The notes under the pieces are model-generated. The model had not been told where the DNA came from, searched no databases, and saw nothing but the letters and a program-made list of their open reading frames with translations. The position numbers were made by a program, and so were the translations under genes. 64,000 nt of DNA from Apium graveolens (taxonomy: Eukaryota; Streptophyta; Magnoliopsida; Apiales; Apiaceae). Location of the stretch: positions 242,364,473 to 242,428,472 of the forward strand of contig NC_133656.1 of assembly GCF_009905375.1 (NCBI RefSeq), read 5' to 3'. This document shows, piece by piece, positions 1 through 64,000 of the stretch (position 1 is the first letter of the stretch; every line of letters begins with the position of its first letter).

Positions 1-3000
1 GGGACTGGGAAGTATTTAGCTTCTTCAAGGCCATAAGAAGCACCATGCCTAATGACAAGTATCCAAAGCACTTCAACAAAAGTCATCTACCCAAACCTTG
101 GAACTTATTCTTCATCATGCTGTTCTTCTGTCTGTCTCCCAAGACTGGTGGATTTCATGGACTAACACATTTCATGAGACTAGTTGGAGTGGCTATTGCT
201 CATAATCTTCGAATCAACTTTGGACGTCTAATAATGCGAAAGATATTGGAGAACCAAGATCAAAAACAAGATTACATCTTATATGTTAGGTTCCTCCAGA
301 TTGTTTTCAATGGTAAGCTCACAGAAGCTCAGAAGGCCTTGGTTCGCACAGACAATATGGAAAATTCTTAAGTCGTGTCCTCAAAAATGGTGGGTAAACG
401 GGTTAGACAAACTCCTTTTTCCAAAAACAACCCCATTCATGTGACGGACTTCATGCAAAAATACTTTGACTTCATTGCTCAAGAACCTGTCTATGAGACT
501 AAAGATGATCACGAACCTGATGCTGAAAATGAGGATAATCAAGAGGCAGAGGCTGAATATGAAGCAAATCTTTAGCCTAATCCTAACGCTCAACTAATGG
601 ATGTTGACCAAGAATTTGTAATTGTTGAACAGCCAGAAGAGGTTTCTCAACCTGAAGCTGCTGAACATCAAGAAGAAACTGAGCCAAATCAACTAGAGAA
701 AAATGTTTAAAGGCTAGAATTCACAGGTATGAATGAATCTTCTATGAGTACTACTTTTGATGACTTGATTGACACTGGTTCACGTAATCTTGGTTACTTT
801 CACACACAACTTGCCCGAGAGCAATTGCAAAACAGGATGCAGTGATTTGTATTCCCAAAAATTTATAACCGCCCTCTAGAGACCATAAATACATCTCAAA
901 CTCTCTTAGCCCAATCCCTGGCGTATAAGGATTCTTTGTGTATAGAGGGAGAAACTGCACACGATACAAAATATAAGGAAGGTACTTTGAGTGAACCTAC
1001 AACTCTGTCTCCAACGAAGTAAAACAGTATCCCAACTAAGACAAGTATAACCTCCCATGTATCTTTCAAAAAGGATACAATGGCTGAAAAGGCACATAAA
1101 TAGTTACCGGATCCATCTTCTCAACAAGGTGTGTCTATTGAAATTCGCCCGTTAGCCACGACATCCTGTAATGATTGAAGCACACTCTCAAATCTTCAAG
1201 CTCTTAAAGTTTTACATGAGTCAATTAGAAGAGCGTTATTTGGTGAGGATGTATTGACGAAAACAGGGAATTCAACCATATTATGGTTAGAATATTATGT
1301 TCGAGGTCCTTCAATGGATCAACTGCCTTCACAGGTGTTAGGAGAGAGTGTTGTAATCGCTGCCACATCCAGCACAACACTTACCTCCCCAGGACTAAAA
1401 ACCCTGGATACATCTGTGGATAGGGGATCCGACATTAGTGCGGATCGGAAACCCATTGGCGATGAACCATATTCAACTGGTGAGCATACGGGGAAAGTGT
1501 CTTCACCGACACTGGAGGAAGCTGAGGAACAGATGCCAAATATGACAGCCTCAGTGATCCTCCCAGAAATTTAAACTCTTGACCAGTCGTCTCATGATGA
1601 TATGCAACTTGTCTTGAACAAGGGTCGGGAATCGCGAACTCCCATTGCACCACTGTTGACCTCCTTAAGGATGGCTCTTGTGCTTTCTGCATGTACATCT
1701 TCTGGATCTCGGAGCTATGAGCGGAGTGTATCCGTGAGGGTGAGTGAAACACAAACCCCTAAATCGAGTGATAGAGTATTGAGTGATACACTGCGAGAAG
1801 CCTGTGAGACACCTACCTGCCAAACTACACCTATAGACATGTCACAATATGTAACGAAATCTTACCTTTAAAATCAGTTAGCATTTAAAGATAGCTATCT
1901 CAAAGAACAAATGGCTCTCAAGGATCAATATCCTAAAGATGAACTGTCTATCAAGGATCACCAGATTGCACATCTTTCCGAACAACTTGACCTTCGACAA
2001 GCATCATTTTCTAGTTTATGGGAATTCCTGGAGCAATCTCTCTCTCACTCAGGAAAGGGAAAAGCAATTGCCAATATTGAGCCAAAGATCTCAGTTAGCA
2101 AGCAAGCGCCAATCCCTATCTCCTCTGAAATAGATTTTTCCAGTACTGGGTCGAAGACCTCAGTCAGTAAGCAAGTGTTTGTTTCAAAATCACCTAATCA
2201 AGAGATCCCTGTCTTGATCTTGCCTGCTTAATCAACCCCATCTCTGAAGGATAACACAACTGAGGTGTAGAAATGGGTGGAGCAAGAAAAAGTAGTTGCA
2301 GCTGTGAACTTAATTCAAGATGCTTTTCAAGCAGCTGATTCTGGATAGGATAAGTTTGGAGATGAGCTTCAAGAAGAAAAGGAAGAAGAAGAGGAGAGGA
2401 TTGATGGAAAGGTGTTATTAAAGTTAAGACATACTGCTGAGAAGAGTTCTACAACTCAGGGGGAGCAATCAACATCAAAACAAGATCATTTGAGCAAAGT
2501 CATTACAACTCAGAGGAATCTTCTATCGGAAATATATGCTCCAAATCCCCTATTCTCAGAGTATGAACTGGAGAAAGGAGAGATAGACGAGAGTGATGTT
2601 CCTAAGGGGTATGAACCTAAATTTGAAAAAGTGGTCACGGAAGAGAGAAAGATTATCTCTGAGGACTAGGAATATGAAGATGAAGATGCCTTCTCGGATG
2701 ACCGTTTGTTCAATGGATTACAGGATAAATTCAACTGATCAAATGAAGAAATTCAAGGAGAGATTGAAAGATCAAGAGCTAGAGTGCAAAGAGTCATACA
2801 GAAAAGGGAAGCAAGGGAAGCAAAAGAATCATATCTTCGGGCAAACGGGAGAGAAAAGGAATGGGATGAGATAAAAGGAAAATGGACAAATCTGAAAACT
2901 ATCATAAGTTAGACCCTGACAACCGGAATCTTCTAAACACTATGGAGAAGTACATAGAGGATTATCCCAATATTCATGATTTCTATGATCAGTTCAATAG

Positions 3001-3184
3001 GATAATCACTGGTACCACTGTGAATATTCTAAAGAATGGATGGAAAATCACTATCGATCACAGAGATGGACTTCAAATAAAGATCTTTACTAGTGTATTG
3101 AAGAAGCTAAATATTGTGGAACTGTTTGTCTTAGCATCAAAAAATCCCTTGCAGATGGCAGAATTCAGAACATCACCATGTCTG
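1..3184 (+). pseudogene. Element S env-like ORF, unit I, left part (broken)
   Basis: Remnant of a long ORF downstream of copia-type pol, colinear with 39,882-43,165 in unit II and 63,444-64,000 in unit III. Its start codon lies upstream of the window. The N-terminal third reads as a conserved globular stretch (PNDKYPKHFNKSHLPKPWN near 45-100), followed by an acidic stretch, a Ser/Thr/Pro-rich middle, and a predicted coiled coil around 1,840-2,000. The frame is broken by many stops and shifts, for example a stop at 369-371 where unit II reads through. About 105 bp present in unit II (43,031-43,135) are missing near 3,155. Position in the element suggests the extra env-like ORF known from Sirevirus (SIRE1/Maximus) copia elements. 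That identity is inference, because I see no clear signal peptide or strong membrane anchor. Confidence 0.7.
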
Positions 3185-4868
3185 TGAAGGGTTTTTAGCA
3201 CATAAACGCAACGAAAATGTAAATTTAAATCTTAAAAAACCGAAACCCTCCGCAGGATCCATGCGAAAAATAATATTTAATTCATAGTTCATATGTTTAC
3301 CTTAAGAAGCTTTACGTTAATGGAAAGATGGAGGTCTTTAATAGCGATCCAAGAACGACGAGCGGAGATCCCTAGCAGCTGCTCCTCAAGTGTGAAGCAC
3401 TCCACCGGTATCCACCAAGAAAACGATTTAATGAAGGAGGAGGAGGTGGAGAGAATTAGGCTTTTGTAAATCTTTGGGTTGAGGCAACAATAGGGTTTAT
3501 AATAGTATATTTATAGGCAAAATTTTCAGCTGAAAATTTTTCCATAAAATATTATTATTGTTAACCCTTTATTATTCTCATTAATAATTAAAACACCTTT
3601 TAATTATTAATCCTTTTTCTAAACACTTTAGAAATAATTCTCTCTTTTGATTTAATTTCCAAAAATTAAATTCTTAATTAATAATATTAAGAACCTTTTC
3701 TTAATAATTCATAATCAATTAAATCTCATTTAATCAATTATTAAATTTGCTAATTAATTATTTATTTCATAAATAAATAATTATCAGCCATTATTAATTA
3801 ATTCCTCCACCATTAAATCATTCTCTTTTATGGTGTGACCCTGTAGGTTCAATATTAAGCCGGTAGTACAAATAAATAATAATAAAACTATTTTATCATT
3901 ATTTATATAAATTCTCTAATTCATTAAATATGATTAATTAATTAATCATATTTATTCTACATCGTGAGGTATACTTCTCAGCATATCGCGACTATCCGGA
4001 TAATCCGAATTCACTGCTTAGAATACCAAGAACTTATTCAGTGAGTAGTTACCGTACAATTAATTCCTTCTACCCTGCAATGTCACGATTAAATATAAGA
4101 CATGGAACTTGTATCAAGCCTATCTTATTTAATCACTTGCTTTCCCATTCACTATGCTCAGTTCTATTTAATGTAAATTAGAAACTCCTTTCTAATTTCA
4201 TTCACTTCGGCCAGAGATTCCTGAACTAGCATAAGTGGATCAGCATTAAACATTCTCTTCCTTCACTGGAAGGGGTAGATCCTTTATTAATCATACACTA
4301 TCTTCGTGTACAAATTCCTATACCCAGTAGAGCCCTTATAATTATCCATTGAGACTAAGAACTAATACACAAGATGACTATGATGACCTCCAGTCTAAGG
4401 ATACTTGTACAACTATCACTATGTGAACAACTGCTGACACATGAGTGAACTCCATCAGTTGTTCAGCTGTGTGAGTCATGTTCAAGGAACTTATTCTATA
4501 ATAAGCACCTACATACTAGCTATAGTGTCACCACACAAATGTCTATGAGAACAGACATCCTTCATAATGAAGCAAGCATAGTATGTACCGATCTTTGCAG
4601 ATTAAAAATTACCAGTTAGTAATCCTACGACCAGGAATTATTTAAGTTTAGAGTTATCATCTTTTAGGTCTCATTATTATGATCTCATCATAATCCATAA
4701 AAATCTTTACTCTAAACTATGGTATATCTTATTTAAACACTTAAATAGATAAAGCTCGCAATAAAACCAAAACAAGTCTTTTATTAATATCAATGAAATC
4801 AAAACAGATTACATAAAAGTTATTCCTAAATCCTCATACATGATTGGACTTAGGACATATTTATTTCA
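3185..4868 (-). repeat. Element R left LTR (3' LTR in element sense)
   Basis: About 1,684 bp, beginning TGAAGGGTTTTTAGCAC and ending ATTTATTTCA on the plus strand, so the element-sense LTR runs TGAAA...CCTTCA with the TG...CA ends normal for LTRs. It matches 9,308-11,001 over its whole length with numerous substitutions and small indels, so the two LTRs are not recent twins. It contains a perfect 28-bp AT palindrome at 3,926-3,953 and a 12-bp-stem AT hairpin near 3,755-3,781. It is followed by env-like sequence, not by the element's own polypurine tract. Confidence 0.88.
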
Positions 4869-5355
4869 GACATGTCACAATATGTAACCAAATCTTACCT
4901 TGAAAAGCAGTTAGCATTTAAAGATAGCTATCTCAAAGAACAACTTGCTCTCAAGGATCAATATCTCAAAGATGAACTGTCTATCAGGGATCACCAGATT
5001 ACACATCTTTCCGAACAACTTGACCTTTGACAAGCATCATTTGCTAGTTTACGGGAATTCGTGGAGCAATCGCTCTCACTCAGGAAAGGGAAAAGCAATT
5101 GCCAATATTGAGCCAAAGATCTCAGTTAGCAAGAAAGCACCAATCCCTGTCTCCTCTGGGATAGATTTTGCCAGTACTGGGCCAAAGACCTTAGTCAGTA
5201 AGCAAGTGTCTGTTTCAAAATCACCTACTCAAGAGATCCCTGTCTTGATCTTGCCTGCTCAATCAACCCCAGCTCTGAAGGATAACACAAATGAGGGGGA
5301 GAAATGGGTGGAGCAAGAAAAAGTAGTTGTTGTTGTGGAGCAAGAAAAAGTAGTA
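4869..5355 (+). pseudogene. Env-like ORF fragment trapped inside element R
   Basis: Colinear with 11,002-11,470 and with 41,716-42,180: it covers the predicted coiled-coil repeat (LKEQLALKDQYLKDEL) and the Ser/Pro-rich stretch after it. It ends with a local duplication of the 16-mer GAGCAAGAAAAAGTAG (5,311-5,326 and 5,338-5,353), after which the sequence switches abruptly to minus-strand copia pol. The fragment is flanking sequence of the right-hand insertion site that was duplicated together with the LTR. Confidence 0.8.
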
Positions 5356-7384
5356 ATTTTTCACGTCCATTTGCCAGATCTCATAGTCGTAGTAAGCAGC
5401 AATCGCAAGCAAAATCCGAATAGATTTTAACAGGGCTACAGGCAAAAAAAATTCATCAAAGTCAATCCCTTGCCTTTGTCTGAATCCTTTTGCCACGAGC
5501 CTGGCCTTATAGGTCTCCACCTGCCCATCTGCTCCAATCTTTCTTTTATATACACACTTGCACCCAATAGGCTTAACACCTTCACGCGCCTCAACCAGAG
5601 TCCATACTTGGTTGGTATACATAGATTCCATTTCGGATTTCATGGCACTATGCCATTTCTCTAAGTCAACACTACTCATAGCCTCATTATAGGTCACAGG
5701 GTCGTCATTATCAATGATTGACAACTTATTGTCATTCTCAATGACAAGGCCATAATACCTCTCAGGTTGGCGAGACACTCTCCCTGACCTACGGATGGGC
5801 TGTTCCAAAGAAGGTTTGTTCAGTCTGAACAGTGTTTCCACTTGATCCGTAGTAGTTTGTGCTTCTTGAACTTCATCAAGTTCAATTATGCTCCCACTGT
5901 TTTCTTCAAGGATAAACTGTTTTTCCAAGAAGGTAGCATGTCTGGAGACAAACACCCTATGATCGGTGTAAAAGTAATACCCTAAAGTCTCTTTAGGATA
6001 TCCCATAAAATTACATTTTACAGATCGAGATTCCAGCTTATTTGGGTCAACTTTCTTGACATAAGCTGGACATCCCCAAATCTTAACGTGTTTAAGACTC
6101 AGTTTCCTTTCTTTCCATATCTCGTATGGTGTTTGAGGAACATATTTGGAAGGCACCTTATTCAATAAATATGCTGAGGTTTCCAATGCATAACCCCATA
6201 GGAATACTGGAAGATTCGCATAGCTCATCATGAACCGAACCATGTCTAACAAAGTTCGATTTCTCCTTTCAGATACCCCATTTAACTGTGGAGTATATGG
6301 AGGAGTCCACTGGGAGACTATACCATTTTCTTTGAGATAATCTAGAAACTCTCCATTCAAGTATTCACCACCTCGATCTGATCGAAGAGTTATAATACTG
6401 TGTTTGGTTTGTTTCTCCACTTCATGTTTATATTCTTTGAACTTTTCAAAGGCTTCAGACTTGTGTTTCATCAAATACACATATCCGAATCTAGATCTAT
6501 CATCTATGAAAGTAATGAAGTACGAAAATCCACCCATGGCTTGCGTAGACATTGGTCCACATACATCTGTGTGTACCAATCCTAGTAAATCTGCAGCCCT
6601 CTCTCCATGTCCACTAAATGGAGAGTTGGTCATTTTACCCAATAGACAAGACTCGCATGTAGGATATGATTCAAAATCAAAGGGGTCAAGTAACCCTTCC
6701 TTATGCAATGTCCGCAGTCTATTTTCACTAATATGACCTAGCCTACAGTGCCATAAATAGGTCAGATTTTCATCATCTCGTTTTCTTTTATTAGTTTATT
6801 CAATCTGAAGTAAATCATGCTCTACGTCACATACATACTGACCATTATTTATAATACCACGTCCATAAAGAATATTATCTCTAAGGATAGAACATTCATT
6901 ATTCTTAATAATAAATGAAAAACCATCCAAATCCAACATACGGATAGAAACAATATTCCTCACAATAGAGGGAACGTAATAACAATTATTCAGAATAATA
7001 GTCTTGCCCGTAGGCATATGTAAACTAAATGATCCTACAAATATGGTCGCAACCCTTGCTCCATTGCCCATACGTAGAATCACCTCATCCTTTTCAAGAG
7101 TCCTACTTCCCTTTAGTCCTTGCAACGAATTGCAAATATGAGAACCACAGGCGGTATCTAATACCCAAGTAAAAATTTGACCTAGTGACATATTAACTTC
7201 GATCATGAACATGCCTGAATCAGAAGCGGTAGTCTTACTACCCTTCTTCTTCTTCAATTCTGCAAGGTAAACCTTGCAGTTCCTCTTCCAGTGCCCCAAC
7301 TTGTTACAGTGAAAACAAACAGCTAAATTAGGACCAGTCAACTTGTGAGCATCTAGTATGCTCCGGAGTGAGTGCAGAAGACAT
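5356..7384 (-). pseudogene. Element R gag-pol remnant (protease, integrase, partial RT)
   Basis: Read on the minus strand from 7,384: a gag start (MSSALTPE) is followed within about 20 residues by the zinc knuckle CFHCNKLGHWKRNC (Cx2Cx4Hx4C), so nearly all of gag is deleted. Next come an aspartic protease core (LDTACGSHICN), the GAG-pre-integrase HxxxH..CxxC finger (WHCRLGHI, CESCLLGK), the integrase core (VHTDVCGP, SDRGGEY, GVSERRNRT) and the start of reverse transcriptase ([17 protein letters not shown]). The reading stops at the RT palm (YEIWQMDVK), where env-like sequence begins. Lesions: a frameshift just after the gag start (about 7,363), a TAA stop at 6,796-6,798, and loss of the rest of RT and RNase H. 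It cannot encode a working polyprotein. Confidence 0.9.
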
Positions 7385-9307
7385 GACGAATATATTAAAT
7401 CTATAAATGATAAACACATAACAACACTTAGCAAATATTCAATTTCATTTCAAAACACTATATGAATCGGGTCTTTATTCATAAGTGTCTCCCACTAGTT
7501 TATCTAATTTTTTTCAACCCCTAAGTGAAAATTAAGCATTCATAATGCTAGTGGGAATAGGGATCCTACATTCCATCACACAACCTCGGTTGTGGCACGA
7601 AACGTCATGTGATGTTCAATAGGCAGACAACTCTTGTCAATTACATCTTATGTTATTCCCTAATATAAGTTTAGTCTCTTGAATAATTGAGTCACGGCTG
7701 TGGCACGACAAACTCAATATTCTAAGTCAAGTTTAACCCAACATTTCGTACAATTGAATCAGTCTCTAACGGCCCACGGCTGTAGCACGTACCGTCCTTT
7801 AGATTCTAATTCAATGTACACATCTCTATGTAATAGACAAGTATTTCTTATTTCAAAATCAAAGCCCCCGGCTGTAGCACGAAATGACAATGATTTAAAA
7901 ATAAGAACCACTTTCTACCATGTTGGAAGGCTATGATCGACACAAGCCCGTTGTGTCATTGGCCAATTACTACTTGATATTATTTAATTTTAGAGGGATT
8001 ATATTACGTTACAATCATAATCATATTATAAAGAGATTCTTCCTTTTAAATTAAATATTTCAAATCAATAATCGATAATCAGATGATTCCTAGATCGGGT
8101 GGAGCGTTGTCAAGAGGCGTCACTTAATAACCCTTTCTTACAGATAGAAATCTGTTGGTGACAGAATCATCCTTTCTCTCAATATTGAAAATTCATATTC
8201 AATTACGTGTTTCATAAATACAAGAATCTCATTATCGTATTCATAATATTTATTGTTAAGGCAAGAAACGATTCCTATTCTAGATTTTCTAGAGCACGCC
8301 TTATATTGATTTAAGTTCACCTAAATCTATCATCGCATGGTAAACATAGGCATATATCTCATATATAAAATTAAATAAACAAGTAAATGTAAAGTGCAAT
8401 AAAGTAAATGTGTTTGGTTATGGCCCCATCCTATGTGATCTTTATCAAGCTCATGAAAAAGATCAAGGTCAATCTAATATGGTGATGGAAATAAATACAA
8501 CTACTTATTACATAAGTCTTCTTCTTTGTTTAGACTTCTTGTATGCCTCATCTTCTTCTTTGTATCACCTCCATTGGATAGTCTTCTTGAGTCTTCAATT
8601 ACATTACATGATTGAAAGTAAAACTAATCTAATGAACTTACAAGAATAACTCGAGTTACATTCGAGATTTATGATTACAAAGATTGACGACATGCAAGTC
8701 GTATTTAAAACCAAAACCAAAACCATTACACTAAGGTCGAAAGGCCATAATTATCCACCATGCTCATACAACACATAAAAGCATGTTAAAACACATAATC
8801 TGATCTTATCATATCATATTATCCATGTTCTAATCATAAAAAGAAAATATGACAAAAATCAGAAAAATCATAATCAAATCAGAAAAACAAGAATCACTGT
8901 TTACGGGCAGTAAACGACGTCCAACGCCTTACAGACGAGTCGTTGATAGCTTTAGCTATCAGTTTTGTTCAGACGTTCGTTTACCTATGGAATAAGATAT
9001 TCGTTTGCGTAAATCGGACACCAGACCCAGAGTTCAGCAAATCTACAGCAGCCAATTCAGAATCCGTATCTAATATGATTCTCATAATTAGAACAAACAT
9101 AAATTATTTATATATCAGTATATATACAGATTACATAATTATCTTATGATTATACAACTCACATGAATATCATATATTCAAAACCATACATATATAAGCA
9201 TATTATATCAACATCAAATCATGGCGTATCACGTACATGCTCATATATCGAAAACAGTTAAACACATAAATGAATTAAAAACTTTTCGCAAGTAGCTCTG
9301 ATACCAT
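7385..9307 (-). other. Element R leader with an array of stem-loops
   Basis: About 1.9 kb between the primer-binding site and the gag start, without a convincing coding region. On the plus strand it holds four copies of CGGYTGTRGCACG at 7,587-7,600, 7,695-7,708, 7,777-7,790 and 7,869-7,882. Each lies between inverted repeats of different sequence: CATCACA/TGTGATG (7,574/7,608), ATTGAGT/ACTCAAT (7,686/7,712), an imperfect stem of about 20 bp (7,748-7,772 with 7,792-7,819), and 15 of 17 pairs (7,845-7,861 with 7,891-7,907). A fifth stem, TCCCACTAG/CTAGTGGGA (7,490/7,548), lacks the motif. The rest, 7,930-9,290, is AT-rich and I see nothing else in it. A structured packaging or dimerisation region is plausible but is inference. 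Confidence 0.7.
9295..9306 (-). other. Element R primer-binding site (tRNA-iMet)
   Basis: On the minus strand the sequence TGGTATCAGAGC starts one base after the LTR end. This is the standard copia primer site, complementary to the 3' end of plant initiator methionine tRNA. It fixes the orientation of the element and identifies the right-hand LTR as the 5' LTR. Confidence 0.92.
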
Positions 9308-11001
9308 TGAAGGGTTTTTAGCACATAAACGCAGCGAACACGTAAACTTAAATCTTAAAAAAAACCGAAACCCTCTGCAGGATCCATGCGAAAAATAATA
9401 TTTAATTCGTAGTTCAGTATGTTTACTTTAAGAAGCTTTACTTTAATGGAAGGATGGAGGTCTTTAATAGCGATCCAAGAACGAGGAGCGGAGATCCCTA
9501 GCAGCTGCTCCTCAAGTGTGAAGCACTCCACTGGTATCCACCAAGAGATCAATGTAATGAAGGAAGAGGATGTGGAGAGAATTAGGGTGGGTCGAGGCAA
9601 AAATAGGGTTTATAATAGTATATTTATAGGCAAAATTTTCAGCTGAAAATTTTCCCATAAAATATTATTATTGTTAACCCTTTATTATTCTCATTAATAA
9701 TTAAAACACCTTTTAATTATTAATCCTTTTTCTAAACACTTTAGAACTAATTCTCTCTTTTGATTTAATTTCCAAAAATTAAATTCTTAATTAATAATAT
9801 TAAGAACCTTTTCTTAATTAATTTATAATCAATTAAATCTCATTTAATCAATTATTAAATTTGCCAATTAATTATTTATTTCATAAATAAATAATTATCA
9901 GCCATTATTAATTAATTCCTCCACCATTAAATCATTCTCTTTTATGGTGTGACCCTGTAGGTTCAATATTAAGCCGATAGTATAAATAAATAATAATAAA
10001 ATTATTTTATCATTATTTATATAAATTCTCTAATTCATTAAATATGATTAATTAATTAATCATATTTATTCTACATCGTGAGAGATACTTCCCAGCATAT
10101 CGCGACTATCCGGATAATACGAATTCACTGCTTAGAATACCAAGAACCTATTCAGTGAGTAGTTACCGTATAATTAATTCCTTCTACCCTGCAATGTCAC
10201 GATTAAATATAAGGCATGGAACTTGTGTCAAGCCTATCTTATTTAATCACTTGCTTTCCCACTTACTATGCTTAGTTCTATTTAATGTAAATTAGAAACT
10301 CCTTTCTAATTTCATTCACTCTGGCCAGAGATTCCTGAACTAACATAAGTGGATCAGCATTGAACATTCTTTTCCTTCACTGGAAGGGGTAGATCCTTTA
10401 TTGATCATACACTATCTTCGTGTACAAATTCCTATACCCAGTAGAGCCCTTATAATTGTCCCTTGAGACTAAGAACTAAACCAAAGCATAGTTCAGTGTA
10501 CACAAGATGACTATGATGACCTCAAGTCTAAGGATACTTGTACAACTATCACTATGTGAACAGCTGTTGACACGTGAGTGAACTCCATCAGTTGTTCAGC
10601 TGTGTGAGTCATGTTCAGTGAACTTATTCTATAATAAGCACCTACATACTAGCTATAGTGTCACCACATAAATGTCTATGAGAACAGACATCCTTCATAA
10701 TGAAGCAAGCATAGTATGTACCGATCTTTGCGGATTATTAATTACCAGTTAGTAATCCTACGACCAGGAACTATTTAAGTTTAGAGTTATCATCTTTTAG
10801 GTCTCATTATTATGATCTCATCACAATCCATAAAAAGTTATACTCTAAACTATGGTATATCTTATTTAAACACTTAAATAGATAAAGCCCGCAATAAAAC
10901 CAAAACAAGTCTTTTATTAATATCAATGAAATCAAAACAGATTACACAAAATTTATTCCTAAATCCTCATACATGATTGGACTTAGGACATATTTCTTTC
11001 A
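9308..11001 (-). repeat. Element R right LTR (5' LTR in element sense)
   Basis: About 1,694 bp with the same TG...CA ends as the left copy (TGAAGGG at 9,308, TTTCTTTCA at 11,001 on the plus strand). It carries the matching 28-bp palindrome at 10,040-10,067. It differs from the left LTR by many scattered changes, for example a different segment near 9,545-9,605. It is followed by env-like sequence at 11,002. Confidence 0.88.
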
Positions 11002-13281
11002 GATATGTCACAATATGTAACCAAATCTTACCTTGAAAAGCAGTTAGCATTTAAAGATAGCTATCTCAAAGAACAACTGGCTCTCAAGGATCAATATCTC
11101 AAAGATGAACTGTCTATCAGGGATCACCAGATTACACATCTTTCCGAACAACTTGACCTTCGATAAGCATCATTTGCTAGTTTACGGGAATTCGTGGAGC
11201 AATCTCTCTCACTCAGGAAAGGGAAAAGCAATTGCCAATATTGAGCCAAAGATCTCAGTTAGCAAGAAAGCGCCAATCCCTGTCTCCTCTAGGATAGATT
11301 TTGCCAGTACTGGGCCAAAGACCTTAGTCAGTAAGCAAGTGTCTGTTTCAAAATCACCTACTCAAGAGATCCCTGTCTTGATCTTGCCTGCTCAATCAAC
11401 CCCAGCTCTGAAGGATAACACAACTGAGGGGGAGAAATGGGTGGAGCAAGAAAAAGTAGTTGTTGTTGTGAACTTAATTCAAGATGCTTTTCAAGCAGCT
11501 GATTCTGGATATGATGAGTTTAGAGATGAGCTTCAAGAAGAAAAGGAAGAAGAAGAGGAAAGGATTGATGAAAGGGTGTTACTAAAGTAAAGACATACTG
11601 ATGAGAAGAGTTCTACAACTCAGGGGGAGCAATCAACATCAAAACAAGATCATCTGAACAAAGTCATTACAACTCAGAGGAATCTTCTGTCGGAGATATA
11701 TGCTCCAAAGCCCCTATTCTCAGAGTATGAACTGGAGGAAGGAGAGATAGATGAGAGTGATGTTCCTAAGGGGTATGAACCTAGATTTGAAGAAGTGGTC
11801 ACGGAGGAGTGAAAGGTTATCTCTGAGGACTAGGAATATGAAGATGAAGATGCCTTCTCGGATGACCGTTTGTTCTATAGATTACAGGAGAAATTCAACC
11901 GATCTTATGAAGAAATTCAAGGAGGGATTGAAAGATCAAGAGCTAGAGTGCAAAGAGCCATACAGAGAAGGAAAGCAAGAGAAGCAAAAGAATCATATCT
12001 TCGGGCTAACACGAGAGGAACGGAATGGGATGAGATAAAAGTAAAATGGAAAAATCTGAAAACTATCATTAGTTAGACCCTGACAACCGAAATCTTCTAA
12101 ACACTATGGAGAAGTACATAGAGGATTATCCCAATATTCATGAGTTCTATGATCAGTTCAATAGGATAATCACTGGTACCACTGTGAATATTTTAAAGAA
12201 TGGATGGAAAATCACTGTCGATCACAGAGATGGACTTCAAATAAAGATCTCTACTAGTGTATTGAAGAAGCTAAATATTGTGGAACTGTTTTTCTTAGCA
12301 TCAAAAATCCCTTGGTTGAAAATGAATGAGAATGAATACTTCAGAGACAAGCTTCAGAAGATGATGATGGATGTGTCTCCTCAAGCATTCTCTTATCCAT
12401 TCATGATCAAAGTATTTGCAGATGGTAGAATGCAGAACATCACCATGCATGATCAACCTATAAGATCCATTCGTTATCTACAACTCACTTTCCTGGAAAG
12501 TCAACTCAGGAGCAAAAGAGCAAAATTGGAGTCACCAGGAGTCAAAAAATCAGAAGCAGGCTTTAGAGCTGCTGAAGTTCTATATGTTTACAAGCTCAAT
12601 GATAAAATGATCAAGGAGACAGAGAAGGACATGAAGAAAATTAAAAGAGATTATCATGAGATGGTGTTCATAAATGGAGATCCAGAAATTAATCTTCTGA
12701 AAGATAGTGAACCTATCATCAGCACTGACAGTGAAGGGGATCTAGTCTTTGAGATCAACAAAGCAAAGATTAAGATCAATGATTTCGGAACAAGAGGATC
12801 AGAATCAATACACCAAGCCTTGATGGATATCAAACTATCCACATGTAAAAAGGACAAGATTTCTTTGATTTCAATCATAAGAATACTTGATGAGGTAGTG
12901 GAAGAAGAATCGATTAACGACACCAAAAGAGTACGAGGACATCCTAAAAAGATAACAGTCTTCGTAATGTCAAAAAGATCTACCATGTTGTTTGAACTTA
13001 TTCCTAAGTGCTCCAAAATCAGGTATCTCTAGTTGATACTTAATGAACTGAATAATCCACCTCCCATTAAAGCACTTGAAATAGAAGCTCGTGATTTGGT
13101 CCAAGCTAAACTGAATGACCTTCTAAATAGAAGTAAAGGATCATCTCTCCCACACTCAACAAAATCAACAGATCCTAGAAAGAAAGCTACCAAGAGAAAG
13201 TCTGATCAGACTCAATCCATTCAAGAAGGAGAAGGTAGTCAAGACAAGAAGCTCAAGAAAACAAAAACAAAGAAGACATAG
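11002..13281 (+). pseudogene. Element S env-like ORF, unit I, right part (broken)
   Basis: Colinear with 41,716-43,996 of unit II. It includes the coiled-coil repeat, an acidic region, and the best-preserved segment of any copy: an open stretch at 12,106-13,032 of about 308 codons (start MEKYIEDYPNIHEFYDQFN), then a TAG and a Lys-rich tail (KKTKTKKT) ending at 13,281. It starts at an env-like position about 1.4 kb upstream of where the left part stops, so the two parts around element R overlap. They cannot be the two halves of one simply interrupted copy. Function unknown; the basic tail could be nuclear-targeting or nucleic-acid-binding. Confidence 0.7.
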
Positions 13282-13453
13282 ATTATCCGTTCAAGCTAGA
13301 GGAACACTTCTTTGTAATTTGTAATTTAAGAAATCTGGAATTGAATATGTAATCCAAAATGTATTTAATATCTTAATCTGTTTTGAGGTTATACTTTTTC
13401 ATATTGTCAGTTGAGTTATCCTTAGGGATTTGCTTGTCAAACTCTAACAATCA

Positions 13454-13466
13454 AATAGGGGGAGAT
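13454..13466 (+). other. Element S polypurine tract, unit I
   Basis: AATAGGGGGAGAT lies immediately 5' of the LTR start TGTAAAGC. It is a purine-rich plus-strand primer of the expected type and defines the LTR as the 3' LTR. The 170 bp before it (13,282-13,453) is AT-rich untranslated sequence shared with unit II. Confidence 0.85.
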
Positions 13467-14772
13467 TGTAAAGCATAATGTAACGTTATATGTAATCGAG
13501 GAATTATAACTCAACATGAAACAGAAATAGATAAACAATATTAAATTATTAAACACAGGATCCCTAATGATGAAGACTAGATATATACAAAGAATCAAAA
13601 GATGAAATTAATGTTTTAAGTTCATAATCAAGTCATGGGAAGAAGTTCATTAACATGTTCAAGCCTCCATGAAGAATAAGATGTCAAAAGACTTCCAGTG
13701 TCAGTGAAATGATTTGATTTGAAGTACTGAAGATCAGGGGTTCTGTGATTGAAGCATTGAATAATCAATCAAGGTGTATCAGCTCATCAATATAAAAGAA
13801 TTTGAATTAAATCAATTCATGTTAGTTGTTTGTGAACCAGACCAGTGCACCAAGCATCAGCATATTAAAAAGGATTTAATTCAGTTATACAGAAAGATCA
13901 ATGTTGATACAATTATTAGAGTCAAGAATTTTTCTAAGTCAAATATCCACTGCCAAGACAACTAGATTGCAAGTAAGTTGCAAGGAACAAAAATTGGCTA
14001 AGGCAAAAAAGCTTACTATCTTGGTCGCAAGTATCTCATTCAGGGAGCTGCAGGTCGCAAGTAACTTTGTGACTTGGGAAATATGCATCCTCCTAGAAGC
14101 ACAAGGTCGCAAGTAACCTGTACAGGGAAAGACAGGTTGCAAGTAAGTATTAGAGATGAAATTAAGGAAAAATCATACACAGGTCTCCCTAGGTCGCAAG
14201 TAACTTTGCCCTAAGGAACTAGGTCGCAAGTAAACGCTAAAGGAGAAATTTGCTAAGGAAAAACCATATGTGATGTTCTGGTTGCAAGTAAGTGACTAGA
14301 AAAGGCTACTAGTGGTCGCAAGTAAAGTAGCAACCAAAGAACTCTCTCTTGTCGCAAGTAACTACTTGGTTGTGTTATTGTAAATTATAATTGCAGCAAT
14401 TCAAGGATTTGAATGGACAGAAATGTGCCACCTGCCCAAAGGAATTGAAGTCTATAAAGCAGAAAATGAATACAATTTCATTTGGTAATCTTCCTCAGCC
14501 AACAGAAAGTGTTTTTACGGGAGCTCCATTAAAGACTTCATTTATTAAGCTTGTAAACACAAAGTTGTGTTGTTGAATTTATCGTAGCTAATCAATTCAT
14601 TGATTAGATTGTAGCAACCTCAAGGTTTATATTAATAAAATAATATATTCCTCGAATTATTTTGTGTCTATTTTGATTCCGTACTTATAACGAAGAACTT
14701 GAAATGAATCGAAAAAGATTGTAGGTATTGTATTCAACCCCCCCCCCCCTTTACGATACTTTGGAACTAACA
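13467..14772 (+). repeat. Element S 3' LTR, unit I
   Basis: About 1,306 bp starting TGTAAAGCATAATG next to the polypurine tract and ending GGAACTAACA. A poly-C run (12 C) lies about 30 bp before the end. It holds ten copies of the GGTCGCAAGTAA motif (13,965-14,361). A TATA-like stretch is at 13,579-13,588. The LTR points toward the PHD gene 5 kb downstream, in the same orientation. No matching 5' LTR is in the window. Confidence 0.85.
13965..14361 (+). repeat. GGTCGCAAGTAA direct-repeat array in the LTR, unit I
   Basis: Ten direct copies of a 12-mer start at 13,965, 14,023, 14,053, 14,105, 14,135, 14,192, 14,222, 14,280, 14,314 and 14,350. Intervals are 58, 30, 52, 30, 57, 30, 58, 34 and 36, so copies come as pairs about 30 bp apart in a higher-order period of about 87 bp. 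Several variants change only the CpG of the motif (TTGCAAG). The same motif occurs as hairpins at 38,841-39,119. Confidence 0.88.
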
Positions 14773-15831
14773 ATAACATTTGTAAACTTGTTTCTAGATC
14801 TCTACTTTATGGAAACAATATTATTTTTTGACTTCTGCAACTATAAATTTGCACTTTTATCAAATTTTGGAAGCGGCTTATGTTGATGAACGGTTATACA
14901 ACTGTGGTCTTTATGAATTAACGTCATATGTGGAAGCTTAATTTCCATCTCAATATGTGACATTGGATTGTGTTACATATTCAGCTCCTGGCTACTGTTG
15001 TTTTATTGATCTACGACTGTATACCTCTACAATCATCTAGTACTTCATGATTATAATTCCGGCTGAGCACAACAATTTCATGCACTCATTTTACATATTT
15101 AAGTGTAACTTGTGTATTCGGCGGTTCCTTATTTAGCGCTATGCATAACTCATTGTAACCTCTATTTTGATCAAGAAAACCGATAAAATGAATATGCTAA
15201 TGAAGGCTACAGATTCAGAGATTCGGATAAGAGGAAGAAACTTATAATATCCTAACCGCTCATGTTATTTTGGTGATAAATTTTCTAATATGCTAGTTTT
15301 AACCTGTGTTGGAGGGAGTAAAAGACCAGGGAAGGTTTGGACCCTCCCTGAAATTGGTCCAAATTGTTTTTTTAAGAAAGCCCAATGTAAAAGTTCCCCA
15401 AAAAATACACATTCATAAAACTCATGCATCAGCACATACACATCAATGAGAAATTCAGAAAACAGAGAAATGTGATAAGAGAAGAGAGATGTGTCCGAGA
15501 GAGATGTGATAATAGTGAACAAAAACGGATAAGTGATAATAGTTTGTAACATGATAGGGGAAGAATGGTTAAATGTTTAAATAATATATTTTATAATATA
15601 TATTGAGCGTTATATTTTCCTAAGTATGAAAACTGAAGATGTACTTCAAACGTCCGGAGCGTGGACGGGAGCGCTGAAAACAAATAATTGTAATAAAATA
15701 TGTTTTTCATGATATTGTTTTGCACTTTTCTACTTTTAGTTGAGAATTTTTTTCATTTATTTTCTCCTTCTCTCTGATTTCAACAACTCTCATTCTTTAC
15801 ACTTCTTTCGAGCCGTTTATCACTGCTTTAG
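14773..15831. other. Unassigned flank between LTR and duplicated upstream blocks (copy 1)
   Basis: About 1.06 kb of unique-looking sequence after the LTR, repeated at 22,104-23,162 and, minus about 110 bp at its left edge, at 45,431-46,396. Short open frames occur but are not conserved between copies. In the unit II copy the join ACTTTGG|AAGCGG removes the last LTR bases plus flank, with TTTGG microhomology. I see no gene here. Confidence 0.6.
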
Positions 15832-16508
15832 GTAGCACTATGGCCTTCACTATGGCCTTCAAAAAAATTACAATTTTGCTTTTGTAAAAACCAAAATTTT
15901 AATTATTTTTTGCAAAACGGCTTTTTTGGGGAAAAAAGGTATGCAATTTTACAACTGAAATTAACCAAATCAACTTTATTGAATGTTTAGGAATAATAAT
16001 CATTGGTTGAAAATTGCATTTAAGGTTACACCAAACTTACAAAATCTTGTATCTGTAATAATATTTGGTTGGGATTTGCATTTAATATTGGATTTGTTAA
16101 ATCAAATGTACCTTTGTTAAATGTAATCAGAAACAGTTTTAATTATTTTGCTAAAACAAAAGCCTCATTTTCTCTAGTTACAAACCATATTTTATTGCGT
16201 ATATTTACATAAAACAGTAAAATCGTAAAAAAAACTTTAAAAAGTTAGCACTTTTGCTCAATTTCATTTATTTAATTAAATCATAAATAAATAAACTTCA
16301 TAGAAATTTTAGAAAATTCAAACAACACATCTGACAAGAAAACAAACACCCATATTTCGCCAAAAATATTTTCCTATACTTTTTCATAAAAAATAATAAG
16401 AAAATATTTAATCTACATAATACGTTACACCAACATAACAGATATTGACACACATTGTCAAACACAATAAATCACAAAGTTCCAAAAAATTTCTTCTCTA
16501 GGTAGTAC
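15832..16508. repeat. Upstream block alpha (copy 1)
   Basis: AT-rich block starting GGTAGCACTATGGCCTT. It is homologous to block beta, which starts with nearly the same words at 17,064 and ends at about 18,603 (both end in CAAAGTTCCAAAAAATTTCTTCTCTA). Alpha and beta are therefore an older local tandem duplication upstream of the PHD gene. The same arrangement is at 23,163-23,839 and 46,391-47,048. Confidence 0.75.
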
Positions 16509-17063
16509 TAGGGGTGAGCAAAACTGAACTGAAACCAAGAAACTGAACTGAATCGTATAATTTCGGTTCTGTTTGGTTTGAGTTTTTCAAAAATTTCGGT
16601 TAATTCATTTTTCGATTTTAACCGAAATAATATTGGTTCAGTTCGGTTAATCTAAAAATAAAATCGGTTTAACTGAAATAACCGAAATCTAAATATGTAT
16701 ATTTTTGAATTATATTATATATATAATGTAATATAGTAAATATAAACAAAAAATAGACTGTAAGTATCTTCAATTGGTTAGAATGTATGTATCTTCAATT
16801 TTTTACATATATAATATAATATGTATTCCTTTAACATTCGAATTATTTTTTATTTCCATTTAAATTATTTTGACAAATTTTCAAATTTCGGTTTTCAGAA
16901 ACAAAACCGAATTAACCGAAATAATTCAGTTTGGTTTGTGTATAAGTTTGGTTCAGTTCGGTTCGGTTCGGTTCGGTTCGATTACGAAAAAATTATCACT
17001 TCAATTTTCGGTTAATTCGGTTCGGTTCAGTTTCTGACCGAACCGACCGAACGCTCAGCCCTA
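16509..17063. mobile_element. hAT-type MITE 1 (copy 1)
   Basis: 555-bp element with short terminal inverted repeats (TAGGGGTGAGC at the left, TAGGGCTGAGC as the reverse complement of the right end) and an 8-bp imperfect target duplication (GGTAGTAC / GATAGCAC). The interior is made of inverted CGGTT/AACCG words, including a short TTCGG microsatellite near 16,958-16,980. There is no coding capacity. It sits at the boundary between blocks alpha and beta. Confidence 0.8.
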
Positions 17064-18603
17064 GATAGCACTATGGCCTTTAAATATAAGTATTTAATTT
17101 TTTTGTAAAAAACGTAAATTTTAAAAAAAAATTGCAAAACAATTTTTTTTTAGAAAAAGACGATATATACAATTTTACAACTGAAATTAACCAAAATTAA
17201 ATTTAAAAACAAATTGAAAATAATAATAATCATGAGACTACTCTAATAGAAACCAATTTTAAAATATAAAATAGAAACTGAATAATATTTTTTTAAAATT
17301 ACTTTGAAATATATCAAATATGGTATGCAAATCGATCATTGAGCGATGGAGAAAAATACAGTGAATTCGGATTTTAAAGAAAAAACATACCCTTTAACGG
17401 GAAAAATCAATTTAAAAATGGAGGGGAAAAACTGAGATTGTCTGTAGGGTGCAAATTAGTTGGGTGTGATATTTTAAGGGGAACCGGATATTAAATTAAA
17501 TTGATCTAATAATTTAGATTAATTTCTAGTTTGTATTCTAATTTAATTTTTATTTGATCATTTGCCTAATAATCATATTTAGTTGAAAATTGCATTTAAG
17601 GTTGCACCCAATTTACAAAATCTTGTAATTGTAATTGTATTTGGTTGGACGTTGCATTTTGGATTTGTTAAATTAAATGTAATCCTCTTAGAGATTGTTT
17701 GGTTTTCAAACCCATAGGTTTAGTTGACTATTTTAAAATTAGGTACCATTTCTTATACCCATCTAGAATCAAATTTGATACATGTGGATTTAAGAGAGTG
17801 GTATGAGGTATAAAATTAAATTTCATTATCTTATTTTTATTTATAAAGTTGAATACACTCTTAAAACATATATTTTAAATATCATGTTGTTTAATTTTAA
17901 ATAAGTTATGCTTATTTTTATTTAATAAATATTATTAATTTTTTTTTATTTAAATATTATAGATGAACATTGAAATTTTAAAATTTTAATTTTTTAATCA
18001 CTTATATTTATTTATTTTTGTTTGTAAGTTTTATAACAACTTAAATTCGATATATGCAATATATAAAATTTTGATTCAATCAATGAATCAAAAATATTTA
18101 AATTAAAGAGATTTCATTCCAGCACCGAAACAACACATGATATGAGGATTGATTTCTGAACCCCAAGCCAGCCCAACATGATTCCTTATTCCAAACCCAT
18201 ATTGCCTTCTGAACCAAACGACCCCATAAATGTAATCAAAAATAATTTTAATTATTTTGCATAAGCAGAAGTCACACTTGGTTACAAACCATATTTTTAT
18301 TACGAATATTTATAAAAAGCAGCAAAATCGTAAAAAAGTTTTAAAAAGTTAGTACTTTTGATCATTTTCCTTCATTTAATTAATTCATAAATAAATAAAT
18401 TTCATAGAAATTTTAGAAAATTCAAACAACACATCTCACAAAAAAATAAACACCCATACTTCCAAAATAAATAAATTCCTCTACTTTTTCATAAAAATAA
18501 TAAGAAAATATTAAATCTACAAAATACGTTACGCCAACATAACATATTGACACACATTGTCAAACACAATAAATCACAAAGTTCCAAAAAATTTCTTCTC
18601 TAG
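17064..18603. repeat. Upstream block beta (copy 1)
   Basis: Second copy of the upstream block, expanded by a MITE-like insertion at 17,684-18,227 and by sequence at about 17,150-17,560 with no counterpart in alpha. It carries poly-A and poly-T runs and no ORF of note. It probably includes or adjoins the PHD promoter, since the 5' untranslated exon starts roughly 100 bp further on. Confidence 0.65.
17684..18227. mobile_element. MITE-like insertion 2 in block beta (copy 1)
   Basis: 544-bp segment absent from block alpha and flanked by AAATGTAAT on both sides (17,675-17,683 and 18,228-18,236). Ends resemble an imperfect inverted repeat: AGATTGTTTGGTT at the left and GGGTCGTTTGGTT as the reverse complement of the right end. 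Block alpha also has two AAATGTA words close together, so the flanking repeat may partly predate the insertion. Family not assigned. Confidence 0.45.
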
Positions 18604-18719
18604 AACCAACGAGTTCAGACCAAAAAACAAATTTCTATCTACCACCATGAAAATTTAAAAAAAAAACTCCAAAAAATAAAATAAATCACAAATTATATTA
18701 CAACCTCGGACCCCCTTGT

Positions 18720-20671
18720 CTGATAACAGACACACTTGCAATTCTCGCCACCTTCTATAGTTCTACTCCTTCTTCCGACAACGACTACTACATCTTCGCG
18801 ATTTTTGAGGTAACATTCTTTTTACCCCCAATCTCATTTTTACTGTCTGTAAATATTTGTTTTTAACTTCATTTTTTATGTAAGTCATTTCAATTCTAGC
18901 GTTCGTTTTATAGTTCATGTGATTTTACGTAGTTTTTGAATTTTAATTACATGATGTTAATTAAGGTTTTGAATTTGTGATTATTTAGATTATTTTACTG
19001 TAGTTATTTATTTTTAACTGAATGTTGATATGATTTATTTTAATTGCAGCATTCGTTTTATAGTTGGTGCAATTTTACGTGAATTTTTATAAATTTTGAT
19101 TGTGTGTTTTGAATTTGTGATTGTTTGTTGTGTGTTGTTGTTCCAACTCCATGTTAATGTAATTCGTGTCGAATTAAGCCTTGATTTCGTGTAATTTACG
19201 TGATTATTGATTGAAATTTTGAATTTGTTATTGTTAGTAGTGTGTAATTATTTTAACTCCATGTTAATGTAATTCATATCAATTTAAGCTTTGGTTTCGT
19301 ATATTTAGGTAGTTATTGATTATTAACCATTTTTAAGTGAATGATGTGTATTAAGGTTTGAATTTGTGATTGTTTACGGTATGTAATTATTTTAACTCCA
19401 TGTTGATGTCATTGATTTCGATTCAAGCCTTTGTTGCATGTACTTTATGTAATTGTTGATTTTTAAGCATTTTTAAGTGAATGATATGAATTAAGATTTT
19501 GAATTTATGATTGTTTACCGTATGTAATTATTTTAACTCCACGTTAATGTCATTCTTTTTTATTCAAGCCTTTGTTGCATATAATTATTTATGTGATTGT
19601 TGATTTGTAAGCCATTTTTGGTTAAATGATGTAAATTTGGGTTTGAATTTGTGATATAACTGGTTTATGATTACAGATATGGAGCCAACGGAAGATTGGG
19701 GAAACAAATCATGGACGGTGGATTGTGCGTGTGGAGTGAATTTTGATGATGGAGAGGAAATGGTGAATTGTGATGAGCGTGGAGTGTGGGTGTACACGAT
19801 GTGTTCGAGGTACGTAAAGAGCGAAAAAGTGTTTACGTGTGAGAAATGTAGGAGGAAGAGTAAGAGGTGTGAGAATATTGAGGATGAGGTTGCTGATAGT
19901 TTGCTTGGAATGGCGAATAAGAGTGGGGAGAATGTGTGGTCTAGCAGGATGACTTAGACAGGGAGGGTTCCGAGGGAGGAGAGGGCGCATGTGCAAGGAG
20001 TGGTTGGTGGGGAAAGCGTGGGAACGGGGATTTTTGGGTCGGCGTTGTGGAGGGCGAGCGGGTATGTACATAAGAAGTTTGGTTTTCAGTATAAAGAGTT
20101 TGATTGGAATGACGGGAATGAGACTGGTGGTAATGAGGGTGGTGGAAATGAGCTTGGTAGTGAGGGTAGTAATGGGGGAGCGTTGTCTTTGTTGAATAAT
20201 TATAAAGCGGGGGGTGTTGGTGGTAGTGTAAGTTTTGGTGCGGGGAAGAGAACAAGAGATGAAGAAAGTAATAAAAAGAAAAGGGAGGAAGGCGAGGAAG
20301 TTAATGACAATACAAATACCACTTCTAAGTTGATGCATAGAAGTAAGACAGTTGACCATTTAGATTATCAACCATCATCGAAGGTCAACCTCACACTACA
20401 GGAGGATCAGTCAAACACTCTAAACACTCCTGCAACAATAGGTGATGAAGAGGTCTGAGTCAAGCTGGCATTTTGTTTTCATGTTTTCTTGAAGTTCCTC
20501 TACTAATGTTTTGCTAATTTCTGTTTCATCTTTTGCAGCTTGCATTATTATTGCATCAGGAGCTTAACAGATCTGCAAGAGTCTCGCGGGTGCCACGCAT
20601 GCGCCATGCTGGTAGTTTACCCCAGTTAGCTTCTCCGACTGTTGCAAGCATGCTCATGAAGCAGTCACCAT
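18720..20671 (+). pseudogene. PHD-finger gene, unit I tandem copy 1 (truncated)
   Basis: A 5' untranslated exon ends at 18,809 (GAG|GTAACA). Intron 1 spans 18,810-19,676. Coding starts at ATG 19,679 (MEPTEDWGNKSW). Exon 2 runs to 20,452, and exon 3 from 20,539 to 20,671, where the hAT sequence begins. The PHD finger is damaged: of the C4HC3 ligands, Cys34 is Arg and His39 is Tyr (residues counted from MEPTEDW). A TAG stop at 19,955-19,957 interrupts exon 2, after which the frame continues (REERAHVQGVVGG, then the acidic KKKREEGEE region). Exons 4-7 are missing here because of the tandem duplication. The plant family has a chromatin-reader-type PHD finger; this copy cannot make it. Confidence 0.85.
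18900..19660 (+). repeat. Imperfect tandem repeats in PHD intron 1 (copy 1)
   Basis: The 0.87-kb first intron contains five to six imperfect copies of a 110-140-bp unit built around TTTGAATTTGTGATTGTTTA, TTTTAACTCCATGTTAATGT and GAATGATGTG. Starts are near 18,965, 19,105, 19,218, 19,355, 19,495 and 19,640. The same array is at about 26,230-26,990 and, with small changes, 49,490-50,225. It is probably a minisatellite expansion within the intron. Confidence 0.7.
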
Positions 20672-21338
20672 TAGAGGCAGCCAGACGGTCGGGCCGTCCG
20701 GGCCGTGCCGAGTTTCAAGCGAGCCGAATCAATTAGCCAGTAACTCGTGAACGGCACGTAGAAGTGAACGAGCCGAGCCGAGTCGTGCCGGTTTGATAAA
20801 GTGATAACCCGGGATCGGCTCGTGAATTAGGCGAGTTTCCCGAGTTAGGCGAGTTATACGAATGTGAACCGAGTCAGGCGAATGCGAGCCGAGTTAGGCG
20901 AATACGACCCGTTCGTTTGGCGAATTCAGGCGAGTTAGCTGGTGGAAACTGGAAAGTGGAAACAGATATTATAAAACCATTTTATTTCTGTATAGTGGAA
21001 AGTGGAAAGGTGAATTCAGTTGTTTTTTTTTACTTTTTATTAAGAATGTACATGTCTGTGAATACTAATCAGAAATTGAAAAATTGATAAATATATATAT
21101 TTATGTAACCTTGTACAACTAGAATCAAATATTTAGATAATATTTAGATGGCTACGAATTATGATGAAAACAAATTTTTTATTTTTAAAAAAACAAATAA
21201 GTGGTGCAGAAAGAAAGAAACAATTTTTTTTGTAACTTCAATTTTTCTTTTCAAAATTGTGTTTTTTTGAATTTATAAAACTAACATGTTTATAAGGAAA
21301 AGAGGACGGTACCTCTATAAATTTTATTAAATAAAAAA
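20672..21338 (-). mobile_element. Truncated left end of hAT element H
   Basis: Identical in layout to 28,001-28,667: terminal inverted repeat TAGAGGCAGCCAGACGG at 20,672, subterminal GGCGAGTT/GGCGAATT words, then AT-rich sequence. It stops at the tandem-duplication junction, so it has no transposase sequence and no right end. The 8-bp host sequence GTCACCAT (20,664-20,671) precedes it, showing the tandem duplication happened after the hAT insertion. Confidence 0.92.
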
Positions 21339-22103
21339 GCTTACTATCTTGGTCGCAAGTATCTCATTCAGGGAGCTGCAGGTCGCAAGTAACTTTGTGA
21401 CTTGGGAAATATGCATCCTCCTAGAAGCACAAGGTCGCAAGTAACCTGTACAGGGAAAGACAGGTTGCAAGTAAGTATTAGAGATGAAATTAAGGAAAAA
21501 TCATACACAGGTCTCCCTAGGTCGCAAGTAACTTTGCCCTAAGGAACTAGGTCGCAAGTAAACGCTAAAGGAGAAATTTGCTAAGGAAAAACCATATGTG
21601 ATGTTCTGGTTGCAAGTAAGTGACTAGAAAAGGCTACTAGTGGTCGCAAGTAAAGTAGCAACCAAAGAACTCTCTCTTGTCGCAAGTAACTACTTGGTTG
21701 TGTTATTGTAAATTATAATTGCAGCAATTCAAGGATTTGAATGGACAGAAATGTGCCACCTGCCCAAAGGAATTGAAGTCTATAAAGCAGAAAATGAATA
21801 CAATTTCATTTGGTAATCTTCCTCAGCCAACAGAAAGTGTTTTTACGGGAGCTCCATTAAAGACTTCATTTATTAAGCTTGTAAACACAAAGTTGTGTTG
21901 TTGAATTTATCGTAGCTAATCAATTCATTGATTAGATTGTAGCAACCTCAAGGTTTATATTAATAAAATAATATATTCCTCGAATTATTTTGTGTCTATT
22001 TTGATTCCGTACTTATAACGAAGAACTTGAAATGAATCGAAAAAGATTGTAGGTATTGTATTCAACCCCCCCCCCCCCCCTTTACGATACTTTGGAACTA
22101 ACA
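21339..22103 (+). repeat. Element S LTR fragment (tandem copy 2)
   Basis: The last 765 bp of the LTR, equivalent to 14,011-14,772, without its polypurine tract and first 544 bp. It ends GGAACTAACA and keeps nine of the ten CGCAAGTAA motifs with the same spacing. It exists only because of the segmental tandem duplication. Confidence 0.9.
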
Positions 22104-23839
22104 ATAACATTTGTAAACTTGTTTCTAGATCTCTACTTTATGGAAACAATATTATTTTTTGACTTCTGCAACTATAAATTTGCACTTTTATCAAATTTTG
22201 GAAGCGGCTTATGTTGATGAACGGTTATACAACTGTGGTCTTTATGAATTAACGTCATATGTGGAAGCTTAATTTCCATCTCAATATGTGACATTGGATT
22301 GTGTTACATATTCAGCTCCTGGCTACTGTTGTTTTATTGATCTACGACTGTATACCTCTACAATCATCTAGTACTTCATGATTATAATTCCGGCTGAGCA
22401 CAACAATTTCATGCACTCATTTTAAATATTTAAGTGTAACTTGTGTATTCGGCGGTTCCTTATTTAGCGCTATGCATAACTCATTGTAACCTCTATTTTG
22501 ATCAAGAAAACCGATAAAATGAATATGCTAATGAAGGCTACAGATTCAGAGATTCGGATAAGAGGAAGAAACTTATAATATCCTAACCGCTCATGTTATT
22601 TTGGTGATAAATTTTCTAATATGCTAGTTTTAACCTGTGTTGGAGGGAGTAAAAGACCAGGGAAGGTTTGGACCCTCCCTGAAATTGGTCCAAATTGTTT
22701 TTTTAAGAAAGCCCAATGTAAAAGTTCCCCAAAAAATACACATTCATAAAACTCATGCATCAGCACATACACATCAATGAGAAATTCAGAAAACAGAGAA
22801 ATGTGATAAGAGAAGAGAGATGTGTCCGAGAGAGATGTGATAATAGTGAACAAAAACGGATAAGTGATAATAGTTTGTAACATGATAGGGGAAGAATGGT
22901 TAAATGTTTAAATAATATATTTTATAATATATATTGAGCGTTATATTTTCCTAAGTATGAAAACTGAAGATGTACTTCAAACGTCCGGAGCGTGGACGGG
23001 AGCGCTGAAAACAAATAATTGTAATAAAATATGTTTTTCATGATATTGTTTTGCACTTTTCTACTTTTAGTTGAGAATTTTTTTCATTTATTTTCTCCTT
23101 CTCTCTGATTTCAACAACTCTCATTCTTTACACTTCTTTCGAGCCGTTTATCACTGCTTTAGGTAGCACTATGGCCTTCACTATGGCCTTCAAAAAAATT
23201 ACAATTTTGCTTTTATAAAAACCAAAATTTTAATTATTTTTTGCAAAATGGCTTTTTTGGGGAAAAAAGGTATGCAATTTTACAACTGAAATTAACCAAA
23301 TCAACTTTATTGAATGTTTAGGAATAATAATCATTGGTTGAAAATTGCATTTAAGGTTACACCAAACTTACAAAATCTTGTATCTGTAATAATATTTGGT
23401 TGGGATTTGCATTTAATATTGGATTTGTTAAATCAAATGTACCTTTGTTAAATGTAATCAGAAACAGTTTTAATTATTTTGCTAAAACAAAAGCCTCATT
23501 TTCTCTAGTTACAAACCATATTTTATTGCGTATATTTACATAAAACAGTAAAATCGTAAAAAAAACTTTAAAAAGTTAGCACTTTTGCTCAATTTCATTT
23601 ATTTAATTAAATCATAAATAAATAAACTTCATAGAAATTTTAGAAAATTCAAACAACACATCTGACAAGAAAACAAACACCCATATTTCGCCAAAAATAT
23701 TTTCCTATACTTTTTCATAAAAAATAATAAGAAAATATTTAATCTACATAATACGTTACACCAACATAACAGATATTGACACACATTGTCAAACACAATA
23801 AATCACAAAGTTCCAAAAAATTTCTTCTCTAGGTAGTAC

Positions 23840-24394
23840 TAGGGGTGAGCAAAACTGAACTGAAACCAAGAAACTGAACTGAATCGTATAATTTCGGTTC
23901 TGTTTGGTTTGAGTTTTTCAAAAATTTCGGTTAATTCATTTTTCGATTTTAACCGAAATAATATTGGTTCAGTTCGGTTAATCTAAAAATAAAATCGGTT
24001 TAACTGAAATAACCGAAATCTAAATATGTATATTTTTGAATTATATTATATATATAATGTAATATAGTAAATATAAACAAAAAATAGACTGTAAGTATCT
24101 TCAATTGGTTAGAATGTATGTATCTTCAATTTTTTACATATATAATATAATATGTATTCCTTTAACATTCGAATTATTTTTTATTTCCATTTAAATTATT
24201 TTGACAAATTTTCAAATTTCGGTTTTCAGAAACAAAACCGAATTAACCGAAATAATTCAGTTTGGTTTGTGTATAAGTTTGGTTCAGTTCGGTTCGGTTC
24301 GGTTCGGTTCGATTACGAAAAAATTATCACTTCAATTTTCGGTTAATTCGGTTCGGTTCAGTTTCTGACCGAACCGACCGAACGCTCAGCCCTA
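23840..24394. mobile_element. hAT-type MITE 1 (copy 2)
   Basis: Same element as at 16,509-17,063, copied by the tandem duplication, with the same ends and imperfect 8-bp target duplication (GGTAGTAC at 23,832-23,839 and GATAGCAC at 24,395-24,402). Confidence 0.8.
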
Positions 24395-25013
24395 GATAGC
24401 ACTATGGCCTTTAAATATAAGTATTTAATTTTTTTGTAAAAAACGTAAATTTTAAAAAAAAATTGCAAAACATTTTTTTTTAGAAAAAGACGATATATAC
24501 AATTTTACAACTGAAATTAACCAAAATTAAATTTAAAAACAAATTGAAAATAATAATAATCATGAGACTACTCTAATAGAAACCAATTTTAAAATATAAA
24601 ATAGAAACTGAATAATATTTTTTTAAAATTACTTTGAAATATATCAAATATGGTATGCAAATCGATCATTGAGCGATGGAGAAAAATACAGTGAATTCGG
24701 ATTTTAAAGAAAAAACATACCCTTTAACGGGAAAAATCAATTTAAAAATGGAGGGGAAAAACTGAGATTGTCTGTAGGGTGCAAATTAGTTGGGTGTGAT
24801 ATTTTAAGGGGAACCGGATATTAAATTAAATTGATCTAATAATTTAGATTAATTTCTAGTTTGTATTCTAATTTAATTTTTATTTGATCATTTGCCTAAT
24901 AATCATATTTAGTTGAAAATTGCATTTAAGGTTGCACCCAATTTACAAAATCTTGTAATTGTAATTGTATTTGGTTGGACGTTGCATTTTGGATTTGTTA
25001 AATTAAATGTAAT

Positions 25014-25557
25014 CCTCTTAGAGATTGTTTGGTTTTCAAACCCATAGGTTTAGTTGACTATTTTAAAATTAGGTACCATTTCTTATACCCATCTAGAATC
25101 AAATTTGATACATGTGGATTTAAGAGAGTGGTATGAGGTATAAAATTAAATTTCATTATCTTATTTTTATTTATAAAGTTGAATACACTCTTAAAACATA
25201 TATTTTAAATATCATGTTGTTTAATTTTAAATAAGTTATGCTTATTTTTATTTAATAAATATTATTAATTTTTTTTTATTTAAATATTATAGATGAACAT
25301 TGAAATTTTAAAATTTTAATTTTTTAATCACTTATATTTATTTATTTTTGTTTGTAAGTTTTATAACAACTTAAATTCGATATATGCAATATATAAAATT
25401 TTGATTCAATCAATGAATCAAAAATATTTAAATTAAAGAGATTTCATTCCAGCACCGAAACAACACATGATATGAGGATTGATTTCTGAACCCCAAGCCA
25501 GCCCAACATGATTCCTTATTCCAAACCCATATTGCCTTCTGAACCAAACGACCCCAT
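25014..25557. mobile_element. MITE-like insertion 2 (copy 2)
   Basis: Copy of 17,684-18,227 with the same AAATGTAAT flanks. The surrounding region 24,395-26,040 otherwise repeats block beta and shows no gene. Confidence 0.45.
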
Positions 25558-28000
25558 AAATGTAATCAAAAATAATTTTAATTATTTTGCATAAGCAGAA
25601 GTCACACTTGGTTACAAACCATATTTTTATTACGAATATTTATAAAAAGCAGCAAAATCGTAAAAAAGTTTTAAAAAGTTAGTACTTTTGATCATTTTCC
25701 TTCATTTAATTAATTCATAAATAAATAAATTTCATAGAAATTTTAGAAAATTCAAACAACACATCTCACAAAAAAATAAACACCCATACTTCCAAAATAA
25801 ATAAATTCCTCTACTTTTTCATAAAAATAATAAGAAAATATTAAATCTACAAAATACGTTACGCCAACATAACATATTGACACACATTGTCAAACACAAT
25901 AAATCACAAAGTTCCAAAAAATTTCTTCTCTAGAACCAACGAGTTCAGACCAAAAAACAAATTTCTATCTACCACCATGAAAATTTAAAAAAAAACTCCA
26001 AAAAATAAAATAAATCACAAATTATATTACAACCTCGGACCCCCTTGTCCGATAACAGACACACTTGCAATTCTCGCCACCTTCTATAGTTCTACTCCTT
26101 CTTCCGACAACGACTACTACATCTTCGCGATTTTTGAGGTAACATTCTTTTTACCCCCAATCTCATTTTTACTGTCTGTAAATATTTGTTTTTAACTTCA
26201 TTTTTTATGTAAGTCATTTCAATTCTAGCGTTCGTTTTATAGTTCATGTGATTTTACGTAGTTTTTGAATTTTAATTACATGATGTTAATTAAGGTTTTG
26301 AATTTGTGATTATTTAGATTATTTTACTGTAGTTATTTATTTTTAACTGAATGTTGATATGATTTATTTTAATTGCAGCATTCGTTTTATAGTTGGTGCA
26401 ATTTTACGTGAATTTTTATAAATTTTGATTGTGTGTTTTGAATTTGTGATTGTTTGTTGTGTGTTGTTGTTCCAACTCCATGTTAATGTAATTCGTGTCG
26501 AATTAAGCCTTGATTTCGTGTAATTTACGTGATTATTGATTGAAATTTTGAATTTGTTATTGTTAGTAGTGTGTAATTATTTTAACTCCATGTTAATGTA
26601 ATTCATATCAATTTAAGCTTTGGTTTCGTATATTTAGGTAGTTATTGATTATTAACCATTTTTAAGTGAATGATGTGTATTAAGGTTTGAATTTGTGATT
26701 GTTTACGGTATGTAATTATTTTAACTCCATGTTGATGTCATTGATTTCGATTCAAGCCTTTGTTGCATGTACTTTATGTAATTGTTGATTTTTAAGCATT
26801 TTTAAGTGAATGATATGAATTAAGATTTTGAATTTATGATTGTTTACCGTATGTAATTATTTTAACTCCACGTTAATGTCATTCTTTTTTATTCAAGCCT
26901 TTGTTGCATATAATTATTTATGTGATTGTTGATTTGTAAGCCATTTTTGGTTAAATGATGTAAATTTGGGTTTGAATTTGTGATATAACTGGTTTATGAT
27001 TACAGATATGGAGCCAACGGAAGATTGGGGAAACAAATCATGGACGGTGGATTGTGCGTGTGGAGTGAATTTTGATGATGGAGAGGAAATGGTGAATTGT
27101 GATGAGCGTGGAGTGTGGGTGTACACGATGTGTTCGAGGTACGTAAAGAGCGAAAAAGTGTTTACGTGTGAGAAATGTAGGAGGAAGAGTAAGAGGTGTG
27201 AGAATATTGAGGATGAGGTTGCTGATAGTTTGCTTGGAATGGCGAATAAGAGTGGGGAGAATGTGTGGTCTAGCAGGATGACTTAGACAGGGAGGGTTCC
27301 GAGGGAGGAGAGGGCGCATGTGCAAGGAGTGGTTGGTGGGGAAAGCGTGGGAACGGGGATTTTTGGGTCGGCGTTGTGGAGGGCGAGCGGGTATGTACAT
27401 AAGAAGTTTGGTTTTCAGTATAAAGAGTTTGATTGGAATGACGGGAATGAGACTGGTGGTAATGAGGGTGGTGGAAATGAGCTTGGTAGTGAGGGTAGTA
27501 ATGGGGGAGCGTTGTCTTTGTTGAATAATTATAAAGCGGGGGGTGTTGGTGGTAGTGTAAGTTTTGGTGCGGGGAAGAGAACAAGAGATGAAGAAAGTAA
27601 TAAAAAGAAAAGGGAGGAAGGCGAGGAAGTTAATGACAATACAAATACCACTTCTAAGTTGATGCATAGAAGTAAGACAGTTGACCATTTAGATTATCAA
27701 CCATCATCGAAGGTCAACCTCACACTACAGGAGGATCAGTCAAACACTCTAAACACTCCTGCAACAATAGGTGATGAAGAGGTCTGAGTCAAGCTGGCAT
27801 TTTGTTTTCATGTTTTCTTGAAGTTCCTCTACTAATGTTTTGCTAATTTCTGTTTCATCTTTTGCAGCTTGCATTATTATTGCATCAGGAGCTTAACAGA
27901 TCTGCAAGAGTCTCGCGGGTGCCACGCATGCGCCATGCTGGTAGTTTACCCCAGTTAGCTTCTCCGACTGTTGCAAGCATGCTCATGAAGCAGTCACCAT

Positions 28001-31000
28001 TAGAGGCAGCCAGACGGTCGGGCCGTCCGGGCCGTGCCGAGTTTCAAGCGAGCCGAATCAATTAGCCAGTAACTCGTGAACGGCACGTAGAAGTGAACGA
28101 GCCGAGCCGAGTCGTGCCGGTTTGATAAAGTGATAACCCGGGATCGGCTCGTGAATTAGGCGAGTTTCCCGAGTTAGGCGAGTTATACGAATGTGAACCG
28201 AGTCAGGCGAATGCGAGCCGAGTTAGGCGAATACGACCCGTTCGTTTGGCGAATTCAGGCGAGTTAGCTGGTGGAAACTGGAAAGTGGAAACAGATATTA
28301 TAAAACCATTTTATTTCTGTATAGTGGAAAGTGGAAAGGTGAATTCAGTTGTTTTTTTTTACTTTTTATTAAGAATGTACATGTCTGTGAATACTAATCA
28401 GAAATTGAAAAATTGATAAATATATATATTTATGTAACCTTGTACAACTAGAATCAAATATTTAGATAATATTTAGATGGCTACGAATTATGATGAAAAC
28501 AAATTTTTTATTTTTAAAAAAACAAATAAGTGGTGCAGAAAGAAAGAAACAATTTTTTTTGTAACTTCAATTTTTCTTTTCAAAATTGTGTTTTTTTGAA
28601 TTTATAAAACTAACATGTTTATAAGGAAAAGAGGACGGTACCTCTATAAATTTTATTAAATAAAAAAATGTTACAATTGATTTGAGAGGACTCCTCTCTA
28701 AAAAAACGAAACAAACCGTGTTTACATTTTAAATAAGATACGAAATATAACAAATTTTAAAAATACAAGGCAAATAAATAGTATCAACTATTCAAATTCT
28801 TCTTCTTCTCGTGGATCGTTCGCTGACATACCCGATTTCGATGAAGTGTCCATCATCATCCAAGTATCCTCTTCGCCGTCCGAATCATCTTTTTTCATCC
28901 CTTGTTGTCTCTTTGCCGCTTGATCCCAATCTTTTTTGCAAACACATATCTTGACCACATCCGGTGCAAGACTTGATCTTTTCTCGTCCAATACTCTTCT
29001 ACCGGCACTGAAAGCAGACTCAGAAGCAATGGTAGAGGCGGGAACTACTAAAATGTCCCTTGCAATTTTAGCTAATATCGTAAATTGGTTCTCGTGATTC
29101 TTTCACCATGTTAGTATTGAAAAATCCTCATCGAACTCATAGTTATATGAAAAAAACTCTCTAAGCATGCTAAATGAAGTTTGAGGTGTAGATGCATTTT
29201 CGGAAACTCTACACTTTTGTTTTTTAGTTAGGATACCAAGCAATGTGGGATTAAACCTACTAGACTGACTAGTCTTAGGTGGTATAATATTTTGAGTTCT
29301 AGGACTGTATAGATCTATAAGACGGTGTAACAAGTCTAAACAATTTTGCACATAAAGCATGTGATTATATGAAACTCCTAATACCGAGTAATAATGTTCT
29401 AACATATTTTCTAAACCTTCTTTTCTAACACCGGGATCAATAAGACATGCAACACCATAAATAAAAGGAAATTCGGTAAAATATTCTATCCACTTTTTTT
29501 CATATCAACAATATTTGCACCAAAACAATTATCTTCTTCATATGCTTTTAAAGTAGTAATAATATTAACACACTCAATAATAACAAGATGTACATTTGGC
29601 TCATAAACGTAAGAAAATATCTTAGTACCACATGCATAACAATCAAGCAAATCACGTACCCTATTTGCCAAGTCCCAATCATTTTCGGTAATAAGTCTAT
29701 CCTCCACTTGATTTCTTGGATCGGAATTATATAACTCGATGATAACTATCTTATATTTAATTGCCTCGCATAGTAATTTATAAGTCGAACTCCATCTCGT
29801 GGGACAATCAATTCCCCACTTTTTGGGTATTAATCCATTTTCCCTACACAATTTTTTATATTGTCTCTTTAATGTGTGTGCGATACGTAAATACTTAATT
29901 ATTTTTCTAATAGGTGCTAAAAATTCGGTTATTTGTTGAATACCCGTTTGAGCCGATAAATTGACAATGTGTGCACAACATCTAACATGCAAAAAAATAC
30001 CGTCTAAAGTAGTAGGAATATCTTGTGCAATATAGTAAATAGCTTTATCATTTGCCGAAGCATTATCCAAAGAAATAGTAAACACCTTGTGTTGTAATTT
30101 AAATTCGTTAATAGTTTCGACAATTCTCGTCTTTATATTATAACCCGTGTGTTGCTCGTCCATAACATCAAAGGCAATTATTCATTTTTGTAAAAAATAA
30201 TCAGAATCAATCCAATGCACGGTAACACAAATATATTGCTCACCGCAACTCGAACTCCAACAATCACTAGTTAATGAAACCATGCCATCATAATCACAAA
30301 AGATTCGATCATTTTATCTCGACTATAGTGAAAAGGCATACCTCCACCAGGAGATGATGTCACAAAACCACCAATATGTGTTTGTTGCGGTGATTCTCCG
30401 CGTGCTTCTCCACTTTCGTGACTTTGTTTCGAAATTCCGTGATGCGTTTTCAAGTGTCGATCAAGTGTACCTGTGCCGGCACCTTTAGAGTGAAGAAATG
30501 GGGATTGATTTCGGCCGCTTTGAAAACAAAGTAAACAAAAGCATTTAAATTTGTTGGGATCTTCCGGTACTGCCTGTCTCGAAAAATAATTCCAAACGTG
30601 CGAGGAATGTCTCGTAGACGTACAAGAGGGCCCTGCAAAATTTGAACATATACAAAATTAATAATATACATCATTCGAATATATTCAAAATTAACAATAA
30701 TATATATAAATTAATAATACTGAAATGTGCTTTTCTTTCCAGTTTATACTATTCAAATTAATTCACTTTCAACAAACTACATTCTATTATATCAAGTTAT
30801 CTGAATGTGCGAATTCATCCTTGAACATAATTCAAATTATCTGGTGAAAAAGAAGAAAAATCACATCATCGTCAACAAACTAATCCTAGAAAGAGAAATA
30901 AAGGTTTGTGGTCCCAGAAATTAACAATAAGAATACGAATATGAACATAAAAACAAAAAAACTGAGGAAGAATTTTACCAACTTCCGGTCGAGGAGGTCG

Positions 31001-31764
31001 CATAGAAGCTGCTTGACTCGATCCCTGAGAAGAAATAGTACCCCTTCCTTCTTCCATTGTTCACAAAGAATTGCCTGAAAAAATTGAACTCGCCGGAATT
31101 TATTGCAGTGTTGCCGGATTTGTTCGAAAAAACCGTGTAACTTCGCCTGAATTTATTTATGTGTGCGACTTGTGTAACTGACTAACTGTGTTGTTGTGAG
31201 TTGTGAGTTGTGACTTACTGAGTGACTAGTGACCTGTGAGGCTGTGACTGTATTGTGAGCAGAGAGCTTGAGAGAAAAGAGATAAATCGAGTGAGTGAGA
31301 GAGATTGAGAGATTGAGAGATTGATAGTGAGACAGTTAACAGTGAGGTCGAGATTATTTATAGAGAATAAAGAGGTGAACGTTGGAGGAGGTTGCAGTTG
31401 CAGGTGAACGTTGGAGAGCTGCAAGTTGCAGGTGAACGTTGGAGAGTGCGCAGGTGACCGTTGTTCTGTTACGCGCGTGTGCCGAATAATGGGCCGGTTA
31501 GTGCCGAATAACGGGCCGGTTAGTGCTGAATAATGGGCCAAATTACGACTAATCCAGTTTTTATTCATTTACGAATCACACGGGCCGGTTCGCGTGCCGT
31601 GCCGGTCTGTTCGCGATTTCTGTACTCCTGATTCGTGTTCGGTTCGCCTCTAAAGCCGGTTAGCGCCGAATAATTAACCGGCACGCAACGAGCCGAGTCA
31701 AGCGAGTTTTAGGCGAGCCGGTTCACGAGCGGGCCGACTCAAACCGGCCGTCTGGCCACCTCTA
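28001..31764 (-). mobile_element. Element H: hAT transposon
   Basis: 3,764-bp element with 17-bp terminal inverted repeats (TAGAGGCAGCCAGACGG at the left; the right end read in reverse is TAGAGGTGGCCAGACGG; two mismatches) and a perfect 8-bp target duplication GTCACCAT at 27,993-28,000 and 31,765-31,772. The uninterrupted site is seen in unit II at 51,246-51,253. Subterminal GGCGAGTT/GGCGAATT words cluster at 28,156-28,265 and recur near the right end (31,690-31,725), as expected for transposase-binding sites. The internal transposase gene is broken. Confidence 0.95.
28788..31057 (-). pseudogene. hAT transposase remnant
   Basis: Minus strand. A short first exon (31,057 to about 30,982; MEEGRGTISSQG) is followed by an intron ending near 30,632. 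The second exon carries a BED-type zinc finger (SHVWNYF, CFCLLC, DRHLKTHH). Next come SLTSDCW, the DNASANDKAI and FHVRCCAHIVNL motifs, CPTRWSSTY, and the C-terminal dimerisation signature STIASESAFSAGRRVLD, ending at 28,788 with an acidic tail. Lesions: an internal deletion of roughly 70 codons after RDKMIE (about 30,310), an in-frame TGA near 30,188, a one-base loss in a poly-A run near 29,497, and a TGA near 29,103. It belongs to the Ac/Tam3-type plant hAT class and is not functional as it stands. Confidence 0.9.
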
Positions 31765-31801
31765 GTCACCATCTAATTCTGTGGGAAAAGACCATGGTTC
31801 G

Positions 31802-33192
31802 GTAAGTTGCACATGTCACTTTTAATTTCATTTATACTAGTGATTTCTCAATTACATTAATCGTTGTGCTTAAACAATACAAATATTCATTTCGCCCTTG
31901 GTAAGGTCGGTCCTTGTTAAGTTAGTTGTGTACTGATTTTTTTTCCTTTTATATCCTTGTTGATTTAAATATAACATGATAAGTACTGTTAGGGTGTTAA
32001 GTAACCATCTATAATTAAAATCCTGAGGTGTTAGGGGCGTCCTCAATTGGGTTATATAACTTTAAAGCGCATAATGAGTATGCGTTTCCATAAACGTGAT
32101 AAAAAACAAAGTACTATTTTAGTTATGTTTCCATAACTAAAACTAGGTACTGTTAACATCATAAATGTTTATCTCATCCTTCCAATTGGTTGATATTGAT
32201 CGCTTACGTGTCATTCTTTATTGATATTTTTATCAATGTTTATGTCTCGGGTGTTGGCCTTTTATGGCAAATTTTGAGAAATAGTGCACCCAATATCATA
32301 AAAGGAAATATATGGCCCTTTATGGCACAGAAAAACGAGTCTTAGATATCTATTCTTTTAAAACGCAAAGGCGTGCAACGTTTCTTATATTTATAACTCT
32401 GAAGTCACTTTTTTTTTAAGAAACAAACTTTAATGCGCATCATAAGTATGCGTTTCCAAAAACGTGATACATAGTGGCGTGTTTGGAAGACGTCACATGC
32501 AGTAGCAGTTTTACTAAATTGTAATGGATACCTGTACATGTGTTTCGGAATGGTTCCACACAACTGGTAATGTGTGGAGTCGACTCTGTGATCTTCACTT
32601 GAATGCACTACAAAAACCACTGAACCAGATATATGCTTTGGCAAGATGTGCAACACACAATATTATAATGTGTCACATGTGGCATTAAGGGCCTTTCTAT
32701 CCAGTTTATACTTTTTGGGCAATTTTCCTTAGATATCTATTAAGTTTCATCCTCTAATGATGTCATTTCTCATTTTTAATAGTACTTGCACGGTTAATTT
32801 TCATATCTAATGAAGGTGAAGTGAAGCCTGAGGAGATTATATAAAAATAACCATGTTAAGGTAATGTCTTACATAGCCGAGGGTATAGCTTCGTACTTCT
32901 TTAGCCTAGTGGTATCCATCTTCCCTTGGTAACAAGAGGGCGAGAGATTGACCTTGTGTAGACAGCATTTATGACAGGCTGACAGTGTGAGTATTAAATT
33001 TTCTGTAAATGATCGATAATCGAAAAAAGCTATAGTGGAAAAGGATGAGTAAAAACAGTTTAAAATTTTCAATTGTTCTTTTTTTTCTTTTATAAATGAT
33101 AATGGCTGCTCGACTTAGCTTAATGGTAGTATCTGTTGTTGTTTTTAACAATAAAGGTTTCCAAAAGAAAATGAAAAAGTGTAGCAACAGAG
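31802..33192 (+). other. PHD intron 3, unit I
   Basis: About 1.4-kb intron between exon 3 (ends 31,801, GGTTCG|GTAAGT) and exon 4 (starts 33,193). It holds a related pair of short words (TTTAAAGCGCATAATGAGTA at 32,061 and TTTAATGCGCATCATAAGTA at 32,430), so part of the intron is an old local duplication. The unit II copy (51,283-52,734) keeps about 64 bp before the first word that are deleted here. Confidence 0.6.
32890..33030 (+). repeat. SINE-like or tRNA-related sequence (unit I)
   Basis: TTAGCCTAGTGGTA near 32,900 resembles a polymerase III A box. GCGAGAGATTGACC about 40 bases later could be a decayed B box, in an order and spacing used by plant SINEs. A second A-box-like word, TAGCTTAATGGTAG, lies at 33,116. 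I see no poly-T or poly-A tail or target duplication that would prove a SINE. The unit II copy is at about 52,430-52,570. Confidence 0.3.
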
Positions 33193-34522
33193 GGAACTCA
33201 AAATTCTCAAAACCTCCAGGATGAATCTAAAAGTATGAAGAGATCACTACTGCTGCCAGTTTAGAGGACCAATGACTCGGCTCGCACAGAAAATTCTGTT
33301 ACCATGAGGGAAGTGGACAATGGGTCAGCACCAGCCATACAATCTGCTAACAAGAGTAATCCTCCTGCAACTAGCAAGCAACATGTGTCTTCCAGATGTA
33401 AATCGACTCAAACTGCCTCTGATGATGACTCTGGCACTGAAAATCGTGTGACCTACCGCACCTTACCAGGTTATTGCTTTAAGTTCTAGATTCTTAACAT
33501 GTTTGAGAAAGATATAGCAACGTACAGAATAAGAAAAAGAAGTACTGTAAAAGGAAACCACTAGATAAATATAAAAATAGATCTGGTCTATGATATTCTC
33601 TTCTTCATTTCTTCACGCATGAATCCTTGTCTATAGAATTGCTCTCAGAGATTGTAACCAAGCCCATGACTTACAAGGAGCTTTGCGATACTGTTTTACC
33701 GGTATGTGTAAAATGTCTTTGTTCACGTTAAACGTGAAAAAGATACAGTCTCACAACTTTCTGATTCTCTGTGCAGCACTGGCCTCACTTGAGGAAGAAG
33801 AACGGTGATCGTTATGCCTATTCCAGCCACTCACAGGCGGTCCTTGACTGTCTGAGGAGCAGAAAAGCTTGGGCCCGCCTTGTTGATCGAGGTCCCAAGG
33901 TATGCCATTGTAATCATTAGCAACTATATCTAGTTCTGCTTTCTAGTTCTGCTTAAATCAGCAGGAACACTGTTTGATGTTTCACTCTTGTTTAATTATC
34001 GATCAATGATTACAAACGAGTCATGGCCCATATAAGAGATGGAAGAAGTGCTATTTATTAATATTACTTTGTTCACTAAAGGTTATAGAATCATACGTTT
34101 TTATGTATACTCATTCACCATGCCCCTTGTTTTTAAATGTCTTTTTTTATCGCAATTGTTATAAAGTATGTTAAATTGATTTTTAATTATTGCACTAGTC
34201 AAATGCTGGAAGGAAGCCCCGCCGGTCCGATGCTGAGGGTCTTAGTATTGTGGAATCATTCATTGGCCACATACCCAAGGGTAAGAGGCAGATGAGGAAG
34301 CGGTGCAGAGAGTTAGCGCTGCAAGAAGGAGATCTCAAGAGTGTGGATGGTGATGATGTCAGCAGTGGTGAAGATAGCTTGAGTTCTAGTTCTAGTTCTA
34401 GTAGTGGGGAGATGGGCTTGTCATACTTCAGAGTAGTTTCGTGAGTGTTGTAGTTTTTTTTTATGATCTTCATGCCGGAAAACTCCAACGTTGTTCGAGT
34501 TTTACCAAGTGCAGACTTTTCT

Positions 34523-34680
34523 AGAACTTGGAAGGTGTTCTGTGTCATACTGTAGTTTTTATGAGGAGTTTAGAACTTGGAAGGTGTTCTCTATCATACT
34601 GTAGTTTTTATGAGGAGTTTATAACTTGGAAGGTGTTCTCTGTCAGACTGACAGACTGTAGTTTTTATCAGGAGTTTAAG
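34523..34680 (+). repeat. 49-bp repeats in PHD 3' region, unit I (three copies)
   Basis: Unit AGAACTTGGAAGGTGTTCT...CATACTGTAGTTTTTATGAGGAGTTT begins at 34,523, 34,572 and 34,621. The third copy has a small internal expansion (CAGACTGACAGAC). Unit II has only two copies (58,790 and 58,839). It lies just downstream of the stop, probably in the 3' untranslated region. Confidence 0.85.
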
Positions 34681-34830
34681 AATAGTTTTGAAAAAATTTA
34701 CAGTTAAATTTATGTCAGTGTTTCCTGGATTACCATCGATATATGATGCTTCTGTTTTTTATCATGTTTTAAGACACCCCCTGTGAAGCCAAAATTTATG
34801 GTTTCACCCTTTAAAACAATACACGGTAGC

Positions 34831-35245
34831 CGGCGGCCGATTCAGGACCCGATTTCTCGGGGGCACCATATACTTAAGTGACCATGTTACTTTTAGTGGT
34901 CTAAATTCAATTCTTTTTTGGTCATTTTCACTAGAAACCTGACATAGTATAGAAATCAAGACAACACATTCTAGATTTTTTTTATACTGAAAATTAATAT
35001 TTCAACCAATTATTCTCCAATTTAGTGATAATCGTATAACTATAAATAAAACTAAATATGACTCACATTTTGAAAAAAATATTAATATTATAGAAAATCT
35101 AAATTTTTAAGTGGGGACACTATAAAATATATATATTTATACTTTTAAAAAAACTGCTAATTTTTGGTTATCAGGGGCAGAGGGGCAGGTGTCCCTACTG
35201 ACACCTTGCTGACCCCTGTATTGACCCAATATGAATCCGGCCCAG
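34831..35245. mobile_element. hAT-type MITE 3, unit I
   Basis: 415-bp noncoding element. In unit II the ends are clearer: CAGCGGCGGATTCA at the left, and CAGGGCCGGATTCA as the reverse complement of the right end. It is flanked by 8-bp ACGGTAGC (34,823-34,830) and ACCGTAGC (35,246-35,253), one mismatch. TIRs starting CAG with an 8-bp target duplication are typical of hAT MITEs. Confidence 0.72.
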
Positions 35246-35878
35246 ACCGTAGCAATTGACAAAGTAACTCTAGATATTGGTTGAACAATTGTGTTCTCAA
35301 CTTTGTTCATATCTGTATATCAAGTAATCTAGGTAGTAAAAGTTCATTATGCAGAAAAGAAACTACAGAGTGCATACTACTAGAAGATTAAGGAGTTTGT
35401 TTCATTAACAGATACAGATATACCAACGACAACGATACGTTGATACTCAACTCGGTCTTAAGAACTAGCTATCAGAATAGACAAAACCTTATAAGCAAGA
35501 AGATCATCAGAAATATTTGATATTGTTCTCATTTTTTACATATGCCACTTGAGATCTTGAAGAAAAAACATGGCTATTATGAAAGTCTACTGATCGAAGA
35601 TACTATGAAAGAGGTCTGATCGTTTTCCATCATTCTAGTTGTTCACAGTTCTGCCAACGCTTCCATTTTGAGATCTTGTAAGCTGTTTCTGAATAATTCA
35701 CTTGATAAATTTGAATAAGTGATGCACTTCCACAATTGACGCGAGAAGTTCCATATTGAGATCTTGTAAGCTATTTCGGAACATATTATCCACTTGATAA
35801 TTCTGAATAAGCGGCGCACTTTCACAATTGACACACATAATCCACTTGTATGATATTATTCAGGGCAGAAATTATTAC
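35246..35878. other. Gap between MITE 3 and kinase exons, unit I
   Basis: No gene is recognised. It contains an imperfect tandem pair of about 88 bp (35,663 and 35,751) sharing GAGATCTTGTAAGCT and CACTTGATAA. The position corresponds to where the C-terminal exons of the minus-strand kinase should lie, but I find no match to a kinase C-terminus, so the kinase gene is cut off here too. Confidence 0.5.
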
Positions 35879-36717
35879 CTTTTCAGGGTTTGTGATGAAA
35901 ATCTTAGACAATAGATGCCTCCATTCCATGGAAATCTGAATGCAGTTTGGTATCAAGAATGGGGCTTTCAGTATTCTCTGTCAAAAGCCAATTGTACATA
36001 CGTTTACGAAGGCCTATAGCTCCCAATTTGAAATCAGGCAATTTAAAATTTAGCTTCTATTTCCCCTTCATATGCAAACTACTCTCATGTACACTAACCT
36101 CAATTGTCTTTTTAAAGTCATTTGGATCATTCGGATCCGAAAAGGGATAAGTCCCAACAAGCATCACATATAGAGTTACTCCGCAAGACCAAACATCTGA
36201 AATCTATTATCTCGATAATTAGATAGAACATATGGCTATTAGCAAAATTTAGTACATCACCTAGGAAATCAACAGAATTAACTTATCACCTTTCTGTCGT
36301 ACGCTTTTCTGCTCAGAACCTCTGGTGCAACATAAGCTGGTGTTCCCACGGTAGATTTTGGTTGAGAATGAAAAACTGATGACTGGCAGTACGCAAATCC
36401 ACCCAAATAAAAGAGAGGAGGGAAGTGGATTTAGCAGACAGAACATTTTTGTAATGGTATATATCCCAGAGTAATCTGTAAAATTATTACCTCGGAGTAC
36501 CCAAAATCACATATTTTGACACGTGGCGCTAGACTTCCATCTAACAGTGTATTTTCGAGCTTCAGATCTCTATGGCAGATATGCTGTACAACATCATAGA
36601 TCGCTAAAAACTAAAACTGTGAAATTCAGAGCTGATACCAAAAACAAAGCACAGACACATACCATTGAATGACAATAGCTAACTCCTGATATTAGTTGTT
36701 GGAAGAAAAAACCTTGC
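35879..36717 (-). pseudogene. SnRK2-type protein kinase fragment, unit I
   Basis: Five exons on the minus strand with GT-AG borders: 36,717-36,663 (FQQLISGVSYCHSM), 36,583-36,491 (catalytic loop HRDLKLEN, then CDFGYSE), 36,382-36,290 (activation loop [17 protein letters not shown]), 36,196-36,099 ([19 protein letters not shown]) and 35,977-35,879 (RHLLSKIF). Order, exon phases and motifs match plant SnRK2 (osmotic-stress/ABA) kinases. The ATP-binding lobe and the C-terminal regulatory region are absent: the fragment runs into retroelement pol on one side and unrecognised sequence on the other. The first exon has one extra T relative to unit III, shifting the frame. Confidence 0.85.
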
Positions 36718-36800
36718 CTGGTTCCAAATATAACAGGAAGTGCAAAATGAGTACATAAAATTTACCTATTAACAATTATCACGATGCCATTGGGAAACAT
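36718..36800. other. Tandem-array junction: kinase intron to pol (units I/II)
   Basis: Sequence passes from an SnRK2 intron (acceptor CCAG at 36,718) to element S pol within about 80 bp. The same join occurs at about 60,913-60,995. Because an otherwise unrelated gene and retroelement meet at the same point twice, this is best read as the breakpoint of the approximately 24-kb tandem duplication. The exact base cannot be fixed without an unduplicated reference. Confidence 0.75.
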
Positions 36801-38345
36801 CAAGATCTTATCTGCCTCGATAAAGAGTTTGAAACAGAGACCATCCCTTTGAACTGTCATTGGTGATCCTGACACAGGAGTGACGAGTAGACATTCCACT
36901 CATAATGAATGTCACTTTTCAGGGTCTCTATCAGATATGGAACCTAAGAAAGTGGATGAGGCACTTGAAGATCCAGATTGGGTTATTGCTATGCAAGAAG
37001 AATTCAATCAGTTTGAGAGGCAGAAGGTATGGAAGTTGGTACCCGACCAAAAGGTGAGTCGGTAACAGGCACTAAATGGGTATTCAGAAAAAAGTTAGAT
37101 GAAGATGGCATTGTAACGAGAAACAAGGCCAGACTGGTAGCTAAAGGTTACTCTCAAGAAGAGGGTATAGATTATGATGAAACCTATGCACCGGTAGCTA
37201 GACTTGAGGCAATCAGGATATTTTTGGCATTCGCAGCATATTCAGATTTCAAGGTTTATCAAATGGATGTGAAGAGTGCATTATTAAATGGGGAGCTTGA
37301 AGAGGAAGTGTATGTGGAACAACCTCCAGGTTTTGAAAATCTAAATCTGGCTGACTTTGTATATTTTCTATTCAAAGCCCTCTATGGTCTTAAACAAGCT
37401 CCAAGGACATGGTATGACACTCACCAAGAGTTTTTACTTGAAAATGGTTTTACTAGAGGTGTTATAGATAAAACTGTGTTTCATAAAATGCATAAATCTG
37501 ATATGATATTAGTTCAAGTATATGTTGATGACATTATATTTTGTTCTACTAATGATGATCTTTGTAAGAGATTTTTTAAGCTAATGCAGAGTAAGTATGA
37601 AATGAGCATGATGGGAGAGTTGGACTACTTTCTTGGATTTCAAGTGAGTCAATGGAAAGATGGTGTATTCATTTGTCAATCCAAGTACATAAAAGAGCTT
37701 CTCAAGAAGTACAATATGGAAGATTCAACTCCGGCAAAGACTCCAATGCCAACAGCCTCTAAGCTTGATCATGACAAAACTGGTAAGAAAGTTGACATCA
37801 CAAGCTACAGAGGTTTGATAGGCTCATTACTTTATCTTACAACAAGTAAACCAGATATTATGTTTACAACATGGTTATGTGCTAAATTTCAAGTGGACCC
37901 TAAGGAATCTCATCTTATAGTTGTTAAGAGGATATTTAGGTAACTTAAGGGGACTCCAAATCTTGGAATTTGGTACCCTAAAGGTATAGGTTTTAACCTA
38001 GTTGGCTATACAGATTCATATTTTGCAGGTTGTAAGATTGACCATAAAAGTAATTGATGAAGCTGTTACTTTCTTGGTAGAAGGTTGGTATCATGGCATA
38101 GCAAGAAGCAGTACTCAGTATCCACATCAACTGCTAAAGCTGAATACATAGCTGCTGGAAGCTATTGTGCTCAAATTTTGTGGATGAGGAACCAACTGCA
38201 GGATTATGGTATGTTGTTGTCAAATATTCCAATATTTTATGACAATACAAGCGCCATAGCAATCTCAAACAACCGAATTAGAAGATCAAATTGCAGACAT
38301 GTTCACAAAACCACGTGATGAAAACATTTTCTCTAAGTTGGTTAG
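36801..38345 (+). pseudogene. Element S pol remnant: RT and RNase H, unit II
   Basis: Starts within pol just before RT (DHPFEL, then IGDPDTGV in another frame). The RT core is well kept at 37,029-37,943: [44 protein letters not shown] and the catalytic YVDDIIF near 37,521. RNase H follows (YTDSYFAG, STSTAKAEYIAAGS, FYDNTSAIAISNN). Lesions: a shift near 37,045, a stop at 37,941-37,943, stops near 38,055, and a deletion that joins SNN directly to the pol end (QIADMFTKP in another frame). LTR, gag, protease and integrase are absent upstream because the array junction cuts the element. Sequence type and the downstream ORF suggest a Sirevirus-like copia. Confidence 0.9.
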
Positions 38346-38840
38346 TGAACTTCGGATCTTAAATCTTTCTTATTAATAAATTAGAAGTCAATAACTATAA
38401 TTTACATTAAATAAATTCACTTGTTATTCAATGTCAATATGATAAGGACATGTGAATTTATGTGTCATTATTTATTTCTTGTAGTTCAAATATTTGTGCG
38501 TTTGTACCTAATTGATAAATATTTTAGCATACTTATATTGATAAATTATTTAAAAATAAATTAATCATAATTGGTTAAGTTATGAGTAAAGTTTAGTAGC
38601 ATAATCTTGATTTAATTATTTGAGACTTTATCAATTCAATAATAAAAGTTTCAATTTTAATAATCAAAGTTGTTATTTGTTAATTTTAGTGGACTTTAAA
38701 TTATTTAATATTTAAAGAGGTTCATTAAAGTTAACTAGTAATTAGCAGCATAATTTATTTCATAAAAATATAATATTATCAAGTTTAATGATAATAGTTG
38801 TATTATTATGAATAAAATTGTGAAGTACGGAAATTTTTTT
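38346..38840 (+). other. AT-rich spacer after pol, unit II
   Basis: About 500 bp, very AT-rich, no ORF, no repeat that I can name. It is conserved at 62,541-63,035 in unit III. It may be an untranslated interval between pol and the env-like ORF. Confidence 0.6.
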
Positions 38841-39218
38841 AAGTACAGAGTTACTTGCGACCACAGTGCACTATAGGTCGCAAGTAAGTACTTAAATTAT
38901 TTTTGTTCTTGTTACGGGGGATACTAGTCGCAAGTAACTACTTAGATTTGAGTTAGTTGCGACAAGGTTGTTCCCTGCAGTAGCTAAGTAAGACTAAAAA
39001 CAATTGTATCAGAGTTACTTGCGACCTTAACATCATTGTGGTCGCAAGTAACTACATTGTTTTTCCAAGTTATTGCTTAGGTTACTTGCGACCCCTGTGA
39101 ACTATAGGTCGCAAGTAACTGTCTTATTTTTTTTCTTCTGCGTTACTGCTATGTATATATGTGATCTCTCAGTTCATATCTTTTTTATATATACATATAT
39201 ACACACAGTCGCAAGTAA
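38841..39218 (+). repeat. CGCAAGTAA hairpin array between pol and env-like ORF
   Basis: Four hairpins built from the LTR motif: 38,851-38,862 with 38,876-38,887 (12 bp, plus an outer AAGTAC/GTACTT pair), 38,927-38,938 with 38,952-38,963 (one mismatch, arms in reverse order), 39,014-39,026 with 39,040-39,052 (13 bp), and 39,081-39,093 with 39,107-39,119 (13 bp). All four loops are exactly 13 bases and differ in sequence. One unpaired copy lies at 39,208-39,218. The array is missing from unit III by a deletion. Confidence 0.92.
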
Positions 39219-39571
39219 GGACGATAAAAGAGAGAATAATTTTCAATCGATTGGAACAGTACCCAAATATTCTGCTAAAATCTCTAAAAATTGCAGATTT
39301 GTGAAGCCTATGACCTACTCTATCATTTGACTATAAAATCACACATTTTCACTGGTTAATTTGATAGATCTTAAACTGTGATTTCTAAGGAATAAGGCTC
39401 TGTTTGGTTTGTACTTAATTGATTATTCTTCTTATTTGCTCTCTAGTATTCTATTATTGCATATTTGCTCCGCATAAATTTATGTGTTTTGCATATTAGT
39501 CTCGTGTTATTATTTCAAGCGCACGATAAATTTGTTTTACGGTCAAAATGTTATTCTCATTTTTAATTAAA
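39219..39571 (+). other. Spacer before env-like ORF, unit II
   Basis: About 350 bp, AT-rich. It includes pyrimidine-rich tracts and ends just upstream of ATG 39,572. The only ORF here is short, is partly hairpin array, and is not shared with unit III. I see nothing else. Confidence 0.5.
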
Positions 39572-42500
39572 ATGGTGGATAATATTACGATACCTAAAAT
39601 AAATTATGTCTTGGTTATAAATCGCAATCCAGCTCACATGGGCTATTTTGAAAATAGGATTCGCTTTTTAGACGAGCACTCGATTGTGCATTATGCTTTA
39701 ACTACTAATATCTAATTAAATGTTGAGCTTCTCAGAAACATTCACACCTCATCTATAGACACATCAGATGACGATCAACTAAGCTTCACGTTCCCTATTA
39801 ATGATGAGATAATTGAAATCATTGAGGATGATTTCAATGAACATCTTCATTTTCCTCGGGATGATTTCGATGATTTACCAAGGGACTGGGAAGTATTTAG
39901 CTTCTTCAAGGCCATAAGAAGCACCATGCCTAATGACAAATATCCAAAGCACTTCAACAAAAGTCATCTACCCAAACCTTGGAACATATTTTTCAACATT
40001 CTGTTCTTCTGTCTGTCTCCCAAGACTGGTGGATTTCATGGACTAACACATTTCATGAGCCTAGTTGGAGTGGCTATTGCTCATAATCTTCGAATCAACT
40101 TTGGATGTCTGATAATGCAAAAGATATTGGAGAACCAAGATCAAAAACAAGATTACATCTTACATGTCAGGTTCCTCCAGATTGTTCTCAATGGTAAGCT
40201 CACAGAAGCTCAGAAGGCCTTGGTTCACACAAACAATATGGAAAATTCACAAGTCGTGTCCTCAAAAATGGTGGGTAAACTGTTCAGACAAACTCTTTTT
40301 TTCCAATAACAACCCCATTCATGTGACAGACTTCATGCAAAATACTTTAACTCCATTGCTCAAGAACCTGTCTCTGAGACTAAAGATGATCACGAACCTG
40401 ATGCTGAAAATGAGGATGATCAAGAGGCAGAGGCTGAATATGAAGCAGATCTTCAGCCTAATCCTAACGCTCAACTAATGGATGTTGACCAATAATTTGT
40501 AATTGCTGAACAGCTAAAAGAGGTTTCTCAACCTGAAACTGCTGAACATCAAGAAGAAACTGAGCCAAATCAACCAGAGAAAAATGTTTAAAGGCTAGAA
40601 TTCACAGGTATGAATGAATCTTCTATGAGTACTATTTTTGATGATTTTATTGACACTGATTCACGTAATCTTGGTGACTTTCACACACAACTTTCCCGAG
40701 TGCAATTACAATCAGGAGGCAGTGAGTTTGTATTCCCACAAATTCATAACCACCCTCTAGAGCCCATAAATACATCTCAAACTCTCTTAACCCAATCCCT
40801 GGCGTATAAGGATTCTTTGTGTATAGAGGGAGAAACTGCACATGATAGAAAAAATAAGGAAGGTACTTTGAGTGAACCCACAACTCTGTCTCCAACGAAG
40901 GAAAATAGTATCCCCACTAAGACAACTATAACCTCCCCTGTATCTTCCCAAAAGGATACAATGGCTGAAAAGGCACATAAACAGTTATCGGATCCATCTT
41001 CTCAACAAGGTGGGTCTATTGAAATTCGCCCGTTAGCCACGGCATCCTGTAATGAGTCAAACACACTCTCAAATCTCAAGCTCTTGAAGTTTTACATGAG
41101 TCAATTAGAAGAGCGTTATTTGGTGAGGATGTATTGACGAAAACAGGGAATTCAACCATATTATGGTTATAATATCATGTTCGAGGTCCTTCAATGGATC
41201 AACTGCCTTCACAGGTGTTAGGAAAGAGTGTTGTAATCGCTGCGACTTCCAGCACAACACGTGCCTCCCTAGGACTAAAAACCTTGGATACATCTGTGGA
41301 TATGGGATCCGACATTGGTGCGGATCGGAAACCCATTGGCGATGAACCAGATTCAACTGGTGAGCATACGGGAAAAGTGTCTTCACCGACACTAGAGGAA
41401 GCTGAGGAACAGATGCCAAATATGACAGCCTCAGTGATCCTCCCAGAAATTCAAACTCTTGACCAGTCATCTCATGATGACATGCAACTTGTCTTGAACA
41501 AGGATCGGAAATCGCGAACTCCCATTACACCACTGTTGACCTCCTTAAGGATGGCTCCAGTGCTTTCTGCAGGTACATCTTCTGGATCTCGGAGCTATGA
41601 GCGGAGTGTATCCGTGAGGGTGAGTGAAACACAAACCCTAAACCGAGTGATGGAGTGTTGAGTGATACACTGCGAGAAGCCCGTGAGACACCTACCTCCC
41701 AAACTACACCTATAGACATGTCACAATATGTAACCAAATCTTACCTTGAAAAGCAGTTAGCATTTAAAGATAGTTATCTCAAAGAACAACTGGCTCTCAA
41801 GGATCAATATCTCAAAGATGAACTGTCTATCAAGGATCACCAGATTCCATATCTTTCCAAACACTTGACCTTCAAGAAGCATCATTTGCTAGTTTACGGG
41901 AATTCGTGGAGCAATCTCTCTCTCACTCAGGAAAGGGAAAAGCAATTTCAATATTGAGCCAAAGATCTCAGTTAGCAAGCAAGCGCCAATCCCTGTCTCC
42001 TCTGGAATAGATTTTTCCAGTACTGGGCTAAAGACCTCAGTCAGTAAGCAAGTGTCTGTTTCAAAATCACCTACTCAAGAGATCCCTTGTCTTGATCTTG
42101 CCTGCTCAATCAACCCCAGCTCTGAAGGATAACACAACTTAGGGGGAGAAATGGGTGGAGCAAGAAAAAGTAGTTGCTGTTGTGAACATAATTCAAGATG
42201 CTTTTCAAGCAGCTGATTCTGGATATGATGAGTTTGGAGATGAGCTTCAAGAAGAAAAGGAAAGAAAAAGAGGAGAGGATTGATCGAAAGGTGTTACTAA
42301 AGTTAAGACATACTGCTGAGAAGAGTTCTACGACTCAGGGGTAGAAATCAACATCAAAACAAGATCATTTGAGCAAAGTCATTACAACTCAGAGGAATCT
42401 TCTGTCGGAGATATATCCTCCAAAGCCCCTATTCTCAGAGTATGAACTGGAGAAAGGAGAGATAGACGAGAGTGATGTTCCTAAGGGGTATGAACCTAGA

Positions 42501-43996
42501 TTTGAAGAAGTGGTCACGGAGGAGAGAAAGATTATCTCTGAGGACTAGGAATATGAAGATGAAGATGCCTTCTCGGATGACTGTTTGTTCTATGGATTAC
42601 AGGAGAAATTCAACCGATCTTATGAAGAAATTCAAGGAGAGATTGAAAGATCAAGAGCTAGAGTGCAAAGAGCCATACAGAGAAGGGAAGCAAGAGAAGC
42701 AAAAGAATCATATCTTCGGGCAAACAGGAGAGGAAAGGAATGGGATGAGATAAAAGGAAAATGGACAAATCTGAAAACTATTATAAGTTAGAACCTGACA
42801 ACCGGAATCTTCTAAATACTATGGAGAAGTACATAGAGGATTATCCCAATATTCATGAGTTCTATGATCAGTTTAATAGGATAATCACTGGTATCACTGT
42901 GAATATTCTAAAGAATGGATGGAAAATCACTGTCGATCACAGAGATGGACTTCATATAAATATCTCTACTAGTGTATTAAAGAAGCTAAATATTGTGGAA
43001 CTGTTTGTCTTAGCATCAAAAATCCCTTGGTTGAAAATGAATGAGAATGAATACTTCAGAGACAAGCTTCAGAAGATGATGATGGATGTGTCTCCTCAAG
43101 CATTCTCTTATCCATTCGTGATCAAAGTATTTGCAGATTGCAGAATGCAGAACATCACCATGTATGATCAACCTATAAGATCCATTCGTTATCTACAACT
43201 CACTTTCCTGGAAAGTAAACTCAGGAGCAAAAGAGCAAAATTGGAGGCACCAGGAGTCAAAAATTCAGTAGCAGGCTTTAGAGCTGCTAAAGTTCTATAT
43301 GTTTACAAGCTCAATGATAAAATGATCAGGGATACAGAGAAGGACATGAAGAAAATTAAAAGAAATTATCTTGATATGGTGTTCATAAATGGAGAGCCAT
43401 AAATTAATCTTCTTAAAGATAGTGAACCTATCATCAGCACTGACAGTGAAGGGGATCTAGTCTTTGAGATCAACAAAGCAAAGATTAAGATCAATAATTT
43501 CAGAACAAGCGGATCAGAATCATTACATCAAGCCTTGATGGATGTTAGACTATCCACATGTAAAAAGGACAAGATTGCTTTGATTTCAATCATAAGAATA
43601 CTTGATGAGGTAGTGGAAGAAGAATCGATTAACGACACCAAAAGAGTACGAGGACATCCTAAAAGGATAACAGTCTTCATAATGTCAAAAAGATCTACCA
43701 TGTTATTTGAACCCATTCCTAAGTGCTCCAAAATCAGGTATCTCTAGTTGATACTTAATTAACTGAATAATCCACCTCCCATTAAAGCACTTGAAATAGA
43801 AGCTCGTGATTTGGTCCAAGCTAGACTGAATGACATTCTGGATAGAAGTAAAGGATCATCTCTCCCACACTCAACAAAATCAACAGATCCTAGAAAGAAA
43901 GCTACCAAGAGAAAGCCTGATCAGACTCAATCCATTCAAGAAGGAGAAGGTAGTAAAGGCAAGAAGCTCAAGAAAACAAAAACAAAGAAGAGATAG
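39572..43996 (+). pseudogene. Element S env-like ORF, unit II (broken, near full length)
   Basis: Most complete copy. The start is ATG 39,572 (MVDNITIPKINYVLV) with a stop at 39,713-39,715 that unit III shares. Then come an acidic FPINDEIIEIIEDD segment, a conserved block (FLSPKTGG-like hydrophobic stretch near 40,000), acidic DEPDAENEDDQEAEAEYE-type repeats near 40,395-40,450, a Ser/Thr-rich middle, a predicted coiled coil at 41,727-41,850 made of near-repeats of LKxQLALKDxYLK, a charged helix-rich region, and a Lys-rich tail near 43,890-43,996. At least five frame changes make it non-coding as a whole. By position it corresponds to the env-like ORF of Sireviruses, which also ends in coiled coils; homology is not proven here. 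Confidence 0.72.
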
Positions 43997-44167
43997 ATTA
44001 TCCGTTTAGGCTAGAGGAACACTTCTTTGTAATTTGTAATTTAAGAAATCTGGAATTGAATATGTAATCCAGAATGTATTTAATATCTTAATCTGTTTTG
44101 AGATTGTACTTTTTCATATTGTCATTTGAGTTATCCTTAGGGATTGCTTGTCAAACTCTAACAATCA

Positions 44168-44180
44168 AATAGGGGGAGAT
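44168..44180 (+). other. Element S polypurine tract, unit II
   Basis: AATAGGGGGAGAT immediately precedes the LTR start TGTAAAGC, as in unit I. The 170 bp between the env-like stop and this point (43,997-44,167) is untranslated and conserved between units. Confidence 0.85.
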
Positions 44181-45430
44181 TGTAAAGCATAATGTAACGT
44201 AATATGTAATCGAGGAATTATAACTCAACATGAAACAGAAAAAGATAAACAATATTAAATTATGAAACATAGGAACCCTAATGATGAAGACTAGATATAT
44301 ACAAAGAATCAAAAGATGGAATTGATGTTTTAAGTTCATAATCAAGTCATGGGAAGAAGTTCATTAACATGTTCAAGCCTCCATAAAGAATAAGATATCG
44401 AAGGACTTCCAGTGTCAGTGAAATGATTTGATTTGAAGTATTGAAGATCAAGGGTTCAGTGATTGAAGCACTGAATAATCAACCAAGGTGTATCAGCTCA
44501 GCATTACAAAAGAATTTGAATTAAATCAATTCATGTTAGTTGTTTGTGAACCAGACCAGTGCACCAAGCATCAGCATATTAGAGAAGGTTTAATTCAGTT
44601 ATACAGAAAGATCAATATTGATACAATTATTAGAGTCAAGAATTTTTCTAAGTCAAAGATCCACTGCCAAGACAACTAGATCGCAAGTAAGTTGCAAGAA
44701 ACAAAAATTGGCTAAGGAAAAATAGCTTACTATCCTGGTCGTAAGTATCTCATTCAGGGAGCTACAGGTCACAAGTAACTTTGTGACTTGGGAAATATGC
44801 ATCCTCCTAGAAGCACAAGGTTGTAAGTAACCTGTACAGGGAAAAACAGGTCGCAAGTAAGTATTAGAGATGAAATTAAGGAAAAATCTTACACAGGTCT
44901 CCCTAGGTCGCAAGTAACTTTGCCCTAGGGAACTAGGTCGCAAGTAAATGCTAAAGGAGAAATTTGCTAAGGCAAAACCACCTGTGAATGTTCTGGTCGC
45001 AAGTAAGTGACTAGAAAAGGCTACTGGTGGTCGCAAGTTAAGTAGCAACCAAAGAACTCTCTCTTGTCGCAAGTGACTACTTGGTTGTGTTATTGTGAAT
45101 TATAAATGCAGCAATTCAATGATTTGAATGGACAGAAATGTGCCACCTTCCCTAAGGAATTGAAGTCGAAAAAGCAGAAAATGAATACAATTTCATTTGG
45201 TAATCTTCCTCAGCCAACAGAAAGTATTTTAGGGGAGCTCCATTAAAGACTTCATTTATTAAGCTTGTAAACACAAAGTTGTGATGTTGAATGTATATTA
45301 ATAAAATAATATATTTCTCGAATTATTTTGTGTCTATTTTAATTCCGTACTTATAACGAAGAACTTGAAACGAATCGAAAAAGATTGTAGGTATCGTATT
45401 CAACCCCCCCCCCCTTATACGATACTTTGG
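44181..45430 (+). repeat. Element S 3' LTR, unit II (end deleted)
   Basis: Counterpart of 13,467-14,772. It carries the motif array and a poly-C run (11 C), but the final bases AACTAACA and about 100 bp of flank are lost at a TTTGG microhomology join (45,426-45,430). About 45 bp are also missing near 45,290 relative to unit I. Confidence 0.83.
44679..45076 (+). repeat. GGTCGCAAGTAA direct-repeat array in LTR, unit II
   Basis: Ten copies start at 44,679, 44,737, 44,767, 44,819, 44,849, 44,906, 44,936, 44,995, 45,029 and 45,065. Intervals 58, 30, 52, 30, 57, 30, 59, 34, 36 match unit I almost exactly. Several copies are degraded only at the CpG (GTCGTAAG, GTCACAAG, GTTGTAAG), suggesting methylation-driven decay. 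Confidence 0.88.
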
Positions 45431-47048
45431 AAGCGGCTTATGTTGATGAACGGTTATACAACTGTGGTATTTATGAATTAACATCATAAGTGGAAGCTTA
45501 ATTTCCATCTCAATATGTGACTTTGGATTGTGTTACATATTTAGCTCCTGGCTACTGCTGTTTTATTGATCTACGACTGTATACCTCTACAATCATCTAG
45601 TACTTCATGATTGTAATTCAGGCTGAGCACAACATTTTCATGCACTCATTTTACATATTAAGTGTAACTTGTGTATTTGGCGATTCCTTATTTAGCGCTA
45701 CGCATAACTCATTGGTAACCTCTATTTTGATCAAGAAAACCGATAAAATGAATATGTTAATGAAGGCTACAGATTCAAAGATTCAGATAAGAGGAAGAAA
45801 CTTATAATTCTTAACCGCTCATGTTATTTTGGTGATTGATTTTCTAATATGCTAGTTTTAACCTGTGTCAGAGGGAGTAAAACACCAGGGAAGGTTTGGA
45901 CCCTCCCTGAAATTGGTCCAAATTGTTTTTTTAAGAAAGCCCAATGTAAAAGTTCCCCAAAAAATACACATTCACAAAAACTCACGCATCAGCACATACA
46001 CATCAATGAAAAATTCAGAAAACAGAGAAATGTGATAAGAGAAGAGAGATGTGACCGAGAGAGATGTGATAATAGTGAACAAAAACGGATAAGTGATAAT
46101 AGTTTGTAACATGATAGGGGACGAATGGTTAAATGTTTAAATAATGTATTGATAATATATATTGAGCGTTATATTTTCCTAAGCGTGAAAACTGAAGATG
46201 TACTTCAAACGTCCGGAGTGTAGACGGGAGCGCTGAAAACATATAATTGTAATAAAATATGTTTTTCATGATATTATTTTGCACTTTTCTACTTTTAGTT
46301 GAGAATTTTTTTAGCTTATATTCGCCTTCTCTCTGATTTCAACAACTCTCATTCTTTACACTTCTTTCGAGCCGCTTATCACTGCTTTAGGTAGCACTAT
46401 GGCCTTCAAAAAAAATACAATTTTGCTTTTGTAAAAATGTAAATTTTAATTATTTTTTGCAAAACGACTTTTTTGGGAAAAAAGGTATGCAATTTTACAA
46501 TTGAAATTAACCAAATCAACTTTATTGAAAATTTAGGAATAATAATCAGTGGTTTAAAATTGCATTTAAGGTTACACCCTTACAAAATCTTGTATCTGTA
46601 ATAGTTTTTGGTTGGGATTTGCCTTTAATATTGGATTTGTTAAATCAAATGTACCCTTGTTAAATGTAATCAAAAATAGTTTTAATTATTTTGCTGAAAC
46701 AAAAGTCTCATTTTCTCGAGTTACAAACCATATTTTATTGCGTATATTTACAGAAAACAGCAAAATCGTAAAAAAACTTTAAAAAGTTAGCACTTTTGCT
46801 CATTTTCCTTTATTTAAATAATTCATAAATAAATAAACTTCATAGAAATTTTAGAAAATTTAAACAACACATCTCACAAGAAAACAAACACCCATATTTC
46901 GCCAAAAACATTTCCTATACTTTTTCATAAAAAATAATAAGAAAATATTTAATCTACATAATACGTTACACCAACATAACAGATATGGGCACACATTGTC
47001 AAACACAATAAATCACAAATTTCCAAAAAATTCTTCTCAAGGTTGTAC
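45431..47048. other. Upstream flank and block alpha, unit II
   Basis: Corresponds to 14,880-16,508. Flank to about 46,390, then block alpha starting GGTAGCACTATGGCCTT. The second CACTATGGCCTT word seen in unit I is absent. Open frames here (for example 45,849-46,109) are not conserved in unit I and I do not call a gene. Confidence 0.6.
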
Positions 47049-47598
47049 TAGGGGTGAGTAAAACTGAACCGAAACCGAGAAACTGAACCGAATCATATAA
47101 TTTCGGTTTTGTTTGGTTTGAGTTTTTCAAAAATTTCGGTTAATTCGTTTTTTCGGTTTGAACCGAAATAATATTGGTTCAGTTCGGTTAATCTAAAAAT
47201 AAATTAGTTTTAACTAAAATAACCGAAATCCAAAATATATATTTTTTTGAATTATTATATATATATATAATGTAATGCAGTAAATATAAACAAAAAACAG
47301 ACTGTATGTATTTTCAATTGGTTAGAATGTATGTATCTTCAGTTTTTTACATATATAATATAATATGTATTCTTTTAACATTTCCAATTATTTTTTGTTT
47401 CCATTTTAAATTATTTTGATAAAATTTTCAAATATTTCGGTTTTTCCGAAACCAAACCGAATTAACCAAAATAATTCAGTTCGGTTTGTGCATAAGTTTG
47501 GTTCGGTTCGGTTCGATTACGAAAAAATTATCACTTCGATTTTCGGTTAATTCGGTTCGGTTCGGTTTCTGACCGAACCGACCGGACGCTGAGCCTTA
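47049..47598. mobile_element. hAT-type MITE 1, unit II
   Basis: 550-bp counterpart of 16,509-17,063, with ends TAGGGGTGAG and TAAGGCTCAG (reverse complement of the right end) and flanks GGTTGTAC / GGTAGCAC. It was therefore present before the 24-kb units were duplicated. Confidence 0.78.
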
Positions 47599-49269
47599 GG
47601 TAGCACTATGGCCTTTAAATATAGGTATTTAATTTTTTTATAAGAAACGTAAATTTTTAAAAAAAATTGCAAAACAATTTTTTTTTTAGAAAAAGACGAG
47701 CTATACAATTTTACAACTGAAAATAACCAAAATTAATTTTAAAAACAAATTGAAAATAATAATAATCATGAGACTACTCTAATAAAAACCAATTTTAGAA
47801 TATAAAATAGAAACTGAATAATATTTTTTTAAATTACTTTGAAATATATCAAATATGGTATGCAAATTGATCGTTGAGTGATGGAGAAAAGTACAGTGAA
47901 TTCGGATTTAAAAAAAAACATACCCTTTAACGGGAAAAATCAATTTAAAACGGAGGCGGAAAATTGAGATTGTCTGTAGGGTGCAAATTAGTTGGGTGTG
48001 ATGTTTTAAAGGGAACCGGACATTAAATTAAATTGATCTAATGATTTAGATTAATTTCTAGTTTGTATTCTAATTTAATTTTTATTTGATCATTTGCCTA
48101 ATAATCCTACTTAGTTTAAAATTATATTTAAGGTTGCACCCAATTTACAAAATCTTGTAATTGTAACTGTATTTGGTTGGAAGTTGCATTTTGGATTTGT
48201 TAAATTAAATGTAATCTTCTTAGAGATTGTTTGGTTCGACTCATATTTCGAACCCATATTTAGTGTTTAGTTGACTATTTTAAAATTAGATATGATTTCT
48301 TATACTCATCTAGAATCAAATTTGATACATGTGAATTTAAGAGAGTACTATGAGGTATAAATTAAATTTCATTATCTCATTTTTATTTATAAAGTTGAAT
48401 ACAATCTTAAAACATATATCTTAAATATCATGTTGTTTAATTTTAAATAAGTTATGCTTATTTTTATTTAATTCAAATTATTAATAATTTTTTTGATTTA
48501 AATATTATAAATGAACATTGAATTTTAAAATTTTAATTTTTAAATCACTTATATGTATTTATTTTTGTTTGTATGTTATATAAAAACTTAAATTCGACAT
48601 ATGCAATATATAAAAGTTTGATTCAATCAATGAATCAAAAATATTTAATTTAAATAGATTTCATTCCATCACCGAAACAAGACATGATATGAGGATTGAT
48701 TTCTGAACCTCATGCCGGCCCAACCTGATTCCTTATTTCAAACCCATATCGGCTTCTAAACCAAACGACCCTTAAATGTAATCAAAAACAGTTTTAATTA
48801 TTTTGCATAAGCAGAAGTCGCACTTGGTTACAAACCATATTTTTATTACGAATATTTATAGAAAGCAGCAAAATTGTAAAAAAGCTTTAAAAAGTTAGCA
48901 TTTTTGATCATTTTCCTTCATTTAATTAATTCATAAATAAATACATTTCATAGAAATTTTAGAAAATTCAAACAACACATCTCACAAAAAAATAAACACC
49001 CATACTTCCAAAATAAATAAATTCCTCTACTTTTTCATTAAAAATAATAAAAAAATATTAAATCTAAAAATAAGTTACACCAACATAACACATATTGACA
49101 CATATTGTCAAACACAATAAATCACAAAGTTCCAAAAAAATTCATCTCTGGAACCCACGAGTTCGCACCAAAAAACAAATTTGTATCTACCACCCTCAAA
49201 ATTAAAAAAAAACTCCAAAAAATAAAATAAATCACAAATTATATTACAACCTCGGACCCCCTTGTCTGA
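47599..49269. other. Block beta with MITE-like insertion 2, unit II
   Basis: Counterpart of 17,064-18,720. The MITE-like insertion is at 48,216-48,773 with AAATGTAAT flanks. The rest is AT-rich and noncoding, leading into the 5' untranslated exon of the PHD gene (about 49,270-49,358, donor GTG|GTAACA). Confidence 0.55.
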
Positions 49270-49489
49270 TAAAAGACAAACTTGCAATTCTCGCCACCTT
49301 CTACAGTTCTACTCCTTCTTCTTCCGACAACGACTACTACATCTTCGCGATTTCCGTGGTAACATTCTTTTTACCCCCAATCTCAGTTTTACTGTCTGGA
49401 AATATTTGTTTTTAACTTCATTTTTTATGTAAGTCATTTCAGTTCTAGTGTTCGTTTTATAGTTCATGTGATTTTACGTAGTTTTTGAA

Positions 49490-50225
49490 TTTTAATTACA
49501 TGATGTTAATTAGGGTTTTGAATTTGTGATTATTTAGATTATTTTACTGTAGTTATACATTTTTAACTCCACGTTGATATGATTTTTTTAATTGTAGCAT
49601 TCGTTTTATAGTTGGTGCAATTTTAAGTGATTTTTTTTTTAATTTTGATTGAATGGTTTGAATTTGTGAGTTTTTGTTGTGTGTTGTTGTTTCAACTCCA
49701 TGTTAATGTAATTCCTGTTGAATTCGTGTAATTTACGTGATTATTGGTTCTTGATTGTTTTTAATAAATGATGTGGATTGAGGTTTTGAATTTGTGATTG
49801 TTTGTAGTGTGTAATTATTTTTAACTCCATGTTAATGTAATTCATATCAATTTAAGCTTTGGTTTCGTATAATTTAGGTAGTTATTGATTTTTAACCATT
49901 TTTAAGTGAATGATGTGGATTAAGGTTTTGAAGTTACGATTGTTTACGGTATGTAATTATTTTAACTCCATAGTTGATGTCATTGATTTCGATTCAAGCC
50001 TTTGTTGCATGTAATTTATGTAATTGTTGATTTTTAAGCATTTTTAAGTGAATGATGTGAATTAAGGTTTTGAATTTGTGATTGTTTACGGTATGTAATT
50101 ATTTTAACTCCACGTTAATGTCATTCTTTTTTATTCAAGCCTTTGTTGCATGTAATTATTTATGTGATTGTTGATTTTTAAGCCATTTTTGGTTAAATGA
50201 TGTAAATTTGGGTTTGAATTTGTGA
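49490..50225 (+). repeat. Imperfect tandem repeats in PHD intron 1, unit II
   Basis: Same minisatellite-like array as in unit I (TTTGAATTTGTGATTG and TTTTAACTCCATG words), five to six units of 110-140 bp, with small length changes between units I and II. Confidence 0.7.
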
Positions 50226-53060
50226 TATAACTGGTTTATGATTACAGATATGGAGCCAACGGAAGATTGGGGAAACAAATCATGGGCGGTGGATTGTGCG
50301 TGTGGAGTGAATTTCGATGACGGAGAGGAAATGGTGAATTGTGATGAGTGTGGAGTGTGGGTGCACACGAGGTGTTCGAGGTACGTAAAGAGCAAAAAAG
50401 TGTTTACGTGTGAGAAATGTAGGAGGAAGAGTAAGAGGGGTGAGAATATTGAGGACGAGGTTGCTGATAGTTTGCTTGGAATGGCGAATAAGAGTGGGGA
50501 GAATGTGGGGTCTAGCAGGACTGACTTGGATAGGGAGGGTTCCGAGGGAGGAGAGGGCGCATGTGCAAGGAGTGGTTGGTGGGGAAAGCGCGGGAACGGG
50601 GATTTTTGGGTCGGCAGTTGTGGAGGGCGAGCGGGTATGTACATAAGAAGTTTGGTTTTCAGTATAAGGAGTTTGATTGGAATGACGGGAATGAGACTGG
50701 TGGTAATGAGGGTGGTGGAAATGAGCTTGGTAGTGAGGGTAGTAATTGGGGAGCGTTGTCTTTGTTGAATAATTATAAAGCGGGGGGTGTTGGTGGTAGT
50801 GTAAGTTTTGGTGCGGGGAAGAGAACAAGAGATGAAGAAAGTAATAAAAAGAAAAGGGAGGAAGGCGAGGACGGCGAGGAAGTTAATGACAATACAACTA
50901 CCACTTCTAAGTTGATGCATAGAAGTAAGACAGTTGACCATTTAGATTATCAACCATCATCGAAGGTCAACCTCACACTACAGGAGGATCAGTCAAGCAC
51001 TCTAAACACTCCTGCAACAATAAGTGATGAAGAGGTCTGAGTCAAGCTGGCGTTTTGTTGTCATGTTTTCTTGAAGTTCCTCTGCTAATGTTTTGCTAAT
51101 TTCTGTTTCATCTTTTGCAGCTTGCATTATTATTGCATCAGGAGCTTAACAGATCTGCAAGAGTCTCGCGGGTGCCACGCATGCGGCATGCTGGTAGTTT
51201 ACCCCAGTTAGCTTCTCCGACTGGTGCAAGCATGCTCATGAAGCAGTCACCATCTAATTCTGTGGGAAAAGACCGTGGTTCGGTAAGTTGCACTGTCACT
51301 TTTAATTTCATTTATACTAGTGATTTCTCAATTACATTAATCGTTGTGCTTAAACAATACAAATATTCATTTCGCCCTTGGTAAGGCCCGTCCTTGTTAA
51401 GTTAGTTGTGTACTGATTTTTTTCCTTTTATATCCTTGTTGATTTAAATATAACGTGATAAGTACTGTTATAGGGTGTTAAGTAACCATCTATAATTAAA
51501 ATCCTAAGGTGTTGGGAGGCGTCCTCAATTGGGTTATATAACTGTAATATCTTGCGCGACATGTCTTAGATATATAACTCTAAAATCACTTTGTTTTTAA
51601 GAATCAAACTTTAAAGCGCATAATGAGTATGCGTTTCCATAAACGTGATAAAAAACAAAGTACTGTTTTAGTTATGTTTCCATAGCTAAAACTAGGTACT
51701 GTTGACACCATAAATGTTTATCTCATCCTTCCAATTGGTTGATATTAATCGCTTACGTGTCATTCTTTATTGATGTTTTTATCAATGTTTATGTCTGGCC
51801 TTTTATGGCAAATTTTGAGAAATACTGCACCCAATATCATAAAAGGAAAAATATGGCCCTTTATGGCACAGAAAAACGAGTCTTAGACATGTCTTCTTTT
51901 AAAACGCAAAGGCGTGCAACGTTTCTTATATTTATAACTCTGAAGTCACTTTTTTTTAAGAAACAAACTTTAATGCGCATCATAAGTATGCGTTTCCAAA
52001 AATATGATACACAGTGGCGTGTTTGGAAGACGTCACATGCAGTAGCGGTTTTACTAAATTGTAATGGATACCTGTACATAGTGTTTTGGAATGGTTCCAC
52101 ACAACTGGTAATGTGTGGAGTCGACTCTGTGATCTTCACTTGAATGCACTACAAATGAACCACTGAACCAGATATATGCTTTGGCAAGATGTGAAACACA
52201 CAATATTATAATGTGTCACATGTGGCATTAAGGGCCTTTCTATCCAGTTTATACTTTTTGGGCAATTTTCCTTAGATATCTATTAAGTTTCATCCTCTAA
52301 TGATGTCATTTCTCATTTTTAATATTACTTGCACGGTTAATTTTCATATCTAATGAAGGTGAAGTGAAGCCTGAGGAGATTATATAAAAATAACCATGTT
52401 AAGGTAATGTCTTACATTGCCGAGGGTATAGCTTTGTACTTCTTTAGCCTAGTGGTATCCATCTTCCCTTGGTAACAAGAGGGCGAGAGATTGACCTTGT
52501 GTAGACAGCATTTATGACAGGCTGACAGTGTGAGTATTAAATTTTCTGTAAATGACCGATAATCGAAAAAAGCTATAGTGGAAAAGGATGAGTAAAAACA
52601 GTTTAAAATTTTCAATTGTTCCTTTTTTCTTTTATAAATGATAATGACTGCTCGACTTAGCTTAATGGTAGTATCTGTTGTTGTTTTTAACAATAAAGGT
52701 TTCCAAAAGAAAAGGAAAAAGTGTAGCAACATAGGGAACTCAAAATTCTCAAGAGCTCCAGGATGAATCTAAGAGTATGAAGAGATCACTACTGCTGCCA
52801 GTTCAGAGGACCAATGACTCGGCTCGCACAGAAAATTCTATTACCATGAGGGTAGTGGACAATGGGTCAGCACCAGCCATACAATCTGCTAACAAGAGTA
52901 ATCCTCCTGCAACTAGCAAGCAGCATGTGTCTTCCAGATGTAAATCGACTCAAACTGCCTCTGATGATGACTCTGGCACTGAAAACCGTGTGACCTACCG
53001 CACCTTACCAGGTTATTGCTTTAAGTTCTAGATTCTTCACATATTTGAGAAAGATATAGC

Positions 53061-53394
53061 TGTTGGTCCCAGATTAAAACCACCAGCAACAAGCTTATTA
53101 CAGATGCAATACTCACACACAACACACTCGTTTAAAACAGAGGAAATGCAGAACTCCACTTCTTATTTATTAAACAAACACAGTACATTTATATTAAAAG
53201 TACTTGGAAATAAACAAAACAACTAACTCCTAAAGACCAGCAACAAACTCCTAAATATAGTCCACTACTTCCACTTATTCTCCTGATCCTAAAAACACTG
53301 AAAACCACTCTTTGACTACTTCCCTAACGGCTACTACTGCTATCTGGTGTAAAGAACATTCAGGCAAAATACAAGTTCAAATTATTTTCCAACA
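53061..53394 (-). repeat. Element C 3' LTR
   Basis: 334 bp, TGTTGGTCCC...TTTCCAACA on the plus strand. Next to it at 53,395-53,404 is the reverse complement of a polypurine tract (GGGAGAG in element sense), confirming orientation. Confidence 0.93.
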
Positions 53395-56300
53395 CACTCT
53401 CCCGTAATTTGAACTCGATTCTGCAGATTCTGGATTCCAAGCAATGCTCGCATTCTCTCGAACTTCATCGTAGACATGGGTTTAGTCAATATATCCGCAC
53501 ATTGCTTTTCAGAACACACATGCTTGATCAAAATCTCTCCTCGTGCAACACATTCGCGTATAAAGTGGTAGCGAATATCAATGTGTTTGCTTCGTCCATG
53601 GAAGACCGGATTTTTCGCCAAATCAATGGCAGACTTGTTATCTATATATATAGTAACTGGACAGTGCTTCATATCACCTATCTGGGTAAGTAAATTTCGC
53701 AGCCACACACCTTGACATGCTGCTGCAGTTGCAGCCATGAATTCTGCTTCACAGGATGATAAAGCCACGCACCTCTGTTTTTGTGATACCCAAGTAATCA
53801 AACTTTCATTTAAATAAAATGCCATTCCCCCTGTACTTTTTCTATCCTCGACATCTCCCCCAAGATCACTATCAGTATAGCCAGACAATATATAGTTTCC
53901 AGTCCCTCTCCTGTAAATTAAACCATAGTTTAGAGTACCTTTTACATACCGCAAAATACGCTTTGCTGCGTTCAAATGCATCGTAGTGGGACGCTCCATA
54001 AACTGGCTAATCATCCCTACCGAATACACTATATCTGGTCGTGTATGGACCAGATACCTCAGACCCCCTACCAGGCTTTTGAACATCGTGGAATTGACTG
54101 TCTTCCCCGTCTCATCTTTAACCAGCTGCACCTTTGGTTCCATTGGATACTTTGACGGATTACAATCTGTCATTCCGGCCTTTTCAAGCAGCTTCTTCGC
54201 GTACGCAGTCTATTTTAGCTCTGTGTAGTCCTTCTTTTGATCAACTTCGATTCCCAAATAATAAGATAACCTTCCCAAATTACTCATTTCAAACTCATCA
54301 CTCATTTGTTTCTTAAATCTTTCAATATTTGCAACGCTTGTGCCAGTAACTAGAAGATCATCAACATACACCCCTATAATTAAGGACTCATTCCCCGTCT
54401 CGTCTTGTGTAAACAGCGTGCTCATATGGGCATTTAACGAAGCCAAGTTTCTCCAGACACTTACTTAACTTCGCATACCACGCACGAGGTGCCTGCCGCA
54501 GTCCGTACAGTGCTTTCACTAAGCGATACACCATGTGCCTTTTGTTTTCTTTCACAAATCCCTCAGGCTGCGTTACATATACAGTTTCCTCCAAATCTCC
54601 ATTTAAAAAGGCGGATTTAACATCTAAATGGTGCACCTGCCACCCGTTTTTTGCAGCAAGTGCCAGCAAAAGTCTCACGGTTTCCAGTCGAGTAACCGGT
54701 GCGAACACCTCCTCAAAATCTATGCCTTGCCTTTGAACATAACCTCTAGCTACGAGTCTTGCTTTGTGTTTGGTAATGTTCCCGTCAGCATTCCTCTTAA
54801 CTTTGTATACCCATTTCAGGTTGATCGGTTTTTGTCCAGGAGGTAACTCTTCCAGTTTCCAGGTGTTATTCTTTTCTATTGCTTCGATTTCATTTTTCAT
54901 GGCCTGCACCCATGATTCATCATGTGCTGCCTGTTCATAGCTCCCGGGTTCATCCACTCCACATAATAACAATTCCTCCTCTAACTCGACTTCTTGAGTC
55001 TCGTTATAAATGTCACTAAGCAGTCTGAAATTCCTTGGATGATCGCTGCTGCTACTCGAATTCCCAGAATTTCCAGTGGCTGAACCCTGATCTTCCAAGT
55101 CTGTTTGTGCAGTAACTGACCTGGTGGGCGTCTCTGCTCTCGTGGTCTCACTAGTGCTCACACTACCTCTTTCTGAGTGACCATAATTTTCACCACCATA
55201 TTCATTAGTGGCATTCTCAGTGAGATCTTCATTTTCTGCACTTGACCAATTCCCCGTCACATTGAAAGAAGCCTGATTAGAAAACTCTTCGTTTTCATCT
55301 TGCATCTTACTCCAGTTCCAACCTTTGCTCTCCTCAAACACGACGTCCATGCTCACTACAATTTTCTTTAACTCTAGGTCGTAGAGTCTGCAAGCTTTTG
55401 TGCCTGGTTCCGTACCCAAATAAATCACTTCTCTACTTCTATCATCCAATTTGGTTGTGTACACATTTGGCACTTTCATGTGTGCCACACAGCCAAACAC
55501 TCGGATGTGACTTACGTCCGGTTTATAGCCTTTCCACACCTCATACGGGGTCTTGTTTGACACAGCCCGTGTTGACAAGTGATTAAGCACGTATACGGAA
55601 TGTCGTGCAGCCTCTCCCCATAAATTAGAAGGCATGTGCATCTCTTTCAAAAAGCTACGAGTCATTGCCACTACCGTCCGGTTTCGACGTTCTACGACTC
55701 CATTTTGTTGTGGTGAATAAGGGGCTGTAAAATGCCTTACAATACCACTTTCTTCACAATAAGCATTGAACTGATTAGAACAAAATTCCCCACCCCTATC
55801 AGTTCTCAATATTTTAATCCTTTCATCTGTATTCTTTTCGATAAACATTTTGAATTTCTTAAATATCCCTAGTGCTTCATCTTTGTTTCTCAACATGTAA
55901 AACCACATAAATCTACTATAATCATCAACCAACAATAAGAAATATTTATTACCCGCCTTTGTTTCAGGTGTGATTGGACCACAAAGATCCGCATGAATCA
56001 GTTCCAGAATTCTTGTAGCTCGATATTCTTCCTGGCTTGGAAACGATCGTCTCGTTTGTTTTGCCATTAAGCATCCTGAACACAGCTCCTTAGGTTGCAC
56101 CAATTTTGGTAAGCCTCGTACCATATCGTTGTCAGACAACATCTTCATGGCCCTATAATTCACATGACCCAAACGCAAGTGCCACAATCTTGAAGATTCC
56201 TCAATCGTGGACAACAAGCAGTTGGAACCACTGGACTCCAGAATGATTTTATAAAGTTGATTACTTGTTCTTTTAACTTTCATGAGCAGCTTATGATTAC

Positions 56301-57377
56301 TGTTACCTTTTCATCTAACTCCTTGAACTTCAACTTTGTCCCCGTCATATGATTACTTGCGCCTTATCCAAATACCACACATCAGACTCAATTTCTTTGA
56401 CTTTGTTTTGATTTAGCCTTGGCACGACTTCTCCTTCATTTAGTAATAGTGTATTTGTCTCACATTCGGTCAACAATAGTGCTGGCTCATCATCTTGACT
56501 CTGCACCAGGTTCACTTCTGATCTTTGCTCTTTCTCCTGTTTGGGCTTACGGCACTCGGCTGCAAAATGGCCGTAGTTCTGGCAGTTAAAACATCGTACT
56601 TTACTCTTGTCACGCACTCCTTGATAGCTACTCGAACCACTGGTTTTTCTGAGTCTTTCTCTTAAGCCACTCTTCCCTAGTGAAAAGTAGTTTTCCTTCA
56701 TTATTTTCTCATTTCATCCACTCATCCTCAGTCAACATTAGTTGCCCACTGTTATTCTCCGGTTGTCCCCGAAGTCGCTCCTCATGAGCTTTGAGTGAGC
56801 CCACGGTCTCCTCTATTGTCATCTCATCCAACTTTCCAAATTATTCTATGGCAGATGTGATATGCATGAACTTTGCCGGAGCTGCTCTCAGAATTTTCTT
56901 CACCACATAGTTTTCTTCCACGGTTTCTCCCAAAGTGCGGATATTTGTTACCAACCCGTTAAGTTTCATACAGAACTCATCAATAGTTTATGTTTCCCTC
57001 ATACTTAGATTCTCGAATTCTGACCTCAGTGTTTGAATTTGAGCCTTCTTCACTCTATCCGCTCCCAGGCTCATTGTTTTAATTGTTTCCCACGCGTCCT
57101 TGGCAGTCTTTTTCTCAGCAACGGCCAACAAAACATCCTCAGGTATTGCTTGGTAAATGGCAGCCAATGCCACCTTGTCCACTTTGTCATCAATTACAGC
57201 TTTCTGGTCTGTGGGCTCGACAGCCTCCCAAATCCCATGACCCAACATATAGACTCTCATCTTAAGTGACCACGCCGTGTAATTTGCTTTACTCAACATC
57301 GGGTAACTCAGCATCACCATTCCGTCTTTGCCCTTCATCCCTTCCATTGTCTGCGGTCTTGGCATGAACTTTGGCAT
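53382..57377 (-). pseudogene. Element C gag-pol (few lesions)
   Basis: Gag starts at 57,377 (MPKFMPRPQTMEG) and has three in-frame stops and a frameshift before the zinc knuckle CFNCQNYGHFAAEC (near 56,590). The protease motif is disrupted by a one-base loss at about 56,370. From 56,283 a 631-codon ORF covers the GAG-pre-integrase finger (WHLRLGHV, CSGCLMAK), the integrase core (HADLCGPI, RTDRGGEF, GVVERRNRT) and RT (KARLVARGYVQRQGIDFEEV, HHLDVKSAFLNG). A shift near 54,420 precedes YVDDLLVTG. A TAG at 54,207-54,209 separates the RT end from RNase H (SGYTDSDLGGD, SSCEAEFMAA, IYIDNKSAIDL), which ends at 53,382. It is recently inserted yet carries about seven disabling changes, so it probably moved using enzymes made elsewhere, or decayed by C-to-T change. 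Confidence 0.92.
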
Positions 57378-57394
57378 CCACTAGATTAATCGGG

Positions 57395-57406
57395 GCTCTG
57401 ATACCA
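57395..57406 (-). other. Element C primer-binding site (tRNA-iMet)
   Basis: Minus strand TGGTATCAGAGC directly inside the 5' LTR, the usual copia site for initiator Met tRNA. Only about 17 bp separate it from the gag start codon, an unusually short leader and a strong contrast with the 1.9-kb leader of element R. Confidence 0.92.
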
Positions 57407-57408
57407 GA

Positions 57409-57741
57409 TGTTGGTCCCAGATTAAAACCACCAGCAACAAGCTTATTACAGATGCAATACTCACACACAACACACTCGTTTAAAACAGAGGAAATGCAGA
57501 ACTCCACTTCTTATTTATTAAACAAACACAGTACATTTATATTAAAAGTACTTGGAAATAAACAAAACAACTAACTCCTAAAGACCAGCAACAAACTCCT
57601 AAATATAGTCCACTACTTCCACTTATTCTCCTGATCCAAAAAACACTGAAACCACTCTTTGACTACTTCCCTAACGGCTACTACTGCTATCTGGTGTAAA
57701 GAACATTCAGGCAAAATACAAGTTCAAATTATTTTCCAACA
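57409..57741 (-). repeat. Element C 5' LTR
   Basis: 333 bp, nearly identical to 53,061-53,394. On the minus strand an AATATAAATG box is found near 57,538-57,547, a possible TATA element. Confidence 0.93.
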
Positions 57742-58789
57742 ATAGCAACGTACAGATTAAGAAAAAGAAGTACTGTAAAAGGAAACCACTAGATAAATAT
57801 AAAAATAGATCCGGTCTATGATATTCTCTTCTTCATTTCCTCATGCATGAATCCTTGTCTATAGGATTGCTCTCAGAGATTGTAACCAAGCCCATGACTT
57901 ATAAGGAGCTTTGCGATGCTGTTTTACCGGTATGTGTGAAATGTCTTTGTTCACGTTAAACATGAAAAAGATACAGTCTCACAACTTTCTGATTCTCTGT
58001 GCAGCACTGGCCTCACTTGAGGAAGAAGAATGGTGATTGTTATGCCTATTCCATCCACTCACAGGAGGTCCTTGACTGTCTGAGGAGCAGAAAATCTTGG
58101 GCCCGCCTTGTTGATCGAGGTCCCAAGGTATGCCATTGTAATCATTAGCAACTATTTCTAGTTCTGCTTTCTAGTTCTGCTTAAATCAGCAGGAACACTG
58201 TTTGATGTTTCACTCTTGTTTAATTATCGATCAATGATTACAAACGAGTCATGGCCCGTATAAGAGATGGAAGAAGTGCTATTTATTAATGTTACTTTGT
58301 TCACTAAAGGTTATAGAATCATACGTTTTTATGTATACTCATTCACCATGCCCCTTGTTTTTAGATGTCTTTTTTATCTCAATTGTTATTAAGTATGTTA
58401 AATTGATTTTTAATTATTGCACTAGTCAAATGTTGGAAGGAAGCCCCGCCGGTCCGATGCTGAGGGTCTTAGTATTGTGGAATCATTCATTGGCCACATA
58501 CCCAAGGGTAAGAGGCAGATGAGGAAGCGGCGCAGAGAGTTAGCGCTGCAAGAAGGAGATCTCAAGAGTGTGGACGGTGATGATGTCAGCAATGGTGAAG
58601 ATAGCTTGAGTTCTAGTTCCAGTAGTGGGGAGATGGGCTTGTCCAGTGGCGATGGTGGAACAGGTTCGAATGGGGGGCCATCTGGAGTTTATGCTTCAGA
58701 GTAGTTTCGTAAGTGTTGTAGTTTTTTTTATGATCTTCATGCCGGAAAACTCCGACGTTGTTCGAGTTTTACCAAGTACAGACTTTTCT

Positions 58790-58885
58790 AGAACTTGGAA
58801 GGTGTTCTGTGTTATACTGTAGTTTTTATGAGAAGTTCAGAACTTGGAAGGTGTTCTCTATCAGACTGTAGTTTTTATCAGGAGT
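58790..58885 (+). repeat. 49-bp repeats in PHD 3' region, unit II (two copies)
   Basis: AGAACTTGGAAGGTGTTCT units begin at 58,790 and 58,839. Unit I has a third copy. Confidence 0.85.
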
Positions 58886-59038
58886 TTAAGAATAGTTTTG
58901 AAAAAATTTACATTTGGATTTATGTCAGCGTTTCGTGGATTACCATGGATATATGTTGCTTCTGTTTTTATCATGTTTTAAGACACCCCTGTGAAGCCAA
59001 AATTTATGGTTTCGCCCTTGGAAACAATACACGGTAGC

Positions 59039-59437
59039 CAGCGGCGGATTCAGGCCCGATTTCACCGGGGCACCATATACTTAAGTGACCATGTTACTTT
59101 TAGTGGTCTAAATTCAATTCTTTTTTGGTCAATTTCACTAGAAACCTGACATAGTAAAGAAATCAAGACAACACACTCTAGATTTTTTTTGATACTGAAA
59201 ATTAATATTTCAACCAATTATTCTCCAATTTATTGATAATCATATAATTATAAATAAAATCAAATATGACTCAAATTATGAAAAAATTATTAATATTATA
59301 GAAAATCTAAATTTTTTAGTGGGGTACGATAAAAAATATATATTTATACTTTTTTTTAAAAAAACCGCTAATTTTTGGTTATCAGGGCAGGGCAGAGGGG
59401 CAGGTGTCCCTGCTGACCCTATATGAATCCGGCCCTG
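59039..59437. mobile_element. hAT-type MITE 3, unit II
   Basis: 399-bp element with 14-bp terminal inverted repeats (CAGCGGCGGATTCA and CAGGGCCGGATTCA, two mismatches) and near-perfect 8-bp target duplication ACGGTAGC (59,031-59,038) / ACCGTAGC (59,438-59,445). Noncoding. Confidence 0.78.
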
Positions 59438-59445
59438 ACCGTAGC

Positions 59446-60073
59446 AATTGACAAAGTAACTCTACAGTACTATTGGTTGAACAATTGTCTTCTCAACTTT
59501 GTTCATATCTGTATATCAAGTAATCTAGGTAGTAAAAGTTCATTACGCAGAAAAGAAACTACAGAGTGCATAATACTAGAAGATTAAGGAGTCTGTTTCA
59601 TTAACAGATACAGATATACCAACGACAACGATACGTTGATACTCAACTCGGTCACAAGAACTAGCTATCAGAATAGACAAAACCTTATAAGCAAGAAGAT
59701 CATCAGAAATATTTGATCTTGTTCTCATTTTTTACATATGCCACTTGAGATCTTGAAGAAAAAACATGGCTATTATGAAAGTCTACTGATCGAAGATATT
59801 ATGAAAGAGGTCTGATCGTTTTCCATCATTCTAGTTGTTCACAGTTCTGCCAACGCTTCCATTTTGAGATCTTGTAAGCTGTTTCTGAATAATTCACTTG
59901 ATAAATTTGAATAAGTGATGCACTTCCACAATTGACGCGAGAAGTTCCATATTGAGATCTTGTAAGCTGTTTCTGAACATATTATCCACTTGATAATTCT
60001 GAATAAGCAGCCACTTTCACAATTGACACACATAATCCACTTGTATGATATAATTCAGGGCAGAAATTATTAC
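59446..60073. other. Gap between MITE 3 and kinase exons, unit II
   Basis: Counterpart of 35,254-35,878, with the same 88-bp imperfect tandem pair (59,857 and 59,945). No gene recognised. Confidence 0.5.
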
Positions 60074-60912
60074 CTTTTCAGGGTTTGTGATGAAAATCTT
60101 AGACAATAGATGCCTACATTCCATGGAAATCTGAATGCAGTTTGGTATCAAGAATGGGGCTTTCAGTATTCTCTGTCAAAAGCCAATTGTACATACGTTT
60201 ACGAAGGCGTATAGCTCCCAATTTGAAATTAGGCAATTTAAAATTTAGCTTCTATTTCCCCTTCATATGCAAACTACTCTCATGTACACTAACCTCAATT
60301 GTCTTTTTAAAGTCATTTGGATCATTCGGATCCGAAAAGGGATAAGTCCCAACAAGCATCACATATAGAGTTACTCGCCAAGGCCAAACATCTGAAATCT
60401 ATTATCTCGATAATTAGATAGAACATATGGCTATTAGCAAAATTTAGTACATCACCTAGGAAATCAACAGAAATTAACTTATCACCTTTCCGTCGTACGC
60501 TTTTCTGCTCAGAACCTCTGGTGCAACATAAGCTGGTGTTCCCACGGTAGATTTTGGTTGAGAATGAAAAACTGATGACTGGCAGTACGCAAATCCACCT
60601 AAATAAAAGAGAGGAGGGAAGTGGATTTAGCAGACAGAACATTTTTGTAATGGTATATATCCCAGAGTAATCTCTAAAATTATTACCTTGGAGTACCCAA
60701 AATCACATATTTTGACACGTGGCGCTAGACTTCCATCTAACAGTGTATTTTCGAGCTTCAGATCTCTATGGCAGATATGCTGTACAACATCATAGATCGC
60801 TAAAAACTAAAACTGTGAAATTCAGAGCTAATACCAAAAACAAAGCACAGACACATACCATTGAATGACAATAGCTAACTCATGATATTAGTTGTTGGAA
60901 GAAAAACCTTGC
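60074..60912 (-). pseudogene. SnRK2-type protein kinase fragment, unit II
   Basis: The same five minus-strand exons as in unit I. Here the first exon is in frame (ARFFFQQLIS) but has TGA in place of the following Gly codon, and the WSCGV segment is changed to WPWRV. The catalytic HRD and CDFG motifs remain. Like unit I it lacks the ATP-binding lobe and the C-terminus. The two units carry different inactivating changes, so they decayed after duplication. Confidence 0.85.
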
Positions 60913-60995
60913 CTGGTTCCAAATATAACAGGAAGTGCAAAATGAGTACATAAAATTTACCTATTAACAATTATAACGATGCCATTGGGAAACAT
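60913..60995. other. Tandem-array junction: kinase intron to pol (units II/III)
   Basis: Second occurrence of the join seen at 36,718-36,800, with the same flanking sequence on both sides. This is the direct evidence for at least three units. Confidence 0.75.
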
Positions 60996-62540
60996 CAAGA
61001 TCTTATCTGCCTCGATAAAGAGTTTGGAACAGAGACCATCCCTTTGAACTGTCATTGGTGATCCTGACACAGGAGTGACGAGTAGACATGCCACTCATAA
61101 TGAATGTCACTTTTCATGGTTTCTATCAGATATGGAACCTAAGAAAGTGGATGAGGCACTCGAAGATCCAGATTGGGTTATTGCTATGCAAGAAGAATTC
61201 AATCAGTTTGAGAGGCAGAAGGTATGAAAGTTGGTACCCGACCAAAGGGCGAGTCGGTAACAGGCACTAAGTGGGTATTCAGAAAAAAGTTAGATGAAGA
61301 TGGCATTGTAACGAGAAACAAGACCAGACTGGTAGCTAAAGGTTACTCTCAAGAAGAGGGTATAGATTATGATGAAACCTATGCACCGGTAGCTAGACTT
61401 GAGGCAATCAGGATATTTTTGGCATTCGCAGCATATTCAGATTTCAAGGTTTATCAAATGGATGTGAAGAGTGCATTATTAAATGGGGAGCTTGAAGAGG
61501 AAGTGTATGCGGAACAACCTCCAAGTTTTGAAAATCTAAATCTGGCTGACTTTGTATATTTTCTATTCAAAGCCCTCTATGGTCTTAAGCAAGCTCCAAG
61601 GACATGGTATGACACTCACCAAGAGTTTTTACTTGAAAATGGTTTTACTAGAAGTGTTATAGATAAAACTGTGTTTCATAAAATGCATAAATCTGATATG
61701 ATATTAGTTCAAGTATATGTTGATGACATTATATTTTGTTCTACTAATGATGATCTTTGTAAGAGATTTTTTAAGCTAATGCAGAGTAAGTATGAAATGA
61801 GCATGATGGGAGAGTTGGACTACTTTCTTGGATTACAAGTGAGTCAATGGAAAGATGGTGTATTCATCTGTCAATCCAAGTACATAAAAGAGCTTCTCAA
61901 GAAGTATAATATGGAAGATTCAAGTCCGGCAAAGACTCCAATGCCAACAGCCTCTAAGCTTGATCATGACAAAACTGGTAAGAAAGTTGACATCACAAGC
62001 TACAGAGGTATGATAGGCTCATTACTTTATCTTACAACAAGTAAACCAGATATTATGTTTACAACATGGTTATGTGCTAAATTTCAAGCTGACCCTAAGG
62101 AATCTCATCTTATAGTTGTTAAGAGGATATTTAGGTAACTTAAGGGGACTCCAAATCTTGGAATTTGGTACCCTAAAGGTATAGGTTTTAACCTAGTTGG
62201 CTATACAGATTCATATTTTGCAGGTTGTAAGATTGACCATAAAAGTAATTCAGGAAGCTGTTACTTTCTTGGAAGAAGGTTGGTATCATGGCATAGCAAG
62301 AAGCAGTACTCAGTATCCACATCAACTGCTAAAGCTGAATACATAGTTGCTGGAAGCTATTGTGCTCAAATCTTGTGGATGAGGAACCAACTGCGGGATT
62401 ATGGTATGTTGTTGTCAAATATTCCAATATTTTATGACAATACAAGTGTCATAGCAATCTCAAACAACCCAATTAGAAGATCAAATTGCAGACATGTTCA
62501 CAAAACCACATGATGAAAACATTTTCTCTAAGTTGGTTAG
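60996..62540 (+). pseudogene. Element S pol remnant: RT and RNase H, unit III
   Basis: Close copy of 36,801-38,345. It has the same pol truncation, the same RT motifs (61,224-62,138, YVDD near 61,716) and the same RNase H deletion after SNN. Private changes include TGA in place of the Trp codon in KVW at about 61,226, Gly to Ser in QPPGFE, and an intact reading near 62,250 where unit II has stops. Non-coding as a whole. Confidence 0.9.
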
Positions 62541-63132
62541 TGAACTTCGGATGTTAAATCTTTCTAATTAATAAATTAGAAGTCAATAACTATAATTTAC
62601 ATTAAATAAATTCACTTGTTATTCAATGTCAATATGATAAGGACATGTGAATTTATGTGTCATTATTTATTTCTTGTAGTTCAAATATTTGTGCGTTTGT
62701 ACCTAATTGATAAATATTTTAGCACACTTATATTGATAAATTATTTAAAAATAAATTAATCATAATTGGTTCAGTTATGAGTAAAGTTTAGTAGCATAAT
62801 CTTGATTTAATTATTTGAGACTTTATCAATTCAATAATAAAAGTTTCAATTTTAATAATCAAAGTTGTTATTTGTTAATTTTAGTGGACTTTAAATTATT
62901 TAATATTTAAAGAGGTTCATTAAAGTTAACTAGTAATTAGTAGCATAATTTATTTCATAAAAATATAATATTATCAAGTTTAATGATAATAGTTGTATTA
63001 TTATGAATAAAATTGTGAAGTACGGAAATTTTTTTAAGTACAGAGTTACTTGCATATTAGTCTCGTGTTATTATTTCAAGTGCACGATAAATTTCTTTTA
63101 CGGTCAAAATGTTATTCTCATTTTTAATTAAA
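62541..63132 (+). other. Spacer between pol and env-like ORF, unit III, hairpin array deleted
   Basis: Matches 38,346-38,859 and then jumps, at GTTACTTGC|ATATTAG (63,045-63,060), to the equivalent of 39,493. About 630 bp containing all four hairpins are missing. Both ends of the lost segment have TTGC, so the deletion used short homology. Confidence 0.85.
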
Positions 63133-64000
63133 ATGGTGGATAATATTATGATACCTAAAATAAATTATGTCTTGGTTATAAATCGCAATCCATCTCACAT
63201 GGGCTATTTTGAAAATAGGATTCACTTTTTAGACGAGCACCCGATTGTGCATTATGCTTTAACTACTAATGTCTAATTAAATGTTGAGCTTCTCAGAAAC
63301 ATTCACACCTCATCTATAGACACATCAGATGACGATCAACTAAGCTTCATGTTCCCCATTAATGATGAGATAATTGAAATCATTGAGGAAGATTTCAATG
63401 AACATCTTCATTTTCCTCGGGATGATTTCGATGATTTACCAAGGGACTAGGAAGTATTTAGCTTCTTCAAGGCCATAAGAAGCACCATGTCTAATGACAA
63501 GTATCCAAAGCACTTCAACAAAAGTCATCTACCCAAACCTTGGAACTTATTCTTCAACATTCTGTTCTTCTGTCTGTCTCCCAAGACTGGTGGATTTCAT
63601 GGACTAACACATTTCATGAGGCTAGTCGGAGTGGCTATTGCTTATAATCTTCCAATCAACTTTGGATGTCTGATAATGTAAAAGATATTGGAGAACCAAG
63701 ATCAAAAACAAGATTACATCTTATATGTGAGGTTCCTCCAGATTGTTCTCAATGGTAAGCTCATAGAAGCTCAGAAGTCCTTGGTTCACACAGACAATAT
63801 GGAAAATTCACAAGTCGTGTCCTCAAAAATGGTGGGTAAACTGTTCAGACAAACTCCTTTTTCCAATAACAACCCCATTCATGTGACGGACTTCATGCAA
63901 AAATACTTTGACTCCATTGCTCAGGAACCTGTCTCTGAGACTAAAGATGATCACGAACCTGATGCTGAAAATGAGGATGATCATGAGGCAGAGGCTGAAT
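63133..64000 (+). pseudogene. Element S env-like ORF, unit III (runs off window)
   Basis: Starts ATG 63,133 and follows unit II closely, with the same early stop (63,274-63,276). It has TAG in place of the Trp codon at about 63,448 and a stop at 63,679-63,681. It continues past the window edge. Confidence 0.75.

Follow-up and report, generated by a model that had tools for sequence, protein, structure and literature searches.

The window, by which we mean the whole stretch of DNA analysed (64,000 nucleotides of the 3.33 Gb genome that was searched), carries a cluster of inverted repeats between a pol gene and an env-like region. Judged by its sequence, the element that bears them is a degraded env-bearing Sirevirus (Ty1/copia), laid out as follows.

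37017-37940, + strand: reverse transcriptase portion of pol (RVT_2, E 1.1e-70)
37941-39715, + strand: linker from pol to the env-like region, containing the hairpin cluster
39716-43744, + strand: env-like region, split across several ORFs
44171-44178, + strand: polypurine tract AGGGGGAG, which begins exactly 10 bp ahead of the LTR
44181-45430, + strand: 3' LTR, end approximate
44679-45077, - strand: half-site array in the LTR, 11 one-way matches spaced 11-59 apart, each with up to 3 mismatches
57742-64000, + strand: second pol-to-env copy, hairpin cluster deleted

In the window, a copia-type reverse transcriptase lies upstream of an env-like region, as in Sireviruses, and the Sirevirus octamer AGGGGGAG stands 10 bp before the 3' LTR with an AT/TG junction (AT after the octamer, the TG of the LTR at 44181). 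A C-run at 45404-45414, near the LTR end as approximately placed, corresponds to the C-rich integrase signal of Sireviruses. The octamer before the LTR belongs to the definition of Sireviruses in the available text of PMC2829016, and octamer position, junction, C-run and box placement appear to fit the description given there. Between pol and the LTR there is one extra exact octamer, at 42141, 2 kb away; this interval showed no cluster of exact octamers less than 0.5 kb from the 3' LTR. The label 'env-like' was given for position and for recurrence beside pol in other copies, without a named domain; the one Pfam match of the region, PF20167, was weak (23.6 bits against a cut-off of 45). In the second pol-to-env copy, a deletion at 63053, equivalent to 38858-39489 of the first copy, has removed all hairpins; TTGC occurs at both of its edges, one of which falls within the first arm. 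Copies of the element are probably mostly dead, and tests of selection on them are therefore weak.

The cluster is built from a half-site 13-mer, GTTACTTGCGACC / GGTCGCAAGTAAC, which forms four inverted pairs (starts 38850/38876, 38926/38952, 39014/39040 and 39081/39107), each 26 bp from start to start, so that all four centres are 13 bases long.

38841-38893, + strand: hairpin 1, arms 38850-38862 and 38876-38888, centre 38863-38875 of the forward type
38841-38846 and 38888-38893: outer 6-bp stem of hairpin 1 in the predicted fold
38926-38964, + strand: hairpin 2, arms reversed with 1 and 2 mismatches, 13-base centre
39014-39052, + strand: hairpin 3, centre 39027-39039 in the orientation opposite to hairpins 1 and 4
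39081-39119, + strand: hairpin 4, centre 39094-39106, inverted at this place in other copies
39186-39201, + strand: TATA-like run, 66 bp past the last arm
39207-39219, - strand: lone half-site, 100 bp start to start past the last arm

A sequence-only reading of this DNA had described four hairpins with 13-base loops, an extra outer 6-bp stem after a 4-base bulge in the first, and a motif shared with the LTR. All of this is borne out, the LTR holding 11 matches within 3 mismatches; the spacing it gave as 25-26 is 26 bp in every pair. The lone half-site past the last arm also occurs in several relatives, at 95-116. Allowing up to 2 mismatches, the 13-mer occurred 37 times in the 64-kb window, tandem copies counted, compared with a mean of 0.71 and a maximum of 3 in 100 shuffles. 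At gathering cut-offs, no Rfam family matched the window.

The window seems to lie within a tandem array with a unit of ~19.4 kb, made up of a Sirevirus part and gene-like DNA: on C10, at ~241.43-242.62 Mb, there are 19 places with the hairpin 4 pattern, and 7 of 18 intervals measure 19.0-19.5 kb. Within the window, a 7.33-kb unit that begins inside an LTR half-site array is duplicated head to tail with 99.88% identity (14005-21338 and 21333-28667, overall 14005-28667). The stretch 53058-57741 is an insertion bounded by 337-bp terminal repeats that are 99.1% identical. It contains a minus-strand copia pol at 54391-56310 and, at 57395-57406, a match to a primer-binding site, and has the appearance of a small, young copia element. 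One array unit holds a further insertion (28000-31764) that the following unit lacks at the corresponding point (51245-51253); this insertion contains minus-strand ORFs, of which 29489-30181 is without a Pfam match.

In the LTR, the same half-site is arranged differently. Only two half-sites were seen in the opposite orientation to the array, each with 4 mismatches, and across 14 stretches treated as LTR arrays, 111 of 114 half-sites pointed one way and 3 the other. These arrays were cut by hand; two, almost duplicates of one another, come from the window, and for five (L005, L008, L013, L016 and L019) the match to the window LTR is weak or absent. Excluded were L006, L007, L012 and L018, with one or two half-sites each, as well as L015, whose half-sites are divided three to one between the two directions, and a second group in L005, divided four to one. 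Spacings in the LTR arrays ranged from 11 to 112, the commonest being 30 (16 of 96), and because they vary, a fixed centre is seen in the linker units only. The motif is nonetheless present in high copy both in the LTR and upstream of env, where the window has 9 half-sites, a placement that characterizes Sirevirus RM boxes. Several differences, which were not counted, between the arrays at 14023-14362 and 44737-45077 fall at the CpG of the half-site and change CG to TG or CA, which is what methylation of the DNA would predict. Observed/expected CpG was 0.43 and 0.49 over the LTR arrays, 0.85 over the hairpin stretch, 0.37 just upstream of it and 1.07 just downstream; with a G+C of 0.368 over 38841-39220, the hairpin stretch does not qualify as a CpG island, a feature that Sirevirus RM boxes define.

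To follow this geometry beyond the window, we searched the genome for the half-site and found 595 forward and 620 reverse places, compared with 10 and 13 for the control, a count partly inflated by the local tandem array. Convergent pairs with a centre of 0-17 bases occurred at 105 places (control 0), and among the 50 of these that were listed, all on C1-C9, the centre measured 13 bases in 46, 12 in 2 and 11 in 2. We also scanned 18 oriented linkers (the window, L001, L003, L004, L021 and L041-L053), with L033 and distant loci kept outside the counts. Here, 44 of the 53 convergent neighbours were 26 apart. The 36 '-+' neighbours included 17 at 35 or 36 apart and a single one at 26, which is the window's hairpin 2 (44/53 versus 1/36, Fisher p 3e-15, a guide only because the rows are related). 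The constant geometry that had been noted in one copy is therefore a property of other copies too. The reversed arms of hairpin 2, likewise pointed out before, are real in the window but do not recur: none of the '-+' neighbours in the 17 other linkers were 26 apart, and among the 11 genome places with exact arms in this reverse order and a centre of up to 15, none had a 13-base centre (0, 2, 11 or 15 instead). Hairpin 2 was accordingly rejected as part of the conserved geometry.

Pieces of pol, linker and env-like region flank the cluster in order in L001, L003, L004, L021, L041-L049 and L051, the env piece of L049 being 46 bp long; L050 has no env match, L053 lacks both env and the second linker piece, and L052 consists of a short linker piece only. 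As L041-L053 were picked for an exact convergent pair with a centre of 0-17, which is neutral for a length of 13 and favours intact arms, arm-versus-flank identities are biased and we did not lean on them. Among position-equivalent copies, the constancy of length is in part plain inheritance. The distant linkers L024, L029, L035 and L037 contained a few single inverted repeats and no repeated set of split palindromes. A related linker, L033:2850-3660, has a different repeated motif (CTAAGTTGCGACC type), mostly in one orientation, that shares the GCGACC end. In L017, taken as the LTR of L033, there were two matches to TTG[CT]GACC, neither with the variant tail, so that a concerted change of LTR and linker is not demonstrable.

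The loops had been described as differing in sequence. This is so as they stand, but once oriented, the centres of hairpins 1, 3 and 4 share a pattern (ACAGTGCACTATA, ACAATGATGTTAA, read from the other strand, and CCTGTGAACTATA). We collected 44 centres of 13 bases from the 18 linkers and oriented them by an iterative procedure, which placed C2 in 38, G4 in 36, G6 in 43, T10 in 32 and A13 in 40. The information of the oriented centres was 10.0 bits, a figure inflated by shared descent, compared with a mean of 1.9 and a maximum of 2.2 in 40 shuffled controls; the centres are thus not freely variable. Beside LTR half-sites, the pattern scored well in 6 of 84 at the equivalent place and in 6 of 84 on the other strand, and the possibility that LTR half-sites carry the linker centre upstream was rejected.

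The patterned centre can be inverted. At hairpin 4, its direction differs between copies whose outer flanks are alike: it is forward in the window, L001, L042, L045, L046, L048 and L052 (15 bases), and inverted in L043, L050, L053 and L051 (12 bases), the remaining seven linkers being given no direction. Read from the other strand, the L050 centre agrees with that of the window at 12 of 13 bases. At equivalent positions, the centre is thus inverted with arms and outer flanks unchanged, as template switching would leave it. Genome-wide, patterns anchored on the left flank alone found 13 places with an inverted centre (up to 1 mismatch) and 28 with a forward centre (longer left-flank pattern, up to 2 mismatches), of which 19 lie in one tandem-array-like stretch of C10 and 9 are dispersed; besides the window, both flanks were read at 4 inverted places and at 6 of the dispersed forward ones. 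At hairpin 1, two copies appear inverted: the mean identity of L004 to the others is 0.47 reversed versus 0.22 as is, and that of L049 is 0.42 versus 0.13. The other 14 do not appear so. At hairpin 3, the direction was the same in 14 of 14 position-equivalent copies, a uniformity that simple template switching would not predict and that speaks against it.

We then placed the directions on a tree built from pol and linker pieces, with L052 left out. Position-equivalent sets comprised 16 of the 18 linkers for hairpin 1 (without L041 and L047), 14 for hairpin 3 (without L041, L046, L047 and L050) and 15 for hairpin 4 (without L003, L051 and L052), and copies of doubtful equivalence at hairpin 4 (L004, L021, L041, L044, L047 and L049) received no direction. 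The hairpin 4 states required at least two changes. Grouping the four inverted hairpin 4 linkers as one clade was rejected (p-AU 0.0003), as was grouping the two inverted hairpin 1 copies (p-AU 0.010). Some clustering of the states is apparent, since out of 500 label shuffles 46-47 were as clustered as hairpin 4, and recombination between copies could mimic repeated flips. The well-supported branches alone force only one change and do not by themselves require repeated flipping. Overall, template switching in a retrotransposon seems to have left a natural record in these inverted centres, which suggest that the direction of the centre is without importance, as for a symmetric DNA site and not an RNA loop.

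The fixed geometry recurs across the genome, the half-sites of the LTR point one way, and the centre is patterned and invertible. To account for this, we favour a reading that we consider probable, though far from assured: the cluster would be a Sirevirus-type set of boxes upstream of env, composed of putative two-armed DNA-binding sites, with a possible internal env promoter and centres flipped by template switching. Each unit would span 39 bp, with two facing 13-bp half-sites around a 13-bp centre, and may work as double-stranded DNA, a form that we favour because the direction of the centre varies and the half-site is kept singly in the LTR. A protein of the host or of the element could bind both arms, and the same protein may use the single half-sites of the LTR; the earlier suggestion that a protein site is read on either strand with constant spacing fits the geometry of other copies, with the binding itself putative. 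Formation of RNA hairpins would be possible and secondary. A NAC-type half-site (TACTTG) was considered as a candidate.

The units might drive an internal env promoter with a TATA box ~55-85 bp further on. Of the 18 linkers, 13 have a TATAWA 55-85 bp past the last arm, compared with a mean of 3.7 and a maximum of 10 in shuffles. However, 12 of the 18 have one at 30-60 bp, and TATA-like runs are easy to find here. An internal env promoter has been argued for in Sireviruses, with none identified in the available text of PMC2829016. For the expression of Sirevirus env-like genes, the box cluster and the TATA-like run offer a precise candidate stretch. As for the centres, a polymerase on the palindrome would hop to the other strand in one arm and back in the other, flipping what lies between. 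According to the part of PMC8604942 at hand, template switching between perfect arms inverts the spacer, and only where arms exceed 9 bp; the arms here are 13 bp. The flip may take place either while the element is reverse transcribed or in chromosomal DNA.

The half-sites might alternatively be kept for RNA, with the hairpins folding in genomic RNA for packaging, dimerisation, env translation or RNA stability. Predicted folding is indeed strong (z of -5.5, -5.0, -8.0 and -4.4 for hairpins 1 to 4 in turn and -9.4 for the 380-nt stretch), and the stem is preserved when the centre inverts. However, over 585 position pairs of the arms, 18 were changed on the left only, 41 on the right only, 3 on both sides without matching and 4 on both with matching, all 4 at arm ends. 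With 59 one-sided changes to 4 matched, compensatory stem changes were rejected and conserved RNA pairing, one side of the earlier suggestion of selection on structure, is not supported, although this test is weak for active copies as most copies are probably dead. The arm changes weakly back an action as DNA, and the LTR keeps the same half-site without a facing partner. We regard an RNA function as unlikely. Nor do we expect that the geometry is incidental, that is, one ancestral hairpin duplicated locally into copies that serve no function and owe their equal loop lengths to descent. Hairpins 1 and 4 do resemble each other (centres identical at 10 of 13, 81% over 54 nt) and are probably duplicates, and the compared linkers are so close (end branches 0.044-0.076 changes per site) that length would mostly be inherited anyway. 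Between hairpin positions, however, flanks look unrelated and distances vary, whereas arm sequence, centre length and oriented pattern persist, and the LTR, too, retains the half-site. Random loop lengths and uncompensated stem decay had been named in advance as the marks of such an incidental origin; the stems do decay without compensation, but loop lengths are not random, and we rate this explanation as improbable.

The palindromes could also be mainly a host target, giving rise to small RNAs by which the element is silenced. The LTR palindromes of maize Sireviruses are reported to act in this way: palindrome-rich regions there are fast-evolving small-RNA hotspots (Bousios 2016, as cited in the available text of PMC5311732 and PMC10760457). 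The hairpin stretch is likewise less alike between copies than the upstream linker (in matching pieces, 80.7% versus ~90% in L001 and 68.9% versus ~88% in L004). Against this, a 13-bp stem is short for dicing, the fixed 13-bp centre would go unexplained, and a host target would favour loss of the palindromes, not their upkeep. We rate this reading as improbable. Returning to the DNA-site reading, a bolder extension of it is a long shot: linker and LTR boxes would be putative targets of one protein, possibly encoded by the element like VANC, that couples the LTR and env promoters and counters silencing, the centre serving as a direction-free cassette (symmetric reading) and recurrent template-switch flipping keeping both arms usable.

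This extension invites comparison with VANDAL elements, which are DNA transposons. The targets of VANC in VANDALs are likewise non-coding repeats that diverge fast, to judge from the abstracts of PMC5735166 and PMC10398659; there they are bound by a known element-encoded anti-silencing protein, VANC, and a counterpart for the present boxes is hypothetical. Closer to the window are the RM boxes of Sireviruses (Bousios et al. 2010), repeated palindromic boxes that occur in the LTR and clustered upstream of env in the text of PMC2829016 at hand, so that the arrangement, for which the sequence-only reading knew no description, is not undescribed. Common to both are symmetric high-copy boxes in the upper LTR half, ahead of a TATA box, and, where the element bears env, further copies grouped before it. 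The published boxes are compact palindromes with 0-4 central bases (Table 3 as read) and, except in Tnd-1, a CGG-CCG core (PMC2829016, same portion). In the window, by contrast, the half-site is 13 bp long, linker units are split by a patterned 13-bp centre and half-sites in the LTR stand singly, pointing one way. As GTTACTTGCGACC / GGTCGCAAGTAAC contains no CGG-CCG core, the box would work like an RM box and is not classed as a standard one.

The LTR palindromes of maize Sireviruses (CACCGGACNNNGTCCGGTG; Bousios 2016 via PMC10760457 and PMC5311732) likewise combine fixed arms with a variable centre, and are clustered in a fast-evolving region with strong predicted structure; they differ in having a 3-bp centre and in lying in the LTR, and the available text of both sources mentions no inverted centres. 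In the spacer inversions of PMC8604942, so far as its accessible part goes, arms are also kept while the spacer alone is inverted, with independent recurrence, but those cases concern yeast genes with spacers of 3-5 bp, whereas the box inverted here belongs to a retrotransposon and its centre measures 13 bp. Split boxes with a fixed 13-bp centre, or inverted centres, do not appear in the available portions of PMC2829016, PMC5311732, PMC10760457 and PMC3599292. Boxes in the LTR and before env were thus already known, and what is new here is the patterned, invertible 13-bp centre.
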